Source: Sediminispirochaeta bajacaliforniensis DSM 16054 (GTDB lineage: Bacteria; Spirochaetota; Spirochaetia; DSM-16054; Sediminispirochaetaceae). Taken from it: DNA of 64,000 nucleotides. This document shows positions 1-64,000 of this stretch, one piece after another. A program made the translations under genes and the position numbers. Position 1 is the stretch's first letter. Each line of letters starts with the position of its first letter. The notes beneath the pieces were generated by a model. The model saw only the letters and a program-made list of their open reading frames with translations. It was not told the DNA's origin and made no database searches. Location of the stretch: positions 124,001-188,000 of the forward strand of contig NZ_KB899407.1 of NCBI RefSeq assembly GCF_000378205.1, written 5' to 3'.

Positions 1-367
1 AATTACGGTTTACGGCGTCGGTTCGATAGCGACTTTCCACCCACGCAAGGGCAAAGGCAAGGGTGGGGGGGATATCGTTCTTCTCAGCTTCCTGCAGGAC
101 GATATCGGCGATGCGCTGAGAACCGGTTTCTGCGGTAAAAAAATCCTTCACTTGCTGATGAAACATCGGATTACCGTAAAGTGCAAGAACAATATCATCA
201 TCCGCCGCCACATCTATGGAATAAGACGTCTCATCCGCAGCACCGGAAACAGCTTCCACATCAACAAGATCGGCAGCCGGCTCCGGCGGCATCTCATTTC
301 TGGAAACAATATGAGCACAGGTAAGGGTAATCGGTACCATCAGCAGAAAAAATGGAAACTTTCTGAT
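1..367 (-). CDS. Lytic transglycosylase (SLT domain), 3' end cut by window edge
   Basis: Only the first ~122 codons are inside the window. The N-terminus is a basic, hydrophobic export signal (RKFPFFLLMVPITLTC), followed by a ~60-residue acidic linker. Then comes the start of a soluble-lytic-transglycosylase fold: 'IPPTLAFALAWVESRY', where the Glu of VES is the usual catalytic acid. It probably cleaves peptidoglycan glycan strands in the periplasm. The reading frame has no ATG next to the ribosome site. A perfect AAGGAGG (374-380) lies 6 bases before an ATC codon at 367, which restores the basic residues of the signal peptide. The first ATG (340) would remove them and lacks a Shine-Dalgarno sequence. 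I therefore call an AUC start. The function is fairly sure; the start codon is an inference. Confidence 0.7.
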   Translation of the reverse strand, partial: MRKFPFFLLMVPITLTCAHIVSRNEMPPEPAADLVDVEAVSGAADETSYSIDVAADDDIVLALYGNPMFHQQVKDFFTAETGSQRIADIVLQEAEKNDIPPTLAFALAWVESRYRTDAVNRN

Positions 368-545
368 GGTGGGCCTCCTTAAATCAATCTTCAAAGGTAA
401 CAAAAATATGTACCCGAAACTGATGAAAAGCGGTGGAAAATCTGTGCTGTTCGGGATTTTCGGGCTCCATTTATAGCGATAGAAGGGGGAAAGATCAACG
501 GGCAAAGGCGCTGTTCACACCATATTTTTATGATAAACTAGCGAA

Positions 546-1505
546 ATGGGAGAAAAATGCAAGATCCCGGGGGGATTGGGAATCGGGACCTGGCAATTCG
601 GAGATGATCCTTACTGGCCCGGCCAGCAGCGGAAAGAAAGTTTGAAGGCAATAGATGCGGCCCTGCGGGCAGGCATCATCCATTTCGACACGGCGCAGGT
701 GTACGGGAACGGCAGAGCCGAGCAACTGATCGGTCAACGCCTCAGGAAAAGGAACGGCGAGCTTTTTCTGGCGACAAAGCTTTTTCAGTGTCCTCCTTCA
801 TCGGTGGAGAAACGGATAGCATTGAGCCGGAGACGACTTTTTCGTGAGAGCATCGATCTGCTCTACATCCACTGGCCTAAAGAGGGAGAGGATCCGAGGC
901 CGATGATGGAGGCTCTTGAAAGAGAACGCCACAAAGGCAGTATTGCAGGAATCGGTCTAAGCAATTTCACTGTGGAGCAGGCGGATAAGGTCCTGTCGGT
1001 GGGAAAGATCGATGCCTGCCAGATAGGCCACTCCCTTCTTTGGCGCCACGCCGAAGGGGGCATCATTCCGTGGTGCAGAGAGCACGACATCCCGGTTATA
1101 GCCTATGCCCCCCTTGCCCAGGGGCTTCTTGCAGGATCCTTTGAAAAGATTCATAGCAACAAAGAGGACAGGCGAAACAGGCTGCTTCCGATGGATCCTA
1201 TCCTTTCCTCGGCCCTGGGCCGTTTTCTCGAATCCTTCGAACATGAGGCCGACAGCATAGGAGTTCCACCCGCCGGGCTCGCCCTGGCCTGGAGTCTATC
1301 GCGTCCCTTTCTCCAGGCCGTCGTCGTCGGTGTCAGAAACAGAAAGCAGGCAGAGAAGGCCGCAGCCGCTCGATCCTTCATGCTGTCCCCGCAAACCGAG
1401 GCAAATTTGGAGACAATCTCTCTGCGTTTTAGAAAAGCGTGCGAAGAGCTTGCGGATTTTTCGGCACAGGACAACATCTTCGGCCATGGGAGGAAGCATG
1501 CTTGA
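546..1505 (+). CDS. Aldo/keto reductase
   Basis: A 319-residue (beta/alpha)8 NADPH-dependent oxidoreductase. The catalytic tetrad is visible: Asp and Tyr in 'HFDTAQVYGNG', Lys in 'LATKLF' and His in 'LLYIHWP'. The C-terminal cofactor-binding part reads 'AVVVGVRNRKQ'. Length and motif order fit cytosolic AKRs that reduce aldehydes and ketones; the substrate cannot be told. No clear Shine-Dalgarno sequence precedes the ATG. The stop overlaps the next gene by 8 bases, so the two are probably translated from one message. There is no sign of damage. Confidence 0.88.
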   Translation: MGEKCKIPGGLGIGTWQFGDDPYWPGQQRKESLKAIDAALRAGIIHFDTAQVYGNGRAEQLIGQRLRKRNGELFLATKLFQCPPSSVEKRIALSRRRLFRESIDLLYIHWPKEGEDPRPMMEALERERHKGSIAGIGLSNFTVEQADKVLSVGKIDACQIGHSLLWRHAEGGIIPWCREHDIPVIAYAPLAQGLLAGSFEKIHSNKEDRRNRLLPMDPILSSALGRFLESFEHEADSIGVPPAGLALAWSLSRPFLQAVVVGVRNRKQAEKAAAARSFMLSPQTEANLETISLRFRKACEELADFSAQDNIFGHGRKHA

Positions 1506-2112
1506 ACCCAAAGAAGCTGCCGAGACAGAAATCGAGATCAAGAAAAGCCGTTTTATCGCCCTGGCACAGCGTGTTTCCGATGCCGAGGAGGTCCGTCGGC
1601 GCATCAAAGAGACAAGGGAGCTTCATCCTGGAGCAAACCATGTCGTCCATGCCTTTGTCACCTCAGGAGGTGATATCTTCGGTATGAGTGACGACCGGGA
1701 ACCAAAAGGAACTGCGGGCAGGCCCGTACTTGAGGTAGTCAAAGGCAGCGGCATCGACAACCTTCTGGTCATGGTCGTTCGTTACTTCGGAGGCACAAAA
1801 CTGGGAACCGGAGGCTTAGTAAAGGCCTACACCGAAGCGGCCCAGGCGGTGATCAAGGTTTTGCCGACACGGCCTTTGATTGAAAGCAGCAATTTCAGAA
1901 TAGTTCTTTCCTACGATCAATATGAGCCAATAAAAAAAGAGCTTGGACCGTTGCTCCTGGAGCCACCGGAAGAGGCCTTTATGGAGCAAGTTATCGTCAC
2001 GGGCAAGATCGCCAGCAAGGATGTCGATGCCGCTGCCGAGGTGGTCAGAGAGATCAGTGCAGGCAGATCAACCCTTGAAATTACAGACACGGACAGCGAC
2101 GGCCCAGTGTAG
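1498..2112 (+). CDS. YigZ/IMPACT (UPF0029) family protein
   Basis: A 204-residue protein with the family signature 'GANHVVHAFV' and 'SDDREPKGTAGRPVLEVV', then 'VVRYFGGTKLGTGGL', and a C-terminal ferredoxin-like half. The family is linked to translation and ribosome-associated regulation (IMPACT in eukaryotes, YigZ in E. coli), but its biochemical role is unsettled. The frame is open far upstream. I chose the ATG at 1498 because GGGAGGA at 1488-1494 precedes it; the ATG at 1486 overlaps that ribosome site. The gene overlaps the AKR stop by 8 bases, indicating translational coupling. Its end lies 3 bases from the convergent lipase gene. Confidence 0.88.
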   Translation: MLEPKEAAETEIEIKKSRFIALAQRVSDAEEVRRRIKETRELHPGANHVVHAFVTSGGDIFGMSDDREPKGTAGRPVLEVVKGSGIDNLLVMVVRYFGGTKLGTGGLVKAYTEAAQAVIKVLPTRPLIESSNFRIVLSYDQYEPIKKELGPLLLEPPEEAFMEQVIVTGKIASKDVDAAAEVVREISAGRSTLEITDTDSDGPV

Positions 2113-2115
2113 CGC

Positions 2116-3291
2116 CTATGGATTCGGGGGAAGGGCCCTGAGAAAGGAACAGATATCGATATAATAATCAAGAAGCGAATCGTAGCCCTCGGGACAGGCG
2201 CCCCCAACAGGCAGTTGAAGATGAACCTGCCAATGATCCAAACCAAGGGTACCGAGGAAATTCCACACTCCCGCATCAGGAACTTCCATTCGGTCCAGGG
2301 ACCAGCGTCGAATCGGATCGCAGGAAGAAAGGGAAGGAGCATCCATGCTGATGGTATTGACCAGGCCATCGTTCTCCCTCCATGCGGCATCCGTTCCTTC
2401 CCATAGGGAATCCTTCCCGCTTTCCGGGATACAAGAGCCGATGGATCGAGCCGTACTACGAAGAGGAAGCAGCATACCCGGTGCCGGTATCCATCGGTCA
2501 CGCTTTTCATCATATTGGGTCCGACTGGTGGCAAGTGAAAAGTAATAGATACAAGGTAGGGACGGAGTTTCCCTGTTTATTTCTGCTGCGCCCTTTGGCG
2601 TAAGATCGTAAAAGCCGAAATCCTTTGTTTCCAACCATGCATTGTCTTTGATTACCCGCTCAAGAAAGGCGGAAAGGGTCTCTCCCGGTTCCGTTGCCCC
2701 CTTCCAATGCTCCAACTGCATATCAAAAACAGGATCATCCTGTTTATCACTCTGTAAGACGAGTAAAGAGGCAAAGAGCTTTATCATCCTCCCAGGATCG
2801 TGGTAACGATAGGTCAGGGTTGTTCCGTCATGAGGGGTGGATATGGTAAAAATCGAAGCGATCCACTCCCGATCGCCGAGCAGGTGTGCCAATACACGGG
2901 CGGTTTGTCCTCCCATGCTATGGCAGATCAGATGGACCTTGCGGGGGCTGCCGCTATCCGGATCGATCTCACCCCATTGTGGAAAAACACCCGGATAGTC
3001 CCGGCCCCATCGATTATGGCCGGCGGCGGCGGAATGGGCAGCACCATAGTCCACCATTCCCCCCTTGATGAAGGAATATAACTCACATGCCCGATCATGG
3101 AGGCTCGATACAGGGCCGACGGGGGCTACGTATACCGTATATCCCGCCTTTCGGAGCTCTTCTGCCAGATCTATGGTTCCACCCCAATGGTGGAAGCCGG
3201 AAAAAGGAAGCTCAACGTAACCCATGAAGCCGTACACAAGGACAATGGGGAAGTTGTTTCGTATAGGACGCCCGCTTGCTCTCATTTCCAT
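2116..3291 (-). CDS. Family I.5-like lipase (alpha/beta hydrolase)
   Basis: 391 residues resembling the Geobacillus/Staphylococcus true lipases. It has 'LVYGFMGY' at the oxyanion side, 'WGGTIDLAEELRKAGY', 'VGPVSSLHDRACELY', 'KGGMVDYGAAHS' and the nucleophile elbow 'HSMGG' (Ser about residue 125). The acid is probably in 'ENDGLVNTISMDAP' and the His in 'GLDHWQVHLQ'. Relatives hydrolyse triacylglycerols and carry a zinc site. Those relatives are secreted, yet this protein starts MEMRASGRPIRNN without a signal peptide, so it appears cytoplasmic or is exported by another route. The start codon lies only 40 bases from the divergent pth start. The family call is firm; the substrate is not. Confidence 0.85.
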   Translation of the reverse strand: MEMRASGRPIRNNFPIVLVYGFMGYVELPFSGFHHWGGTIDLAEELRKAGYTVYVAPVGPVSSLHDRACELYSFIKGGMVDYGAAHSAAAGHNRWGRDYPGVFPQWGEIDPDSGSPRKVHLICHSMGGQTARVLAHLLGDREWIASIFTISTPHDGTTLTYRYHDPGRMIKLFASLLVLQSDKQDDPVFDMQLEHWKGATEPGETLSAFLERVIKDNAWLETKDFGFYDLTPKGAAEINRETPSLPCIYYFSLATSRTQYDEKRDRWIPAPGMLLPLRSTARSIGSCIPESGKDSLWEGTDAAWRENDGLVNTISMDAPSLSSCDPIRRWSLDRMEVPDAGVWNFLGTLGLDHWQVHLQLPVGGACPEGYDSLLDYYIDICSFLRALPPNP

Positions 3292-3331
3292 ATTCTCTTA
3301 TCCTCATCACCATATAGCATAGGAGAATGAT

Positions 3332-3913
3332 ATGTCGACAATCAATCTCACCGTGTTTTTGGGAAATCCGGGCAAAATGTATGCAAAAACAAGGCACAAT
3401 CTCGCCTGGATGGCAGCAGAAGCGATCCCTACTATTGCAAATCTTCGCTTTCAAAAAAAATTTCACGGAAGGTGGACCGACATAAAAACGGGTGCATATC
3501 GGGAAGTCCTCCTCTTTCCCGAGACCTATATGAATAAAAGCGGAGAGTCGGTATCGTCAGCCTGCTCCTTTTTTAAGATCGACCCCAAAAAGGAGGGGAG
3601 CAACCTTCTGGTCGTGCACGATGAGATAGAGCTTCCCTTTGGAACGGTCGAACTAAAACGCGGCGGCGGAACGGCGGGGCACAACGGTCTCCGCTCGATT
3701 AACCAGCAGACTGGCAGCGCCGATTTTCTCAGACTCAGGCTTGGGGTCGGCCGACCGCCACGAGGTGCTGTATCATCATGGGTCCTCTCCCGTTTTTCCG
3801 AAGACGAGGAGCTGTTGCTGCCGAAATTCCTCCAGGGAACGGCTTTACTCCTGGAGAAACTCTTTGCCGAAGGGCATGCAAGTATATCGGCTTTTAAAGA
3901 ACAATTATTGTAG
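3332..3913 (+). CDS. pth: Peptidyl-tRNA hydrolase
   Basis: 193 residues, normal for bacterial Pth, which releases tRNA from prematurely dropped peptidyl-tRNA in the cytosol. Family positions are present: Asn in 'FLGNPGKMY', the catalytic His in 'KTRHNLAW', Asn in 'ETYMNKSGESV', Asp in 'VVHDEIELPFG', and 'GHNGLRSI'. AGGAGAA at 3321-3327 sets the ATG start. The gene is followed at 68 bases by butyrate kinase on the same strand. Confidence 0.96.
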   Translation: MSTINLTVFLGNPGKMYAKTRHNLAWMAAEAIPTIANLRFQKKFHGRWTDIKTGAYREVLLFPETYMNKSGESVSSACSFFKIDPKKEGSNLLVVHDEIELPFGTVELKRGGGTAGHNGLRSINQQTGSADFLRLRLGVGRPPRGAVSSWVLSRFSEDEELLLPKFLQGTALLLEKLFAEGHASISAFKEQLL

Positions 3914-3981
3914 AATATCGTTGCCTCATTGAGGATTCCCCTGCATAATGTGTTCACCATAATGAAATAGGGGACAATAAA

Positions 3982-5052
3982 ATGAACAAAAGAACCCTTG
4001 TCATCAATCCGGGTAGTTCGACAACAAAATTCGCCGTGTACGAAGGAACGGGAACCCTGTTTTCCCGCTCTATAGAGCATACGGCTGAAGAACTCGCTCC
4101 TTTTGAAGCCATCACCGATCAGTTTGAATTTCGTACAAATCTGATTTTGTCGGTCCTTCGTGAGGAAGGGATCGATCCGGCCGGGTTCGATGCAGTCATC
4201 GGTCGGGGAGGCCTTCTCAAACCGATCTGCGGCGGGGTCTGGGCTGTCAACGAACTTATGTTGCAGGATTTACGCATCGGGGTTTCAGGCCAGCATGCAT
4301 GCAACCTCGGAGGAATCATGGCCTTCGAAATGGCGAAAAAATCGAAAGCCCCCGCTTTCATAGCCGATCCCGTGGTGGTAGACGAAATGTGTGATGAAGC
4401 ACGTATTTCCGGTCACCCGGAGCTCCCCCGCCGGTCCATCTTTCATGCACTCAACCAGAAAGCAACAGCGAGAAGAGCCGCCGGCGAGATGGGGAAAAAA
4501 TACGAAGAGTGTCGTCTCATTGTGGCCCATATAGGAGGAGGGATTTCCGTCGGCAGCCATGTAGAGGGTCGTGTCATCGACGTAAACAACGCTCTCAACG
4601 GTGAAGGCCCCTTCTCCACCGAACGCTCGGGAGGACTTCCGGTAGGACAGCTGGTGGATCTCTGTTTTTCGGGAACAAAAACCAAACAGGAAATTCAAAA
4701 AATGATCAAAGGCGGCGGCGGTTTTCAGGCCTACCTGGGAACGTCAAATGGGAAAGAGGTAGCAAACAGAGCGGCCGCCGGAGATGCCAAGGCGGATTTG
4801 CTTTTTCGAACCCTTGCCTACCAGGTTGCTAAAGAGATCGGAGCTCATGCAACGGTATTGGAAGGGCGGATCGACGGAATCGTTCTCACCGGAGGACTTG
4901 CCAACGACAAATGGCTTATGGAGATACTTCATAAAAGAATCAGTTTTCTCGGACGAATATTCATCTATCCGGGCGAAGATGAATTGGAAGCGTTGAGAGA
5001 TGCAGGGTTGAGAGCCTTGACAGGAGAAAGCGAAGTTCAACAATATCAATAA
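3982..5052 (+). CDS. buk: Butyrate kinase
   Basis: A 356-residue acetokinase-family (ASKHA fold) kinase. It has the N-terminal phosphate loop 'VINPGSSTTKFAVY', 'AHIGGGISVG', 'NALNGEGPFSTERSGGLPVG' (typical of butyrate rather than acetate kinases), and the ATP-binding 'IVLTGGLAND'. It interconverts butyryl-phosphate plus ADP with butyrate plus ATP, or acts on branched-chain acyl phosphates. No phosphotransbutyrylase (ptb) is adjacent, so branched-acid metabolism is an alternative to butyrate fermentation. The sequence AGGGGACAATAAA precedes the ATG. The next gene starts 1 base after this stop codon. Confidence 0.93.
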   Translation: MNKRTLVINPGSSTTKFAVYEGTGTLFSRSIEHTAEELAPFEAITDQFEFRTNLILSVLREEGIDPAGFDAVIGRGGLLKPICGGVWAVNELMLQDLRIGVSGQHACNLGGIMAFEMAKKSKAPAFIADPVVVDEMCDEARISGHPELPRRSIFHALNQKATARRAAGEMGKKYEECRLIVAHIGGGISVGSHVEGRVIDVNNALNGEGPFSTERSGGLPVGQLVDLCFSGTKTKQEIQKMIKGGGGFQAYLGTSNGKEVANRAAAGDAKADLLFRTLAYQVAKEIGAHATVLEGRIDGIVLTGGLANDKWLMEILHKRISFLGRIFIYPGEDELEALRDAGLRALTGESEVQQYQ

Positions 5053-5053
5053 T

Positions 5054-5593
5054 ATGAAGATAACTATTCTCACTACCGGCGGGACCATCGACAAAACCTA
5101 TGATGAACACGCCGGTAGCCTGCGAAACGAACGGACGGTATTGGATACCATCCTGAAATCACTTAGACTTCCGGACCTTTTCATTCGTCATGTGGCCGTC
5201 ATGAGTAAGGATTCTCTGGAGATGGTGGATGCCGACCGCGAATTAATCCTCCGGGAGGTTCGTGCCGCCCTCCCGGTCTCCGATGCAATCATCATCGTTC
5301 ACGGGACAGATACCCTGTCGAAAACCGGAGAGTTCATTTACCAAAACATCCAGGATTCCACCATCCCCATTATCCTGACCGGTGCCATGCGGCCCTATGA
5401 ATTTCGGGATTCCGATGCCCTCCAGAACATTACCGAAGCCCTCTTTGCCGCTAAGGTCGCGAGTCCGGGTATTTATGCAGTTATGCACAACAGACTTCTT
5501 TCGTTTCCCGGAGTGGTAAAGGATCGCACGAGCCTCACCTTTCGGACCCACGAGGAAATCGAGAAAATCTCGACGAACGAGACAAAAGTATAA
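5054..5593 (+). CDS. Single-domain asparaginase-like protein
   Basis: 179 residues covering only the N-terminal catalytic half of type I/II L-asparaginases. The nucleophile-bearing 'TTGGTIDKTYD' is at residues 7-17, and 'VHGTDTLSKTGEF' and 'LTGAMRPYEF' follow. Full asparaginases have ~330 residues with a second domain; here translation ends after a polar tail, as in other known short asparaginase-like proteins. It may hydrolyse Asn or another amide, or the product may be inactive; the sequence cannot decide. The ATG follows the buk stop after one base with no Shine-Dalgarno sequence of its own, so translation is probably coupled to buk. Confidence 0.8.
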   Translation: MKITILTTGGTIDKTYDEHAGSLRNERTVLDTILKSLRLPDLFIRHVAVMSKDSLEMVDADRELILREVRAALPVSDAIIIVHGTDTLSKTGEFIYQNIQDSTIPIILTGAMRPYEFRDSDALQNITEALFAAKVASPGIYAVMHNRLLSFPGVVKDRTSLTFRTHEEIEKISTNETKV

Positions 5594-5619
5594 AGCTATT
5601 CAAAAAGGAAACCTCCGTG

Positions 5620-5648
5620 TTGTATTCACACACTAAATCGGATATGCT
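5620..5648 (+). promoter_or_regulatory. Sigma-70 type promoter before the BFN/UVR gene
   Basis: TTGTAT (5620-5625), a 17-base spacer and TATGCT (5643-5648). The expected start site (~5655) falls inside the AAAAGGGG ribosome site (5654-5660). Either the leader is about nine bases, or translation begins at the in-frame ATG at 5676. Confidence 0.5.
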
Positions 5649-5663
5649 TCATAAAAGGGGTTC

Positions 5664-6245
5664 ATGATGGCATCGATGCTTGTTGAAGCGGAAATCTGGA
5701 CGGTTGCACGAACCGATCAGGGAAACGCGGTTCTTGTCCGTCCCCTCGGAAGTGAAGTAGCCGTTCCGATTTTTATAGGGCAATTGGAAACTCAATCTAT
5801 TCTCATCGGCCTGGGAAACGTCCCTATGCCGAGGCCATTGACACATGATTTATTCATTACCCTTCTAAAAAGTCTTTCGGTTGAAATAGATCGGGTTGAG
5901 ATCACCAACCTCAACGAAGGAACCTTCTTTGCCCAACTCCTTCTGAAAAAGGAAGCAGCGGAAGAAATAACATTGGATGTGAGGCCTTCCGACGCATTGG
6001 GTATCGCCGTTCGGACAAAGTGTCCCATCTTCATTAGCGAAGCGGTTGTAGACGAGGCTGGTATTCCCATTACATCGATTACCGAACAGGCCGCTGAAGG
6101 CGGGGAAACAGCAGGAACGGAAAATGAACGCGAGACCCTCGAAAATGAGTTGAAACTTGCCGTAGAAAGCGAAAATTATGAAGAAGCTGCCCGCCTGCGA
6201 GATCTTCTGAAAGAACTGGACAACGAGCAGAACCGGAACAGCTAA
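5664..6245 (+). CDS. Bifunctional nuclease (BFN/DUF151) family protein with UVR motif
   Basis: Residues ~1-135 form a BFN/DUF151 domain ('VLVRPLGSEVAVPIFIGQLETQSI', 'LDVRPSDALGIAVR' split across the fold). This family was named for a plant bifunctional nuclease and includes thermophile structures of unsettled function. Residues ~150-190 form a UVR helix pair ('ELKLAVESENYEEAARLRDLL' region), as in UvrB/UvrC and McsA, likely for protein contact. This BFN+UVR order is common in bacteria. Starts at 5664, 5667 or 5676 are all possible; the family N-terminus fits 'MLVEAEIW' (5676) well. The protein is cytosolic and its target is unknown. Confidence 0.85.
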   Translation: MMASMLVEAEIWTVARTDQGNAVLVRPLGSEVAVPIFIGQLETQSILIGLGNVPMPRPLTHDLFITLLKSLSVEIDRVEITNLNEGTFFAQLLLKKEAAEEITLDVRPSDALGIAVRTKCPIFISEAVVDEAGIPITSITEQAAEGGETAGTENERETLENELKLAVESENYEEAARLRDLLKELDNEQNRNS

Positions 6246-6270
6246 CCGCCCGAAGGAAGGAGCAGTTCCC

Positions 6271-9200
6271 ATGAGTGTGGAAAAGTATAGGAAAGGTATG
6301 CCTATCTCGGTAAAGGCCCGTGAGCAATTTCGAATCGCAGACCTTTTCCCGGAACAAAAGGAAAAGGAAGGGAGAAGGGGAAAAGAGCCTGGAACCACCT
6401 ATGCAGAAGCCCAGGAGATAGCTCGGCTACTCAACCGAAAGAATAAGGCCGATCGATATCCCGAGCATCGAGTCTCCACTGCTTCCGTCTTCGCCTTGGG
6501 ACTCATCAGGACTTTCCAGTACATTATTATAAAGCTTTACTCGGAAAAAAACGGAGGAAAGGTTTCTCTTCGGCTGCTAAAACATCTTGCACAAAATCCC
6601 GGGAGAAAGGAGACCGAATCAACCCTCGCTTTTTTCGAAACGGAATTCTTCGATCCTTCGTACTCGGCAACGGCCGAAGGAGAAGAGATCGAAGAATTAC
6701 TACTTCTCTGGCTGACAAATCAAAACAGAGCCGCCCGTTTTATGCGTGACCTTTTCAGCGACAGAGATCTCGAACGCCACACCTCCTATCAAGAGGTCAT
6801 TGCCAGTTGTTACCTCTTTTTTAGTAAACTACAGGGCTTCGGTCCCGGAAATCTTCATCTCATGGATATGCTCAGAAGCCCGGCCATAAACTACCCGGAT
6901 AACCTGCTTGCCCAGCTGGAATATATCAGGGATCATTGGGGGCCGCTTCTCGGCTCCTTTCTCGAGCTTCTCCTCCGAGGAATCGACTATCTAAAAGAAG
7001 AACAACGACCTTTTTTCCCGCCGGGACCAGGGCCAAGCCGTATCCCCATCTTCAGAAAGGGAAGCGAGGAATATGAGCGCTTTTCAAGTGATAGCCACTG
7101 GATGCCGGAAGTCGTTCTGATCGCAAAGAGCACGCTTGTGTGGCTTAACCAGCTCTCCCGGTTCTACCATCGTGAAATTCACAGGCTCGACCAGATTCCC
7201 GATCAGGAACTCGATGTTCTGGCAGAGCGAGGGTTCACCGCCCTTTGGCTCATTGGGCTATGGGAACGAAGCGATGCAAGTCGGAAAATAAAACAGCGGA
7301 GTGGGAACCAGGAAGCGGCAGCATCGGCTTACAGCCTGAAACGATACGAAATTGCCGAGGAGCTGGGGGGATGGGAGGCTCTGGATAATCTGCGGGAGCG
7401 GTGCCGGCAGAGAGGGATTCGCTTGGCCAGCGACATGGTTCCGAACCATACGGGGCTCGATTCCGACTGGCTCTTCGAACATCCCGAGTGGTTCATCCAG
7501 TGCGATACTCCTCCTTTTCCGGGTTATACCTATAGCGGAGCAAGCGTCGTGGATCATCCCGATATCGAGGTTCATCTCGAGGATCATTACTGGGATAGAA
7601 GCGATGCCGCCGTAACCTTCCAGTATGTTGATCGACGCTCAGGAAGTTGTCGCTATATCTATCATGGTAACGACGGAACAAGCATGCCGTGGAACGATAC
7701 AGCACAGCTCGATTATCTCAACCCCCATGTCAGGGAGGTGGTGATTCAGACCATTCTGCATGTGGCTCGCAACTTTCCCATCATCAGGTTTGACGCCGCC
7801 ATGACCCTTGCAAAGAAGCACATTCAACGGCTTTGGTATCCCCAGCCGGGGCACGGCGGCGATATTCCAAGCCGCAGCCGATTCGGGATCGATGAGGCGG
7901 AATTTCATGAACGGATTCCCGAGGAATTTTGGAGAGAGGTAGTGGACAGGGTTGCGGCCGAGGTACCCGATACCCTTCTCCTTGCCGAGGCATTTTGGAT
8001 GATGGAGGGCTACTTCGTTCGAACCCTCGGTATGCATAGAGTCTATAACAGCGCATTCATGAACATGCTCAAGAATGAAGAAAACGCAAAGTATCGACAA
8101 ACCATAAAAAACACCCTTGAGTACGATCCGGAAATTCTCAAGCGCTTTGTCAATTTTATGAACAATCCGGATGAAGATACCGCCTACGCTCAGTTCGGCG
8201 ACGGCGACAAGTATTTCGGTGTCTGCACCATGATGACTGCTATGCCGGGCCTGCCCATGTTCGGGCACGGACAGATCGAAGGGTTTCGTGAAAAATACGG
8301 CATGGAATTTCGGAAAGCGTACCTCAGTGAAGAACCGGACAGAATGCTTATCGAACGCCACGAGCGGGAGATTTTCCCTCTCACCAGAATCCGCAGCCTC
8401 TTTGCCGAAGTAGAGCACTTCAATTTTTACGATTTCCACGAAACGGAGGGGCGGGTCAATGAAAATGTTTTTGTATGGTCGAATAAAAAGGGAGAAGAAC
8501 GAGCAATTGTCGCATACAACAACTGTTATCAATCAACCACCGGAAGTTTTTCGGAATCGGTCCCGGTCAACCGTCGTCGAGAAAACGGAAGGAAAGAGCT
8601 GGTAACGGGCTCCCTTGCCGCAAATCTCGGCTATAAAAGCGGCGACAACTGGTTTCTTATCTTTCAGGAGCAGAGATCGGGACTCTGGTTCATCAGAGAG
8701 AATGAAAATCTCTTCGGTAAGGGATTCGGTCTGATTCTTGCAGGATATCAGAGCCAGCTCTTCTTTAACTTTCGGGAAGTATACGATAGGTTAGGCATAT
8801 ACCGTTATCTTTGCGAAAAGCTGGGCGGAAGCGGAACAGAGGATATAGAACGAATGGAGAAAGAGCTGCGCGCGGCACCGGCAAGAGAGCCTTTCCGGCG
8901 TCTTCTTTCAAAAGAACGTATTGCACAGGTTGAAGCCTCCTTTCGAAACGGAAACTCCAGCCTGCTTATGCTTCTTGACGAGACGATCGAAGACTACCGT
9001 GCTTTCCTGACGGGATGCAGGCAGGTCGGATACGGGGACGCTATCACTGCGGCAGAGGAAGAGTATCGGGACCAGATGATCAGACTTGATCTTCTGCTTA
9101 CCTGCAAGACCGAAGAGGAGCAGTCCCTGCCACCAGGGGCCGAGGGATACCTGCTGCGGGGGCTTTCCATTGCACCGGAAGCAGCCGTTGTTCTCTATGC

Positions 9201-9684
9201 AAAGGCACTTCTTACCCCTCTTTGGCGCCTTTTCGACAGCAAGGCGGAAAAGGCCGGAACCTTTGCACTCTGCGATGCGGCCGAGGCAATTGAGGATCTG
9301 CTTCTTCCCGAACTCTTCGATGAAGCGCTGCTGGCGGTAGGAGTTGCCGAGCCGTTCCTGCCAGAACTCAGGCTCCTTATTTCCCTGTTGCCGCGATTGG
9401 AAAACTGGACGAGCCTCACCCTGCAAGGATCCCCTGCGGAGCGACTCAAACAGATACTCTCGATACCGGAAGTGGCCCGGTACTGCGGCATTAACGAATA
9501 CGAAGGAATCCGCTGGTACGGAGGGGAGAGCCTCCAACAACTCTTCTGGTATCTTGCCGTTCTGGCAATGTCCGACGACAGAGCCCTGGGATATGAGATA
9601 GTACGTCGCTGGCATGTGGCGGAAGAAGAAGCCGACTACCGCCTTGATCAGCTTTTTGAGCTGCTGGAAAATCAGGCCTCGTAG
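6271..9684 (+). CDS. Long GH13-family alpha-glucan hydrolase/transferase
   Basis: 1137 residues, about twice a usual amylase. Residues ~1-300 are an alpha-helical N-terminal region with no hit I recognise. Residues ~300-690 are a GH13 barrel with 'DMVPNHTG' (region I), 'IIRFDAAM' (nucleophile Asp508), 'LLLAEAFWMM' (acid/base Glu573) and 'NNPDEDTA' (Asp634 in place of the usual HD). The rest is a beta-sandwich region plus a long helical C-terminus. There is no signal peptide, so it should act on cytosolic glucan or maltodextrin. Hydrolysis versus glucan transfer cannot be decided. It starts 25 bases after the BFN gene and ends overlapping nadE by 13 bases on the opposite strand. Confidence 0.85.
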   Translation: MSVEKYRKGMPISVKAREQFRIADLFPEQKEKEGRRGKEPGTTYAEAQEIARLLNRKNKADRYPEHRVSTASVFALGLIRTFQYIIIKLYSEKNGGKVSLRLLKHLAQNPGRKETESTLAFFETEFFDPSYSATAEGEEIEELLLLWLTNQNRAARFMRDLFSDRDLERHTSYQEVIASCYLFFSKLQGFGPGNLHLMDMLRSPAINYPDNLLAQLEYIRDHWGPLLGSFLELLLRGIDYLKEEQRPFFPPGPGPSRIPIFRKGSEEYERFSSDSHWMPEVVLIAKSTLVWLNQLSRFYHREIHRLDQIPDQELDVLAERGFTALWLIGLWERSDASRKIKQRSGNQEAAASAYSLKRYEIAEELGGWEALDNLRERCRQRGIRLASDMVPNHTGLDSDWLFEHPEWFIQCDTPPFPGYTYSGASVVDHPDIEVHLEDHYWDRSDAAVTFQYVDRRSGSCRYIYHGNDGTSMPWNDTAQLDYLNPHVREVVIQTILHVARNFPIIRFDAAMTLAKKHIQRLWYPQPGHGGDIPSRSRFGIDEAEFHERIPEEFWREVVDRVAAEVPDTLLLAEAFWMMEGYFVRTLGMHRVYNSAFMNMLKNEENAKYRQTIKNTLEYDPEILKRFVNFMNNPDEDTAYAQFGDGDKYFGVCTMMTAMPGLPMFGHGQIEGFREKYGMEFRKAYLSEEPDRMLIERHEREIFPLTRIRSLFAEVEHFNFYDFHETEGRVNENVFVWSNKKGEERAIVAYNNCYQSTTGSFSESVPVNRRRENGRKELVTGSLAANLGYKSGDNWFLIFQEQRSGLWFIRENENLFGKGFGLILAGYQSQLFFNFREVYDRLGIYRYLCEKLGGSGTEDIERMEKELRAAPAREPFRRLLSKERIAQVEASFRNGNSSLLMLLDETIEDYRAFLTGCRQVGYGDAITAAEEEYRDQMIRLDLLLTCKTEEEQSLPPGAEGYLLRGLSIAPEAAVVLYAKALLTPLWRLFDSKAEKAGTFALCDAAEAIEDLLLPELFDEALLAVGVAEPFLPELRLLISLLPRLENWTSLTLQGSPAERLKQILSIPEVARYCGINEYEGIRWYGGESLQQLFWYLAVLAMSDDRALGYEIVRRWHVAEEEADYRLDQLFELLENQAS

Positions 9685-11330
9685 ATTTTACGGGCAATAG
9701 GCATCCTACGTCCCGTGCCGAAGGCCCGGGGGCTTACTTTCAAAACAGGCGGTGCCTGCCGTCGTTTGTACTCATTTTTTCCCACAAGGGAAAGAATTTG
9801 CCCCACCTGTTCGCGGTCGAATCCCGCCCTGGCAATCTCATCGGCGCTCTCATTCTTCAACAAATAGTGGAATAGGATTCCGTCGAGTACCTCATAAGGA
9901 GGGAGAGAATCCTCGTCCTTCTGATCCTCCCGCAATTCTGCAGAAGGAGGCTTGCTGATGATTGCCTGGGGAATGATTTCATCACCACCGTTTTCTATCG
10001 ACCTCTCGTTGATGTGCTTACAGAGGGCAAAGACCTCCACCTTGAAAAGATCGCCTATGACCGAAAGGCCGCCGCACATATCGCCGTACAATGTGCAGTA
10101 ACCGGTGGCAAGTTCCGATTTGTTTCCGGTGGTCAAAAGGAGCGAGCCCCATTTGTTGGAGTAGGCCATCATCAAAAGTCCGCGAATTCTCGCCTGTACA
10201 TTCTCCTCTGTGACATCCGGCTGTCGACCGGCAAAATGGGGCGTAAGGGAATCAAGAGAAGATACAAACATAGGCTCGATAGGAATGGTCTCCAATGAGA
10301 TGCCGAGGTTGTCGGCCAGTTTCCGGGCATCGCTTAGGCTTCCCTCGCTTGAATAGCGGCTGGGCATGGCAAAAACCCTTACCTGCTCCCGTCCTAGGGC
10401 CTCCACCGCAAGGGTTGCAACCAGGGCCGAATCTATCCCGCCGGAAAGTCCCAAATGGACCCGGGAAAAGCCGCATTTTTCTACGTAGTCCCGAATTCCG
10501 AGAACCAGGGCACGACGAACCGCTTCCATCCCCTCCTCCGGCAGAGCAAGTGAAGAGGAAACCGAGGAATCAGGATCGATAAAGCTGAGATCTTCCTCCC
10601 AGGATGGAGAAATATGGCAAAGCCTGCCGTCCGGTGAAACAAGCATGGAAGCACCGTCGAAAATCAGATTATCATTTCCCCCTACCATATTTACATAGAC
10701 AACAGGGACATCTCCCATGCTCCCGATCCGGGACAAAAGACGATACCGGACTCCAAGCTTTCCATTGTAGTAGGGGCTTGCCGAAGGAGATATGATCATG
10801 TCGGCACCGGCATCAAGGAGTTCGGCTACGGGATCAACAGGATACCGGGTGCCGGCGGCCTCCTCGGTTTCCCACCAGATATCCTCACAAATAGCAAAAC
10901 CGATATTACGCCCCATGAAGGAAAAAACCCTTCGCGTGGAGGCCGGTTCAAAATAGCGGGCCTCATCAAAAACATCGTAGGTCGGGAGCAGACTCTTTGC
11001 CTGGCTAAAGATAACCTCTCCGTCGCGGATCACCGATACACAATTGCGCAAGCCCTTTCCCGCCTCGTTGTTTACCGAAACATAACCGACAGCGACAGCG
11101 ATCCCCCTGGGCAAATCACGTTGAAGGATGCGGAGAGAGTGAATATTTTCCCGAGAAAAACTGGCATAGTCCAACAGATCCATCGGAGGATATCCGCAAA
11201 GGCTCAATTCCGGGGTAATCAGCAAATCGCTCCCCTGACCGGCCGCCTTTTCGGCGTAGTCCACGATCTTTTTCCGGTTACCGGAAAAATCCCCAATCAC
11301 CGCATTCATCTGTCCAAGAGCTATCTTCAT
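9672..11330 (-). CDS. nadE: Glutamine-dependent NAD+ synthetase
   Basis: 552 residues with two domains. The N-terminal nitrilase-type amidase (1-~260) carries Glu in 'TPELSLCGYPP', Lys in 'SQAKSLLPTYD' and the nucleophile Cys in 'FAICEDIWWE'. The C-terminal NAD synthetase has the PP-loop 'LSGGIDSALVATLA'. Ammonia from glutamine amidates deamido-NAD+ to give NAD+. The frame is open 65 codons upstream, but AGGAGG at 11339-11344 lies 8 bases before the ATG at 11330, and 'MKIALGQMNAVIGD' is the usual family N-terminus. The 3' end overlaps the GH13 gene by 13 bases. Confidence 0.95.
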   Translation of the reverse strand: MKIALGQMNAVIGDFSGNRKKIVDYAEKAAGQGSDLLITPELSLCGYPPMDLLDYASFSRENIHSLRILQRDLPRGIAVAVGYVSVNNEAGKGLRNCVSVIRDGEVIFSQAKSLLPTYDVFDEARYFEPASTRRVFSFMGRNIGFAICEDIWWETEEAAGTRYPVDPVAELLDAGADMIISPSASPYYNGKLGVRYRLLSRIGSMGDVPVVYVNMVGGNDNLIFDGASMLVSPDGRLCHISPSWEEDLSFIDPDSSVSSSLALPEEGMEAVRRALVLGIRDYVEKCGFSRVHLGLSGGIDSALVATLAVEALGREQVRVFAMPSRYSSEGSLSDARKLADNLGISLETIPIEPMFVSSLDSLTPHFAGRQPDVTEENVQARIRGLLMMAYSNKWGSLLLTTGNKSELATGYCTLYGDMCGGLSVIGDLFKVEVFALCKHINERSIENGGDEIIPQAIISKPPSAELREDQKDEDSLPPYEVLDGILFHYLLKNESADEIARAGFDREQVGQILSLVGKNEYKRRQAPPVLKVSPRAFGTGRRMPIARKIYEA

Positions 11331-11369
11331 CTCATGCGCCTCCTCTCGTGGCTCAGCAATCATGGATTT

Positions 11370-11399
11370 AGGGTACCACAAGGTCTCTTTCTGTTTCAA
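11370..11399 (-). promoter_or_regulatory. nadE promoter
   Basis: On the minus strand: TTGAAA (11399-11394), 18 bases, TACCCT (11375-11370), about 40 bases upstream of the nadE start. The spacing is acceptable and the -10 element is moderate. Confidence 0.4.
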
Positions 11400-11426
11400 C
11401 GTTCCGACTTGGGGATCGGCACTAAC

Positions 11427-11456
11427 TTGACCCGGCCGACATCGAACGGCTACTAT
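11427..11456 (+). promoter_or_regulatory. Promoter giving a probably leaderless SDR mRNA
   Basis: TTGACC (11427-11432), 18 bases, TACTAT (11451-11456). The ATG at 11463 is six bases past the -10 element, where transcription should start, and no Shine-Dalgarno sequence fits in between. Confidence 0.55.
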
Positions 11457-11462
11457 AGAAGC

Positions 11463-12128
11463 ATGGGTAAGCGGGTGCTCATCACCGGGAAAACAACAAA
11501 GCTGGGAAATCTTCTCGTCGAACACTATCTTTCACAGGGATGGCAGGTCGTTGCGACGGTCAAGCAGGATGAAGAAAAGCGGAATGATACGGAGATCGAT
11601 TCGAACCTCCTCATCAGGACCTGGAACCGCAGAAGTCCTCTGGCCGCAAAAAATGTTTTGCTTGGCGGCATCAATCACTTCGGCGGCATAGACGAGGCAA
11701 TCATCATCTTCCCTGTAGACGGAGAAAACAGACCGCTCCACGAACTACCATCGGCCGCAATAGAGGCCGCCGTCGACGGACAGATTAAAAGTCAGCTTTT
11801 TATGGTGAAGGAGGTGCTCGCCTACTTTCAAAAGGAAAAAAGTGGTCAACTTTCCCTTGTCAGGCATAACGAAGGAGCAGAGGTCTTGCCGCCTTTGGAT
11901 GCCGTTTGCTCAGGCAGCTTCCAGGCTCTTTCAAGAAGTCTTTTTACCTTTTATCAAAACGAAGAGGTGCGCATAAATAGCTTTGAGTCATCGACAGGAG
12001 ATACAAAGGGGTTTGTCGATTTTTTCATAAAGACCCTGGACGAGAAGGCAAGAGATCAGCATGGGAAAATGTATAGATTCCATGACAAGGGTGTTTTGGG
12101 AGCTCTCGGCAGAAATTTACGGAAATAG
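11463..12128 (+). CDS. Degenerate short-chain dehydrogenase (SDR-fold) protein
   Basis: 221 residues with an N-terminal Rossmann nucleotide loop 'VLITGKTTKLGNLLVEHYLSQGW', close to the SDR TGxxxGxG pattern. The catalytic YxxxK block is missing: the matching stretch is 'AVCSGSFQALSRSLFTFY', with Cys and Gln where Tyr and Lys belong. It probably binds a dinucleotide but lacks classical SDR chemistry; a regulatory or sensing role is possible. The gene diverges from nadE, and an NAD-related link is suggestive only. The start sits directly behind a -10 element. It is followed at 44 bases by a symporter gene. Confidence 0.65.
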   Translation: MGKRVLITGKTTKLGNLLVEHYLSQGWQVVATVKQDEEKRNDTEIDSNLLIRTWNRRSPLAAKNVLLGGINHFGGIDEAIIIFPVDGENRPLHELPSAAIEAAVDGQIKSQLFMVKEVLAYFQKEKSGQLSLVRHNEGAEVLPPLDAVCSGSFQALSRSLFTFYQNEEVRINSFESSTGDTKGFVDFFIKTLDEKARDQHGKMYRFHDKGVLGALGRNLRK

Positions 12129-12172
12129 TTCCATGATTGACCTATAAGCAGCGCTTGAGGTAATCTCTTCGC

Positions 12173-13408
12173 ATGAAGATCTGGTTAAAATATTTATTTG
12201 CGATCATTCTCGGTACGGTGGCTGCTCTTTTTCTTCCGGAATCGTTTCTCGCCGTTCTGAGTTCTTTTCTGCCGAAGGCCATAGGGATCATTACAAGAAT
12301 AGGTATCTATCTTTTTTTACCCCTACTTTTTTTCGGGTTGGCTTATGCTGTATACAAACTTCAGTACGAACGAAGGTTTTTTCCTGTTTTACTGAAGACC
12401 CTCTTGGTAATTGTCGCCTCCGGTTTGCTGCTCACCCTTGTCGGAGTGGCTACGGTACTCCTTTTCAGTCCCGACCGTATCCCGGTTATCATCGAAAGCG
12501 AAAAAGCCTTCTCCCTTCCCGGCGCCATGGATCTCCTGGAAGCGGCCTTTCCTCCCAATCTTTTTTCGATTTTCGGCGGAGAAAGCCCTTATTTGCTCTC
12601 TTTCATCGTATTGGGTCTGCTGCTCGGCTTCGGTTTTACCTTTGACCGGGTTCTGACACGACCGGCAGTACAGTTATTCGACAGCCTTTCCCGTATTTTC
12701 TTTCACCTTGCGCGGCTTTTTGTTGAGCTTCTCAGCATCGGTATGCTTTTCTTTGCAGCCGGGTATACCATCACCATGGTTTCAACCCCTGAGTTGGCCC
12801 TCTTCTCTCAACTGTTCCTGCTTCTGACCGTCGACACCATCATCGTTCTTTTGGGAATTTACCCCTTGCTAATCTTCCTGCTGACCAGAGAACGTAATCC
12901 CTATCGCTTTCTCTACGGATTGACCGCACCGATGCTGGCCGCCTTCCTATCCGGCAGCGATCGTTTTTCCTATATCAATCTGGCAAACCATGTAAAGGCC
13001 AATCTGGGCATTCCCCGTCCGGTAGGGGCTGTCACCCTTCCCCTCTTTACGCTTTTGGGGAAAGCCGGAACCGCGATGGTTTCCTCTGTCGGCTTTATCG
13101 TGCTCCTCAGCTCCTATTCGAGCCTCGGCATAAAGTTTTCAGAAGTCGTTTGGATCATCCTCTTCAGCTTCGGGGCATCTTTTCTGGCTGCATCGGCCCC
13201 CCAGGCCGGGGTATTAACCGTCATTGCCATGATGTGCACCCATTACGGGAAGGGGATAGAAGAGGCATATCTTATCCTACTTCCGGCACTCCCCATACTC
13301 ATGAGCTTTTCCGCTCTTATCGATACCGTCACGGCAGGGCTTGGAACCGTCGTCGTCGCCAAAGGGGAATCCGGAACGAAAGAAGTGCAGCTGAAAGATT
13401 TTATTTAA
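12173..13408 (+). CDS. DAACS-family (GltP/SDF) symporter, divergent
   Basis: 411 residues with eight or more hydrophobic segments and two re-entrant-loop regions of the dicarboxylate/amino acid:cation symporter fold. The usual serine-rich hairpin is 'AAFLSGSDRFSY', and the usual NMDGTA motif reads 'LLGKAGTAMVSS'. Loss of the Asn/Asp of NMDGT, which help bind sodium and substrate in characterised members, means the substrate is probably not plain glutamate/aspartate. It lies in the inner membrane. A short TGAGG site precedes the ATG, and the gene probably shares the SDR transcript. Confidence 0.75.
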   Translation: MKIWLKYLFAIILGTVAALFLPESFLAVLSSFLPKAIGIITRIGIYLFLPLLFFGLAYAVYKLQYERRFFPVLLKTLLVIVASGLLLTLVGVATVLLFSPDRIPVIIESEKAFSLPGAMDLLEAAFPPNLFSIFGGESPYLLSFIVLGLLLGFGFTFDRVLTRPAVQLFDSLSRIFFHLARLFVELLSIGMLFFAAGYTITMVSTPELALFSQLFLLLTVDTIIVLLGIYPLLIFLLTRERNPYRFLYGLTAPMLAAFLSGSDRFSYINLANHVKANLGIPRPVGAVTLPLFTLLGKAGTAMVSSVGFIVLLSSYSSLGIKFSEVVWIILFSFGASFLAASAPQAGVLTVIAMMCTHYGKGIEEAYLILLPALPILMSFSALIDTVTAGLGTVVVAKGESGTKEVQLKDFI

Positions 13409-13431
13409 GCACGGTAATCTCGGCTCGGTGA

Positions 13432-14079
13432 TCAGAAACGGTAGCCAACCCTAAAAGCAATTTTCAGGCGATCGTAAAAAGGGAGGTCCTCACCATCCCA
13501 GAAACGATGAAGGGGGAGGTAACTTTTCAGATTGAAAAGCAGGGGATGAGTATCGTGGAGTATGACAGTCCAGTGCCAGCCAACTCCGGGGAGAAAGAAT
13601 TTTCCGCTGTCGTACAAGTCGGAAACGAGAGAAGAGCTCTCGTCCTCATTCTCCCAGACCACAATAGGGACGGGAAGATCAAAAGAAAGAGAAAGTTCAG
13701 GTCCGGTCACGAAGCTTTTGCGCTTTATCATATCGAATCGAAACGATGAATCGATAATGATCTCGACAGCGGTGATATCACGCTGTTCAAGCTCTGCCGG
13801 GATCGCCGATTCCTCGGATTCATCGTAGAGGTACCACGCCTTGTAAAGGGTCAGGGCAGGGACAAATGAGAAGGGCCCATCTCCCAGTCGCAGAGGAACT
13901 CCGATCGTCAGGCTTGGATAGATCGGGGAGGGAGCTCCTGCATCGCTTCGACTATTTCCGGTCCAAATACCTCCGCCAAAAAATTCGATCCCTTCCATAT
14001 GAGGAGAAGCCGAAATCGACGACACGGCAACTGTACAAAGAATAGAAAAAAGCGCAAAAAAATGAAACGTAGACCTCAT
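13432..14079 (-). CDS. Secreted, probably outer-membrane beta-barrel-like protein
   Basis: 215 residues of no family I recognise. A clear signal peptide ('FHFFALFSILCTVAVSSISA') is followed by alternating hydrophobic/polar strands and a C-terminus ending 'RVGYRF'. A terminal aromatic residue on a last strand is typical of outer-membrane proteins. It may be a small porin-like barrel or a lipid-layer associated protein. It lies 45 bases downstream of proS on the same strand and may share its transcript, with no obvious functional tie. Confidence 0.6.
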   Translation of the reverse strand: MRSTFHFFALFSILCTVAVSSISASPHMEGIEFFGGGIWTGNSRSDAGAPSPIYPSLTIGVPLRLGDGPFSFVPALTLYKAWYLYDESEESAIPAELEQRDITAVEIIIDSSFRFDMIKRKSFVTGPELSLSFDLPVPIVVWENEDESSSLVSDLYDSGKFFLPGVGWHWTVILHDTHPLLFNLKSYLPLHRFWDGEDLPFYDRLKIAFRVGYRF

Positions 14080-14124
14080 GATATCAAAAGTATAACACGA
14101 GGCCCTCTGATTTGCTCAATAAGA

Positions 14125-15555
14125 TCAATAAGAGCGGGCATAGACTGCAATTTTATCGGCAGGCTTTCCACAGCGGGGGCAGACCGCCCCTTTTAGTTCC
14201 GGCTGTTCAAAGGGGATAAGTCTAATGGTAGCCTTTGTTTCCTCTTTGATCGCAGCTTCGCACCCGGCATCTCCACACCAGGGCATTCGGATAAAACCGC
14301 CCTCACCGTCGAAGATCTCCTTAAAGCGATCGTAGCTATCGACATCGTAGGTATGTGTCTCTCTATTTTCAAGGGCCCTCTGAAAAAGATCCACCTGCAT
14401 TGATTCAAGTAATTCTTTCACTCTCGCGGGTACGGTTTCGATATCGACGATCTCTTTCTCACCGTTATCGCGGCGAACAAGCACAGCTTTACCGTTTTCC
14501 ATATCCCTGGGACCAAGCTCTATCCGGACGGGACAACCCAACATCTCCCATTCGGCGAATTTCCATCCGGGACTGTTGGAATCATCGGCATCAAGCTTGA
14601 CCCGGAACTCATCCTTCATGCGATCGTAGAGCTTACGGGCATACCCCACAACCTCTTCTTTATTTTTGTTGCGAAAAATCGGTATTATGACCGTTTCGAT
14701 GGGAGCCAACTTAGGAGGAACGACAAGACCCTTGTCATCGGAATGGGTCATAATCAAGGCACCGACCAAACGTGTGGAAACTCCCCAACTGGTTGCCCAC
14801 ACATACTCAAGACTACCAGCATCGTTCTGAAAGGTAACGTCGAAGGCCTTTGCAAAATTCTGCCCGAGGAAGTGGCTGGTCCCTGCCTGCAAGGCCTTGT
14901 GGTCCTGCATCATCGCCTCGATGGCATAGGTGTCGATGGCTCCGGCAAACTTCTCACTGGGGCTTTTCACACCGGTCAGGACCGGGATGGCCATCCACTT
15001 TTCGGCAAACTCCTTGTAGACGTTCAGCATCCTGACCGTCTCTTCCCGTGCTTCCTTCTCGGTAGCATGAGCAGTATGCCCCTCCTGCCAGAGGAATTCG
15101 GAGGTCCTGAGAAAAAGCCGTGTTCGCTTTTCCCATCGCAGGACATTAGCCCATTGATTAATCAAAAGCGGAAGATCCCTGTAGGACTGGATCCACTTTT
15201 TATACATACTCCAGATAATCGTCTCGGAAGTAGGACGAATGACCAGCGGCTCTTCAAGCTCCTCTCCCCCGGCATGGGTCACTACCGCCAGCTCAGGACT
15301 GAAACCTTCGACGTGTTCCGCTTCCTTTTTAATGAAGCTTTCGGGAATAAGCAACGGGAAATAGGCATTCGTATGCCCCGTTGCCTTAAACATATCATCA
15401 AGGTTTCGCTGGATAGCTTCCCATAAGGCATAGCCATGCGGCCGGATGACCATGGAGCCCTTTACCGGGGAGTAGTCGGCAAGTTTTGCATTGAGAATGA
15501 TGTCCACATACCACTGTGAATAGTTTTCGCTTCTTGGGGTGATTTTCTCGGCCAT
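14125..15555 (-). CDS. proS: Prolyl-tRNA synthetase, archaeal/eukaryal type
   Basis: A 476-residue class II synthetase charging tRNA-Pro. Motif 2 surroundings are '[20 protein letters not shown]' and '[10 protein letters not shown]'; the ATP site begins at '[10 protein letters not shown]'. There is no ~180-residue editing insertion, and the C-terminus carries a Cys-rich zinc-type module ('PWCGDAGCE' and '[10 protein letters not shown]') ending in 'ARSY'. Both traits mark the archaeal/eukaryal (type 3) form, which is also found in spirochaetes and some other bacteria. It is preceded by the DUF2259 gene and that gene's terminator. Confidence 0.95.
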
Positions 15556-15615
15556 TGAAACCTCTTTTCCTATGATCAGATCAAAATTGACTTGCGAAAG
15601 ATATTGTACAGACAG

Positions 15616-15643
15616 AAAAAGAGCGGGTCAAGAAGACCCGCTC
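15616..15643 (-). terminator. Rho-independent terminator after the DUF2259 gene
   Basis: The arms GAGCGGGTC (15621-15629) and GACCCGCTC (15635-15643) form a 9-bp stem with a 5-base loop. On the minus strand it is followed by TTTTT (15620-15616). It lies about 30 bases past the 15675 stop codon. Confidence 0.85.
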
Positions 15644-15674
15644 CATGAACACAATAACAGGAACCGCACTCCTT

Positions 15675-16364
15675 CTACCAGCGCAGGGTCTCCACCATAT
15701 AACGAATATTGTTTCCACTACCGTCGACCTCGTCCCGTTCCACGACAAAGACGAGTCCCTTCTCGTCGGGAGAGAAAAAGACCTCTTTAATCCGGTATTC
15801 CAACACGTCCTTCCGTTTGAAATCGGGATGCCCAACCTGATACGTCCTGCTTTTCCCCGCGGCATCGGTAATCATTACCGATATATGGAACGATGAGGAT
15901 ACATTCGTCCCCTCACCATAGCGATGCTGGATAAGATCGACAGAAAAGCTGTCGCCTCGCTGAAAGTCACGAAACTCAAGTCGGTCCTGCGGCTCTGCTC
16001 CATTGAGCAAAAGATAGACCATCCGTCCGGTGGCCAGATGATTGAATTTGTATTTGGAAACGATGGGAGCAAACTCCCGAAGTACCATATAAAGGGCTCC
16101 GGAACCATCCTGGCCCGGAAAGATTTCGTCAGAATAGACCTTTTTGAGAACACCACCAGAAAGATAACTGTTTTTTGCCACATCGACTGCATAGAGCTCC
16201 GCATAGGCCCTGGTTTCATCAGAAAGAATACCGTACTGCCCGAAAAGCAGATATCGGGAGTCATCAGAAAAGCCTAGGTTTTCAAAGACTGCAACATCTC
16301 CGGCGAAAGCCCCGCTACAGGCAAGGGTAAGCAGAAACGCTGCCAACAGTGCTCGTTTATGCAT
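15675..16364 (-). CDS. DUF2259 predicted secreted protein
   Basis: 229 residues. A signal peptide ('RALLAAFLLTLACSGAFA') is followed by 'ENLGFSDDSRYLLFGQYG', a repeat-like block typical of the DUF2259 secreted family found in spirochaetes. A similar phrase, 'EVFFSPDEKGLVFVVER', near the C-terminus suggests a beta-propeller-like (TolB/WD-type) periplasmic fold. The function is unknown. GGGAGG lies 9 bases before the ATG at 16364; the ORF's earlier ATG (16373) sits directly on the ribosome site and is unlikely. Confidence 0.7.
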   Translation of the reverse strand: MHKRALLAAFLLTLACSGAFAGDVAVFENLGFSDDSRYLLFGQYGILSDETRAYAELYAVDVAKNSYLSGGVLKKVYSDEIFPGQDGSGALYMVLREFAPIVSKYKFNHLATGRMVYLLLNGAEPQDRLEFRDFQRGDSFSVDLIQHRYGEGTNVSSSFHISVMITDAAGKSRTYQVGHPDFKRKDVLEYRIKEVFFSPDEKGLVFVVERDEVDGSGNNIRYMVETLRW

Positions 16365-16456
16365 TGTACACATCCTCCCGTTATTACTATTAGTATCGTC
16401 TGAGAATCTTGACGACTGAAGCTTTTTCTCTGCAAATCGAAATCTAACTGGTATCT

Positions 16457-18046
16457 GTGGATGGGAATTATTATTCTGTAGCTATGAGCTCACCTCGCCA
16501 TTATACAATATGTATCGGCAGCAGAAAGCCGATACGAAGTTTACCCGCAGATTTCCTTTCTCTTACCATCGACAGCTCCCTTCTGCTGGGCGGCCATTGG
16601 TGGGGAAAAAGCCGATCATTCGCAAAAGGAGTCTCCGGTGAGCAGGTGGAGCCCCTTGACCTTGAACATTCACAACTTATTGCCTACGCAGCACAGCTCG
16701 CCCCTGCCATGTTACGGATCGGAGGAACCGAAGCGGATTGGGTCAGATATAAGATGGGAAAAAAGGCACTTCGGAAGCTAAGGGGAACCAAGACGGCCAG
16801 CCGCCGGGAAGGAAATAGCAACGAGCGGCCCGCTTATGAATTGGTACTCAAAAAGGGAGTATGGAAGCGATTAAACCGTTTTATCAAGGAATCGGGTTTT
16901 GATCTCCTCTTTACGTTAAGTGCCGGGCCCGCCGATAGGGATGCAAGTGGAGCCTGGAGGTCTGATAACGCCATGCGACTGGTGGCCTATTCGGTGCGAA
17001 AAGGATTCCGCGTTGCGGCTTGGGAATTCGGCAATGAGGTAAACGGCTTTCCGTTTCTTTACGGGCCGAGAAAGCGGGTTTCGGCATCCCAGTATTCTCG
17101 TGACTTTGAATATTTTTCGGAAAGTGTGAAGCATATTGATCCGCAGGCCAAGATCATCGGACCCGCTTCGGCAATATGGCCGATCATCGGGGAACCCAAC
17201 CCCATCATAAAAAAACTCTGTGCATCTCCTGCGGCGCGACACCTATATGCGGTTTCCTGGCACTATTATCCCCAACAGTCCCACCACGGACCGATAGCCG
17301 TCAGGAGAGCCGGAACTTACCGGATGCTTTCTCCCGGAAACCTTAACGACATAGTACGCTGGAACCGAAATATACAAAAATACCTAACAAAAAGCAGAGA
17401 GCGCTCTACAAACACGGAGAACTGGCTGACAGAGACCGCCCATGCTCTCTACGGAGGGGAACCGGGCCTTTCAGACAGCTTTGTTTCCACCCTTTGGTGG
17501 CTTGATGAGCTGGGACTTTTAGCGCGAAACGGAGTGGACAAGGTCTTCCGCCAATCGCTCATCGGAGCACGATACGGGCTCCTGGATCAGGAGAGTATGA
17601 AACCGAAGCCCGACTATTACGCCTCCTTTCTCTGGAAAAAGCTCATGGGAAACCTCGTTCTCGAAACGGGTACGACCATTGGCACCAATAAGAAATTACG
17701 TTATTACCGTCACACCACGGGGGCTTATTTCGCAGGAAGCGCTGCCGAGGTTCTGCTCCTTATCAACCTCAACAGGAAGGCATCGGCACATGTCGAAATA
17801 ACCGCAACCAATGCATCCTTTTCCGTAGGCCACACAATTCTTTTGCAGGCAGATGGAGGCTTCACTTCAAAAAGCATGCTTGTAAACGGAGTTCCTGTGG
17901 AAGATGATTTGGTCTTTTACTGGGGAACCCAAAAGGTGATGAAAAAATACAAAATCAGTGGAAAGAAGAATGAACAAGTGACAAAAGAGCTCTTGCTGCC
18001 TCCTCTTTCTGCTCTTTTCTACCTCTTTGCACGGTCTGAAAATTGA
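16457..18046 (+). CDS. Heparanase-like glycoside hydrolase (GH79)
   Basis: 529 residues resembling animal heparanase and bacterial GH79 beta-glucuronidases. It has 'FLSLTIDSSLLLGGHWW' at the start of the barrel, 'LRIGGTEADW', the proton-donor 'WEFGNEVNGF' (Glu194), 'AVSWHYYPQ', and the nucleophile block 'WLTETAHALYGG' (Glu326) followed by 'LARNGVDKVFRQSL'. A C-terminal beta-sandwich follows. GH79 enzymes cleave beta-glucuronides or glucuronoglycans with retention. No signal peptide is present, so it should work on imported oligosaccharides. An alternative start is the ATG at 16484. No transporter or sulfatase gene is next to it. Confidence 0.85.
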   Translation: MDGNYYSVAMSSPRHYTICIGSRKPIRSLPADFLSLTIDSSLLLGGHWWGKSRSFAKGVSGEQVEPLDLEHSQLIAYAAQLAPAMLRIGGTEADWVRYKMGKKALRKLRGTKTASRREGNSNERPAYELVLKKGVWKRLNRFIKESGFDLLFTLSAGPADRDASGAWRSDNAMRLVAYSVRKGFRVAAWEFGNEVNGFPFLYGPRKRVSASQYSRDFEYFSESVKHIDPQAKIIGPASAIWPIIGEPNPIIKKLCASPAARHLYAVSWHYYPQQSHHGPIAVRRAGTYRMLSPGNLNDIVRWNRNIQKYLTKSRERSTNTENWLTETAHALYGGEPGLSDSFVSTLWWLDELGLLARNGVDKVFRQSLIGARYGLLDQESMKPKPDYYASFLWKKLMGNLVLETGTTIGTNKKLRYYRHTTGAYFAGSAAEVLLLINLNRKASAHVEITATNASFSVGHTILLQADGGFTSKSMLVNGVPVEDDLVFYWGTQKVMKKYKISGKKNEQVTKELLLPPLSALFYLFARSEN

Positions 18047-18078
18047 CAGATCAACGCCGACGCAATATGGTATGAGCG

Positions 18079-18846
18079 ATGATCTCGAGGCGAAATAGTT
18101 TACAAATTTTCGGTCTGCTCATTTCGATACTACTCACAGGTGTGGGGGTATATGGAATACTTCTTCAGTTTCGCACGGGAACGACAGTAGGGGATGAGCT
18201 GGTCCGACAAATTCTTCTGCTGGGAGAAGGAGTTTTCGCCATTATCGGCTCGCTCTTTTTGATGCTTTTTTTTAGGAATACACCAAGCCCCGGCGTTCTT
18301 TTTTTCATTCTTGCCGTACAAGCAACCGCCTTCGGCGCGCTCAGGCCCCTATCCGCCGCACTTTTCTCGCTCAATTATTCATATCAGATACCTGCCGCAA
18401 TAACACGTGCCTTTTACTTCGGACGCTTTCTTTCGATTCTTGCCCTCTTTATCTCCGGCCTTTTCGCGGCAGGCCTTGCACTCCAGCGACGGGCCATCAT
18501 GTTCGGCTCGGCCTTCTTCATCGCCCTTATTCTTGCAGCGGTTTTGCCTGTGGATATATCGGAATACACCCCGCAACTGCTTTTTTCCATCGGAGCACGC
18601 AGCAGCATGCTTCTTGGCTACGGGGCCATCGCCGTGCTCTCGACGGCAAACTATCTCATAGCAGCCTTACATCAGGGGAATCGAAACTATTACCTGGTTG
18701 CCTGCGGGGTGTTGTTCATGATCATAGGGAAGGAACTTGTCTATCGATCCGTCGCTCCGGGAATAGCGGGAATAGGTCTTCTCTGCATGATCGCAGGTGC
18801 TTATCTATTCGGCAGCAGAACGCATACCATATATCTCTGGCTTTAA
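18079..18846 (+). CDS. Seven-helix membrane protein of unknown function
   Basis: 255 residues, almost wholly hydrophobic, with about seven membrane segments beginning 'IFGLLISILLTGVGVYGILL'. There are no catalytic or binding motifs I recognise. The size and the short cytosolic tails recall 7-TM sensor modules that normally carry a signalling domain, but no such domain is attached here. The start is 32 bases after the heparanase-like gene, so the two may be co-transcribed. It converges with the dolichol-kinase-like gene 10 bases downstream. Confidence 0.6.
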   Translation: MISRRNSLQIFGLLISILLTGVGVYGILLQFRTGTTVGDELVRQILLLGEGVFAIIGSLFLMLFFRNTPSPGVLFFILAVQATAFGALRPLSAALFSLNYSYQIPAAITRAFYFGRFLSILALFISGLFAAGLALQRRAIMFGSAFFIALILAAVLPVDISEYTPQLLFSIGARSSMLLGYGAIAVLSTANYLIAALHQGNRNYYLVACGVLFMIIGKELVYRSVAPGIAGIGLLCMIAGAYLFGSRTHTIYLWL

Positions 18847-18856
18847 AGAAGAAGCG

Positions 18857-19462
18857 CTATATCCCCACACCGACAAGCCAGGCAATAAAGCCGGTTCCGA
18901 TTGGAAGTATGAGATTGTCGAGATCCCCGGAAATAGACATTTCAAGGAGTGTGGCGGCGATGGCGATGAAGACGGATTGTTCGATATTACCGCTTACCGA
19001 AAGCGATGAAAAGAAAACCGCGAGAAGGCAAGCAAAACTACCGGCAAAGGTCTTCCCCTCGGTAAAGGGAACCCTCACCCGTCCGTAAAGTCTTCCAAAA
19101 AGGCTACTAAAACCATCCCCAAAAGCAAGGGCATAGACAGCAATGGCGGCAACCTGCGAGGGATACAGCAAAAGCGTCATCATTGCCCCCAAGGCAAGGG
19201 TTACCGGCCCGAAAACAAAGGCACTGTCGTTGCGATTTCGATTGGCGGCTTCGGTAATGGTGGAGATCAGAAATATCTTTTTTCCATTGACTCGCAAGAT
19301 TTCGGCAACAGAATATGCGACAACGGAAGCAGCCAGAAGGGCCATGGTTAAACCAATATTAATCCTTGCAAAGGCCGGGACAAAAGCAACCATCATATGA
19401 ATACTTTTTCGGATAATTTCCGTTCGTATCTTTTCGGTATCGCCTTGGAATGTTGTACGCAT
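18857..19462 (-). CDS. Dolichol/phytol-kinase-like membrane protein
   Basis: 201 residues with six or more membrane segments. The CTP-dependent polyprenol kinase signature appears as 'YALAFGDGFSSLFGRLYGR' followed by 'VPFTEGKTFAGSFA', shared with SEC59/VTE5-type kinases and CDP-DAG synthases. It probably phosphorylates a membrane isoprenoid alcohol or a diacylglycerol-like lipid. The ORF extends 16 codons further, but 'MRTTFQGDTEKIRTEIIRK' from the ATG at 19462 is the natural N-terminus ahead of the first helix. The ribosome site is weak. Confidence 0.75.
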   Translation of the reverse strand: MRTTFQGDTEKIRTEIIRKSIHMMVAFVPAFARINIGLTMALLAASVVAYSVAEILRVNGKKIFLISTITEAANRNRNDSAFVFGPVTLALGAMMTLLLYPSQVAAIAVYALAFGDGFSSLFGRLYGRVRVPFTEGKTFAGSFACLLAVFFSSLSVSGNIEQSVFIAIAATLLEMSISGDLDNLILPIGTGFIAWLVGVGI

Positions 19463-19580
19463 AGTTTTCACTTCTTTCTTTATTTTGCACGTTTCATGCC
19501 AAAAAGACAAGTCAAATATCTTTTTATATAACTATTTATCACACAAATAGTAAGCTTGCCGCAACAGTTCGACAGAATTC

Positions 19581-19620
19581 TAAAACGGAAGAGTGTCTAC
19601 TTTTTCATACACTCTTCCGT
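19581..19620 (-). terminator. Terminator after cheW
   Basis: A 12-bp perfect stem: ACGGAAGAGTGT (19585-19596) and ACACTCTTCCGT (19609-19620), with a 12-base loop. On the minus strand a TTTTA tract follows (19584-19581). It lies 16 bases past the cheW stop. Confidence 0.85.
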
Positions 19621-19636
19621 AGTAAAAAAGCTACGA

Positions 19637-20131
19637 TTATGTCGATGTCGTATGAGAAACAATGGCCTCCACATCAAGAAGAAGTTTTACCGAGTCTCCG
19701 ACCTTCCCAAGTCCGGAAACAAAACGGCGGGAAGTACCACCCTCACTCTTATAGTCAGGCGGAGGATCGATGCTCCCATCGGGAATATCGATTACCTCGG
19801 AAACCGTGTCGACGATAAAACCGATGGAACTCTCCCCGACGTTAACAATAATAACACAGGTACGATCATCATATTCCCGGAAAGTCATACCAAAACGCAA
19901 GCGAAGATCGATAACAGGAATGACCTGGCCGCGAAGGTTGATCACTCCCCGGACATACTCTTCCATATCAGGTACTTCGGTGATTTTTTGCATCTCAATG
20001 ATGTCGGTGACAAAGCGAATATCTATTCCGTAGAGTTCGTTCCCTATCTTGGAGAGAAGATACTTATTCGCAACAATATCGTCTTCTTCATCAATCATGA
20101 CATCTCCGGATCCAGAAACTTGATCGCTCAT
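19637..20131 (-). CDS. cheW: Chemotaxis coupling protein CheW
   Basis: 164 residues with the CheW double beta-barrel. Core phrases are 'YGIDIRFVTDIIEM', 'GVINLRGQVIPVIDLRLRFG' and 'GFIVDTVSEVIDIP'. It links chemoreceptors to the CheA kinase in the cytosolic array. The ATG at 20131 follows GAAGGAGAAGAGG; the TTG-initiated extension overlaps that ribosome site. Only 11 bases separate it from the upstream MCP, so the two are expressed together and this CheW may be dedicated to that receptor. An acidic N-terminal extension of ~25 residues precedes the domain. Confidence 0.95.
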   Translation of the reverse strand: MSDQVSGSGDVMIDEEDDIVANKYLLSKIGNELYGIDIRFVTDIIEMQKITEVPDMEEYVRGVINLRGQVIPVIDLRLRFGMTFREYDDRTCVIIVNVGESSIGFIVDTVSEVIDIPDGSIDPPPDYKSEGGTSRRFVSGLGKVGDSVKLLLDVEAIVSHTTST

Positions 20132-20142
20132 CCTCTTCTCCT

Positions 20143-22377
20143 TCAAAACCGATCGAAATCATCATCGTCCAGTTTGATGACATCCTCGGGACTTACCGGT
20201 GCGATACCTGTTTCAAACTCTTCCCGTGGATGCTCTTTTACAGTCCGCTCCTTTAAGGGACGAGGGACACGACGTCCTCCGGGAGCGGGGAGGGAACGGC
20301 TTCCGGAAGAACGCAAACCCGAGACATACCGGTCGTCGAGAATGAACTGACGAATAAGACCCTGCAGCTGCTGAGCCTGTCCGGCAAGTTCCTCGGAAGC
20401 CGAGGCACTCTCCTCGGCACTAGCCGTATTACTCTGGGTAACCTGATCAATCTGATCCAATCCTTCTGAAATTTGATCAATCGCCTGAGCCTGCTCACGA
20501 CTTGCGGTCGCAATCTCTTCGAGAAAATCGGCAACCTTCCCAGCCCCGTCGACAATAGATTCAAGCTGGCCGGCTGTTGTCCCGACTGCCGCATTACCAA
20601 GTTCGATATTCCGTATCGATTCCTCAACCATGGAAGTAGTTTCCTGAACCGCACTTGCACTGCGGACCGCAAGATTTCGAACCTCTTCTGCAACAACGGC
20701 AAACCCCTTGCCGTACTTACCGGCACGGGCAGCCTCGACATTGGCATTAAGAGCAAGCAAATTGATCTGGAATGCGATATCGTCTATTACCTTCACAACC
20801 TTTTTGATCTGATCGCTGGAGACGTTGATCTTGGCCATCGCTTCCTTCAAGTCCATCATCTGGCTGTTACCGTTCTTTGCATCAGACGCGGCTTTCTTTG
20901 CCAAAGCGTTCGCTTCGGTAGCATTCTCCGCATTCTGACGAGCTTGGCTATTGATCTCGGTAGCACTTGACGAGACCTCTTCAAGACTGCTGGCCTGTTC
21001 GGTTGCTCCCTGGCTAAGACTTTGACTTGCCTGACTTACCTGGTCCGCTCCCGCAGTTACCTGCTCAACGGCCATATGAACCTGGCCAAGCAAATCGTTC
21101 AGGCTCTTTTTCATGCGGAGCATTGATTCTCCCAAGCCATCCTTTTCCGAAGCCTTTTTAACATCTACCGACAGGTCCCCATCCGCAATGCGTTCAAGCA
21201 CCCTCGCCTTATCCTGAAGGGCCATCTGCATCTCCCGCATGGCCTCAGCCAACTGGCCGACCTCATCTTTCTGGCGTATCGACAGCTCGATGCTGAGGTC
21301 TCCAAGGCTGATGGCCTTGGCAAAATTTACTCCAAGCCGCATGGGGACGGTAATCGCCTGAGTAAGGCCGAGGCCGAGAATGAGAGCAAGAAGGGTGGCA
21401 ACCACCATGCCGATGATGGTAAAACGAATTGCCTGACCGCTGTTCAATATGGCTTGATCGACCGTATTCGCAGCAAGGTCGCTGTTATACGAAACGACCC
21501 AGCCGAGGGCATCAACAAAAGAACGTTGAACGTTTGCAGCATCCCCCATTGCGATGAGATTCATCTCATCGTAAAGATGGACAATTCGATCTGCCTCGCC
21601 GAGCATCTGATTAAGCAACTCAAATAGCTTTGTTGCATTTCGAACCACTTTATCCTGATAAAGGGCAAAAGCCGTATCCCGATCTCCCCGGCTCAGAGCG
21701 TCCTGAACCTCGCTAATCCCCTCATGAAAGGCATCGTGGTATTTGGGGGCCTCCTTTAGAACCCGCAGCAAAACAGGATTATCGGTTTTGAAGGTTAAAA
21801 AGAACTGACCCAAATCACAACTTTCCGCATCATTTCCGCCGGTAAAAACCGTATTGGAACCGATGGCGGCAATCGCCTGTTCCATCAGCACATGATGATC
21901 GTTTATTAATTCCAGAACGGTACTCTTGAAGGAATCGGGATTTATGATTCCTGATTCTTCCACCTTTCCTGAAAAATCGACTATGGAGTCATTGAGATCG
22001 GTCAGTTCGCCAAGCAGCCTTGTAGCTTCCGTCCATTTACGGCTCTCTTCACTGGCTTTTGGAAATTTTTCGTATACGGCACGATACTCTCCGTAATTGG
22101 CTCTTGCCGAATCGATATTGTCGTACTGTCGCTGACGATCATCGAGCGTCAATCGAGAGCTGAGAAGGGTACGAACGGAGCCTCGAATGTTCCGAACTTC
22201 ATTCTCCATCCTGAGAAGCGACTCCACCGCAGGAAGCCGCCCCTGGCCTATATCACTTATAAAAACATTCAGCCGCCGCAGACCGATCATTCCGACTAGC
22301 CCGACCACCAGCACAAGGAGCGCAACAATGAAAAAGGCTCCTACGAGCTTCACTCCCATTCTGATATTTTTCAGCAT
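20143..22377 (-). CDS. Methyl-accepting chemotaxis protein with CZB-like periplasmic motif
   Basis: 744 residues: TM1 (~10-32), a four-helix periplasmic sensor (~35-320), TM2 (~325-345), HAMP (~345-440) and a signalling hairpin with the tip 'IDDIAFQINLLALNANVEAARAG' region. The periplasmic part holds His161/162, Cys187 in 'SCDLGQFF', and His214/His218 in 'KYHDAFHEG'. This spacing matches the chemoreceptor zinc-binding (CZB) motif H...C-L-G...H...H. CZB domains are usually cytosolic, so zinc or redox/HOCl sensing outside the membrane is inferred. The ATG at 22377 follows GGGGGTT. The gene is in one transcript with cheW. Confidence 0.93.
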   Translation of the reverse strand: MLKNIRMGVKLVGAFFIVALLVLVVGLVGMIGLRRLNVFISDIGQGRLPAVESLLRMENEVRNIRGSVRTLLSSRLTLDDRQRQYDNIDSARANYGEYRAVYEKFPKASEESRKWTEATRLLGELTDLNDSIVDFSGKVEESGIINPDSFKSTVLELINDHHVLMEQAIAAIGSNTVFTGGNDAESCDLGQFFLTFKTDNPVLLRVLKEAPKYHDAFHEGISEVQDALSRGDRDTAFALYQDKVVRNATKLFELLNQMLGEADRIVHLYDEMNLIAMGDAANVQRSFVDALGWVVSYNSDLAANTVDQAILNSGQAIRFTIIGMVVATLLALILGLGLTQAITVPMRLGVNFAKAISLGDLSIELSIRQKDEVGQLAEAMREMQMALQDKARVLERIADGDLSVDVKKASEKDGLGESMLRMKKSLNDLLGQVHMAVEQVTAGADQVSQASQSLSQGATEQASSLEEVSSSATEINSQARQNAENATEANALAKKAASDAKNGNSQMMDLKEAMAKINVSSDQIKKVVKVIDDIAFQINLLALNANVEAARAGKYGKGFAVVAEEVRNLAVRSASAVQETTSMVEESIRNIELGNAAVGTTAGQLESIVDGAGKVADFLEEIATASREQAQAIDQISEGLDQIDQVTQSNTASAEESASASEELAGQAQQLQGLIRQFILDDRYVSGLRSSGSRSLPAPGGRRVPRPLKERTVKEHPREEFETGIAPVSPEDVIKLDDDDFDRF

Positions 22378-22456
22378 CGAGATAACCCCCAAAGCGTTTT
22401 TAATCTAAACTGTTGAGGTAAAGTATAAAGGAAAGCAGAGGGGAATAGCAAACAGG

Positions 22457-22495
22457 AAAAGCCGAATCACGGAAGGAAAAAAACGTGATTCGGCT
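22457..22495 (-). terminator. Terminator of the Fe-S ATPase operon
   Basis: A 12-bp perfect stem: AGCCGAATCACG (22460-22471) and CGTGATTCGGCT (22484-22495), with a 12-base loop. A short T run follows on the minus strand. It lies 11 bases past the Mrp stop codon and marks the operon end. Confidence 0.82.
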
Positions 22496-22506
22496 GTATT
22501 GTTTTT

Positions 22507-23331
22507 CTAAAGCCCGATAAAAGTGGCGGTCTTGTCTACGAGGGAACGGAGAGCTGCTGCTGCAGGTCCGGTATCGGGAAGAGAGAGGTATGAACGGCCA
22601 CTATCTTCCGCATTCATCAAAAGAGGATCGATGGGAATTTTTCCAAGAAAAGGCACCCCCATCTCTTTAGCTGCCCTCTCTCCTCCCCCACTTCCGAAAA
22701 GCTGGTGTTCGGTACCACAATTCGGGCAGATAAAACCACTCATGTTTTCAACGATGCCGATAAGAGGAAGGTTAAGCTGTTTGGCGAAATTCACACTTTT
22801 TCGGCTGTCTAAAATCGCCACCTCTTGAGGCGTCGTAACAACGATTGCACCGTCAAGTTCAGGGATCATCTGGGCAACCGTAAGAGGCTCATCTCCGGTT
22901 CCAGGCGGGGTGTCGATGACCAGAAGATCGAGATCTCCCCATTCGACATCGGCAAGGAACTGCCGAATGACTCCTATCTTTACCGGGCCGCGCCAGATGA
23001 TGGGAGCATCGACATCATGGCCGGCCATGGCGAGACTGACGGCTACAAGATTTTTCGTTACCGCAAAGGGTTCGATACCTTCGTCGTAGGCAATCAGTTT
23101 TGCATCATCAACACCAAGCATCTTCGGTATATTTGGACCGTGAAGATCGGTGTCGAGAATCCCAACCTTCACACCTCTGGATGCCATTTCAAGGGCAAGG
23201 TTGGCAGAAACCGAGCTTTTGCCGACACCTCCCTTGCCGCTCATAACCAGGACCTTATGTTTGATCCCGCTCATACGTTTTTTTAAGCGCTCATTTTGCG
23301 CTTTTTGTTCTTCGGACGGAGGGAATGCCAT
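22507..23331 (-). CDS. Mrp/NBP35-type Fe-S carrier P-loop ATPase
   Basis: 274 residues. The deviant Walker A is 'SGKGGVGKSSVSANLALEM', switch/Walker B-like segments include 'LDTDLHGPNIPKMLGV' and 'IDTPPGTGDEP', and the CxxC that bridges a cluster in the dimer is 'FICPNCGTE'. Mrp/ApbC/NBP35 proteins bind and pass on [4Fe-4S] clusters in the cytosol. It is the last gene of the operon starting at 26187, 39 bases after the MinD-ferredoxin gene. Its place beside two ferredoxin-domain ATPases supports an iron-sulfur role. Confidence 0.92.
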   Translation of the reverse strand: MAFPPSEEQKAQNERLKKRMSGIKHKVLVMSGKGGVGKSSVSANLALEMASRGVKVGILDTDLHGPNIPKMLGVDDAKLIAYDEGIEPFAVTKNLVAVSLAMAGHDVDAPIIWRGPVKIGVIRQFLADVEWGDLDLLVIDTPPGTGDEPLTVAQMIPELDGAIVVTTPQEVAILDSRKSVNFAKQLNLPLIGIVENMSGFICPNCGTEHQLFGSGGGERAAKEMGVPFLGKIPIDPLLMNAEDSGRSYLSLPDTGPAAAALRSLVDKTATFIGL

Positions 23332-23370
23332 ATCGTCTCCTTTACTCTGTTGTTTCGTTTGTTTTATTTA

Positions 23371-24297
23371 TCAACCGACCGCTGATGATACCACATCAAG
23401 ACCGACCATGTTGAGCGCATTTGCAACCAGTGCACGAAGTTTATCGGCCGTCGCATCCTCCAAAAGCGAAAAGGGATCGACAAGACGAGCCGAAGCCTCC
23501 GCTGCCATGCGGTCGTAGGGGAAATCACCAATCCAGCGATACCCTTTTTCATCACACAGAATCCGGGCTTTCTTTACAATCTCGGGATTAAGGTCGCTTT
23601 TGTTTACAAGAACACCTATGGGGGTTCCGAAAGTGCTTGCAACCTCAGCTGCCCGCTGAAGGTCGTGAAGAGCCGTGGTAGTCGCCTCGGTAACAAGTAG
23701 TATCGCATCCGTATCCGAGGCGGCGGCAAGTACAGGACAGCCGGTCCCCGGAGGACCGTCGATCAGAATAAGCGAAGCGCCGATCCGTTCAGCTTCCTGC
23801 TCTGCGACACTTCTTACCTGATGGACCAATTTACCTGAATTCTCGCCACCGGCTTGTAATTCAGCGTGGATAAGAGGGCCCTCCTGAGTATCTGTGACAA
23901 ACCACTGCCCGGCTATCTCCTCCTCCAGAGTAAAAGCCGAACTGGGACAGACGAGGGTGCACACTCCGCAACCTTCGCAGCCGACGGGATCCACCTGCGC
24001 TACAGAATTCTCCATGTGTATGGCATCAAATCTGCAAGATGAAATGCACTTGCCGCAACCGGTACAGAGCCCGGCATCAACCACTGCACGCTCTCCACCG
24101 AAGAAGCTTTCCTGCCTCCTTGAGGCTGCTGGAACAGCTCCTCCAAGGGCAAGAGCAAGATTCGCCGCGTCCACGTCGCAGTCGGCAAAAACACTTCTTC
24201 CGGAAACGAGAGAAGCGATAGCCGAAGTAAAGAAGGTCTTTCCGGTTCCTCCCTTCCCACTGATGACAACTATGCGTTTTGCTTTTTCATGTTTCAT
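23371..24297 (-). CDS. MinD-superfamily ATPase with inserted ferredoxin domain (A)
   Basis: 308 residues. The deviant Walker A 'SGKGGTGKTFF' is at residues 13-23. A two-cluster ferredoxin insert follows at ~70-125 ('LCTGCGKCISSC' and 'GCEGCGVCTLVCP'), then the second half of the ATPase with 'LIDGPPGTGCPVL'. These COG1149-type proteins occur in adjacent pairs in anaerobes, and are thought to couple ATP hydrolysis to Fe-S or electron chemistry; no reaction is established. The start overlaps the previous gene by 4 bases, so it is coupled to its paralogue and a heterodimer is plausible. Confidence 0.9.
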   Translation of the reverse strand: MKHEKAKRIVVISGKGGTGKTFFTSAIASLVSGRSVFADCDVDAANLALALGGAVPAASRRQESFFGGERAVVDAGLCTGCGKCISSCRFDAIHMENSVAQVDPVGCEGCGVCTLVCPSSAFTLEEEIAGQWFVTDTQEGPLIHAELQAGGENSGKLVHQVRSVAEQEAERIGASLILIDGPPGTGCPVLAAASDTDAILLVTEATTTALHDLQRAAEVASTFGTPIGVLVNKSDLNPEIVKKARILCDEKGYRWIGDFPYDRMAAEASARLVDPFSLLEDATADKLRALVANALNMVGLDVVSSAVG

Positions 24298-25166
24298 GTT
24301 TTTTGCTCGATACGGGTTTGTAAAAAAGCGATAAGATGGCCGACAACCTGTTCTACCGCCTGACGAAAAGCAGGCACCTCAAGGATCGGATGTACTCCAC
24401 GGGCATAGGATTCGGCAACCTTTCGGTCAAAGGGAACACGGCCAATGATATCAATACCTTTTCGCCGGCATACCGCTTCGGCCTCTCCTCCGCCCAGATC
24501 GGCCCGGTTGATAAGAGCCAGGACCGGGAGGTCCATCTCTTCGAGAGTCGAAATGGCCTTCTCCAAATCATGTGCACCAAAGGGGGTATTTTCCGCAACC
24601 ATAAGTACGAGATCCGCATTTTTAACAGCATTTGCCATCGGACAACTGGCCCCCGGCGGCGAATCGATCAGCTGAAGAGGCTCTTTGTTTTTTTCCCTGC
24701 GCAGCTCCCTGATGAGTGGAGGGGCCATAGCAGCGCCCAGCTTCAAGGTCCCCCAACGATGGGTCCGAAGGCCGCCGTCTAAAGCTCGGAACTGGGCCGA
24801 ATCTATGGTGCCGATGAAAGAGGGTTTTTCGCTGATGGCCCCTTTGGGACAGACCATCATACAGGCTCCGCAGCTGTGGCAAAGATTCGGAAAGGCCATG
24901 ACCTTTCTGCCTATTCGTACCAAAGCGCCATAGCGGCAAAAACTACTGCAGGCACCGCAGCCGGTACAGATCGCCTCATCAATTTGAGGGACGGGGAGGA
25001 AAACCTCCCGCTGCTTTCCCTCCATTGTATCCAGAAAAAAACGGCAATTGGGTTCCTCTACATCGGCATCAAGCAATGCAACAGGCTCCGGCCAAAGCAT
25101 GGCCAGGGCCGTTGCAATCGTGGTTTTTCCCGTTCCTCCCTTTCCGCTGGCAACCGCTATGGTCAT
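24294..25166 (-). CDS. MinD-superfamily ATPase with inserted ferredoxin domain (B)
   Basis: 290 residues, a paralogue of the next gene with the same plan. The deviant Walker A is 'SGKGGTGKTTIA' (residues 7-18), the double [4Fe-4S] ferredoxin insert is 'ICTGCGACSSFC' and 'LCHSCGACMMVCP', and 'LIDSPPGASCPM' follows. 'ISEKPSFIGTI' bridges back to the ATPase core. It is cytosolic. Translation is coupled at both ends by 4-base overlaps (25163-25166 and 24294-24297). The Cys sets are complete, so both proteins should carry clusters. The role is inferred only from family and operon. Confidence 0.9.
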   Translation of the reverse strand: MTIAVASGKGGTGKTTIATALAMLWPEPVALLDADVEEPNCRFFLDTMEGKQREVFLPVPQIDEAICTGCGACSSFCRYGALVRIGRKVMAFPNLCHSCGACMMVCPKGAISEKPSFIGTIDSAQFRALDGGLRTHRWGTLKLGAAMAPPLIRELRREKNKEPLQLIDSPPGASCPMANAVKNADLVLMVAENTPFGAHDLEKAISTLEEMDLPVLALINRADLGGGEAEAVCRRKGIDIIGRVPFDRKVAESYARGVHPILEVPAFRQAVEQVVGHLIAFLQTRIEQKT

Positions 25167-25519
25167 TTATGTCCCGCCGGCCCCGGAGCCTCGACCTCAG
25201 AAAGATTTCCCGCAAGGAAGGCATCAAGAGCGGCACGGACACTCGCCTCCTTGGAACTGAAGACACGAATACCGGCCTCTTTCAGGACATCCCAGGCATT
25301 GGGCCCGATCTGTCCTGAAACAAGGCGACTGGCCCCCTCTTTTACGATGAGCTCGGCGGCTCGTACACCGGCTCCCCCGACTGCGCTCTTAAAGGGGTTA
25401 TCGATAAAACGCCCCTCTTTCTTCGTATCATCAAAGAGATAAAACGCCTCGCATCGGCCGAAGCGGGGATCCTGTTGCGACGACTCTTCCCGTCCTGATG
25501 CTGTGATACAGATAATCAA
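25163..25519 (-). CDS. NifX/NifB-type (dinitrogenase Fe-Mo cofactor) domain protein 2
   Basis: 118 residues of the NifX/NafY/IssA fold: 'DPRFGRCEAFYLFDD', 'GGAGVRAAELIVKEGASRLVSGQIGPNA' region, and a short polar tail. Family members bind iron-sulfur or iron-molybdenum precursors, and one archaeal member (IssA) forms Fe-S nanoparticles. No nif structural genes are here, so a nitrogenase role is unlikely. It starts 3 bases after its paralogue and overlaps the MinD-ferredoxin gene by 4. Confidence 0.85.
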   Translation of the reverse strand: MIICITASGREESSQQDPRFGRCEAFYLFDDTKKEGRFIDNPFKSAVGGAGVRAAELIVKEGASRLVSGQIGPNAWDVLKEAGIRVFSSKEASVRAALDAFLAGNLSEVEAPGPAGHK

Positions 25520-25522
25520 GGC

Positions 25523-25891
25523 TCAACTCCTCCCCTCTTCATGATCGCAATCGTGATCATGGCTACCGGTACAGCTACTCTCTCCGCCTTCAAGTTCATC
25601 CTTTGCAAGTTTTTCCAGTGCATCGGAAATAGGGCCCGAAATACCGAGGATACAACCAACCCCGTTTGCCTCAAAAAGCTCGATGGCCCGAGGTCCCATA
25701 CCGCCGGCAACAATCTTGGAAGCTCCAAGTGAAGCGACAAAGGGAGGAAGAGCTCCGGGAGTATGTCCGGGATTTGCAACCGGTGTGGTCGATTCCACCC
25801 TCCCGTTTGCAATATCGGCCACTACAAATTGTTCACAGTGACCAAAATGGCCGGAGACCATGTTTCCATCAGCGGCAACAGCAACTTTCAT
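25523..25891 (-). CDS. NifX/NifB-type domain protein 1 with His/Asp/Cys tail
   Basis: 122 residues. The N-terminus is 'VAVAADGNMVSGHFGHCEQF', a hallmark of this family. The core contains 'PGALPPFVASLGASKIVAGG', and the C-terminal tail is 'CTGSHDHDCDHEEG', rich in metal ligands and absent from its neighbour paralogue. It probably binds iron or an Fe-S species, with the tail as an extra metal site. It overlaps the DUF5320 stop by 4 bases and is therefore co-translated. Confidence 0.87.
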   Translation of the reverse strand: MKVAVAADGNMVSGHFGHCEQFVVADIANGRVESTTPVANPGHTPGALPPFVASLGASKIVAGGMGPRAIELFEANGVGCILGISGPISDALEKLAKDELEGGESSCTGSHDHDCDHEEGRS

Positions 25892-26187
25892 GCTTCGGCC
25901 CCCTTATTCGCCCCTTCACCTTCTTCGTTTCGCATACTGCGAATCCATTTCAGTTCCTCTTCCAAGGCCAATTCCCTGGCCGCAAGGCCAGCCTCTCGTT
26001 CCTCTTTCGAAACAGGATGCGGGTAGCCATATCCTCCGCGGTCATGAGGACCGTAACCGCATCCTCTTCGACCGTAGCCTCCACGACCAAAACCACTGCC
26101 TAGGCCGTAGCCTCCTCCGCACATTCCCAATCCGCGTCCTGTTTGTGGACCATAACCAATAGGTCCTCGTCCGTCCCTTCCTGGCAT
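25888..26187 (-). CDS. DUF5320-like Gly/Arg-rich protein
   Basis: 99 residues. The first ~60 are Gly/Arg/Tyr-rich ('MPGRDGRGPIGYGPQTGRG', then GGGYG, GFGRGGYG and GYGPHDRGGYG). A helical, charged C-terminal third follows. This make-up matches DUF5320 proteins found beside NifX and MinD-ferredoxin genes in anaerobes. The function is unknown; a cationic, flexible Gly-rich segment could bind mineral, RNA or a partner protein. AAGGAGAAAGACA precedes the ATG at 26187; the ORF's upstream extension covers the promoter and is not real. It is the first gene of the operon and sits under a Fur-box promoter. Confidence 0.78.
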   Translation of the reverse strand: MPGRDGRGPIGYGPQTGRGLGMCGGGYGLGSGFGRGGYGRRGCGYGPHDRGGYGYPHPVSKEEREAGLAARELALEEELKWIRSMRNEEGEGANKGAEA

Positions 26188-26215
26188 TGTCTTTCTCCTT
26201 TCCGGTAATACCGGC

Positions 26216-26244
26216 ATATAATATCTCTTGATAATCATTATCAA
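26216..26244 (-). promoter_or_regulatory. Fe-S operon promoter overlapping a Fur box
   Basis: The palindrome TTGATAATcATTATCAA (8+1+8, 26228-26244) matches the Fur consensus GATAATnATTATC. On the minus strand its first six bases serve as the -35 (TTGATA, 26244-26239), followed by a 17-base spacer and TTATAT (26221-26216). Repressor binding would block the -35 element. Confidence 0.82.
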
Positions 26245-26265
26245 TTTTGGCAAAAAAAAGAGCAC

Positions 26266-26787
26266 TCATCGGCCTTTCTCCGAAGGCGTACCCGCGCATC
26301 CCGCACAAAGCCCGTGGATTTGCAAAACCTGTCGTTCGGTGCGAAAGCGATAGTTCTCTTCCGCTTCCCGACTCAAAGAATCGAAAAGTTCGGAGCAACG
26401 AGCGGCCGCTTTCGGCTGTCGGATGACCTTTCCGCATCGGTCGCAAATCAATACCACCTCGTTGCCGACACCAGCCTCCCCCGCATCTTTATCACGGCTC
26501 ATGGCGTATCGTGCGCGCCCCTCCCCCGTCTCCACCCGCTGGACAAGAGAAAGCTCTTCAAGGAGCTGCAGGGTTCGGTAGATGGTGGCAACCCCGATTC
26601 CCGGGTATTCCTCGCGTACAATGAGAAAGAGCTCTTCGGCGGAAAGGTAACCATCGGCACGATCAAGGGCATCAATGATGACCCGACGTGTCAATGTCAT
26701 TCGTACCCCTTTCCGTTGAAACGGCCCCTCGGCACGGGAACAGCCCCTGCCGAACCCTCTTCCATATCCACGACTGGAATAATCCAT
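26266..26787 (-). CDS. Fur-family metalloregulator, atypical
   Basis: 173 residues. After a Gly/Arg-rich N-terminal extension ('YGRGFGRGCSRAEG') comes the winged helix ('TLTRRVIIDALDRA', 'IGVATIYRTLQLLEELSLV') and a dimer domain with both structural-zinc Cys pairs ('ICDRCG' and 'LCAGC'). The usual metal-sensing HxH just before the first Cys pair is replaced by 'NEVVLICDRC', and an Asp/Gly insert precedes it. The sensed signal may therefore differ from ordinary Fur. The ATG at 26787 sits behind GAGGTGGAG. The same 17-bp palindrome lies at its own promoter and before the operon downstream. Confidence 0.88.
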   Translation of the reverse strand: MDYSSRGYGRGFGRGCSRAEGPFQRKGVRMTLTRRVIIDALDRADGYLSAEELFLIVREEYPGIGVATIYRTLQLLEELSLVQRVETGEGRARYAMSRDKDAGEAGVGNEVVLICDRCGKVIRQPKAAARCSELFDSLSREAEENYRFRTERQVLQIHGLCAGCAGTPSEKGR

Positions 26788-26797
26788 CTCCACCTCA

Positions 26798-26814
26798 TTG
26801 ATAATGATTATCAA
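26798..26814. promoter_or_regulatory. Fur box at the regulator's own promoter
   Basis: The perfect palindrome TTGATAATgATTATCAA is identical to the box at 26228-26244 apart from strand. It covers the expected transcription start of the regulator gene, indicating autorepression. Confidence 0.85.
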
Positions 26815-26819
26815 TTAAG

Positions 26820-26848
26820 AATATACAACAATGGGAATCCGGCGTCAA
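26820..26848 (-). promoter_or_regulatory. Promoter of the Fur-family gene
   Basis: On the minus strand: TTGACG (26848-26843), 17 bases, TATATT (26825-26820). The Fur box begins six bases downstream of the -10 element. Confidence 0.75.
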
Positions 26849-26897
26849 TAAGATTTTCATACGAATTATTCCCTTTTCTTTCGGGCCCGTAAGCCTC

Positions 26898-26903
26898 TAT
26901 ACT
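26898..26903 (+). promoter_or_regulatory. -10 element close to the DUF401 start
   Basis: TATACT eight bases before the ATG at 26912, with no Shine-Dalgarno sequence between. The -35 is poor. It suggests a leaderless or near-leaderless mRNA. Confidence 0.35.
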
Positions 26904-26911
26904 CTTTGATC

Positions 26912-28192
26912 ATGACCATACCACTTATGCTTAAGATTATTCTTTCGCTTGCCTTGATTCTTGTCCTCAATAAGATCGTTCGGAACCTTGCCATATCGGT
27001 TGCCGCCGGTGCCCTCCTCATCGCTTTCTGGAGCGGCCAGACCATCGTAACAGCCGGAGTCATTGCAAGCAAACGAATGCTCAGTTTCGACAATTTCGCT
27101 CTTTTGCTTCTTATTGCATTGGTCATCACCCTTTCGAATCAGATGAACCAAACCGGAATGATGAAGCAGTTGGTAGGAGGTCTTAAGACCCGGGTAAGCC
27201 AGAAAGGTGCCTTGGCTGCTTTACCTGCGGTGATAGGCCTTCTCCCCATGCCAGGGGGTGCCCTCTTTTCCGCACCGCTTATCGACGACTGCGACGAAAC
27301 GGGTGAACTGAGCCCGATGCAAAAAACAAAGATCAACTATTGGTTTCGTCATATATGGGAGTTCACCTGGCCCCTCTATCCCGGAGTTATCCTAGCCTCC
27401 GATATAGCACATGTTGAGGTATGGCAAATTTTCCTTGTCGGTTTACCACTCTCTCTGATATCGATCACGGCAGGTTATTTTTTCTATCTGCGCCCCCTCG
27501 AGCTCACGGCAGAAAAAAGAGACAGCAGCAGGAAAAGCAACGGCCCATCGCTCTTGTCTCTACTCGCACCCATTATCATTGTAGTTGTAATCTATTTCCT
27601 GATAATGGTTTTTATCCCGGCAGTAGGAAACGTTTCGAAGTATGCGCCCATGATTATCGGGTTACTCTCCTCAATACTCTACCTACAGATCATCTCTCCT
27701 CTGCCGGGCAAAGAGTGGAAAAAGATCGCATTAAGTCACAGAACCTTCCAAATGGTTCTCATCGTATTGGTGGTACGAGTCTACGGGGCATTCATCGAGG
27801 CACCGCTGCCTAACGGGACCTTGCTGATGGAGCAACTTCGGCTGGAGCTGACCGCTGCAGGGGTGCCCCTTCGTCTGCTTGTCCTTCTCATACCCTTTAT
27901 CAGCGGCATGACGACGGGGGTCTCCGTGGGATTTGTCGGCGCATGCTTTCCCATCGTTTTCAGCCTTCTCGGTCCATCCCCCACGCTTGCTTCGACCCTC
28001 TCAACCCTGGCCCTGGCCTACCCCTTTGGTTTCATGGGAACCATGATGAGCCCGGTCCACGTCTGTCTCATTGTCACAAATGAACACTACGGAACAAACC
28101 TCGGCCCAAGTATCGGCGCAGTAATTCCACCGGCAATCCTTGTTATGGCCGGCAGTTTACTGATCTCCTATATCATTCCGTTTATAGTATAG
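26912..28192 (+). CDS. DUF401 family integral membrane protein
   Basis: 426 residues with about ten membrane segments. Family features include 'LLPMPGGALFSAPLID', 'KTKINYWFRHIWEF' and 'MTTGVSVGFVGACFPIV'. DUF401 proteins look like transporters of the ion-transporter superfamily, but no substrate is established. The ATG at 26912 is chosen over a TTG at 26906. It diverges from the Fur-family gene with 124 bases between starts, so a shared metal link is possible but unproven. Confidence 0.82.
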   Translation: MTIPLMLKIILSLALILVLNKIVRNLAISVAAGALLIAFWSGQTIVTAGVIASKRMLSFDNFALLLLIALVITLSNQMNQTGMMKQLVGGLKTRVSQKGALAALPAVIGLLPMPGGALFSAPLIDDCDETGELSPMQKTKINYWFRHIWEFTWPLYPGVILASDIAHVEVWQIFLVGLPLSLISITAGYFFYLRPLELTAEKRDSSRKSNGPSLLSLLAPIIIVVVIYFLIMVFIPAVGNVSKYAPMIIGLLSSILYLQIISPLPGKEWKKIALSHRTFQMVLIVLVVRVYGAFIEAPLPNGTLLMEQLRLELTAAGVPLRLLVLLIPFISGMTTGVSVGFVGACFPIVFSLLGPSPTLASTLSTLALAYPFGFMGTMMSPVHVCLIVTNEHYGTNLGPSIGAVIPPAILVMAGSLLISYIIPFIV

Positions 28193-28221
28193 CTTGATTA
28201 CATACCAAGGAGGCTTACGTC

Positions 28222-28659
28222 ATGAAGAAAGTTGATGACAGTAATGTTTTGGAAGGTCTTGAAGAAAAACGTGAAGAGATTATGCGTGAGATTAACGAAT
28301 ACAACCGGGAACGAGACCAAATTCGCGCAATGTTGGGAAAGATCGGTGGAAAAAGTTACTCAAAGACCGACATGATTATCAATATTGTCTTTCTAACCAT
28401 TATTTTATTGCTCTTTATTCTCGAACTAACGACACACTTTCTACCGGCTTTCATATCCCTGGAAGTTAGTGTTCTTCTGGTTTCGATTAAGATTGTCTGG
28501 ATGATCCACAGCCAGCATCGATTCAATCACTTCCAGTTTTGGGTTCTCAACTCGATCGAATTTCGTATCAATAATATGCATAAGATGGTCAGAGGGATGG
28601 AAAAAGAGCTAAAACAGCTTAGGGAAGATAAACACAACACAAATGCCATGGAACCATGA
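28222..28659 (+). CDS. Small membrane protein with coiled coil
   Basis: 145 residues of no family I recognise. Residues ~5-45 are a charged, heptad-like helix ('EEKREEIMREINEYNRERDQ'). Two membrane helices follow (~53-70 and ~77-95), then a basic amphipathic C-terminal helix ending in a polar tail. Both ends probably face the cytosol. AAGGAGG lies 8 bases before the ATG. It starts 29 bases after DUF401, so the two may form a transporter plus accessory unit. Confidence 0.6.
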   Translation: MKKVDDSNVLEGLEEKREEIMREINEYNRERDQIRAMLGKIGGKSYSKTDMIINIVFLTIILLLFILELTTHFLPAFISLEVSVLLVSIKIVWMIHSQHRFNHFQFWVLNSIEFRINNMHKMVRGMEKELKQLREDKHNTNAMEP

Positions 28660-28841
28660 TCCCCGCATTCATGATCCTTTTTCGCTATCCCGAAAATGGA
28701 TGGTAGATAGCACCATATTCCATTTATCGATCGCCTTAAGCGAAACCGGATAGCGTACCATTGATCCTGCCATATCGATAATTATACAGATTCACAAGAT
28801 TTTTTCACAGACCTATAGGTATTACGTGCTATTGTATCATC

Positions 28842-29309
28842 ATGACGAAGAAAATTTTAATTGCATATAGTTCCTATTTTGGGAACTGTAAGAAAGCGGC
28901 GTCCACCCTTGCCGCAAGTTGTGACGAGGAAGGCATTAAAACAAGCCTTTATTCCATTCTTGAATCGGAAACCCTTCCGGAAAAACCAGATATCCTCGTC
29001 CTTGTAACGCCTGTCAGGGTACGGAAGATTGTCGGGCCAAGCAAGAAATTTCTCCGAAAGATCGGAGAAAAAGATCTCCGTTATGCCCTGGTCGTAAGTC
29101 ACGGTGCGGCTCTCGACCACTTTTTCTCCCCGGTTCCAGCGACAAAGAAACTGGAACGGTCCTTGGAACGCAAGGAAATGGTTCGAATTACCGAGCCTCT
29201 CTTCCTGCAGGTAGAGGGACAGCAAGGCCCCTTATCGAAAGGTTATGAAAAACGCCTTGCAGATCTTGCAAAGCAGTTGAGCGGGGCTGTTCCAGAGGAA
29301 GACAGATAA
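28842..29309 (+). CDS. Flavodoxin-like domain protein
   Basis: 155 residues. The N-terminal 'KKILIAYSSYFGNCKKAASTLA' is a flavodoxin-type FMN phosphate loop with Tyr/Asn in place of the usual Thr/Gly-rich set. 'PDILVLVTPVRVRKIV' gives the third strand, and 'YALVVSHGAALDH' the fourth. It is short for a flavodoxin-domain quinone reductase and probably an electron carrier or menaquinone-dependent protoporphyrinogen-oxidase-like protein. The 182-base upstream gap holds TTCACA (28804), 17 bases and TGCTAT (28827) but no Shine-Dalgarno sequence. Confidence 0.7.
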   Translation: MTKKILIAYSSYFGNCKKAASTLAASCDEEGIKTSLYSILESETLPEKPDILVLVTPVRVRKIVGPSKKFLRKIGEKDLRYALVVSHGAALDHFFSPVPATKKLERSLERKEMVRITEPLFLQVEGQQGPLSKGYEKRLADLAKQLSGAVPEEDR

Positions 29310-29317
29310 GCCTCTCA

Positions 29318-30355
29318 TCAGCTTTTACGTGGAACCTGATCAAGGAGCTTCCGCCATGAGGGGTTCTCATAACCGAGAAGAGCGGCAAAGGCGTTGCGTA
29401 TGGTGATATTAATCTCCTCAACCTCTTTTCGATCCTTGCCGTGAAGGTCGAAAAAGCCTCCGGCGGTTCGATCATGCCCTCCAACATTATCAGGGTCAAG
29501 CGGTAATTGCTTGATCAGTCTGCCGGCATTAATCCCCTCACTACGGGTACGAATCGAGATGATCAGATGGTTCCGAAAACGCCCCGAAACAAGAACCGTC
29601 CCTATCCGCTCATGCTTAAGAAGGAAATCAGCCATCTCGGCAACAATCTCGGGGTGGCGAATTTCATCCAGGTGCGTTGTAATCATGGTGCCGAACATAA
29701 GGGCGTTATTGATTGCATCCCCAAGCTGAAGAAAATAGTAATGGGGCAAGTTGGCATTGATAATTCCGGCCAACTTTCTGATGCTGGCCCGTACATAGAC
29801 CGATAGGTAGGCCCGAATATCTCTACGGGCGGCCTCCCGGTACATATTCTGGGTCTCAGAACTGATGGCATAGGCAAGCGCTGTGGCGATATCGGCCGAC
29901 AGATCTACTCCGGCGGCATCAAGCCATTCGATAAGAATCGTGGCAGAAGCCCCAAGTTCCGGTTCGATCACAACAAAGGCACCTTTGGTATCATCCCGAC
30001 GGGGATGGTGGTCGATAACGATATCGCAAAACGACGAGGCATCAAGAACATTGTTCCCTGCTCCGGGTTGAGAATCGACAAGAGCAAGGCCATCATACCG
30101 TGAAGCCTTGATTCGACTATACTGCTTGAGGGGAAGATTGAGTTTTTTCACCATGGTCCGGTTTTCGGCCCTGGCGATAATTCCGCTGTAGGCAATGCTT
30201 GCATCGACATGAAATAATTCCCGAAGGAGGAGACGCAAGGCAACCGCAGCAGCAATGGCATCGGGATCGGGATGGGTATGAGTCAGAATAAGGAGCTCTT
30301 TTTTCCCCGAAACAACGGAACCAAGTTTTTCCAGAGCATCCTTACTATTTTCCAT
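29318..30355 (-). CDS. DHH/DHHA1 family phosphoesterase
   Basis: 345 residues. DHH-family metal motifs appear in order: 'LTHTHPDPDAIAAA', 'ALVDSQPG', 'VIDHHPRRDD', and 'SSETQN'. The C-terminal DHHA1 domain has 'INAGRLIKQL' and 'GGHDRTAGGFF'. Relatives include NrnA oligoribonucleases and cyclic-dinucleotide/pAp phosphodiesterases; one of these is likely here, in the cytosol. I chose the ATG at 30355, which follows TTGGAC-16-TAAAAC and lacks a ribosome site. The upstream ATG at 30421 lies before that promoter. Confidence 0.83.
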   Translation of the reverse strand: MENSKDALEKLGSVVSGKKELLILTHTHPDPDAIAAAVALRLLLRELFHVDASIAYSGIIARAENRTMVKKLNLPLKQYSRIKASRYDGLALVDSQPGAGNNVLDASSFCDIVIDHHPRRDDTKGAFVVIEPELGASATILIEWLDAAGVDLSADIATALAYAISSETQNMYREAARRDIRAYLSVYVRASIRKLAGIINANLPHYYFLQLGDAINNALMFGTMITTHLDEIRHPEIVAEMADFLLKHERIGTVLVSGRFRNHLIISIRTRSEGINAGRLIKQLPLDPDNVGGHDRTAGGFFDLHGKDRKEVEEINITIRNAFAALLGYENPSWRKLLDQVPRKS

Positions 30356-30475
30356 ATTCGACAGTTTTACAGAAAAAAAGGAAAATGTCCAATTATTACT
30401 GCGCGGTAATGGAATTTTCATTTCAAATCTGTTCGAACGTATGCTCAGAGATGTATCGATCGGGGAGAACCCTTT

Positions 30476-31189
30476 TCAGCGCCCCTCTTCCTGTACCGGA
30501 TTACGAAGGGTACCGATTCCTTCGATCTCAACCTCGACCACATCGCCATGATGGATTCTGCCGACCCCTTTTGGGGTTCCGGTTATAATCAGATCACCTT
30601 CTTCGAGGGTAAAGTGCCTGCTGATGAAGGCAACGATGGTCGGGATCGGAAAAATCATCTGGGATGTGTTTCCACTCTGAACCACTTTCCCGTTGAGCCT
30701 GCATTCAATATGAAGGTTTTGGGGATCAGGGATATCCGAGGCGGGTACCACTACGGGACCGACAGGACCGAAGGTATCCAAACTTTTTCCCCGGAACCAT
30801 CCCGATTTATCCTCGGTCTGAAAATTACGCTGACTTACATCGTTGAAACAAGTATATCCAAGGATGTAGTCCATCGCCCTCTCTTCAGGAACATCCTTAC
30901 ATCGTTTTCCGACAAAAAAACCTAATTCTGCCTCGTAATCGACTCGAACCTCCTCAAAATCGTACCCCTGGAGATATGCCGGAATAACGATGGCCTCCCC
31001 GTCAGCAATCAGAACATTGGGAGTCTTTGGGAAAAGCACCGGTTCAGAGGGAATGTCCAAAGGAATTTTTCTCGTCGTCAAAAAGACGCTTTCTTTTACG
31101 TGTTCGTGATAGTTAAGGCCAAGGGCCACAATCTTCGAAGGACGAACCTGATAGGATTCATCCCGGCCCCTGACGGGTAAAACGACCAT
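30476..31189 (-). CDS. Fumarylacetoacetate hydrolase (FAH) family protein
   Basis: 237 residues. The fold signature is 'KIVALGLNYHEHVKE', the metal-binding EVE-type residues are in 'DYEAELGFFVG' with the pair around 'GYTCFNDVSQRNFQ', and the end is 'GDLIITGTPKGVGRI'. Members are acylpyruvases, oxaloacetate decarboxylases or 2-keto-acid hydrolases needing Mg2+ or Mn2+; which one is unclear. AAGGAG lies 6 bases before the ATG at 31189; the ATG five codons earlier overlaps that site. A TATAAT box lies on the minus strand at 31229-31224. Confidence 0.88.
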   Translation of the reverse strand: MVVLPVRGRDESYQVRPSKIVALGLNYHEHVKESVFLTTRKIPLDIPSEPVLFPKTPNVLIADGEAIVIPAYLQGYDFEEVRVDYEAELGFFVGKRCKDVPEERAMDYILGYTCFNDVSQRNFQTEDKSGWFRGKSLDTFGPVGPVVVPASDIPDPQNLHIECRLNGKVVQSGNTSQMIFPIPTIVAFISRHFTLEEGDLIITGTPKGVGRIHHGDVVEVEIEGIGTLRNPVQEEGR

Positions 31190-31253
31190 AGAGCGCTCCT
31201 TCATTCAATGCAAACTACATGCAATTATAGCCGGGCCTGAGCATGAACAACAA

Positions 31254-32615
31254 CTACTCACACGATTTTTGCACCTGTTTTACATAGGAAGCAATATCGA
31301 ATTTGCGCTCAAGGCCGCGATCATTCATGTACCGAATCTTTCCGAATATCGGCCGCGAGGCCCAGGGACGATCATGCTTTCCGAAGCACCATGCGATCCC
31401 GGTGTAGCCGTTAGGGTCGCGGCCATCGAGAGAATAGCGGTCGTTGAGACGCAGGGCCCGCTCAAAGGCCTCTTTGGGAGAGGCAGACCATTCAAGTATC
31501 TTCTTTCCCCAATACATCCGCATATAGCCGTGCATCTTCCCTTTATGCACCAACTCACGTTGGGCCGCATTCCAATAGGGATCGTGCGTCTTTGCCACTT
31601 CAAGCTGGGCGTCGTCGTAGAGAACTTCCCTCTGGTCCTCTTCGTGGGCCTCAAGATCCTCCCGCGCCCATCGGGGAAGGGCCTCAAAGCTATCATAGAA
31701 TCGGTTATAGAAGACAAAATTAAAGGCAAGCTCCCGGCGGATAATCAGCTCTTCTAAGAATGCTTCACATCCCGGCCCCGGATGCTCCGAGGCACGCAGG
31801 GCGATCTCCAGGGCGGAAATCTGCCCGTAATGAAGATAAGGACTCATGCAGGAAAGCCCTTCTTTTGAGGGATCGTTCCGTTCTTCGTGAAAGCGTTCCA
31901 ACGTACCCGAAGTGATAAACGCATCCAAACGTCGATGCGCCTCAACGCTGCCGCCGTGAATCCAGGAGACGGGCGAAACCTCGGGTTGCGAAAACCTCAG
32001 GAGCCCTTCGACCGCCTTACTATCCAGACCATCTGCCATTCCGGCAAGAGCAGTCGAATCGATCTTTGCCGACTGCCGTTTAAGGGGCTGCATGAAGCGA
32101 AAAAGGAGAGGTGTTATCTTTCTTCGTATCGTGGCAGCAGAATACTCCTCTTTGCCACTTGCAGTCCGCACGGGAACGACCAGATCACTCTCGACCTCCA
32201 TCACCGGGGCGCAAAAGGAAGCTGCCGCAGCAGCCTTTCGCCAGCTACGTTGAAGGCGCGTATAACCAGTGTCGAATACAACGAGTGCCGCATCGGCCGC
32301 GAATTCGGCAACAATTACCGGAGGATCCCCTATTCTAAGAAGAAAACCGATTCCCCGATCGGCCAAATCCACTTCAAGCTGCTCGATTCCCTCCAAGAGA
32401 AAACGATAATGCCTCCTACCGGCACCAAGATAGTCCCGGCTCACGACAAAAAGCACAAGAAGCGGCAGAGAACGTCTGTTTGCCTCTCCGAGAGCATATT
32501 CAAGGGCATGGTTATAGCCGGAACGCTGACTCTGCTGCATCCAGTAGAGGACATAGGCTCCTTTCTCGTTGCATTCGCCCTTCTTTAGAACAAATAAGCG
32601 TTCATTTTGTATCAT
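31254..32615 (-). CDS. phr: Class II CPD photolyase
   Basis: 453 residues. The opening 'YVLYWMQQSQRSGYNHALEYA' region and the C-terminal FAD-binding half ('WNAAQRELVHKGKMHGYMRMYWGKK' region, 'LNDRYSLDGRDPNGYTG', 'GKHDRPWASRPIFGKIRYM') are those of class II, not class I, photolyases. It repairs cyclobutane pyrimidine dimers with blue light, showing exposure to sunlight in the habitat. The ATG at 32615 gives a normal length; the ORF's 26-residue extension runs through the promoter region. FAH lies 64 bases downstream. Confidence 0.92.
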   Translation of the reverse strand: MIQNERLFVLKKGECNEKGAYVLYWMQQSQRSGYNHALEYALGEANRRSLPLLVLFVVSRDYLGAGRRHYRFLLEGIEQLEVDLADRGIGFLLRIGDPPVIVAEFAADAALVVFDTGYTRLQRSWRKAAAAASFCAPVMEVESDLVVPVRTASGKEEYSAATIRRKITPLLFRFMQPLKRQSAKIDSTALAGMADGLDSKAVEGLLRFSQPEVSPVSWIHGGSVEAHRRLDAFITSGTLERFHEERNDPSKEGLSCMSPYLHYGQISALEIALRASEHPGPGCEAFLEELIIRRELAFNFVFYNRFYDSFEALPRWAREDLEAHEEDQREVLYDDAQLEVAKTHDPYWNAAQRELVHKGKMHGYMRMYWGKKILEWSASPKEAFERALRLNDRYSLDGRDPNGYTGIAWCFGKHDRPWASRPIFGKIRYMNDRGLERKFDIASYVKQVQKSCE

Positions 32616-32748
32616 GATTCTAAGTATGGCCCCATCGACGCCTTGAAGAAAGGCCTTTTTTCGTATTATGGTTTGATTATAAACACCCGCCACTTTATAT
32701 TAATCCGACTACTGTTAACCTATGAAAGGGCGTTATTCGAAGCGGTAA

Positions 32749-34239
32749 ATGGAAGAACGACTGGAACTCTTGACCGAACAGATCATTCATACTCTTCTTG
32801 CACGGCTTGGCACCGACCGGGCTTCCTCCTCAAAGCCCGTAAAATGCCAAGTCAACGGCCTTATACCAGGTACCTATACCCTCAGCATGGTGAGGATCAA
32901 TCCAAAGGAGCTTTTACTCCAGGAACTTGTGTCCACAAAAACCAGGGGAAATGTCATTTTCCGCTCATGGACCTTTCGTAAAGAAGAAAAATGGTATGTT
33001 GCGGGCATGGAGAAACTCGGAAAACCGGTATTCTATCGAAGCATAGGCCAGGACCTCGCCGATCTTGTACGACGAAACGATACGGTTTCGGCAGTGGAAG
33101 CCAGCGAGGGAATGTATCTTGTCGAAACCGCCGAACGGGCCGCCAGAAACCTCGGAGTCGAACTTCCTTCCGACTATGAACTAAAGAGAAACGGACTCTA
33201 TCCGAAGTCCATCCGCTTTCTCACAAAGCATTCCGCCCTGGTGGCGGTGCTCCTGATAGCCGTCGGTATAGGTACCATACTGGGGCTCTATGCCCTGAAG
33301 ATCGGCTCGATAGAAAGCGAAATGAACAAATCGGTAAAGGCATATACGGCAAATATCGATGATCAGGTAAAGAGTTTCCTTGATGATACCGAAGATGAAA
33401 TCCTCGGTTTGATCAACGATGTGGAAAAGAACCGGAAAAATTTTGAATTCGATAAACGGAACGCTTACCTTAATGTTCAAAGATTGGCAGAAGAGCTTAC
33501 CCGTTACACACCGGCAAGAAAGCGTGCATACAGACTCATTGCCGACAATATTCTTCAAAGCACTACCTACAGCGAAATTATGTACGAAATGAGCAGACTG
33601 CCGACCGAAGAGTACCAGGCGCGGATATTCCTTGCCACAAACCGGCAATCCGTCATCCCCCTGGCCTCTTTTACCCCGGCAATTCCCGGAATGCTTTACC
33701 CTGTTCGTGTGGATGGAGAAAACAACGACGGCAGAGGCTTTCGAATAACCGACGGCTACATGGACCGCAGGGAAAACCCTCTGGGAACGGGAGGTTCGAG
33801 TCCTCATTTCGCCGTCGACATCATAAATGTGAGCAACATTGCTTATGTCAGCCATGCAGGAGAGATCATACGGGAAGGCAACCCTCCCGGTGACGTCGTC
33901 GCCGTCGCCCCCGGGGCGATATGTGATACAGGCTGGGATGACGGTTACGGCTGGTACATTGAGATCAATCATGGGATTTCGGATGAAGTAAAGGCGCTGT
34001 ATCCGGATGCCGAACGCTGGTGCAGCTACTATGCCCATCTCGATGAAAAACCAACCATGGCCCTCGGTACCAAGGTTGAAGCCGATACATTAATCGCGCA
34101 TATCGGAAATACGGGGAGGTCGACCGGTCCTCATCTCCACTTCGAGGTCCGGATCTATCACAAAAACGGAAGCTATCGCAGCGGTGATGCAAGGTACGAT
34201 AAGATCAATCCCTACCCTGCCGAACGGCAGGAAGAATAG
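32749..34239 (+). CDS. Membrane-anchored M23 (LytM) peptidase with cytosolic N-domain
   Basis: 496 residues. Residues 1-~155 are a mixed alpha/beta region predicted inside the cell. One membrane helix follows (~161-183), then a helical, coiled-coil-like stretch (~190-310) and an M23 domain (~340-490). Zinc ligands appear as His and Asp in 'PHFAVDII' and the second His motif in 'GPHLHFEV', with 'YYAHLDEK' between. M23 peptidases cut peptide cross-links of peptidoglycan. A large cytosolic domain on an M23 enzyme is unusual and suggests intracellular control. It converges with the polyprenyl synthetase gene 7 bases away. Confidence 0.82.
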   Translation: MEERLELLTEQIIHTLLARLGTDRASSSKPVKCQVNGLIPGTYTLSMVRINPKELLLQELVSTKTRGNVIFRSWTFRKEEKWYVAGMEKLGKPVFYRSIGQDLADLVRRNDTVSAVEASEGMYLVETAERAARNLGVELPSDYELKRNGLYPKSIRFLTKHSALVAVLLIAVGIGTILGLYALKIGSIESEMNKSVKAYTANIDDQVKSFLDDTEDEILGLINDVEKNRKNFEFDKRNAYLNVQRLAEELTRYTPARKRAYRLIADNILQSTTYSEIMYEMSRLPTEEYQARIFLATNRQSVIPLASFTPAIPGMLYPVRVDGENNDGRGFRITDGYMDRRENPLGTGGSSPHFAVDIINVSNIAYVSHAGEIIREGNPPGDVVAVAPGAICDTGWDDGYGWYIEINHGISDEVKALYPDAERWCSYYAHLDEKPTMALGTKVEADTLIAHIGNTGRSTGPHLHFEVRIYHKNGSYRSGDARYDKINPYPAERQEE

Positions 34240-34246
34240 TTTTCAC

Positions 34247-35317
34247 TCAACTGTTCCTTCGGCAGACGTAGTCGAGGAGCTGTCGGAGATAGCCGCTCCA
34301 CGGCTCACGGCCTATGCCGAGAGAGAGTATCTGATCAAGAACGGCTTCAGCCTTCCGCTTGTAATCATCCATCATTGTTTCCACAGAAGAGAGGACTCCG
34401 GTGCTCACGGCTATCTTTCGAATTTGCCGCACTTCATCAATACCGGCCGTTCCCTTGCCGTAGATACGTTCCAGCACCGATAAGGCCTCTCCTTCAGCCG
34501 CCTTTTTTAGCATAAGGTAAAATAACGTCTTTTTCCCTTCCGCTATATCAGATCCGATTGGTTTACCGACCTCTTCGCTCTCGCCGAAGAGCCCCAATTC
34601 ATCATCACGAATCTGAAACAAGATTCCCAAAAGTTCCCCGTACGCCTCCAATAGATCTCGAAAACGCCTATCGGCACCGGCGATAAGGGCCCCTGCGGAA
34701 AGGGGAAGGGAGAAGGTATAGCGACCTGTTTTATAGCGATACAGGCTGATGACCTCCGCAAGGTTCGGATCCCCCCATCCGTCGCTCCATGCAACGTCGC
34801 TCATCTGAGCCGTTCCCACGATGCTCATCTCACGGCTGAAGAGTCCCACAAGTTCATGGCGGTTGCCGGCAATACGGCCTGCTTCGTTGACAAGAGAAAA
34901 GGCTAGGAAAATCGCAACGTCTCCGGCACAGATACCAAGACTCTCACCGAGGCGGGCGGCATCATCTGTTCCATATTTTGCAGCCTCAAGGGCATAATAA
35001 TGATGTACGGTTGATTGACCACGTCTCATCGTATCTCTGTCCATGATATCGTCGTGGATAAGGAGCGCCGACTGAAAAAGTTCCATGGCCGCCCCGAGGG
35101 GAAGTGCGGCAGGAGGGGCATCACCGGCGACCAGCCCTGCCCCTAAGGAGACAAGAGAACCCCGAATCATTTTCCCTCGGGTAGAGAAATCGGCAAGTAG
35201 GGTAAAAAGATCGGAGGCCTGAGGATTTTTCTGTTCCATAGCCGCAGCTTCCCGGCGGCAGGCACGCCGAATTTCTTCGGTAAGGTTTTGTTTCTGCTGC
35301 GAGAGATACTGTTGCAT
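34247..35317 (-). CDS. Polyprenyl diphosphate synthase
   Basis: A 356-residue trans-isoprenyl diphosphate synthase. The first Asp-rich motif is 'LLIHDDIMDRDTMRRG', the second 'FQIRDDELGLFGE', and 'KPIGSDIAEGKKTLFYL' follows it. It condenses IPP with allylic diphosphates to geranylgeranyl or longer chains for quinones, carotenoids or undecaprenyl carriers; the product length cannot be read directly. AAGGAGTG lies 7 bases before the ATG at 35317; the ORF's extra 22 residues are not needed. Confidence 0.9.
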   Translation of the reverse strand: MQQYLSQQKQNLTEEIRRACRREAAAMEQKNPQASDLFTLLADFSTRGKMIRGSLVSLGAGLVAGDAPPAALPLGAAMELFQSALLIHDDIMDRDTMRRGQSTVHHYYALEAAKYGTDDAARLGESLGICAGDVAIFLAFSLVNEAGRIAGNRHELVGLFSREMSIVGTAQMSDVAWSDGWGDPNLAEVISLYRYKTGRYTFSLPLSAGALIAGADRRFRDLLEAYGELLGILFQIRDDELGLFGESEEVGKPIGSDIAEGKKTLFYLMLKKAAEGEALSVLERIYGKGTAGIDEVRQIRKIAVSTGVLSSVETMMDDYKRKAEAVLDQILSLGIGREPWSGYLRQLLDYVCRRNS

Positions 35318-35479
35318 GGTAGGGCACTCCTTCGGCTTGTCGGACGTATACAAAACATAACGCGAAAGGCGATGAAAAGTCACCTCACCCGAAGGATCCC
35401 TTTTTAGAGTTTTTTATTCGCTTTCCAAGGCATCTTCTAATTTCTTTTTCAGTCTTGGCAGAAGAATTCAAGTAAGTTC

Positions 35480-35511
35480 CTGTTCGGTCAAACAGCATCA
35501 ACCGAACAGGA
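35480..35511 (-). terminator. Hairpin at the end of the ribose-type ABC operon
   Basis: A 10-bp stem, CCTGTTCGGT (35480-35489) and ACCGAACAGG (35502-35511), 8 bases past the permease stop. No T run follows on the minus strand, so it may be an mRNA-end stabiliser or a weak terminator. Confidence 0.55.
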
Positions 35512-35519
35512 AAGATGTT

Positions 35520-36650
35520 CTAGGCACTTACTTTCTCAGGACCCTTTTCGTCCGCCTGCTGTTGATGTAATGCGGCCTCATTCTGTTTTCTCAATTGATA
35601 CTGATCAATAACTACGGCAAGGACCAAGACCATTCCCTTGATGGCGGTTTGCCAGAAGGAAGAGACACCGATCATGACCAATCCGTCGTTCAATACTCCG
35701 AGGATAAGGGCACCGATAATGGTACCGCCGATGGATCCTCGCCCCCCATTTAAAGAAGCTCCGCCCAAGACAACTGCCGCTATAGCTGTCATCTCGTAAG
35801 CCTCGCCGGTCGCCGGGTGGGAGGCCACAAGCTGAGATGCAAGGACAAGTCCCGTAAGGGCCGCGGTAAAACCGGAAAACATGAAAATGGCCATTTTCAG
35901 CCGTTTGACTCGAATTCCCGACAGGACTGCGGCATCTTCATTTCCGCCGACAGCATAGATATGACGCCCGAATGGGGTTTTCTGGGATACATAAGCAGCG
36001 ACGATGGCTATGACGGCAGCGATCCAAACGACAAGAGGAATACCTAAAATGGTTCCCGCCCCGAGAATAGGAAAGCCTGTATTACCGAGAGCGGGATTCC
36101 CGATAAGATTGGGAAAGGTCTTTCCGCCGGAGCGAAGCATGGCGAAACCTCTTCCCATGTAAAGCATTCCCAAGGTAGCGATAAATGGCGCAACTCCAAG
36201 CTTAGTGATGATCAAACCATTAATAGCGCCAAGCAATACACCAATAAGCAGAACAATCAGAATAATCATGGGAACGTTGAAATAGATCACGATCCCGAAT
36301 AGCGGAAGCCGGAGACCTTCGGCAATCAAACCGCCGGCGATCATTCCACAAAGCCCCACGATGGAGCCTATCGAAAGGTCGATTCCCCCGCCGATGATAA
36401 CGTAGGTCATTCCCACCGCAAGGATCGCCCATATGGCGGAATGTTTCGCCATGGCAATCAAATTGGTAATCGAAAGAAAATTCGGAGCAATAAAAGAGAA
36501 GACTATCAGTACCGCAAGAAAAGCGATTAAAGTCCTCAGTTTCAATACCAACATCCCAATGGAAAAACCGGTCCCCGGTTTTTTATTAGCTAAAGCTGTC
36601 ATAAAACGCTTTTTCAACCTCCCTGTGCTACGCTGACGCGGTGATTCCAT
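35520..36650 (-). CDS. Ribose-type sugar ABC transporter permease
   Basis: A 376-residue RbsC-like inner-membrane permease with eight to ten hydrophobic segments and the family motifs 'GGIDLSIGSIVGL' and 'AAVVLGGASLNGGRGS'. The N-terminal ~40 and C-terminal ~25 residues are polar and longer than in E. coli RbsC. The start at 36650 overlaps the ATPase stop by 23 bases and follows GGAG. It is the last gene of the operon SBP, DUF2291, ATPase, permease. Having a single permease gene means a homodimeric channel. Confidence 0.9.
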   Translation of the reverse strand: MESPRQRSTGRLKKRFMTALANKKPGTGFSIGMLVLKLRTLIAFLAVLIVFSFIAPNFLSITNLIAMAKHSAIWAILAVGMTYVIIGGGIDLSIGSIVGLCGMIAGGLIAEGLRLPLFGIVIYFNVPMIILIVLLIGVLLGAINGLIITKLGVAPFIATLGMLYMGRGFAMLRSGGKTFPNLIGNPALGNTGFPILGAGTILGIPLVVWIAAVIAIVAAYVSQKTPFGRHIYAVGGNEDAAVLSGIRVKRLKMAIFMFSGFTAALTGLVLASQLVASHPATGEAYEMTAIAAVVLGGASLNGGRGSIGGTIIGALILGVLNDGLVMIGVSSFWQTAIKGMVLVLAVVIDQYQLRKQNEAALHQQQADEKGPEKVSA

Positions 36651-38181
36651 GACCAATCTCCGAAGCCTTTCTAATCTTTTCTTCCGTCGCTTCGGAGCGG
36701 TCGAACTCGCCGGTTATCTTTCCTTTTGAAAGCACAATAATGCGATCCGACATGGAAAAAATTTCTTCGAGTTCCGATGATACAAATACAATACCGAATT
36801 TGCCCTTTGCCATTTTATTCATGATCTCGAAGACGTCGGACTTTGCGCCGACATCTATTCCTCGCGTCGGTTCATCCATCAGAAGAACCTTCGGCTTTGT
36901 CAAAAGAGCCTTTCCGATGACCACCTTCTGCTGGTTTCCTCCGCTTAGAGCATTTATTGAAATCGACGGAGACGAGACCTTGATGACCATCTCTTTAATC
37001 ATCTCGGCAACACGTTTCATTTCCACCTTCACATTGATCTGCCAAAGCTTCAGATACCGGGCAATACTTGCCATCGTGAGGTTTTTCTCCACCGAAAGAT
37101 TTAAAAAGAGTCCTTCCCTCTGTCGCTCCTCCGGAATCAGGACAAGCCCGTGCTCAATCCTTTCCTTCGTGTCCATGGTATCGAGCCGTTGTCCTTCCAA
37201 GGTAATTTCACCGGAGGCCTTATCGTAAAGGCCCATCATGGTTTCCAATAGCTCGGTTCTCCCAGCCCCCATGAGACCGTATATGCCGAGGATTTCACCT
37301 TCGCGTACAGAGAGGGAAACATCTTGAAATGTATACCCTCCCCCGAACCGGGGTAGGGTCATATGCTTCACCGACAAAAGCTCTTTTCCTGCTTCGTGTG
37401 CTTGTCCGCTGAAAAATTTCTTCGGATCACGGCCGACCATCTTCCGAATGATATCGGCCATCTCCATCTCGGCAACGAGGCCGCAATCAACAAGTCTGGA
37501 ATCCCGCAGAATAGTGATGTAATCGCCGATTTCCCGAATTTCTTCCAATCGATGGCTGATATAGATAATACCCACTCCCTGAGCCTTCAGGTCCGCTATG
37601 ACATTGAAAAGGACCTGGACCTCCTGGATGCTCAGGGAAGAAGTAGGTTCGTCCATGATCAGGATCTTGGGCTCATCTATCATGGTCTTGGCAATCTCGA
37701 CAATCTGCTGCTGTCCAAGCCGCAAATCTCTTACCAAAGTTTCAGGATTGATATCCTGCCCAAGCCGTTTGAGAATCGTCCGGGAACGTTCGACCTGTTC
37801 CTGGTGATCGATGTATAGGTTGCGGTGCCTACTCAGTTCCTTGTTCATAAAGATGTTCTCGGCAACGTTGAGATTGGTAAAAAGGTTCAATTCCTGATGA
37901 ACAATACCGATCCCTTTCCCCGCAGCATCCCGTGCCGATGAAAGAGTCACCTCATGGGGCGTTCCCTCGTTGTCGAAAAGACAGATCGTCCCACTTGTCG
38001 CCTCTTCGATTCCCGCAAGAATCTTCATCAGCGTCGATTTCCCGGCACCGTTTTCCCCGACAAGAACATTGATTTTCCCCTTATAGACCTTAAAATCAAC
38101 GCCCTGCAGGGCCCGGGTCCCGGGGAACACCTTCGTAATGTTACGAGCCTCCAACACCACTTCGCTTTGTTCTTCTGCCAT
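36628..38181 (-). CDS. Ribose-type sugar ABC transporter ATPase (two nucleotide domains)
   Basis: 517 residues. The first ATPase half is intact (Walker A 'GENGAGKSTLMKIL', Walker B 'ILIMDEPTSSL'). The second half has a degenerate Walker A ('GLMGAGRTELLETM'), a signature 'LSGGNQQKVVIGKAL' and Walker B 'LLMDEPTRGID'. This RbsA/MglA layout energises sugar uptake at the inner membrane. GGAG precedes the ATG at 38181, one base past the end of the DUF2291 stop. Confidence 0.93.
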   Translation of the reverse strand: MAEEQSEVVLEARNITKVFPGTRALQGVDFKVYKGKINVLVGENGAGKSTLMKILAGIEEATSGTICLFDNEGTPHEVTLSSARDAAGKGIGIVHQELNLFTNLNVAENIFMNKELSRHRNLYIDHQEQVERSRTILKRLGQDINPETLVRDLRLGQQQIVEIAKTMIDEPKILIMDEPTSSLSIQEVQVLFNVIADLKAQGVGIIYISHRLEEIREIGDYITILRDSRLVDCGLVAEMEMADIIRKMVGRDPKKFFSGQAHEAGKELLSVKHMTLPRFGGGYTFQDVSLSVREGEILGIYGLMGAGRTELLETMMGLYDKASGEITLEGQRLDTMDTKERIEHGLVLIPEERQREGLFLNLSVEKNLTMASIARYLKLWQINVKVEMKRVAEMIKEMVIKVSSPSISINALSGGNQQKVVIGKALLTKPKVLLMDEPTRGIDVGAKSDVFEIMNKMAKGKFGIVFVSSELEEIFSMSDRIIVLSKGKITGEFDRSEATEEKIRKASEIGHGITASA

Positions 38182-38182
38182 A

Positions 38183-38881
38183 CTACTCTCCACCCGCAAC
38201 AGTCGGCTCGATGATTACCGGTGTTATGACAACATCATCCAAAGAATCACCATCCTCCAACTTGAAGGCGCCATAGTAGTTGATCTCTTTACCCGCTATT
38301 GAAGAAAGATCAAGCGGTTCTATCGCTTCTTTTTTCATTCGTGCATTCAATTCGTCGGCCAGACTGGCAAACTGAAGCTGATTCCCTACCTCGGTAAAGC
38401 GAATAAAAGAAACAGAATCACGAATAGCCGTATTTCTAATCACAGGGCCCACCTGCATTTTGGCATCGACCGTTCCCTCGTAAGGCGGGGTATCGAGCAA
38501 CAGCAATCCGTTCCGGGACGAATCATCATAGGAAACAACCCTGGCACTGCCTTTTATCTTAAAGGTAACCCCCATGCCGCCGGCCTTGCTCATGAGCCCG
38601 TATTCTTGGGTGGCCGTATCAGGGTCCTTCTTAAGTGCGGCAAGCAGTGTTTCAAAATCACAAGATTCTTCTTTAAAGGCGGGAATCAGCTTTGTATCCC
38701 ATATTGAATCAACATACGCAACAGGATCAAAGGCTTTTCCACTTTTCGTCCATGTCGAGTATTCATCGCCTTGCTGCTCATTGAGCTCACTGATTCTTTT
38801 TATCGTACACCCACTCAACAGAACGGCTATTCCAATAAGCAGCATTACGAAAGAGCACAATGTCCTTTCTCTCATCATCAT
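38183..38881 (-). CDS. DUF2291 periplasmic lipoprotein of the ABC operon
   Basis: 232 residues. The export signal ends in a lipobox 'VLLSGCTIK', so it should be anchored by lipid on the periplasmic side. The body matches DUF2291 ('DPVAYVDSIWDTKLIPAF', 'RNTAIRDSVSFIRFTEVGNQ'). DUF2291 genes are typically embedded in ribose-type ABC operons, and a role in presenting substrate or helping the transporter is inferred. Three consecutive ATGs exist (38881, 38878, 38875); TGGAG favours the first. Confidence 0.82.
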   Translation of the reverse strand: MMMRERTLCSFVMLLIGIAVLLSGCTIKRISELNEQQGDEYSTWTKSGKAFDPVAYVDSIWDTKLIPAFKEESCDFETLLAALKKDPDTATQEYGLMSKAGGMGVTFKIKGSARVVSYDDSSRNGLLLLDTPPYEGTVDAKMQVGPVIRNTAIRDSVSFIRFTEVGNQLQFASLADELNARMKKEAIEPLDLSSIAGKEINYYGAFKLEDGDSLDDVVITPVIIEPTVAGGE

Positions 38882-38917
38882 GTCCACTCCAGATTCGTAA
38901 AACAGTTGTGTATGGAA

Positions 38918-38945
38918 GGGCCCGGAAAGGAATAGGTCCGGGCCC
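38918..38945 (-). promoter_or_regulatory. Intra-operon stem-loop behind the binding-protein gene
   Basis: GGGCCCGGA (38918-38926) and TCCGGGCCC (38937-38945) form a 9-bp GC-rich stem between the SBP and DUF2291 genes. There is no T run. It likely protects the 3' end of the SBP message, so the binding protein is made in excess over the membrane parts. Confidence 0.65.
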
Positions 38946-38973
38946 CAAAATCAAGATCGGAAAGACGATTTCG

Positions 38974-40038
<1,065 letters not shown>

Positions 40039-40124
40039 CTACAATTTTGCCGACAAAATTCTCATTTATTATCATTTTATGGTAGAAAGTTTACATTTTC
40101 TTTCAAGATAACGACAAAAAAATA

Positions 40125-40138
40125 TGAAATCGATTGCA
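40125..40138. promoter_or_regulatory. Possible auxiliary LacI-type operator
   Basis: TGAAATCGATTGCA differs from the perfect palindrome by one base (G for T in the right half). It is centred 146 bases from the main operator, a distance compatible with DNA looping. It also lies just past the DUF4125 stop codon. Confidence 0.5.
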
Positions 40139-40141
40139 GTA

Positions 40142-40693
40142 CTACGATTTTCCAAGCCGTTTTTCCATCTCGTCGATATTTGTGTAGCCCGACTGGAGGG
40201 CCAGGAATTCATAGATCGCCTTTGACATATTTTGCTTTTCCCGTGAAGAAGAGTCGACATCCTTCCAAAGTAGTTCAAGAGTGGCATCGGAATAGGTCTC
40301 CAATTCGCATCTAAGGTAATTTGCAAAATCATCGATATCGCGGCTGCCTCGCATGATATTCGGATAACGGGAGAGCATCTCGCGTTGCCAACCTACAAAT
40401 CTGGAAACAATCTCGGGGATCCGCTTGCTCTGGCTTACCGGAGGGATGAGGCCTTCCATTCTAGCATACTTTATCGTCATAAGATTTCTTCCCTCCTCCT
40501 CCGCCTGCCGAAGGTCCTGAAGATAGCTCTCACAACAGGAAAGCGACCAGACAGAAAATTGTCCCCGCCTATGCAACTGCATGTCATCAAGATGGGCCCT
40601 GCAAGAAGGCTCTTGCCGTGCGGGAACTCGTAAAAACATGTCAACTTCCCGATCAAGAATTTCTGCAATAATACGTTTTCGGGCTTGATCCAT
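40142..40693 (-). CDS. DUF4125 family protein
   Basis: 183 residues. Features of the DUF4125 family: 'FLRVPARQEPSCRAHLDDM', 'SCCESYLQDLRQAEEEGRNLMTIKYARMEG'-like core and 'RYPNIMRGSRDIDDFANYLR'. It is mostly helical and cytosolic, with no known activity. AAGGAGTTGCTT precedes the ATG at 40693. It is the last gene of LacI, activase, DUF4037, DUF4125, 10 bases after DUF4037. The steady pairing suggests the two DUF proteins work together. Confidence 0.78.
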   Translation of the reverse strand: MDQARKRIIAEILDREVDMFLRVPARQEPSCRAHLDDMQLHRRGQFSVWSLSCCESYLQDLRQAEEEGRNLMTIKYARMEGLIPPVSQSKRIPEIVSRFVGWQREMLSRYPNIMRGSRDIDDFANYLRCELETYSDATLELLWKDVDSSSREKQNMSKAIYEFLALQSGYTNIDEMEKRLGKS

Positions 40694-40703
40694 AAGCAAC
40701 TCC

Positions 40704-41630
40704 TTACTCAATGATCTGCGCCCCGCTCCGTAACCAGGGGGTTTCAATCATTTCGGTTATGCGAAAACCGTACTCCTGTAAAAAGGCTCCGCAGGCAAAA
40801 GAAAATCCCCGCTCCTCCAATTGGGCAACCATGAATCGGGCGATGGCCTCGATAGACTCCTTGAGCGTTCCCGGATCGGAAAGCGCGGCGGCCATGTTAA
40901 TATACCGTGCAAGAAGCTTCCCTTCCGTCCCTTCCTGGGAAAGTGCATGGAAGAGCCATTTATAGTAGGGCCGGTAACGACGACGAAGTAAAAAATAGAG
41001 GGCGGCGGCCTCCTCAAGCGCAGAGGCCCGTGTATATTGGAGCAATGGCATATCGGACCGAAGGAGTGCCCTTGGCAGATTGTATTGCCCGTACTGGCTA
41101 AAGGCAAAACAGCGGGAAGCGATCTTTTTCAACCATAGATCCCTGGGATAATAATGGTTCAGACTCTCCCGAAGAGCACCTATTTCTCCTGCACCATCGA
41201 AGAAAACATCACCATTGGTGGCAAGAGAGAGCCCTTCTTCCCGCATTGCCATCCACTCCTTGATCGTTTCCGGAGGGGACACCCTGCCTATCAGGTGTTC
41301 AAAAAAGAAGGGCACAGTCATGACACCATCCCTGCCCACAGCGGGATCAAAACGCTGCACCGCCCCAAAACCACCGAAAGGCCCCTCAAGACTGCGATAG
41401 AGCTTTTCCATAGCATGGATTTTCTCCTCTGGAGTTCGTGCGGGAAGCCAAAGGCAGAGACGCGCACCCCAATCGTGATCGCGGGAGAACTCGTCGTCAA
41501 AACCGTAACATTCGGATCCATGCCCAACCAATCCAAAGGCCATGGAGGAAACATCATCGGGGAAATGTTCCCGGAATGAGGGCAAAACCCGATCGTGATA
41601 AAAAAGTTTTGAAAGGGCAAGCCCCTTCAT
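40704..41630 (-). CDS. DUF4037 nucleotidyltransferase-like protein
   Basis: 308 residues. The N-terminal 'GLVGHGSECYGFDDEFSRDHDWGARL' region has the GS...D...D-x-D layout of minimal nucleotidyltransferases (pol-beta superfamily); the C-terminal half is helical. DUF4037 proteins may attach a nucleotide to a target, but none is known. The ATG overlaps the activase stop by one base (TGATG), so synthesis is coupled to the glycyl-radical activase. A link to radical-enzyme control or to sugar sensing is an inference from the operon. Confidence 0.8.
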   Translation of the reverse strand: MKGLALSKLFYHDRVLPSFREHFPDDVSSMAFGLVGHGSECYGFDDEFSRDHDWGARLCLWLPARTPEEKIHAMEKLYRSLEGPFGGFGAVQRFDPAVGRDGVMTVPFFFEHLIGRVSPPETIKEWMAMREEGLSLATNGDVFFDGAGEIGALRESLNHYYPRDLWLKKIASRCFAFSQYGQYNLPRALLRSDMPLLQYTRASALEEAAALYFLLRRRYRPYYKWLFHALSQEGTEGKLLARYINMAAALSDPGTLKESIEAIARFMVAQLEERGFSFACGAFLQEYGFRITEMIETPWLRSGAQIIE

Positions 41631-42547
41631 CAATGCCCCGCACCTACGGTGATATCAAGACCAAACCTCTTACCAAGTCCGGCAAGAGGAAGGCAGGCAG
41701 CCTTATCCAAACTCGGAACGCCCTCCATGGAATCCTCACGGCCGAGGGCCGCATATTTTCCCGATCCCAATCGGTGAAAAGGCAGAAGTTCCACCTTCCG
41801 CACCCTCGTTCGGGTGGAAAGAAAGGAGCAGATATCTCCTATTACCTCAGGCGAATCATTTATCCCCGGAATGACAGGGATTCGGACAATGACAGGCTCA
41901 AATTCACGACTCAGCCGGAGCAGATTATTCAGAATAACACCGTTCGGCGCACCGACAACACGTTCATGAACCAGAGGATCGATATGCTTCACATCAAAAT
42001 AGATCAGATTCATATAGGGAAGAATACGCTCGAAGCGGTCCCAAGGGACGCTACCAGCCGTTTCCAACGCCGTATGGATTTCCTCGGAGCGGCAACGGGA
42101 GGCAAGATCGACAAGACCTTCGATTTGCAATAAGGGCTCTCCACCGGAAAAGGTGACTCCACCACCGGAATTCTCATAAAAGCTTTGGTCTTTCATGATC
42201 TCCCGCATAATATCCTCGGAGCTTCGAACTTCGCCGGCAATTCGCCTTGCATTATAAAAGCAGGCATCCACACAGCTGGCACAAAGCGTGCAGCGGTCGT
42301 GAATCGTCACAAAACCAAGGTCAGAAGCAGTATCTATTGCCCCGGCAGGGCAGGCCTCAACACACTTTCCACAACCGACACACTGTTTTCGGTAGTAAAG
42401 AACCTGAGGCCGACGTTGCTGAGACTCAGGGTTCTGACACCAGAGGCAATGCAGATTGCATCCCTTAAAAAAGACGACCGTCCTGATGCCGGGACCATCC
42501 TCCAGGGCATAACGCTCAAGTTCGAATATCGTCAGATTCTCGGCCAC
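41630..42547 (-). CDS. Glycyl-radical enzyme activating enzyme (radical SAM)
   Basis: 305 residues. The radical-SAM cluster motif C30-x3-C34-x2-C37 ('GCNLHCLWC') is followed by two [4Fe-4S] ferredoxin motifs (Cys56/59/62/66 and 86/89/92/96), as in activases of diol-dehydratase-type glycyl-radical enzymes. 'VTFSGGEPLLQ' is the SAM-binding GGE. It makes the glycyl radical on its partner, here very probably the enzyme encoded at 45399. It starts with GTG behind GGGAAGG, 16 bases after the LacI gene, so repressor and activase share one message. Confidence 0.93.
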   Translation of the reverse strand: MAENLTIFELERYALEDGPGIRTVVFFKGCNLHCLWCQNPESQQRRPQVLYYRKQCVGCGKCVEACPAGAIDTASDLGFVTIHDRCTLCASCVDACFYNARRIAGEVRSSEDIMREIMKDQSFYENSGGGVTFSGGEPLLQIEGLVDLASRCRSEEIHTALETAGSVPWDRFERILPYMNLIYFDVKHIDPLVHERVVGAPNGVILNNLLRLSREFEPVIVRIPVIPGINDSPEVIGDICSFLSTRTRVRKVELLPFHRLGSGKYAALGREDSMEGVPSLDKAACLPLAGLGKRFGLDITVGAGH

Positions 42548-42563
42548 GATACAACCTTCCCTC

Positions 42564-43598
42564 TTATCGAATTGCCGGCCTTTTGACGGACCCGACCAGC
42601 TTTCTACAGGTATCGCCTATTTTTAAGGTCGTCGGTACAACAACCCGTTTTTCAACCCCGCCTTGGGAACCATTATTTACCTTGCCGATAAGAATAGCGA
42701 AAGCATTTTCGCATAATGCGGGAATATCTTGTTTCACCGTTGTTAAGTTGGCCTGAAAAAAATTGTGAAAGGGAATGTCGTCAAAGCCGACAAGGGAAAT
42801 ATCTTCGGGAATGGAGATATTTAAGTGCCGGGCCTTGCTCATGGCTCCGTAGGCCATTTGATCATTCGCACTGAAAATAGCGGTGGGCCATTCGGGCAGC
42901 GTCAGGAAATACTCAATGGCGGAAATTCCCGATTCATATCGCAAATCCCCCTGATAGACCAATTCCGGATGAAAGGGAACTCCATATGCATCGAGTGCAT
43001 CGCGATATCCGTGAAAGCGATCTTCCACCGAAGGCCAGTTTTCCGGTCCACTGATAAAAGCGATCCGTTGATGATTCAACTGCAAAAGATATTCCGTGGC
43101 CTGTCGTCCTCCGGCATAGTTGTCGCTACTAACCTCGGAGACAAAGCCTTCCTGAGAATGACGATCAATCAGGACCGTCTCGGTATAGTGCTGAGCCCGC
43201 TCAATGGTTGGAAGGGATATACCTTCGGCAAAAATCACACCTGCAATTTTATTGTCCAATAGGTAGTCAAGATAAATTCGTTCCTTGTCCGCATTATTCT
43301 CGGTATCACAAATCGTAAGAGGGATCCCCCGCTCCATGGCAAGATGACTAATCTTTCTGACAATTAAGGCAAAAAACGGATTTAAAATATCGAAGACAAA
43401 AAGGGCAAGCCCCCAGCTTGATTTTGAACTGAGTTTTGAGGCAAAGGGATTGGGTTTATAGCCCAATTCCTTCATTTTTTCCTCGACATGCTTACGTAAA
43501 GGAGCCGCAACCAATTCAGGGTTATTCAGCACACGAGAAACGGTTGCCGGCGAGGTACCGCAGATTTTCGCAAATTCAGTAATAGTATACCTGCTCAT
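42564..43598 (-). CDS. LacI-family transcriptional repressor
   Basis: 344 residues. The N-terminal helix-turn-helix is 'ITEFAKICGTSPATVSRVLNN', and the hinge helix is 'PNPFASKLSSKSS'. The rest is a type I periplasmic-fold effector domain ending 'LVGFDDIPFHNFFQANLTT'. Two ATGs (43601, 43598) exist; GAGGG suits the second. A perfect 14-bp palindrome overlaps its own transcription start, and near-identical sites lie at the ABC operon and the glycyl-radical enzyme gene. A sugar or sugar phosphate is the expected inducer. Confidence 0.93.
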   Translation of the reverse strand: MSRYTITEFAKICGTSPATVSRVLNNPELVAAPLRKHVEEKMKELGYKPNPFASKLSSKSSWGLALFVFDILNPFFALIVRKISHLAMERGIPLTICDTENNADKERIYLDYLLDNKIAGVIFAEGISLPTIERAQHYTETVLIDRHSQEGFVSEVSSDNYAGGRQATEYLLQLNHQRIAFISGPENWPSVEDRFHGYRDALDAYGVPFHPELVYQGDLRYESGISAIEYFLTLPEWPTAIFSANDQMAYGAMSKARHLNISIPEDISLVGFDDIPFHNFFQANLTTVKQDIPALCENAFAILIGKVNNGSQGGVEKRVVVPTTLKIGDTCRKLVGSVKRPAIR

Positions 43599-43614
43599 CA
43601 TAACCCTCTAGAAG

Positions 43615-43628
43615 TGAAAACGTTTTCA
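43615..43628. promoter_or_regulatory. LacI-type operator at the repressor's own promoter
   Basis: The perfect palindrome TGAAAACGTTTTCA starts 4 bases downstream of the -10 element, covering the start site. It indicates autorepression. Confidence 0.85.
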
Positions 43629-43632
43629 AATC

Positions 43633-43662
43633 ATTCTAAGGGATGAACTCCTTTTCTGTCAA
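43633..43662 (-). promoter_or_regulatory. Promoter of the LacI-activase-DUF4037-DUF4125 operon
   Basis: On the minus strand: TTGACA (43662-43657), 18 bases, TAGAAT (43638-43633), close to consensus. Confidence 0.78.
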
Positions 43663-43663
43663 G

Positions 43664-43717
43664 GTCAGATCAGAAAGCCTTGGCCCCGAAAACAGGGCCA
43701 AGGCTTTCTGATCTGAC
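43664..43717 (-). terminator. 23-bp perfect hairpin after the aldolase gene
   Basis: Arms 43664-43686 and 43695-43717 are exact inverted repeats around the 8-base loop CGAAAACA. The hairpin starts 23 bases past the aldolase stop and abuts the LacI promoter. There is no T run on the minus strand, so it is either a strong structural terminator/insulator or an mRNA stabiliser. Confidence 0.7.
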
Positions 43718-43740
43718 TATCTGAACGCAGAGTGGGGTCT

Positions 43741-44418
43741 TTATACAAGTTCTTGATTTTTTTTGCCGTAATGATTTTTTGCAAAATTCTGCATTGCGTC
43801 AATCTCTTCTCTGGAGAAGAGGCGGATGCCATTACCCAACAACTTCGCATAGAGATATATCTGTGCATTTTTCTCAAGAACTGTACTGATCTTAAGTGCC
43901 ATAGGCATATTCGCAGCGGCAATGAGAGCACCATGACCGGGAAGCAGAACGGCACCATTTTTCCCAAGACCTTTCACGGCAACCTCTCCCAGCTCCGGAG
44001 TACCGGGCAGGGCATAGGGAGAAGCAATAGCAATCTCTTCGCCCACAATCTGAACAAAATCTTCGCTTACCGCAGGCAGGGGTAAACCCGCAACACCAAA
44101 AACAGTGGAAAACGTCGGATGGGTATGAATAACAGCATGGGCATCCGGACGAGCCTTGTACACCGCAACGTGCATATGCTTTTCAATGGACGGCTCTGCC
44201 TCACCCTCAATAATATTCAGATCAAGATCCATGACAACGACATGGTCTGTTTTCACCTTCATATAATCCATACCGCTGGGGCTGATGTACATATAATCGG
44301 TCTCGGGGTCCCGATAGCTGATGTTCCCCCATGTTCCTACGGTAATACCCGTCTTAATCATTTCAACACCGGTCGAAACGATAAGCTCTTTTAACTCCTG
44401 CTTTACTTTACCCTTCAT
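43741..44418 (-). CDS. Class II sugar-phosphate aldolase (FucA/AraD family)
   Basis: 225 residues. Motifs: 'TWGNISYR', 'ISPSGMDYMKVK', the zinc His pair 'VIHTHPTF', the catalytic Glu in 'EGEAEPSIEKHMHVAVY' and the third His in 'LLPGHGALIAA'. FucA-type enzymes split fuculose-, rhamnulose- or ribulose-1-phosphate to dihydroxyacetone phosphate and an aldehyde (lactaldehyde or glycolaldehyde). It could serve the rhamnulokinase-like kinase at 48797. It diverges from a DeoR regulator, with operator-like repeats at the promoter. GGAGG precedes the ATG. Confidence 0.88.
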   Translation of the reverse strand: MKGKVKQELKELIVSTGVEMIKTGITVGTWGNISYRDPETDYMYISPSGMDYMKVKTDHVVVMDLDLNIIEGEAEPSIEKHMHVAVYKARPDAHAVIHTHPTFSTVFGVAGLPLPAVSEDFVQIVGEEIAIASPYALPGTPELGEVAVKGLGKNGAVLLPGHGALIAAANMPMALKISTVLEKNAQIYLYAKLLGNGIRLFSREEIDAMQNFAKNHYGKKNQELV

Positions 44419-44428
44419 ATAGCCTCCG

Positions 44429-44455
44429 AATGGTATGTTTAAACCATTTTATGGT
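44429..44455. promoter_or_regulatory. Probable DeoR operator at the aldolase promoter
   Basis: Three alternating half-sites, AATGGT (44429-44434), ACCATT (44443-44448) and ATGGT (44451-44455), lie between the -10 element and the ribosome site of the aldolase gene. Confidence 0.6.
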
Positions 44456-44459
44456 AATA

Positions 44460-44487
44460 ATATTACACAAAAACCCAATTATGTCAA
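44460..44487 (-). promoter_or_regulatory. Aldolase promoter
   Basis: On the minus strand: TTGACA (44487-44482), 16 bases, TAATAT (44465-44460). The match to consensus is strong. Confidence 0.72.
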
Positions 44488-44508
44488 TTAACAAACACAA
44501 ACTAATAA

Positions 44509-44537
44509 TTTACTTTTCATTTATAAATCGATATAAT
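44509..44537 (+). promoter_or_regulatory. Promoter of the DeoR gene, leaderless
   Basis: TTTACT (44509-44514), 17 bases, a perfect TATAAT (44532-44537), then the ATG six bases later at 44544 with no Shine-Dalgarno sequence. Confidence 0.68.
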
Positions 44538-44543
44538 GACGCA

Positions 44544-45323
44544 ATGGGCAACAAAGAAAAACGTCTGGACGCGTTAAAAAAAATGATACAACTCGAACGT
44601 TCCATGAAGATATCGGAAATTTCCGATCGCTTGCATGTTTCTCCCATGACAACGCGCCGCGATATCGAAATTCTCGCCCAGGACGGAACCGTAAAGGTAC
44701 TTCACGGCGTCGTCGTTTCCAATTCCGGCGGTATGGCGGGAGGACTGTCGGATTATATGCTTGCCGTTGCCGAAACTCGCAACATCGAAGAAAAAAAGGC
44801 AATTGCACGCCATGCTCTTAACTTTGTCGAAGAAGACGATATCATATTCATCGACGCCGGCTCTACTACCGAAACATTTGCCTCAATGTTGCCGCCTGAT
44901 ATTCGATTAACCGTCGTTTGTTATTCCATCAATATCTTCCTTGCCGTTGCCAGCCACAAAAATATCGAGGTGCTTCTAACGGGAGGGCATTATAGCCGAA
45001 AAACCACTATTCTGGAGCTGAGCCAGACCTCACCGGTACTGCAACACAACAGAACCCGAAAAGCATTCATATCTGCAAGCGGCTATCACCAGAGACTGGG
45101 TGTTACCTGTGCCCACCAAAGCGAGTGCATAACAAAAAAGGCCGCAATGAACAATACAGCCGAAGCCTTTCTCCTTATGGATTCCTCCAAATTCGATGTC
45201 GTGCATTCCTGCCATTTTGCCGATATTGAACAATTTTCCAGAATCTTTACCAATGAATCAATCCCAAATGAATATCATCGCCTCCTGAAAGAAAAAGGAA
45301 TAACAGTAGACTACGTAAAGTAG
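44544..45323 (+). CDS. DeoR-family regulator (aldolase side)
   Basis: 259 residues. The N-terminal winged helix-turn-helix is 'MKISEISDRLHVSPMTTRRDIEIL'. The C-terminal domain is the sugar-phosphate-binding DeoRC fold: 'IFIDAGSTTETFASML', 'VLLTGGHYSRKTT', 'RKAFISASGYH' and 'LLMDSSKFDV'. It is similar in design to the DeoR protein at 55073. It probably represses the divergent aldolase and is released by a phosphorylated sugar. The start is fixed by the TATAAT box six bases upstream. Confidence 0.9.
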   Translation: MGNKEKRLDALKKMIQLERSMKISEISDRLHVSPMTTRRDIEILAQDGTVKVLHGVVVSNSGGMAGGLSDYMLAVAETRNIEEKKAIARHALNFVEEDDIIFIDAGSTTETFASMLPPDIRLTVVCYSINIFLAVASHKNIEVLLTGGHYSRKTTILELSQTSPVLQHNRTRKAFISASGYHQRLGVTCAHQSECITKKAAMNNTAEAFLLMDSSKFDVVHSCHFADIEQFSRIFTNESIPNEYHRLLKEKGITVDYVK

Positions 45324-45330
45324 TTTTTCG

Positions 45331-45359
45331 TTGCGGAGTCCTCGCTTGTGTGTTATGCT
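45331..45359 (+). promoter_or_regulatory. Promoter of the glycyl-radical enzyme gene
   Basis: TTGCGG (45331-45336), 17 bases, TATGCT (45354-45359). The operator follows 11 bases after it. Confidence 0.65.
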
Positions 45360-45370
45360 ACATAAACGAA

Positions 45371-45384
45371 TGAAATCGTTTTCA
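45371..45384. promoter_or_regulatory. LacI-type operator at the glycyl-radical enzyme gene
   Basis: TGAAATCGTTTTCA, one mismatch from symmetry, sits just downstream of the expected start site and directly before AAGGAGG (45386-45392). It has the same form as the sites at 39979 and 43615, tying this gene to the LacI regulator. Confidence 0.8.
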
Positions 45385-45398
45385 TAAGGAGGACTCAT

Positions 45399-47819
45399 TT
45401 GAATAAGCGAATAGCAGCTTTACGGGAAAGGCTTTTTGAGAAGATCCCGGAAATTTGTCCGGAAAGAGCCGTTCTCTTTACCGAATCGATGAAACAATCG
45501 GAAGGTCAACCCATTGTAAAACGAAGAGCCCAGGCCCTGTATGAGGTTCTGGATAAGATGACGATCTTTGTCAGAGATGGCGAACTGATTGTAGGAAATC
45601 AGGCCAGCACCACGAGAGGGGCTCCGGCTTTTCCCGAATATTCGGTCGACTGGATCATAAAGGAGTTTAACGGCGATCCCTACCATTTTGCCGAACGCCC
45701 CTGTGATAAGTTTACCTATTCGGAGAGGACCAAGGAACAACTCCTTGCCACCATTGATTACTGGAAAGGAAAAACCCTTTTCGAAAACGTCTGGAGTCAG
45801 CTTCCCGAAGAGGCACGTGTAGCCTGGGAGATCAACGCCATCGACGATACATGGTGTGCGGCAGCAGGTTTGGGGAACGTACTTCCCGATCATCAGATGG
45901 TTTTGGAACAAGGATTGGAAGGGATCATCGAGCGGGCAGAGAAAGGGCTTGCAGACCTCGATCTCACCGAACCGGGAACCATTTCGCAGTACTGGTTCCT
46001 TCAGGCCGTCGTAACGGCAAATAAGGCAGTGATCAATTTTGCCGGTCGTTTCGCCAATTTACTTCTCGATCTTGCGGAAAAAGAGCCTGATCCAGTCCGC
46101 AAAAAAGAGTTACTCACCATGTCGGAAAATTGTCGGCAGGTACCGGCAAAGCCGGCACAAAGCTTTTGGCAAGCAATCCAGGCGGTTTGGTTCATTCAGC
46201 TTATCCTTCAGATTGAAACCAACGGCCATGCAATCTCCCTGGGACGCTTTGATCAATATCTGTGGCCATATTTTCAGCGAGATATCGAACGTGGCGTACT
46301 GACGCGAGAGAAGGCCCTAGAGCTGGTGGAATCATTCTTCATCAAGGCAAATGAAATCAATAAGTTGCGCTCGTGGGCGGATAGCGAATACTTTCCCGGC
46401 TACCATCTTGCGGAAAATCTCGCCATCGGCGGGCAAACAGCGGACGGCAAGGATGCGGTAAACCAGCTTACCTACACCATTCTCGACGCAACCGCCGATC
46501 TAAAACTTACGAAGCCTTCGGTCTCACTAAAATGGTTCGAAGGGACTTCCGACGAATTCATGGATAAAGCACTCAGTGTCGTCGAAGCCCACAAGGGAGG
46601 ACAGCCAGCCCTCTACAATGATCTTGCGGTCATGAGGATCCTGGATAACATGGGTGTCAAAAAGGAGGATCAGTATGGTTGGGCTCCGGTAGGCTGCATT
46701 GAGGCAACGGTACCGGGAAAATGGGATTTTGCTGCAAAGGGGTCCTGGCTGAACGTCGGGAAAATTTTTGAGATGACACTGAATAACGGAAAAGATCCTG
46801 CAACGGGTATCACCCTCATGAAAGGAGAGGGGGATCTTACCGCTTTTTCCGACACTCATGCCATCATGGAGGCATGTAAAAAGCAACTTTTTTACTACAT
46901 GCGCCTTCAGGTCATTGTCGAGCATATAAGTGATGAAATGCATATTCTACACGACCAGAACGCTTTCCGCTCCTCACTGGTACATGACTGCATCGAACGA
47001 GGTAAATCGCTCATAGAGGGGGGGGCAGTGTATACCGCCGACGGCGGTCCCGCTGCCGGCCATATCTCGGTCGGAGATTCCCTTGCCGCAATTGAATATG
47101 CCGTCTTTGAAAAAGGAATCCTTTCGCTGTCGCAGTTGCAACACGCCCTATCAACCAATTTCGAAGATCAGACCACCAGCCCAAGCGGGGAGGAAATTCG
47201 GCAGCTGATGATAAACAAGGCTCCCAAATTCGGTAACGATGATGATGATGCGGACAAATGGACGGTGGAGATCAACGAGTTTCTGGGATCGACCTACCAA
47301 AAGGCCTTCAAAAGCAGCCGCTACGGTAAAGGCCCAATCCCTGCAACCTTTGCACTGAGCCAAAGCTCCGTAACCGGTAACGTAGCCTTCGGGAAATCCG
47401 TGGGTGCCCTTCCCTGCGGAAGAAAAGCGGGAGAACCGGTCAACAACGGGGTATCCCCGGCAAACGGATCGGAACGAAACGGCCCTACCGCAGTCATCAA
47501 CTCCGAGGCAAAACTTCCGAGTATCTGGTTTCAGAAGGGATCGATCTTCAATATGCGACTTACACCGCAAACGCTCTCCACCGCAGAAGGTCGAAAGCGA
47601 ACCCTGGCGCTGGTAAAAACCCATTTCAAGAATTACCAATACCATATCCAATTCAACGTGCTCGATGATGCAACCCTGGAAGAGGCCCAGAAAAAGCCCG
47701 AAGAATATCGAGATCTCATGGTAAGGATTTCCGGCTATAGCGCTTTCTTCACTCCCTTGAATAAAGAGCTCCAGAACGATGTTATTGCCAGAATGAAGTT
47801 CAACATGGCCGACAAATAA
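45399..47819 (+). CDS. Glycyl-radical enzyme, diol-dehydratase-like but with changed active site
   Basis: 806 residues, full length. The thiyl Cys433 and base Glu435 lie in 'APVGCIEATVPGK', and the glycyl radical is Gly779 in 'VRISGYSAFF'. CxE instead of CC places it in the dehydratase/eliminase branch, not pyruvate formate-lyase. Against glycerol dehydratase as I remember it, the His near residue 164 is Asn160 ('GLGNVLPD') and the Asp near 447 is Lys; His277 in 'NGHAISLGRFDQ' is kept. A different substrate is likely. It starts with TTG behind AAGGAGG. The activase is encoded in a separate, divergent operon at 41630. Confidence 0.92.
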   Translation: MNKRIAALRERLFEKIPEICPERAVLFTESMKQSEGQPIVKRRAQALYEVLDKMTIFVRDGELIVGNQASTTRGAPAFPEYSVDWIIKEFNGDPYHFAERPCDKFTYSERTKEQLLATIDYWKGKTLFENVWSQLPEEARVAWEINAIDDTWCAAAGLGNVLPDHQMVLEQGLEGIIERAEKGLADLDLTEPGTISQYWFLQAVVTANKAVINFAGRFANLLLDLAEKEPDPVRKKELLTMSENCRQVPAKPAQSFWQAIQAVWFIQLILQIETNGHAISLGRFDQYLWPYFQRDIERGVLTREKALELVESFFIKANEINKLRSWADSEYFPGYHLAENLAIGGQTADGKDAVNQLTYTILDATADLKLTKPSVSLKWFEGTSDEFMDKALSVVEAHKGGQPALYNDLAVMRILDNMGVKKEDQYGWAPVGCIEATVPGKWDFAAKGSWLNVGKIFEMTLNNGKDPATGITLMKGEGDLTAFSDTHAIMEACKKQLFYYMRLQVIVEHISDEMHILHDQNAFRSSLVHDCIERGKSLIEGGAVYTADGGPAAGHISVGDSLAAIEYAVFEKGILSLSQLQHALSTNFEDQTTSPSGEEIRQLMINKAPKFGNDDDDADKWTVEINEFLGSTYQKAFKSSRYGKGPIPATFALSQSSVTGNVAFGKSVGALPCGRKAGEPVNNGVSPANGSERNGPTAVINSEAKLPSIWFQKGSIFNMRLTPQTLSTAEGRKRTLALVKTHFKNYQYHIQFNVLDDATLEEAQKKPEEYRDLMVRISGYSAFFTPLNKELQNDVIARMKFNMADK

Positions 47820-47826
47820 ATGACTA

Positions 47827-47860
47827 CCTAACGTGCCGCAATGTAGCGCGGCACGTTAGG
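47827..47860 (+). terminator. Terminator after the glycyl-radical enzyme gene
   Basis: A 13-bp perfect stem (arms 47827-47839 and 47848-47860, CCTAACGTGCCGC and its complement) with an 8-base loop, 7 bases past the stop, followed by a short TTCT. Confidence 0.75.
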
Positions 47861-47987
47861 TTCTGAAGTATCCCTCAAATTCCAAATCCAAACCACTTTC
47901 CATGCCGCAGAAATTCGTACCCCATCTCAGTAAAGAAAATTTGCCGATTGTTTACCGTTTTACTATGATTGCTGCAAGGAGTTTGTC

Positions 47988-48491
47988 ATGAAAAGAGTAT
48001 TGTTTATTTTGTTCCTGGCTTTTCTGATACTTACCCCCTTAGCTGCAGCAACCGAAAGCACGAGAGAAATTGCCGGAGTAACCGTGACCTGGAAAGCGGA
48101 AGGCGAGTATGTCCTTATAACCATGTCCGCAAAGACCACCGGCTGGATAGCCGTCGGCATAGAACCGGAGAACAAGATGAAGGGAGCCGATATGTACATT
48201 GGTTATGTGGATGACAAGGGTGCAGTTGTTTTGGAGGATCACTATGGGCACAGAACCTTTGGCCACAAGAGTGATGTGGCACTAGGCGGTTCCTCCGATG
48301 TAGAGATTATTCAGGGAACCGAAAGAGGAGGAGAAACCTCTATTACCTTCCGAATTCCCAAAAACAGCAGGGATGCATACGATAAGCTCCTCGAAGAAGG
48401 AAAAGAATACACAGTGATTACTGCATGGGGAGAGAAAGACAATCTAACTGCACGCCACAAAGGCAGGGGATCGGGAAGGTTACTGCTATGA
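47988..48491 (+). CDS. Secreted DOMON-domain protein
   Basis: 167 residues. A signal peptide ('FILFLAFLILTPLAAA') is followed by a single DOMON beta-sandwich: 'VTVTWKAEGEYVLITMSAKTTGWIAVGIEP', 'KGADMYIGYVDDKG' and 'TSITFRIPKN' in short phrases. DOMON domains bind haem b or sugars; candidate ligands are Met ('NKMKGADM') and His ('GHRTFGHKS'). The protein would face the periplasm. Its stop overlaps the ATG of the next gene (ATGA), which encodes a small haem-type membrane protein, so the pair probably forms an electron-transfer unit. Confidence 0.82.
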   Translation: MKRVLFILFLAFLILTPLAAATESTREIAGVTVTWKAEGEYVLITMSAKTTGWIAVGIEPENKMKGADMYIGYVDDKGAVVLEDHYGHRTFGHKSDVALGGSSDVEIIQGTERGGETSITFRIPKNSRDAYDKLLEEGKEYTVITAWGEKDNLTARHKGRGSGRLLL

Positions 48492-48721
48492 ACAAAAAAG
48501 CGCTTCTTATTATCAATCCGATTCTTTTCCTTTCTCTACTTGTTCAGGGGATCTCCGGGATTTTCATGAAATTCGGGCTGTTTTATTCACTGATGTATGG
48601 AATCCACTCTATCACCGGATTCATTTTTCTTGGCATAGTTACCTTGCACATCGTGTTTAACTGGAATTGGATAAAAGCCAATCTTCGCAAGAAGCCCAAA
48701 CGAGCAGACCAACACGCATAA
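48488..48721 (+). CDS. DUF4405-like small membrane cytochrome-type protein
   Basis: 77 residues with two membrane helices. His in 'YGIHSITGFIF' and 'VTLHIVFNWNWI' is spaced for one haem b across the membrane, as in DUF4405/cytochrome b561-like mini-proteins. The family assignment rests on these short motifs. Translation is coupled to the DOMON gene by a 4-base overlap. Together they resemble a split version of DOMON-cytochrome b561 proteins. The electron donor and acceptor are unknown. Confidence 0.7.
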   Translation: MNKKALLIINPILFLSLLVQGISGIFMKFGLFYSLMYGIHSITGFIFLGIVTLHIVFNWNWIKANLRKKPKRADQHA

Positions 48722-48729
48722 AACACGAA

Positions 48730-48759
48730 CCGATAGCTGCCATGATAGGCAGCTATCGG
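48730..48759. terminator. Bidirectional hairpin between convergent genes
   Basis: CCGATAGCTGCC (48730-48741) and GGCAGCTATCGG (48748-48759), a 12-bp perfect stem with a 6-base loop, between the DUF4405 and kinase stop codons. AAAA follows on the plus strand; the T run is weak on either side. Confidence 0.7.
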
Positions 48760-48796
48760 AAAAGTGCTATTGGGGGGATGTACGGAGGCCTCGAGT

Positions 48797-50272
48797 TCAG
48801 GGGTTTAAAAGCCTTTCGTAGCGCTGGTAGAGTCTATCCCTACCTTCCTTTGGTTCGAAGTGCAGAGGCTGTACCGAATCGGAAACGATCTTGCGGATAT
48901 CCGTAAGTCCAAGTCCCGGTACATGGTGCATGAGCTGTACAGCAATAGTCCCAAGAGAAGTTGCCTCAACAGGGCCGGCAACCACCGGTTTACCGGAAAT
49001 ATCGGCCGTCATTTGGTTCAGATGATCATTTCTGCAACCCCCGCCGATGATATGAATAACAGGATATTCGGTACCGGTTATTTTCTCAATGTCGCAAATG
49101 GTAGCTCCGTAGTTACAGGCAAGGGATGCATAAATTCCAGCCAAAATGTTATCGAGTTTCTTTTCACCGGTAAGTACCTGGAGGGCCTGAATCATGCTGT
49201 CGGGATTATACAGAGAAGGATGGTTGGGATCGAAAAGCGGGATCTTTTCGTCTCCGAGAAAAGCAGCGGCCTTCAGAGAAAGATCCACAACCTCATCCCA
49301 AGCGAAACGACGATTTTCCCGCATCTCAAGCTCGTTTTTAACATTCTGAAGGATGTGCATTCCTGCGGAATTCTTGAGGAGAGTAATCGTGCCACAAGCT
49401 CCCCCCTCGTTGGCCAATTCGCAGTTATAGACCTCGTCGTTGATCAAAGGTGTAGAAAGCTCGGTACCGATGAGAGACCAGGTACCCGAACTGATAAAGG
49501 CAAAGGGCCCTTCAAGAGAGGGCACCGTTACCACCGCAGCAGCCGTGTCATGGCTGGGAACAGCGACAAAGGGCAGCGGAGCAATATCCAAATAGTCGGC
49601 AATGTCCTGGCGGAGCATGCCGCGCACCGTACCATGGCCGACAACAGGGGGCATGATCCCCTTTTTGATCCCCGCAATATCGAACAGGCTGTCGTCAAAC
49701 CTACCCGAACGCATATTCATCAATTGAGTGGTCGAGGCGATGGATGTTTCGGTATTAAAGCTCCCTGTAAAAAGAAAGTTAAGGAGATCGGGGGTCAACA
49801 TCATTTTTTCTGCAAGGCGGTAATATTCGGGAAGATGGTCCCGAATCCCCACAAGCTGATAAACGGAATTCATGGGATGATTTTGAATTCCGCTCTGTTC
49901 GAACATCTTTTTTCTGCTCTCTTCGCCGAGGGTCCCAAGCCCCAGAGCCCCCAGTTCGTTGCGATAGCAGAGGGGATTACCAAGAAGCTGGCCGGAAGGG
50001 CCGAAAAGCCCGAAATCTATCCCCCAGGTTGAGATGGCAGCAGAAGCCACCGTACCGCCGGCAGCGGCAACCGCCTGTTTCAGGCCTTGCTGCATTTGAG
50101 AAAAAATATGCAGGATATCCCAGTAATCGTACCCCTCGACTCGAACCGTTCCGTTGGGAACCTGCTGAATAACCTCTACTTCAATATTCGTGCCGTCGAA
50201 GTGTCCCAGTACCGTTCTGATTGATGAGTTTCCGCAATCAAATCCGACGCAATGTATCTCTTTTCCGCTCAT
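48797..50272 (-). CDS. rhaB: Rhamnulokinase-like FGGY sugar kinase
   Basis: A 491-residue kinase of the FGGY family. 'VGFDCGNSSIRTVLG' is the phosphate loop, 'ISTWGIDFGLF' and 'AVPSHDTAAAVVTVP' are typical of rhamnulokinases, 'FISSGTWSLIG' and 'IIGGGCRNDHLNQ' bind ATP. It likely phosphorylates L-rhamnulose (or L-fuculose or a related ketose) at O-1 for the class II aldolase. AGGAG precedes the ATG at 50272. It is the last gene of the operon SBP, ATPase, permease, permease, kinase. The needed isomerase is not in the window. Confidence 0.85.
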   Translation of the reverse strand: MSGKEIHCVGFDCGNSSIRTVLGHFDGTNIEVEVIQQVPNGTVRVEGYDYWDILHIFSQMQQGLKQAVAAAGGTVASAAISTWGIDFGLFGPSGQLLGNPLCYRNELGALGLGTLGEESRKKMFEQSGIQNHPMNSVYQLVGIRDHLPEYYRLAEKMMLTPDLLNFLFTGSFNTETSIASTTQLMNMRSGRFDDSLFDIAGIKKGIMPPVVGHGTVRGMLRQDIADYLDIAPLPFVAVPSHDTAAAVVTVPSLEGPFAFISSGTWSLIGTELSTPLINDEVYNCELANEGGACGTITLLKNSAGMHILQNVKNELEMRENRRFAWDEVVDLSLKAAAFLGDEKIPLFDPNHPSLYNPDSMIQALQVLTGEKKLDNILAGIYASLACNYGATICDIEKITGTEYPVIHIIGGGCRNDHLNQMTADISGKPVVAGPVEATSLGTIAVQLMHHVPGLGLTDIRKIVSDSVQPLHFEPKEGRDRLYQRYERLLNP

Positions 50273-50285
50273 GAAAAGGCTCCTT

Positions 50286-51263
50286 TCATCCTTGAGTCCG
50301 CAGCAGGCGTTCCCTGCGTTTATCACTGTAGTAATTTACGACCATTACCAAAATCATTACGAAACCCCAGATCGCAATGGTCATAAACGAACTCACCCTT
50401 AGCAGGTTGAGGCCGCTGGATATAATCTGTAATGTAACAAGCGAGAGGATAAGCCCGGAAACCCGTCCAAAACCTCCCTCGCTACTAACCCCGCCAAGGA
50501 CAGCGGCAAGAATGGTTACAAGCAAATAAGAAGCACCGTAACCCGCCTTGGCAGAATTAAAACGGCTTATCATAATAAGCGCCGCGAACCCGGAAAGCAG
50601 CCCGGAAACAAGATAAGTCCGCAAGATGATACCGGCATTGTTCCCACCATAAAAGTGAGTAGCGACATCATTCGAACCATACATGTAAATATTAAATCCG
50701 GTTGGTGTACGATTCAAGAAAATAGCCATAATGACTGCGAGCATTCCAAAAAGGAGAAGTGGAAACGGAATTCCCAAAAGCATCCCGTTTCCGATAAAGC
50801 GAACCGCTGGCGGAAAACCGGAGATGACATACCCCTTTGTTAAAACGATAGTTATGCCGTTTACGAGGGTCATCGTACCCAAAGTGGTAAGAATGGGAGC
50901 AACACCGATATACGCAATTAATACTCCGTTTAACAACCCGACAAGTAATGCGGCTGCAATTGCCCCTAGCAGAGCAACCATAACCAGCCATCCGGGAGCC
51001 TGAACTCCGCCAAACTTCGGAATCGTAAGAATCATCGCGGCAACAATACCGGCGAGATCGGCAGTGGCGATAATGGAAAGATTTATACCACCCGTAAGCA
51101 TAACAATCATCATGGCAAGCGACAGAACCCCCAACTCAGGAAGCTGAAAAGCCATACCTTGAAAGTTTCCGGCTCGCAGAAAATCTCGAGGATTGAGCAC
51201 CGTCATAAACACAAAAGAGAGAACCATGATGATGGTCAAAACCCTCAATTCTTTCCGTTTCAT
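50286..51263 (-). CDS. Rhamnose/AI-2-type ABC permease 2
   Basis: 325 residues with about nine hydrophobic segments and the family motif 'MLTGGINLSIIATADLAG', plus 'AAVLGGVSSEGGFGR'. It is an inner-membrane channel subunit, paired with the permease gene just upstream, whose stop it overlaps (TAATG). Two distinct permeases match rhamnose (RhaP/RhaQ) and AI-2 (LsrC/LsrD) systems. The kinase starts 13 bases after its stop. Confidence 0.88.
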   Translation of the reverse strand: MKRKELRVLTIIMVLSFVFMTVLNPRDFLRAGNFQGMAFQLPELGVLSLAMMIVMLTGGINLSIIATADLAGIVAAMILTIPKFGGVQAPGWLVMVALLGAIAAALLVGLLNGVLIAYIGVAPILTTLGTMTLVNGITIVLTKGYVISGFPPAVRFIGNGMLLGIPFPLLLFGMLAVIMAIFLNRTPTGFNIYMYGSNDVATHFYGGNNAGIILRTYLVSGLLSGFAALIMISRFNSAKAGYGASYLLVTILAAVLGGVSSEGGFGRVSGLILSLVTLQIISSGLNLLRVSSFMTIAIWGFVMILVMVVNYYSDKRRERLLRTQG

Positions 51264-52279
51264 TATGCGGCCTCCTCTTTTTCGATATCGATAACAGCCT
51301 GGTGATATCCTTTTTTCCCTTGCCAGGAGGTAAATCCGACACTAATGAGAATAACTGCACCGATAAAGACGTCGTACCAAACGGCCGGGATCTTGACGAG
51401 GGTCATTCCGTTTTTGACGACGGCAATAAGAAAAACTCCCAACAGGGTTCCACCGACACTCCCGAAACCACCGGAAAGGCTTGCGCCGCCAAGCACAACC
51501 GCGGCAATGACATCCAACTCCTTTCCGACTATGGAGTTCGGTGCAACGGTTTGTACAAGCAACGCCTGAATTACACCGGCAATCCCGGCCATCATACCCA
51601 TAAAGGAATAAACAAAAATCTGAAGCCGTCTTACAGGGAAACCGACCCGCTCGGCCGAGCCTATATCACCGCCAATGGCGTAGATACCCCGACCAAGTAT
51701 CGTATAACGGAGGAGAAAAAAAGCCAAAACGGTAATCACTGCCCAGAAAAGGGTAATGACCGAAAGCCCATAGGGCGTTCCGGCCCTGGAGACAAGGGTA
51801 AAAACTCTAATATCGGCAAAGGCGCGAAACCATTCGGGAAGGGCATAGATCCACTTCCCGCCGGTTATCACCGTAAGGATTCCATAGTAAAAATTCATGG
51901 TGGCAATGGTCGTTATGATAGGGGCAATCTTAAACTTTGAGATGAGAAAGCCGTTAAAGGCTCCCAGCAGGAGGCCTACCAGAGTGGCAAGGAGCAATGA
52001 TGTAATCATATTTCCGCCCAATTTGATACTCACTACCGCCATCACATACTCAGCAACGGTCGCCGTGGCGGCAAATGAAATATCAATCCCTCCGGAGATC
52101 AAAACAAAAAGAATCCCGATGGCCAGAACACCCATGAAAGAATAGCTTTTCAAAAGATCGAATCCATTCTCCAAGGTAAGAAAATTCGGATTTACCACGG
52201 TGATGGCAGCAGAGAGAATAAGAATAACCACCAATACATGGAATTCATGGGTTTTCATGAAACGTTTCATACTCGTCAT
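51263..52279 (-). CDS. Rhamnose/AI-2-type ABC permease 1
   Basis: 338 residues with about nine membrane segments and the motif 'VLISGGIDISFAATATVAEY', later 'AAVVLGGASLSGGFGSVGG'. It forms a heterodimeric channel with the next gene product. Starts at 52279 or 52270 are possible; the ribosome sequence (GGATGACGAG) favours the latter slightly. The start lies about 10 bases after the ATPase stop. The ORF's further N-terminal residues overlap the ATPase gene and are not needed. Confidence 0.88.
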   Translation of the reverse strand: MTSMKRFMKTHEFHVLVVILILSAAITVVNPNFLTLENGFDLLKSYSFMGVLAIGILFVLISGGIDISFAATATVAEYVMAVVSIKLGGNMITSLLLATLVGLLLGAFNGFLISKFKIAPIITTIATMNFYYGILTVITGGKWIYALPEWFRAFADIRVFTLVSRAGTPYGLSVITLFWAVITVLAFFLLRYTILGRGIYAIGGDIGSAERVGFPVRRLQIFVYSFMGMMAGIAGVIQALLVQTVAPNSIVGKELDVIAAVVLGGASLSGGFGSVGGTLLGVFLIAVVKNGMTLVKIPAVWYDVFIGAVILISVGFTSWQGKKGYHQAVIDIEKEEAA

Positions 52280-52289
52280 CCCTATATCC

Positions 52290-53792
52290 CTATATACTTT
52301 GCGATTCGATGAAGGCCTGAATCTCTTCTTCACTGGCCTCGGTTGTATCAAAGGACCCGATAATACGCCCTTTATGCATCACGAAAATTCTCGAACAATT
52401 GTTCAGCACCTCGGAAATCTCATCTGAAATGATGATGACACCCATTCCCTCCCGTGCCAGTTTTTTTATCGTCGTATGGATACTGCTTTTTGCAGAAACA
52501 TCTATACCGACGGTCGGGTTATCAAGAATAAAGAGTCGGGGTTCGGTAGCTATCCATTTTCCGAGAACAATCCGCTGCTGATTCCCGCCGGATAGGGTCT
52601 TTACCGGTGCATCCAGAGAAGGCACTTTAATTTTTAGCGTCTCAACCCAATAGGCAACGGTCTCATGCAGCTTTTTGGTATCGATAAGTGAAGTTTTCCC
52701 CTGAAGACGATCGATAATGGTCGCCACCAGGTTTCGGGAAACCGACTGGTCCATTACCAGTCCCTGATGGATCCGATCCTCCGGCACATAAGCAATCCCA
52801 TGGTGTTTGGCAGTTTCAACCGAATCAATCGAAACCTCCTCACCGTTCATCTCCATCCGCCCCGAGTCTGCAGGATGAAAACCGAAAATAGAAAGAGCAA
52901 GTTCACTCCTGCCAGAACCTAAAAGCCCTGTTATGCCGACTATTTCTCCTGAATAGATCTCCAGACTTACATTACAAAAACTATGATTCCTGGAAAAATT
53001 TTCCAGTCGAAGAATGGGTTTCCCATTACGGTCAGGAGATATATGATAGGGCTCATACACAGAGGTCTCTCCTGTCATAAGAAATTCTAATTTTTTATCA
53101 TCAATTGTTTTGCCGTCGTATGTACCGATTAATGTCCCGTCTCTGAGAACTGTAACACGTTCTGCAATCTGCATTACTTCGTTAAGTTTATGGCTAATAA
53201 ACAGGCTGGCAATCCCCTTGTTTTTTAGCTCAATGACAACACGCAAAAGGGCATCAATCTCCTTCTTCGTCAGGGCTGTAGTAGGTTCATCCATAATCAA
53301 CAACCGAACATCCCCAGTAAGAGCCCTGCAAATAGCCACTAACTGCTGGTCTGCCATGGAGAGTTCACCTACTCTGGCATCCAAAGGGATAGAAATCCCA
53401 ATCCTGTTCATGGCCTTTGTGGCCGTCGTTTCAGCACGCTTCCAATCCATGAGACATCGCCGTTGGGCAATATTGCTACTCACAGCAATATTTTCCGCCA
53501 CTGTTAAATTCGGGAAAAGCGAAAGGTCCTGATAGATTACCTCTACACCATGGCTAATGGCCGTCCGAGAGCTATGCTGATCCAGCAGTTCTCCATCCAT
53601 GATGATTTCTGCTCCCGCTTCGGGAGCTACAACTCCGGAAATAATCTTAACTAATGTCGACTTTCCCGAACCATTCGTACCAGCCAGACAATGTATTTCA
53701 CCGCGAGCGATGGAAAAATCTACCCCGTCCAGAGCACGAACCCCAGCATACACTTTTGTAATCTGCTTCATTGAAAGAAAAAGTGTTTCCAT
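52290..53792 (-). CDS. Rhamnose/AI-2-type ABC ATPase (two nucleotide domains)
   Basis: 500 residues. The first domain has Walker A 'GTNGSGKSTLVKII' (Thr where Glu is usual) and Walker B 'LLIMDEPTTAL'. The second has the degenerate 'GLLGSGRSELALS', signature 'LSGGNQQRIVLGKW' and 'FILDNPTVGID', where Asn replaces the catalytic Glu after Walker B Asp. One competent site is normal for this RbsA/RhaT class. It drives sugar import at the inner membrane. Confidence 0.92.
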   Translation of the reverse strand: METLFLSMKQITKVYAGVRALDGVDFSIARGEIHCLAGTNGSGKSTLVKIISGVVAPEAGAEIIMDGELLDQHSSRTAISHGVEVIYQDLSLFPNLTVAENIAVSSNIAQRRCLMDWKRAETTATKAMNRIGISIPLDARVGELSMADQQLVAICRALTGDVRLLIMDEPTTALTKKEIDALLRVVIELKNKGIASLFISHKLNEVMQIAERVTVLRDGTLIGTYDGKTIDDKKLEFLMTGETSVYEPYHISPDRNGKPILRLENFSRNHSFCNVSLEIYSGEIVGITGLLGSGRSELALSIFGFHPADSGRMEMNGEEVSIDSVETAKHHGIAYVPEDRIHQGLVMDQSVSRNLVATIIDRLQGKTSLIDTKKLHETVAYWVETLKIKVPSLDAPVKTLSGGNQQRIVLGKWIATEPRLFILDNPTVGIDVSAKSSIHTTIKKLAREGMGVIIISDEISEVLNNCSRIFVMHKGRIIGSFDTTEASEEEIQAFIESQSI

Positions 53793-53817
53793 AACTCCTC
53801 TACTTTCGCTTGTAAAA

Positions 53818-53844
53818 ACCGGCGTCGCAGAATACGGCGCCGGT
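53818..53844 (-). promoter_or_regulatory. Intra-operon stem-loop behind the second binding-protein gene
   Basis: ACCGGCG (53818-53824) and CGCCGGT (53838-53844), a 7-bp GC stem 24 bases past the SBP stop, just before the ATPase gene. It likely sets the SBP:transporter ratio, like the stem at 38918 in the other ABC operon. Confidence 0.5.
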
Positions 53845-53867
53845 AATAAGAAAAACAGCCGACCAAA

Positions 53868-54860
53868 TCAGAAACCGAAACTGTCAACATTTTCCTTTGT
53901 GATATCAGCCATGGCATCAACCTTGATAACATCCCCATCCACTACAACGGCACCGATTCCGGGAATCTCTTTCAAGTCGGCAAGACTACCGCCGTCAAGA
54001 AGATACTTTGCCACGTAAGTCAGAGAGTAGCCGGCATCCTTCGGATCCCAGAGAACACCATGGCTCATGGATCCATCCTTCAAATAGGGCGCAGCATGTC
54101 CGGGAATGACGTTTCCGACAACGGCGACCTTTCCAGCCAGGCCTTTTTCTTTCAAGGCCTGAGCAGCTCCCGGAGGTCCCAGACTTCCGAAACCGATGAT
54201 ACCCTTCAAATCCGGATACGTTTTCAGCAGCTCAAGCGTCTTTTGCTTGGCAAGTTCCTGGTCCTCACCACAGGGAATCCGGCTGGTTACCAGCTCGAGC
54301 CCCGGGTAGTGCTCCTTTGCATATTTAAGGCCTTCATCTGCCCAAAGGTTATGAAGGGGGACGGTAAGGCCGCCTACAAAAATGGCGTATTGTCCTTTAT
54401 CACCCATGTATTTAACAAGCATATCCCAGGTATGGCGACCAAATTCCACATTATCGATAAGCTCGATATCAACATCTTTACCCGCCTGATCAGGTGATTC
54501 ATGGGTCAGGATTAATATGCCCTTCTCTCTAGCCTTCTGGAACACAGGTTCGAGAGCGGTGGCATCATTTGGTGTAATACAGATGGCGTCAACCCCTTTA
54601 CTTATCAAGTCTTCCACCATCTTTACCTGCTGAGCAGGGTCTGCATCGGATGGACCAATTTGGTAAGCATTCACGTCAAGATCTTTGGCAGCTGCATCAA
54701 CTCCTTCTTCAAGACGATTGAACCAAGGAATTCCCGTGATCTTTACGACTGTTACAATCTCATACTTATTCGCATCTGCGGCATCCTTTTGCCCACCTGC
54801 GAAAAGATGCAATGGCAACAGTACAAGAACGATCACGATAATAAGAACGATCTTCTTCAT
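53868..54860 (-). CDS. Rhamnose/AI-2-type substrate-binding protein
   Basis: 330 residues. The signal peptide ends 'LPLHLFAGGQKDA'. The mature chain matches RhaS/LsrB: 'VVKITGIPWFNRLEEGVDAAAK', 'GPSDADPAQQVKMVEDLI', 'CITPNDATALEP' and 'HESPDQAGKDVD'. It captures L-rhamnose, AI-2 or a related sugar in the periplasm; the rhamnulokinase-like gene in the operon favours a deoxyhexose. AAGGAGGAGCC precedes the ATG. It is the first gene of the five-gene operon, controlled from a 212-base intergenic region shared with a divergent DeoR gene. Confidence 0.9.
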   Translation of the reverse strand: MKKIVLIIVIVLVLLPLHLFAGGQKDAADANKYEIVTVVKITGIPWFNRLEEGVDAAAKDLDVNAYQIGPSDADPAQQVKMVEDLISKGVDAICITPNDATALEPVFQKAREKGILILTHESPDQAGKDVDIELIDNVEFGRHTWDMLVKYMGDKGQYAIFVGGLTVPLHNLWADEGLKYAKEHYPGLELVTSRIPCGEDQELAKQKTLELLKTYPDLKGIIGFGSLGPPGAAQALKEKGLAGKVAVVGNVIPGHAAPYLKDGSMSHGVLWDPKDAGYSLTYVAKYLLDGGSLADLKEIPGIGAVVVDGDVIKVDAMADITKENVDSFGF

Positions 54861-54876
54861 GGCTCCTCCTTGTATA

Positions 54877-54890
54877 CCTGAAAAATCAGG
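54877..54890. promoter_or_regulatory. Small inverted repeat in the binding-protein leader
   Basis: CCTGA AAAA TCAGG, a 5-bp stem just before the ribosome site. It is a possible mRNA hairpin or weak protein site. Confidence 0.3.
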
Positions 54891-54925
54891 TCATATTTAT
54901 GTTACTTTTTTAACATTGATTGTTA

Positions 54926-54954
54926 ATTTTAGAACGCTATATTCCTTAGGTCAA
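54926..54954 (-). promoter_or_regulatory. Promoter of the rhamnose/AI-2-type operon
   Basis: On the minus strand: TTGACC (54954-54949), 17 bases, TAAAAT (54931-54926). Confidence 0.7.
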
Positions 54955-54960
54955 GGAATA
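54940..54960. promoter_or_regulatory. Probable DeoR operator over the -35 element
   Basis: TATTCCTT AGGTC AAGGAATA is an 8-bp perfect inverted repeat enclosing the -35 of the ABC operon. It is the best candidate site for the divergent DeoR protein. Confidence 0.65.
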
Positions 54961-55036
54961 TTTTATTATATGCTCCGGCATATGACAATTTTTATCTATA
55001 GTTCACATCATTGTGTGATAATAACATCAAACTTCC

Positions 55037-55065
55037 TTTATCCAGTCGTCCTTTTCGTGTATACT
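55037..55065 (+). promoter_or_regulatory. Promoter of the second DeoR gene, leaderless
   Basis: TTTATC (55037-55042), 17 bases, TATACT (55060-55065), then the ATG at 55073 seven bases later, with no Shine-Dalgarno sequence. A small repeat GTATA C TATAC (55059-55069) overlaps the -10 element. Confidence 0.6.
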
Positions 55066-55072
55066 ATACGGC

Positions 55073-55837
55073 ATGAACAGCAGCCTGCGGCGCGGACATC
55101 TCATCGACTATCTGAAAAACAGTCGTTCGGCGACGATTCAAGAGCTTGCCGAGCACTTTGAGGTTTCCCATATGACCATTAGAAGGGATCTCGAGAAACT
55201 TATCGAAAATCAGCCAATTAAAATCATCCATGGAGGAGTCATCTACCAGGAGTCTGAGCAGGGAGATCACTACTCAATCATCAAAGCCAGGACGCACATG
55301 CTTGAAGCGAAAAAAAAGATCGCAAAGAAAGCAGCATCCCTCGTCGAAGCGGACGACATCATTATTATAGACGCAGGTTCGACCGGTGAGCTCATTGCCG
55401 AATTTCTGCCTAAGGACAAGCCTATTACGATAATCTGCTACGCGCTTAATATTGCAACAGTGGTTAGCAAGCGTGCAAACTGTACTCTTATCCTTACCGG
55501 CGGCTGTTATCACGGAAGTTCCATGGTCTTTGAAAGCGAAGAGGGGCTTAGCCTGATTAAACGTAACCGGGCAAAAAAAGCGTTCGTTACCGCCAGTGGG
55601 ATCAGTGCAAAGCTGGGGATTACCTGTTCTAATTTTTTCGAAAGCACAACGAAACGGATTGCACTAAAATCATCCCTCACGACGATTTTAGTCGCCGACT
55701 CATCAAAATTTGGTGAAATACAGAATGGTTATTTTTCCGACCTTTCCGATTTTGATATCATCATTACCGATGAAGGTCTTCCTCCGGAATTCAGAAAGGA
55801 AATTGCACGATTGGAAAAAACCCTCTATATCGAATAA
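55073..55837 (+). CDS. DeoR-family regulator (rhamnose/AI-2 side)
   Basis: 254 residues. The DNA-binding part is 'ATIQELAEHFEVSHMTIRRDLEKL'; the effector domain has 'IIIDAGSTGELIAEFL', 'LILTGGCYHGSS', 'KKAFVTASGIS' and 'ILVADSSKFGEIQ'. It is closely similar in order to the DeoR protein at 44544, suggesting duplication within the sugar island. It diverges from the ABC/kinase operon and probably represses it until a sugar phosphate binds. Confidence 0.9.
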   Translation: MNSSLRRGHLIDYLKNSRSATIQELAEHFEVSHMTIRRDLEKLIENQPIKIIHGGVIYQESEQGDHYSIIKARTHMLEAKKKIAKKAASLVEADDIIIIDAGSTGELIAEFLPKDKPITIICYALNIATVVSKRANCTLILTGGCYHGSSMVFESEEGLSLIKRNRAKKAFVTASGISAKLGITCSNFFESTTKRIALKSSLTTILVADSSKFGEIQNGYFSDLSDFDIIITDEGLPPEFRKEIARLEKTLYIE

Positions 55838-55864
55838 AAAATGGCGGACAACGGCCCGCCATTT
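55836..55864 (-). terminator. Terminator after gpmI
   Basis: AAATGGCGG (55839-55847) and CCGCCATTT (55856-55864) form a 9-bp stem. On the minus strand a T-rich tract (TTTTTTATTCG overall) follows. The hairpin can also stop plus-strand DeoR transcription, since the genes converge here. Confidence 0.82.
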
Positions 55865-55887
55865 CATGCTTACGTAAAAAGTGGATA

Positions 55888-57540
55888 TCACCAGGTAAAA
55901 ACACTTGTATCGTAATCTCCGGGGGCCTGAAAGCCAAGGAGTTCGATACAGGTCGCTGCAAGGCTTGAAATTCCCAAACCGGAACGCAGTTCCTTTGCAT
56001 ACTCTCCCTTATAACCGGGATCGTAGACTATACAGGGAACGGGATTGAGACTGTGGCTTGTCTTCGCCTGGGGTTTTCCATTCGCTTTCGTTTTAACGGC
56101 ACCGCTTTTTTTGTCGTGTTCGAACATATCGTCGCTGTTGCCGTGATCAGCCGAGATGACCATCACCCCGCCGGCCTTTTCAATCGCCTTTTTCAAACGC
56201 CCAAGGGAAAGGTCCAGGGCTTCCATAGAACAAAGGACTGCTTCATAGATGCCGGTATGGCCGACCATATCACCATTCGGATAGTTCAATTTGATAAAGC
56301 GATAGGTACCCTTCTCGATCTCTTCAATGACCCGGTCGGTGATTTCGGCAGCCTTCATCCAGGGGCGTTCTTCGAAAGGAACCCGATCAGAGGGAATTTC
56401 CACATACTCTTCCAACTCGTCGCTGAATTTACCGCTTCTGTTTCCGTTAAAGAAATAGGTAACGTGACCGAACTTCTGGGTCTCGCTTATGGAGAACATC
56501 TTCACTCCCGAAGCTGCGAGATACTCGGCCATGGTTTTATCGATGGAGGGAGGGGAGACAAGATACTGTTTCGGAACATGAAGATCACCATCATACTCCA
56601 TCATCCCGGCATATTCGACTTTCGGAACCCTGACACGGTCGAATTCGGAAAAGTCGTCGCCGGCCTCAAAGGCCTTGGTGATCTCAAGCGCACGATCTCC
56701 TCTGAAATTGAAAAGGATAAAGCTGTCGCCGTCTTCAACGGATCCAACAGCCTTTCCCCCTTCTGCGATCACAAAGGGAGGAAGGTCCTGATCGATGGCA
56801 CCGGTTTCCTTGCGAAGGGTCTCGATGGCTTCATGAGCATTGGCAAACTGTCGGCCTTCTCCCAGAACATGGATCTGCCAGCCGCGGTGGACCATCTCCC
56901 AGTCGGCGTTGTAGCGATCCATGGTGATCTTCATCCTTCCGCCGCCGGAGGCGATCTTTGCATCAAAGCCAGCGTCGGAAAGGGAAGCAAGATAATCGGC
57001 AAAGGGATCAAAATAGTCCAGCGCGCTGGTCTCTCCCACATCCCTTCCGTCAAGTAACGCATGGACCCTAACTCGTTTTACGCCGTCCGCTTTTGCCCGT
57101 GCAACCATTGCTTTCAGATGATTGATGTGACTATGTACATTACCGTCGGACAACAATCCAAGAAAATGGAGGGTCCCTCCGCTCTTTTTGACATTCTCCG
57201 TCAACTTCTTCCACGTCTCGCCGGTAAACATCTCTCCCGATTCAATGGCCCCGTTTACACGTTTTGCACCTTGAGCAAAGACCCGGCCAGCGCCGATGGC
57301 ATTGTGACCGACCTCACTATTTCCCATATCATCATCACTGGGAAGGCCGACGGCGGTCCCGTGGGCCTTTAACTTCGTCATAGGGTAGGACGCCATCAAT
57401 TCGTCCAAAACCTCGGTATGGGCCGCTGCTACGGCATCTCCTTCCGTATACTTCCCGAAACCGACTCCGTCCATAATTACCAAAACAACCGGACCCTTTC
57501 TCCCTGAAAAGGCCGGATTAGCTTTCAAAGCTTCTACCAT
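55888..57540 (-). CDS. gpmI: 2,3-bisphosphoglycerate-independent phosphoglycerate mutase
   Basis: 550 residues of the alkaline-phosphatase superfamily. 'LVIMDGVGFGKY' gives the first metal Asp, 'DMGNSEVGHNAIGAG' the phosphoserine, 'LLDGRDVGETSA' and 'FNFRGDRALEI' bind substrate, and 'VISADHGNSDDM' completes the Mn2+ sites. It converts 3- to 2-phosphoglycerate in glycolysis. AGGATCT precedes the ATG at 57540; the ORF's 46 extra residues overlap the upstream transporter gene. It is slightly longer than E. coli GpmI, with an insertion near 'KKSGAVKTKANGK'. Confidence 0.95.
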   Translation of the reverse strand: MVEALKANPAFSGRKGPVVLVIMDGVGFGKYTEGDAVAAAHTEVLDELMASYPMTKLKAHGTAVGLPSDDDMGNSEVGHNAIGAGRVFAQGAKRVNGAIESGEMFTGETWKKLTENVKKSGGTLHFLGLLSDGNVHSHINHLKAMVARAKADGVKRVRVHALLDGRDVGETSALDYFDPFADYLASLSDAGFDAKIASGGGRMKITMDRYNADWEMVHRGWQIHVLGEGRQFANAHEAIETLRKETGAIDQDLPPFVIAEGGKAVGSVEDGDSFILFNFRGDRALEITKAFEAGDDFSEFDRVRVPKVEYAGMMEYDGDLHVPKQYLVSPPSIDKTMAEYLAASGVKMFSISETQKFGHVTYFFNGNRSGKFSDELEEYVEIPSDRVPFEERPWMKAAEITDRVIEEIEKGTYRFIKLNYPNGDMVGHTGIYEAVLCSMEALDLSLGRLKKAIEKAGGVMVISADHGNSDDMFEHDKKSGAVKTKANGKPQAKTSHSLNPVPCIVYDPGYKGEYAKELRSGLGISSLAATCIELLGFQAPGDYDTSVFTW

Positions 57541-57577
57541 AGATCCTGCTCCTTGTTCTGTTTTCTGTAATATCTTA

Positions 57578-58534
57578 CTATTTTCCAGAGGTTTCAAGGC
57601 TTTGGCGGGACAGACCGAATCGTTCTTTCTTTTCCAGATTCCCCAAGGGTTCGACATGAACCTGCACATCGTAGACATTCTTCAGCTGCAGATGTATTGC
57701 CCTCTCAACCGCTCTGGCAATTTCGTGCCCCTCGGCAACGGAAATCGCTCCGTCGACCTCGATATCGAGATCAATGATGCAAGCATTCCCAAGCTTTCTG
57801 ATACGTGCCTTATGAGGGTTGCCGGCTCCTTTCACGGTTCCCACCGCATCAAAGAGACGCCGATACAGATCGGGATTATCGAGACCATCCATCAATTCAT
57901 CCCCCGCTTCCATGAAAATCGAAAAGGCAACCTTCATGATCCAGAGGCTCACCAGAAGGGCGATGATCGAATCGAGAAAAGCAATACCGGAGAGCAAGGT
58001 CGCACCGATACCGGCAAACACACCGAGGCTGATCACCACATCTCCGGTCATATTACGGGCATCGGCCATGAGCATAGGACTGTCTATAGATCTGCCGACC
58101 CGCAGTTTGTAAAAGGCAAGAAGGGATTTCCCTACAACCGAGACTAAGGCAACCATGGCTGCGGGGAATTCAGGTAAGGAGCGAGAAACGCCGGAGAAAA
58201 GAGAACGAAGCGTCGAAAGTGCAAGCTGGGCCCCGGCAAAAAAAATAAGAAAGCCGAGAATCTTTGTAGCCACGGTCTCGGCCCTGGCATGGCCGTAGGG
58301 ATGCTCATTGTCGGGAGGACGCTCAACAATCCCCGCAGTGAGGAGCGATACAAAAGAGGTAACAACATCCGTCGCCGAGTCGATGCCATCCCCGACAAGG
58401 GCAAGACTTCCGGAAAAAAAACCAACGGTTACTTTCAAGGCGGACAGCAAACCGTTACCCAGAATGCCGACCCAGCTCGCCCGCCTGATCATGCGGATAC
58501 GAAAATCGCTGGGTTTTCGCCCCTTTTCTTTCAT
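57578..58534 (-). CDS. Cation diffusion facilitator family transporter (Mn/Fe-type site?)
   Basis: 318 residues: six membrane helices and a C-terminal cytosolic metal domain ('CIIDLDIEVDGAISVAEGHEIA' region). Metal residues are Asp-x3-Asp in TM2 ('GDGIDSATD') and Asn-x3-Asp in TM5 ('ADARNMTGD'). Zinc exporters usually have His in one or both places, so manganese or iron efflux is more likely; this is inference from motif. It starts 2 bases after the aminopeptidase gene ends and lies upstream of gpmI, a manganese-dependent enzyme. Confidence 0.88.
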   Translation of the reverse strand: MKEKGRKPSDFRIRMIRRASWVGILGNGLLSALKVTVGFFSGSLALVGDGIDSATDVVTSFVSLLTAGIVERPPDNEHPYGHARAETVATKILGFLIFFAGAQLALSTLRSLFSGVSRSLPEFPAAMVALVSVVGKSLLAFYKLRVGRSIDSPMLMADARNMTGDVVISLGVFAGIGATLLSGIAFLDSIIALLVSLWIMKVAFSIFMEAGDELMDGLDNPDLYRRLFDAVGTVKGAGNPHKARIRKLGNACIIDLDIEVDGAISVAEGHEIARAVERAIHLQLKNVYDVQVHVEPLGNLEKKERFGLSRQSLETSGK

Positions 58535-58536
58535 AG

Positions 58537-60315
58537 TTAAACAACTCCCGTCTTAGCTGCAAGAAACGACCGCTCCTGCGGATTGAGCTCCGAAGATAGA
58601 AGCTCGAAAACCCAGGCGTGATAGCGATCGACCCATTGCCGTTCCCCTTCGGTAAGAAGAGAAACATCGATAAGCTTACGCTCAAAGGGAAAGGGAGTCA
58701 GGGTTTCAAAGCCCAAAAAGCGCCCGAAAGGCGTATTAAACTTTTCCACGGCCAGAATTAGATTTTCGATCCGAATCCCGTGCTTTCCTTCTCGGTATAC
58801 TCCCGGCTCGTTGGAACAGACCATACCCGGCTCTATAGGGACAGGCAGCAACCTGGTTGAAATCGATTGAGGGCCTTCATGCACCCCGAGGAATGCACCA
58901 ACCCCGTGGCCTGTCCCATGTCCATAGTTCAAACCGGCTTCCCACATCGGCCGCCGGGCCATGGCATCGAGCCTTGCGCCGACGGTACCTATCGGAAAAA
59001 TTGCGGTTGCAAGGGAGATGTGGGCTTTTAAGACCGTTGTATAATCAAAGATCTCTTCCTCCGTCGCCTTTCCGACGGCAAAGACCCTGGTAATATCGGT
59101 GGTGCCTTCAATATATTGTCCCCCGGAATCGATAAGCAACAGCCCTCTTCCCGTGACGGGAATTGCACTCTCTTTGGTCGCGCTATAATGAACAATCGCA
59201 CCATGCTCGGCAAAGCCCACAATCGGGGCAAAGCTTTCTCCCACAAATCCAGGCATTCGGCTTCGTTCCTCATACAAAAGCGAAGCCACGGAAATTTCGT
59301 CTCCGTCCCCTCGTTCGAGCATCCGTTCAAGTCGCATCCAGAAGCGAATCAAAGCAACCCCGTCCTTACGAAGGGCATGGCGAAAGCCTTCCACCTCTAC
59401 CGCTTCCTTTCTGGCCTTCAAAGCGGCAACCGGACTCTGTTCCTCTACAATTCTAACCCCTGGAGAAAGTGCGCCCTTCAGGGCCATCGAAAAAGAGGCA
59501 GGGTCGACGAAAAGAGCGCCATCGAATTCCCGAAGCATCTCACCGACTGCTTCATACGCCTTCAAGGTAATGTGCTCCTCTGCAAGCAGCTCTTCCAGTT
59601 CTTTCGAAACAGCATGAATATCTGCAAAAAGGAGAGTATCCGTTTCCCGAATCAGCAAATAGGAAAAGAAAAACGGATTGTATGCGATATCACTTCCCCG
59701 AAGGTTGAGAACCCAGGCAATCTCATCGAGAGCGGAAAGAAACATGGCATCCGCACCGACATTCTTTGTGGCATCACGCAAAAGTGCAATCTTCTGCTCC
59801 CTCGATTTACCTACATAGTGGAGGTCGATAGCATACATGGGCTCAGAGGGTCGGGCCGGACGATCGGTCCAAAGGTCGTTAAGGAGAGATTCGAATGAAA
59901 CGAGGGCTATTCCCTTGGCGCCCAGGGTATGGGAAAGCCGGCGTTCAGAGGCAACGGAAAGGGTTTGATAATCCACACCGACCCGGGCTCCGGGGCTGAG
60001 TTTTGAAATCAGCCAGTCGGAGAGAGAAGGGACGGAAGGGTCACCATCGGCCATCAAAACAACACCGCTGCCGTCAAGTTGGTCCGCGGCCTGAAGCCAG
60101 TAGCGACTGTCGGTCCAGAGCGCAGCCTCTGTTTCGGTAACAACGACCGTCCCGGCGGAACCGGTGAAGCCGCTAATCCAGAGCCGATCTTTCCAACGGG
60201 GCGCGGCGTATTCACTTTGGTGAGGGTCGGTACCGAAAAAGACAACAGCCTGCAATGCCCTCTCCTCCATCTTCCTTCGCAGAGCGGAAAGCCGCGGATG
60301 AACAGGATTATTCAT
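58537..60315 (-). CDS. pepP: Xaa-Pro aminopeptidase (M24B, long form)
   Basis: 592 residues with two creatinase-like N-domains and a C-terminal pita-bread M24 domain, like eukaryal aminopeptidase P1. Metal ligands: Asp in 'LLIDSGGQYIEGTTDITR', His in 'YGHGTGHGVGAFLG', Glu in 'SNEPGVYREGKHGIRIEN'. It removes an N-terminal residue before proline from peptides in the cytosol. It is followed after 2 bases by the CDF gene and preceded after 2 bases by a small membrane gene, all in one operon with gpmI. Confidence 0.93.
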   Translation of the reverse strand: MNNPVHPRLSALRRKMEERALQAVVFFGTDPHQSEYAAPRWKDRLWISGFTGSAGTVVVTETEAALWTDSRYWLQAADQLDGSGVVLMADGDPSVPSLSDWLISKLSPGARVGVDYQTLSVASERRLSHTLGAKGIALVSFESLLNDLWTDRPARPSEPMYAIDLHYVGKSREQKIALLRDATKNVGADAMFLSALDEIAWVLNLRGSDIAYNPFFFSYLLIRETDTLLFADIHAVSKELEELLAEEHITLKAYEAVGEMLREFDGALFVDPASFSMALKGALSPGVRIVEEQSPVAALKARKEAVEVEGFRHALRKDGVALIRFWMRLERMLERGDGDEISVASLLYEERSRMPGFVGESFAPIVGFAEHGAIVHYSATKESAIPVTGRGLLLIDSGGQYIEGTTDITRVFAVGKATEEEIFDYTTVLKAHISLATAIFPIGTVGARLDAMARRPMWEAGLNYGHGTGHGVGAFLGVHEGPQSISTRLLPVPIEPGMVCSNEPGVYREGKHGIRIENLILAVEKFNTPFGRFLGFETLTPFPFERKLIDVSLLTEGERQWVDRYHAWVFELLSSELNPQERSFLAAKTGVV

Positions 60316-60317
60316 GG

Positions 60318-60572
60318 CTACCGTCTCCTTCCGATAGAACCGATATGTACACCCATGCTTGCCCCGAACAATCCGGAAAGCAAAATTTCATTCCGAATGT
60401 GGTCAAGCCCGGTTACCGCCCGACTTAGAGAGACAAGAGCATTCTTGGCCCCCCCAAAGAGTTGATCCACCGGCACATAACTTCCGGTCACCCCGCTTTT
60501 TCCAAAAACAAAATAACCTGCGACAATGCCAGCCAGTGCACCAATCAGCAGCGAAAGAATAAAACGTTTCAT
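60318..60572 (-). CDS. Small membrane protein, unknown
   Basis: 84 residues. The N-terminal membrane helix ('FILSLLIGALAGIVAGYFVFG') is followed by a polar stretch containing 'VPVDQLFGGAKNALVSLSRAVTGLDHIRNEIL', and a weakly hydrophobic Gly-rich end ('LSGLFGASMGVHIGSIG'). I do not recognise a family. AGGAGAGAAC precedes the ATG at 60572. It is the first gene of the run leading to aminopeptidase P, and its start lies 72 bases from the divergent cyclase gene. Confidence 0.6.
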   Translation of the reverse strand: MKRFILSLLIGALAGIVAGYFVFGKSGVTGSYVPVDQLFGGAKNALVSLSRAVTGLDHIRNEILLSGLFGASMGVHIGSIGRRR

Positions 60573-60644
60573 GTTCTCTCCTTTTTTTCGATTGTATCCG
60601 AGAAAAGATGAATTTTCCACCGGAAGTATGATACCATCTCCAAC

Positions 60645-61745
60645 ATGGAAGGTACGATTCTTATTGTTTCCAACTTACCAATTGATACCACAAAAATCAG
60701 AAGATATCTTGCAGAAAATAAGATTGGTGATTTTGATGTGGTAAAGGTAGAAACCGAGGCCGCCGCAGAAGAGATATTCTATGGTGGAGGCGGAGTCGAT
60801 TGTATCGTCGCACAGTCGGAGATGGCAGGAACCGTCGCCCTGTTGAAAGAAATGAAGCAGGATGAGATGTTTCGTCATGTCCCTATTCTCCTCATCACCA
60901 AAGGAAATGAAACAAAGCTTATCGATGAGGTGTACGACAGTGGTTTCGATGCGCATATCGTCTACACCGACATACATCGTCTTCCGCAGAGGATACGTCC
61001 GCTTATTGTCATGAATGTCATGTACCGGAACATGATGAAACAGGTCGGCGACCTCCATGAAAAGGCAATCAGTGATTTTATTCTTCTTGATCTGATCAAG
61101 AACTATATTCCGAAAACAATCTGGGATATCGCGAAAACCTTTGCACACGAACAGAAGATATCCATTCCGGAAGAAGAGCTGGACCTCACCATCGTATTTG
61201 CCGACATCAAGGGCTTCACGGCTATGACCCAGCATATGGAACCGAGGCAGGTCGTCTCTATCCTGAATACGGTCTTTGAAGTCGCAGCAAAACATATCTA
61301 TCAAAATCATGGTGATATCGACAAATATATTGGAGATGCTTTTTTCGCCGTTTTTACAAAGGCTCAAGAGGCCGTCACGGCCATGACGGCAATGCAGGAC
61401 GAACTGGAACAGGTTAACCTGCAACGAAAAAACCAGGAACATCCCCCTGTACAATTCCGTGTAGGTATTCATTCGGGGCCTATCATCCGCGGAAATGTCG
61501 GTGGTCATGATCGTTACGACAATACCTTGATCGGCGATACGGTCAATACCGCAAGCCGTCTCGAACATATAGCACCTGCCGGCGGTATCGTTATCAGTGA
61601 GGAGACCAGAGCACGTATCGGCATCACCTTACCCGAGTCCTGTAAAAGTGAAACCGAACTGCGCGGCAGAGATTCGAAGATCACCGTCTACGATGCGTTT
61701 TCGTTTCTCAGGTCGAACCTCCTGGAGCCTCAGAAAAAGTCCTAA
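60645..61745 (+). CDS. Class III adenylate cyclase with pseudo-receiver domain
   Basis: 366 residues. Residues ~1-125 follow a response-regulator fold, but the phospho-acceptor site reads 'VDCIVAQSEM' with no Asp at the expected place (~57), so it is probably not phosphorylated. Residues ~178-350 are a class III cyclase: metal Asp187 ('VFADIKGFTAM') and Asp231 ('GDIDKYIGDAFFAVF'), and 'NTLIGDTVNTASRLE' supplying Thr, Asn and Arg. Lys with Thr is the adenylyl (IIIb) pattern. It makes cAMP in response to an unknown input. TATGAT lies 12 bases before the ATG and no ribosome site is evident. Confidence 0.88.
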   Translation: MEGTILIVSNLPIDTTKIRRYLAENKIGDFDVVKVETEAAAEEIFYGGGGVDCIVAQSEMAGTVALLKEMKQDEMFRHVPILLITKGNETKLIDEVYDSGFDAHIVYTDIHRLPQRIRPLIVMNVMYRNMMKQVGDLHEKAISDFILLDLIKNYIPKTIWDIAKTFAHEQKISIPEEELDLTIVFADIKGFTAMTQHMEPRQVVSILNTVFEVAAKHIYQNHGDIDKYIGDAFFAVFTKAQEAVTAMTAMQDELEQVNLQRKNQEHPPVQFRVGIHSGPIIRGNVGGHDRYDNTLIGDTVNTASRLEHIAPAGGIVISEETRARIGITLPESCKSETELRGRDSKITVYDAFSFLRSNLLEPQKKS

Positions 61746-62236
61746 CCGTAGCGCTCCTCCAGCCCCTGAAACACCAATGCAACAATTGGACAGAAGCGTG
61801 TGTTTACGAGAGAAATTTTGAGTAGGCCCCTGGCGTGTTTGTCGTCGGTATGCGGATACTCCCTGCACGCCTTTGGCCGTCGATCGTAAAGGAGACAACG
61901 ATTATCCGCCAGCAAAAAAGGGCAGGGATGTTCACGAAATACAAGATCCCCATCCTCGTCCCTGATCAGATACGTAGCTTCAAATGCCGAAGGCTTCATG
62001 GAAAGCGCTTTTCCCAATCGCTGTATATCGGTATCAGTAAGTCGCGGACCTACTACCGCACAGCAATGTGCACACTTAAGGCAGTCGATGCGCCTGAAAG
62101 CTTCATCGTGAAGTTCCTGCATAACCGCCGCAAGCTCTTTCGGTGCCACGCGCCGCAGTTTTCGTACAAGGTCCCGATAAAGACGACCACGACTTTCCGC
62201 CGTCTGGATCAAGATACGGTATTCAGGATCCATCAT
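61742..62236 (-). CDS. YkgJ-family CxxCxxCC cluster protein
   Basis: 164 residues. The family signature 'DCLKCAHCCAVVGPRLT' is followed by 'HPCPFLLADNRCLLYDRRPKACREYP'-type Cys residues (given as two phrases of the YkgJ/Fe-S oxidoreductase-like family). These eight Cys probably bind zinc or an iron-sulfur cluster; the function is unknown. Successive GTG, ATG and ATG codons occur; GGGAGG favours the ATG at 62236. The stop overlaps the convergent cyclase gene by 4 bases. Confidence 0.8.
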   Translation of the reverse strand: MMDPEYRILIQTAESRGRLYRDLVRKLRRVAPKELAAVMQELHDEAFRRIDCLKCAHCCAVVGPRLTDTDIQRLGKALSMKPSAFEATYLIRDEDGDLVFREHPCPFLLADNRCLLYDRRPKACREYPHTDDKHARGLLKISLVNTRFCPIVALVFQGLEERYG

Positions 62237-62290
62237 CACCCTTTTCCTCCCACGCTTTTTTTACTATCTTGATCATAATAGGAAGGTGCC

Positions 62291-62554
62291 ATGCAATATC
62301 GCTCCATATTACAACAGATTAAAAAAGAGGGAATGGTTGATAAAGCATCCATCGCCGAAAAGCAAGAAACTACGGTGGCTATGATCGAAATGCTCCTCAC
62401 TGAATTGGAACGACTCGGGTACCTGCAACGAGATGCCCTTGCCCGCTGCAGCGGAGCCTGTACTCATTGCTCTTCGGGCTGTACCTTTGCCCATGTCGGG
62501 CTGCCGCAAAACTTCTGGACCATAACAAACAAGGGCGAACGCCTCATATCCTGA
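62291..62554 (+). CDS. FeoC-like winged-helix protein with Cys cluster
   Basis: 87 residues. A winged helix at the N-terminus ('ILQQIKKEGMVDKASIAEKQ', 'MIEMLLTELERLGYL') is followed by four Cys, 'CSGACTHCSSGC', in FeoC-like spacing, and a short 'FWTITNKGERL' strand. FeoC proteins sit by FeoB ferrous-iron transporters and may sense iron or oxygen through the Cys set. No feoA or feoB lies inside the window. GGAAGGTGCC precedes the ATG. The last 91 bases overlap the 3' end of the ankyrin gene on the other strand. Confidence 0.75.
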   Translation: MQYRSILQQIKKEGMVDKASIAEKQETTVAMIEMLLTELERLGYLQRDALARCSGACTHCSSGCTFAHVGLPQNFWTITNKGERLIS

Positions 62555-64000
62555 AAGACAGGAGAGAGGTCAAGAGGACTCTTGCCTGCAATATCCCGGT
62601 TTTCGGGAGAGGCCCCCTTTTCCAACAGCAATTTCGCAACAGCAAGGTAATCATGCCGTGCCGCCCAATGAAGGGCACTCCTTCCCCGTATATCCGGCAA
62701 ATCCACATTCACTCCGGCCCGAAGCAGGGTAAGAACACACCAGACATCACCACCTGAAGCGGCCTCAATTAATGGAGTGGAACCATCCTTGGTCAGGTAA
62801 TCCCCATGGGCCCGTGCAAGCAGTACATCCTCCAGCAGTCGAGCATCCCCCTGCTCAACAGCATAGTCGACGGCCCGTTTTCCCGAAGGACCAGAGGCAT
62901 CGGGATTTACCCCAAGAGAAATAAAAAGCTTCAACAGCGCTTCCCGCCGCGGATCATCCCGATCGAAATCGAGAAATATCTTATGCCAAAAGGGTTCGCC
63001 ATGAGAGTCGGGGAAGTGAATGCTACCGGTCTCTCTTACGATAGTTTGGAGTTCCAGTCGTAATAGCGATACATCTCCAACATGGAGCAACTCAGAAAGA
63101 ACTGCCAAACGGTGGGAGTCTAGAAGAGTATCCTCCGCTGGAAATTGTAGGGTGGAGAGGAGAGAAGACGCTTCGCCCAACAGGAGGTCCCCATCTGCTG
63201 CGGGATGAGAGGAATCGACCATGGAGAAAAGCGATACAACGAAAAGCTGATCCCCCTGTTTGAGATAAAGACGACCTTCTGCGCCGGTCTCTACACCATC
63301 GGGAGCAGAGAAAAAGGGCTGAAACCAGATAGTATCGGCAAAGAAATCTCCCACGGCGACCTTTTTTGCAATGGCAAACGGCATTCCCGGTCGCAGAGGA
63401 AGATAGGTATCGTTTCCATTGACCGCCTTCTCCATACGGACCTTGATACAGCTTGCCATGGCAATCGGGTCCCGACGAATATCATAGCCCGGACCGACCC
63501 GTTTTCGATCATATCCCAGCCCCCGAAGAAATCCCTCATCCCCATATACCAAGGTCCGAGCCAAGGGGGTCGATCCTGAAGGCAGGAGCTTCCAGGCAAC
63601 ATCGGGCAGAAGAATCGAAACGCCGTCCCCCAGTCCACGTCGTTTTAGAAAGGTGGGAAAGGGGAAAAAGCGAGGCACCGCCTTTTTCATGTCTTCCTGG
63701 TTGTCAATCGCAAGAAAGGCGTTTAGGATCGCCCTATTTCTTTCGTTAACAGAATCATTACCCAACCTTTTTCCAAAGGCGGATTCGGCAAGTGCCCACC
63801 CCTTCTCAGTGAGAAAGGAGACACACGACATATAGATCATTGAGGAAAATCCGGTTCCCTCCCCGGTAAACCAGCGATGCGGCATGGGAAGGGCCTTCCC
63901 CTCATTACAGGCCTCAATCCAGGCGCGGACACGGGCCCCATCGTAGAGAAGGGTTATGTCGGCAAGGGGCGGATAGGGAATCTCATAGCGGTCATGCACC
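62464..64000 (-). CDS. Ankyrin-repeat protein, 5' end beyond window
   Basis: At least 511 residues; the frame remains open at the window edge and the GTG at 63999 is probably not the true start. Residues ~1-310 (as seen) are not recognised. The C-terminal ~180 residues hold four to five ankyrin repeats, best seen in 'DGSTPLIEAASGGDVWCVLTLLRAG', 'GRSALHWAARHDYLAVAKLLLEKGA' and 'AGKSPLDL' (phrases shortened per repeat). Ankyrin repeats bind other proteins. The end overlaps the FeoC-like gene by 91 bases tail to tail, so antisense effects between the two mRNAs are possible. Confidence 0.75.
   Translation of the reverse strand, partial: VHDRYEIPYPPLADITLLYDGARVRAWIEACNEGKALPMPHRWFTGEGTGFSSMIYMSCVSFLTEKGWALAESAFGKRLGNDSVNERNRAILNAFLAIDNQEDMKKAVPRFFPFPTFLKRRGLGDGVSILLPDVAWKLLPSGSTPLARTLVYGDEGFLRGLGYDRKRVGPGYDIRRDPIAMASCIKVRMEKAVNGNDTYLPLRPGMPFAIAKKVAVGDFFADTIWFQPFFSAPDGVETGAEGRLYLKQGDQLFVVSLFSMVDSSHPAADGDLLLGEASSLLSTLQFPAEDTLLDSHRLAVLSELLHVGDVSLLRLELQTIVRETGSIHFPDSHGEPFWHKIFLDFDRDDPRREALLKLFISLGVNPDASGPSGKRAVDYAVEQGDARLLEDVLLARAHGDYLTKDGSTPLIEAASGGDVWCVLTLLRAGVNVDLPDIRGRSALHWAARHDYLAVAKLLLEKGASPENRDIAGKSPLDLSPVFQDMRRSPLFVMVQKFCGSPTWAKVQPEEQ

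Follow-up and report, generated by a model that had tools for sequence, protein, structure and literature searches.

A predicted new subfamily of YbiW-branch glycyl-radical enzymes in spirochaetes, with a probable link to D-apiose

Sequence is a poor guide to what a glycyl-radical enzyme does. The closest characterised relative of the enzyme described here is YbiW of E. coli, which we take to be a ring-opening lyase acting on 1,5-anhydroglucitol 6-phosphate. In E. coli, fsaA lies beside ybiW, which is consistent with a sugar-phosphate role for YbiW. The same fold family includes B12-independent glycerol dehydratase (1r8w) and propanediol dehydratase (5i2a); in diol dehydratases of the 1r8w type, His164, Ser282 and Asp447 presumably position the substrate and its leaving hydroxyl. 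In GRM5 fucose/rhamnose microcompartments, an aldolase, a reductase and propanediol dehydratase act in that order (PMC6325248). Pathways for D-apiose have also been described (Carter et al. 2018), and E. coli ST131 strains carrying the SE15-type D-apiose cluster grow on this sugar (PMC13001218).

The enzyme, its pocket and its relatives

We analysed a 64,000-nucleotide stretch of Sediminispirochaeta bajacaliforniensis DSM 16054 (the window), which carries the following gene:

45399 to 47819, plus strand: glycyl-radical enzyme, 806 aa, with C433/E435/G779 and pocket residues N160/A278/K447/S656 (translation, Pfam, alignments)

The reading frame is intact and its translation free of stops. It begins at a TTG codon, with an AAGGAGG ribosome-binding site read six bases upstream, and aligned homologues begin at the identical residue. 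Matches to the Pfam PFL-like (617 bits) and Gly_radical (98 bits) domains, together with the glycyl-radical loop, the catalytic Cys and a cognate radical-SAM activase, place the protein in the glycyl-radical enzyme superfamily. GCIE stands at 432-435 in all members of its clade, without tandem Cys residues, as in the eliminase (C-x-E) class. No other PFL-like protein was found in this genome. A same-genus genome encodes two more glycyl-radical enzymes with activases (35% and 31% identity; G003:C1:4505356-4507674 and 3785951-3787462). Directly 3′ of the window enzyme is a gene for a small secreted DOMON-domain protein (47988-48491), found among the loci examined only here and in the same-genus genome.

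Alignment with 1r8w paired the catalytic residues as C433=C433, E435=E435 and G763=G779, and the pocket residues as H164=N160, H281=H277, S282=A278, D447=K447 and Y640=S656 (1r8w first in each pair). An earlier sequence-only reading had described Cys433, Glu435 and Gly779 as intact and His164 and Asp447 of glycerol dehydratase as replaced by Asn160 and Lys447; the translation and this alignment bear it out down to the residue numbers. N160, K447, C433, E435 and G779 are invariant in 13 of 13 aligned sequences, and N160 and K447 are also kept in one Treponema and three clostridial members. The invariance of N160 and K447 across the clade indicates that the pocket change is a fixed family trait and not drift. 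Also common to the clade are the motifs GLGN (containing Asn160; GFGN in one member), RSW, GCIEA-x-x-PGKWDFA(A/C)KG (containing Lys447) and an RYGKGP-type insertion. An AlphaFold model made from 13 close relatives had a mean pLDDT of 47.6, too poor for inspection of the pocket.

The best PDB matches of the enzyme are YbiW structures (8id7, 8yjn, 6xs4). The two proteins fall within one larger group of the tree, the window enzyme in a separate clade, and share the GCIE, GKW and RYG[RK]GP motifs as well as a Ser at the Tyr640 position. However, they are only 38% identical, and His165, Ser283 and Thr455 of YbiW correspond to Asn160, Ala278 and Lys447 in the window enzyme. With the glycerol and propanediol dehydratases the enzyme has in common the fold family, the C433-x-E435 motif, the glycyl radical and the activase type. 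In contrast, their His164, Ser282, Asp447 and Tyr640 are all replaced, and the window enzyme carries the RYGKGP insertion and lies on a separate branch.

In a maximum-likelihood tree, the Asn160/Lys447 clade received support of 100/100. It sits within an 18-member group that includes YbiW and several orphan enzymes (100/99, with a weakly supported inner order), with glycerol dehydratase, propanediol dehydratase, 9rco and PflD lying outside it. The tree was built without CutC, HypD, IslA and related families, and identity with CutC, HypD or sulfopropanediol dehydratase was ruled out by NCBIfam cut-offs only. The best equivalog score was 510 bits, against cut-offs of about 990-1150, and the models for CutC, HypD, sulfopropanediol dehydratase, HPAD, indoleacetate decarboxylase, PFL1 and PRK09983 (PflD-type) all remained far below threshold. 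The earlier placement among dehydratases/eliminases thus holds for the eliminase type, outside the glycerol/propanediol group. That reading had named clustering with proven propanediol or glycerol dehydratases, together with matching activity, as what would speak against it; the tree sets the enzyme apart from them. Judged by these comparisons, the enzyme represents a new subfamily of the YbiW-like branch; its unusual pocket is fixed and its operon coherent.

Identity to the window enzyme is 74-81% for spirochaete homologues, 61% for one uncultured bacterium, 55-62% for three Clostridia and 52% for one Treponema. A search of 274 Treponema-family genomes returned a single clade member, and a 391-genome sample of the class to which an uncultured Clostridia MAG (locus L025) belongs returned three, at 55-62% identity. 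Such low numbers indicate that the enzyme family is rare. In the open-access literature, we found no paper linking glycyl-radical enzymes to anhydroglucitol, or in substance to apiose; the sole co-mention of apiose was in a CO2 review.

Operon content and comparison with sugar pathways

The genes around the enzyme are as follows:

40142 to 40747, minus strand: DUF4125 protein (domain match), kept in spirochaete loci
40704 to 41633, minus strand: DUF4037 protein (Pfam-type match), kept in spirochaete loci
41630 to 42547, minus strand: radical-SAM activase (TIGR02494, 347 bits, above cut-off)
42564 to 43601, minus strand: LacI-family regulator, 60-77% identical in spirochaete relatives, with operators found
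43741 to 44418, minus strand: class II aldolase, FucA/AraD superfamily (motif comparison, profiles)
44430 to 45323, plus strand: DeoR-family regulator, likely true start about 44544
48797 to 50326, minus strand: rhamnulokinase-like FGGY kinase, with an orthologue inside the enzyme operon in L060, L039 and L061-L063
50286 to 54860, minus strand: second CUT2 importer, comprising permeases, ATPase and a RhaS/LsrB-like binding protein, in the kinase operon
55073 to 55837, plus strand: DeoR-family regulator, divergent from the second importer (ORF list)

The activase gene adjoins the enzyme gene in most spirochaete loci (the remaining loci end before it) and in operons L016, L039 and L061-L063. The DUF4037 and DUF4125 genes (40142-41633) overlap each other, and the former also overlaps the activase gene, an arrangement conserved across spirochaete loci; the same pair is present in a limonene ring-cleavage operon (PMC12583861). 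Conserved operon content consists of the LacI regulator, the enzyme, the activase and a CUT2 importer, to which most complete operons add a rhamnulokinase-like kinase and a class II aldolase. In the Treponema and the three Clostridia, the enzyme, the activase, the rhamnulokinase-like FGGY kinase, the CUT2 importer and the class II aldolase form a compact operon with a LacI-family regulator beside or inside it. In a Sphaerochaeta MAG, a single run of genes comprises LacI, enzyme, activase, kinase, importer and aldolase together with DUF4037, DUF4125 and DUF2291. In the window, the kinase lies with the second importer (48797-54860), and the aldolase and activase lie at 41630-44418. The locus L010 encodes, 3′ of its enzyme, a different class II aldolase and an LsrF-like thiolase (12453-13892).

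No isomerase, alcohol dehydrogenase or aldehyde dehydrogenase was found inside the window, Treponema, clostridial or Sphaerochaeta operons, and the earlier remark that no dehydrogenase accompanies the enzyme agrees with this at the level of the operon. Its companion claim, the absence of microcompartment shell genes, extends to the whole genome, in which PF00936 has no match; a microcompartment locus was accordingly rejected. Aldehyde:ferredoxin oxidoreductase genes lie near the cluster in L006 (15106-15699), L016 (5390-7363) and L019 (1-1737), and these neighbours suggest an aldehyde product somewhere in the pathway.

A rhamnulokinase-like kinase, a FucA-like aldolase and a RhaS-like binding protein near the enzyme would suit an ordinary 1,2-propanediol or glycerol dehydratase working in an L-rhamnose or L-fucose pathway. 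We regard this as extremely unlikely, since the tree separates the enzyme from both dehydratase families, the pocket residues differ, and neither lactaldehyde reductase nor shell genes occur nearby. The L-rhamnose pathway was rejected because the genome has no rhamnose isomerase RhaA. The L-fucose pathway is unlikely, the genome having a single distant fucose/arabinose-isomerase-like protein on another contig. The aldolase keeps the catalytic Glu, with P-[ST]-I-E in place of PSSE, an AraD-like TWGN and a C-terminal YG. The altered PSSE residue and the AraD-like features suggest that its substrate also differs from fuculose 1-phosphate.

The presence of an aldolase and a glycyl-radical enzyme in one locus recalls GRM5, and an unencapsulated route of this kind was considered. 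The kinase and aldolase would act first, converting D-apiose phosphate to dihydroxyacetone phosphate (DHAP) and glycolaldehyde with no isomerase, and the radical enzyme would act last on a reduced C2 or C3 product such as ethylene glycol. Formally, apiose results from an aldol addition between dihydroxyacetone and glycolaldehyde, so a kinase and an aldolase would be enough; the step order has its precedent in GRM5 microcompartments (PMC6325248), and the aldehyde:ferredoxin oxidoreductase genes near L006, L016 and L019 would also fit. However, this locus has no shell, reductase, aldehyde dehydrogenase or isomerase genes, and its enzyme belongs to a different subfamily. Small-diol enzymes keep His164, Ser282 and Asp447, all three of which are lost here; a reductase is absent from every operon examined, and no RhaB-like kinase was detected in several spirochaete MAGs that have both enzyme and importer. 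Based on these observations, we consider such a route improbable.

A conserved LacI operator and the importer

Between the importer and the enzyme, a LacI-type palindrome recurs. The sites and the importer genes are:

35520 to 36656, minus strand: CUT2 permease, RbsC-like (homology)
36628 to 38199, minus strand: CUT2 ATPase, RbsA-like (homology)
38183 to 38887, minus strand: DUF2291 lipoprotein, typical of this CUT2 importer type (domain match, gene order)
38974 to 40026, minus strand: CUT2 substrate-binding protein, best PDB match 5ibq/4ry0, likely true start about 39930
39979 to 39992: LacI operator TGAAATCGATTTCA, upstream of the importer (motif search)
40125 to 40138: LacI operator TGAAATCGATTGCA, upstream of the importer (motif search)
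43615 to 43628: LacI operator TGAAAACGTTTTCA, upstream of the LacI-activase operon (motif search)
45371 to 45384: LacI operator TGAAATCGTTTTCA, upstream of the glycyl-radical enzyme (motif search, conservation)

The palindrome TGAAANCGNTTNCA has four sites in the window, all within the enzyme cluster: one 5′ of the enzyme gene, one 5′ of the LacI gene and two 5′ of the binding-protein gene (38974-40026). It gave 8 strand matches against 1.67 expected, and none of 100 shuffles reached 8. Upstream of the enzyme it is kept in 13 of 13 spirochaete relatives checked; the loci of Treponema and the Clostridia yielded no match, and their LacI-type regulators are more divergent. Conservation of TGAAANCGNTTNCA upstream of both enzyme and importer supports their predicted co-regulation. 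The window motif search found no LacI operator at the second importer (50286-54860), and this transporter was rejected as the co-regulated one. The sequence-only reading had proposed a sugar- or polyol-derived substrate delivered by a co-regulated importer; the operators support this in the case of the importer at 35520-40026, though not in that of the second importer, and a sugar-type substrate is likewise supported, now narrowed to D-apiose or a close relative.

This narrowing comes from homology of the transporter and of neighbouring genes. The ligand in 5ibq is, we assume, D-apiose. The closest annotated relatives of the importer are found in alphaproteobacterial operons with the same gene order, including DUF2291 (binding protein 61%, ATPase 51% and permease 60% identical). 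OiaX is encoded in three of the four such operons examined, and in the one tested by profile the adjoining gene encodes the D-apionate lactonase ApnL; the profile scores were 777 for OiaX (cut-off 700) and 1049 bits for ApnL (cut-off 750). The importer of the E. coli SE15 D-apiose cluster is of the same type and 40-52% identical. The window thus encodes a D-apiose-type SBP-DUF2291-RbsA-RbsC importer as judged by homology and gene order only. In addition, AptAB/AplK-like split transketolase and/or FGGY kinase genes flank the enzyme in five spirochaete loci (L006, L007, L010, L011 and L012), and counterparts of these genes adjoin Pfam Apiosidase genes in Listeria and Monoglobus. Based on these observations, the substrate of the enzyme is probably D-apiose or a close relative. 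Unlike the described D-apiose pathways, however, the window encodes neither AptAB/AplK nor ApsD/ApnL/OiaX, and an isomerase of the type in L012 was not found in its genome. Binding proteins from the clostridial and Treponema operons are about 30% identical to that of the window and match ribose/allose-type proteins, so it is the spirochaete subclade that carries the apiose link.

In four enzyme-carrying spirochaete MAGs (the sources of L006, L009, L010 and L011), neither a RhaB-like kinase nor an L012-type isomerase was detected at the limits used, absences that are weak evidence in MAGs. These absences make the enzyme appear independent of the kinase/aldolase branch and speak for a place early in the pathway. 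This suggests that importer and enzyme form a core, with kinase/aldolase and kinase/transketolase as alternative tails.

A variant of anhydroglycolysis unrelated to apiose would explain the locus differently. The importer would take up a free 1,5- or 1,4-anhydroalditol, the FGGY kinase would phosphorylate it, a YbiW-like opening would give a 1-deoxyketose phosphate, and the class II aldolase, in FsaA's place, would release hydroxyacetone and an aldose phosphate. The relationship to YbiW, the common RYG[RK]GP insertion and GKW motif, the position of ybiW beside fsaA, the pairing of a YbiW-like enzyme with fructose-6-phosphate aldolase in L067, and the AraD-like TWGN and lost Ser of PSSE in the window aldolase all speak for it. 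On the other hand, D-apiose is the sugar indicated by the importer and the flanking genes in spirochaetes, ketose-1-phosphate enzymes are the nearest relatives of the kinase and aldolase, and YbiW retains His165 where the clade has Asn160. The enzyme has no PTS or FSA-type aldolase neighbour, and is accompanied instead by a CUT2 importer, an FGGY kinase and a class II aldolase. We therefore view this variant as unlikely.

Proposed reaction and pathway

The reading that we prefer, with a probability of roughly 45%, is that this YbiW-branch subfamily acts early in a sugar pathway, with D-apiose or a close relative as its substrate, at the point where an isomerase would be expected. The enzyme would act on the imported sugar or its first derivative; besides D-apiose itself, candidate substrates are its polyol and an anhydro or furanose sugar. 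We infer the substrate, the order of the steps and which C-O bond breaks. The activase would set a radical on Gly779, from which it would pass to Cys433, and conservation of Cys433, Glu435 and Gly779 supports this usual thiyl-radical start. The Cys433 thiyl radical would then abstract a hydrogen from the carbinol carbon adjacent to a C-O bond, Glu435 would accept the hydroxyl proton, and the neighbouring C-O bond would break, so that a ring is opened or a hydroxyl lost. The product would be a keto- or deoxy-sugar made without isomerase or dehydrogenase. After phosphorylation by the kinase, it would be cleaved by the class II aldolase of the window, the Clostridia and Treponema, or by an AptAB-type transketolase in some spirochaetes, to yield triose phosphate together with either a small carbonyl compound or a C2 unit that is transferred.

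Since Asn160, Ala278 and Lys447 replace residues that position the substrate and the leaving hydroxyl in diol dehydratases, the enzyme likely has either a substrate that is larger or anionic, or another leaving group; the loss of His164, Ser282 and Asp447 is as compatible with an altered leaving group as with an altered substrate. Speculatively, a phosphate could be bound by Lys447 and the RYGKGP insertion. Against the preferred reading, isomerisation of D-apiose is within reach of conventional enzymes, which makes a radical enzyme look superfluous for this step alone, and for apulose phosphate one would not readily expect a class II aldolase as partner.

Alternatively, the enzyme might be a radical mutase that rearranges the branched skeleton to a linear pentulose, from which kinase and aldolase would give DHAP and glycolaldehyde. 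Every gene of the clostridial operon would then be used, and the loss of His164, Ser282 and Asp447 might disfavour hydroxyl loss. This argument is purely chemical, however, and we know of no glycyl-radical mutase; we rate the proposal as very unlikely.

To our knowledge, no D-apiose pathway employs a glycyl-radical enzyme. We hold it to be doubtful that the locus encodes a further pathway for D-apiose (or its polyol) that is strictly anaerobic and has the radical enzyme in place of the isomerase and dehydrogenases of the known routes; in the strongest form of this idea, a branched sugar would be isomerised or rearranged by radical chemistry new to the superfamily. If the D-apiose reading is true, it would add an anaerobic route, beyond the pathways known to us, for a sugar found in pectin and in the cell walls of aquatic plants, and a rare oxygen-sensitive radical enzyme would help to degrade a branched plant sugar such as apiose in a new way. 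The conserved operator and an importer of likely known specificity tie the fixed-pocket clade to a short list of substrates, which makes this orphan radical enzyme directly testable.

A Chloroflexota plasmid (L087, CP069395, 2789-12325) encodes a 39%-identical enzyme and an activase after genes annotated as a D-allose operon (alsB, alsC, alsK). L041 (G071:C476, 5913-11073) holds two tandem glycyl-radical enzymes, about 42% identical to that of the window, with one activase, an SDR, a hydroxyacid dehydrogenase and an FGGY kinase. L064 (G635:C46, 1024-13431) combines a 46%-identical enzyme with a CUT2 binding protein, a xylulokinase (XylB above cut-off) and an activase, and also encodes a pyruvate/acetoin-dehydrogenase-like complex. 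It might support a 1-deoxyxylulose route to acetyl-CoA and glyceraldehyde 3-phosphate. This gene set of an orphan relative would suit a 1-deoxyketose product, which speaks, weakly, for a ring opening or a dehydration to a methyl ketone by enzymes of this branch.
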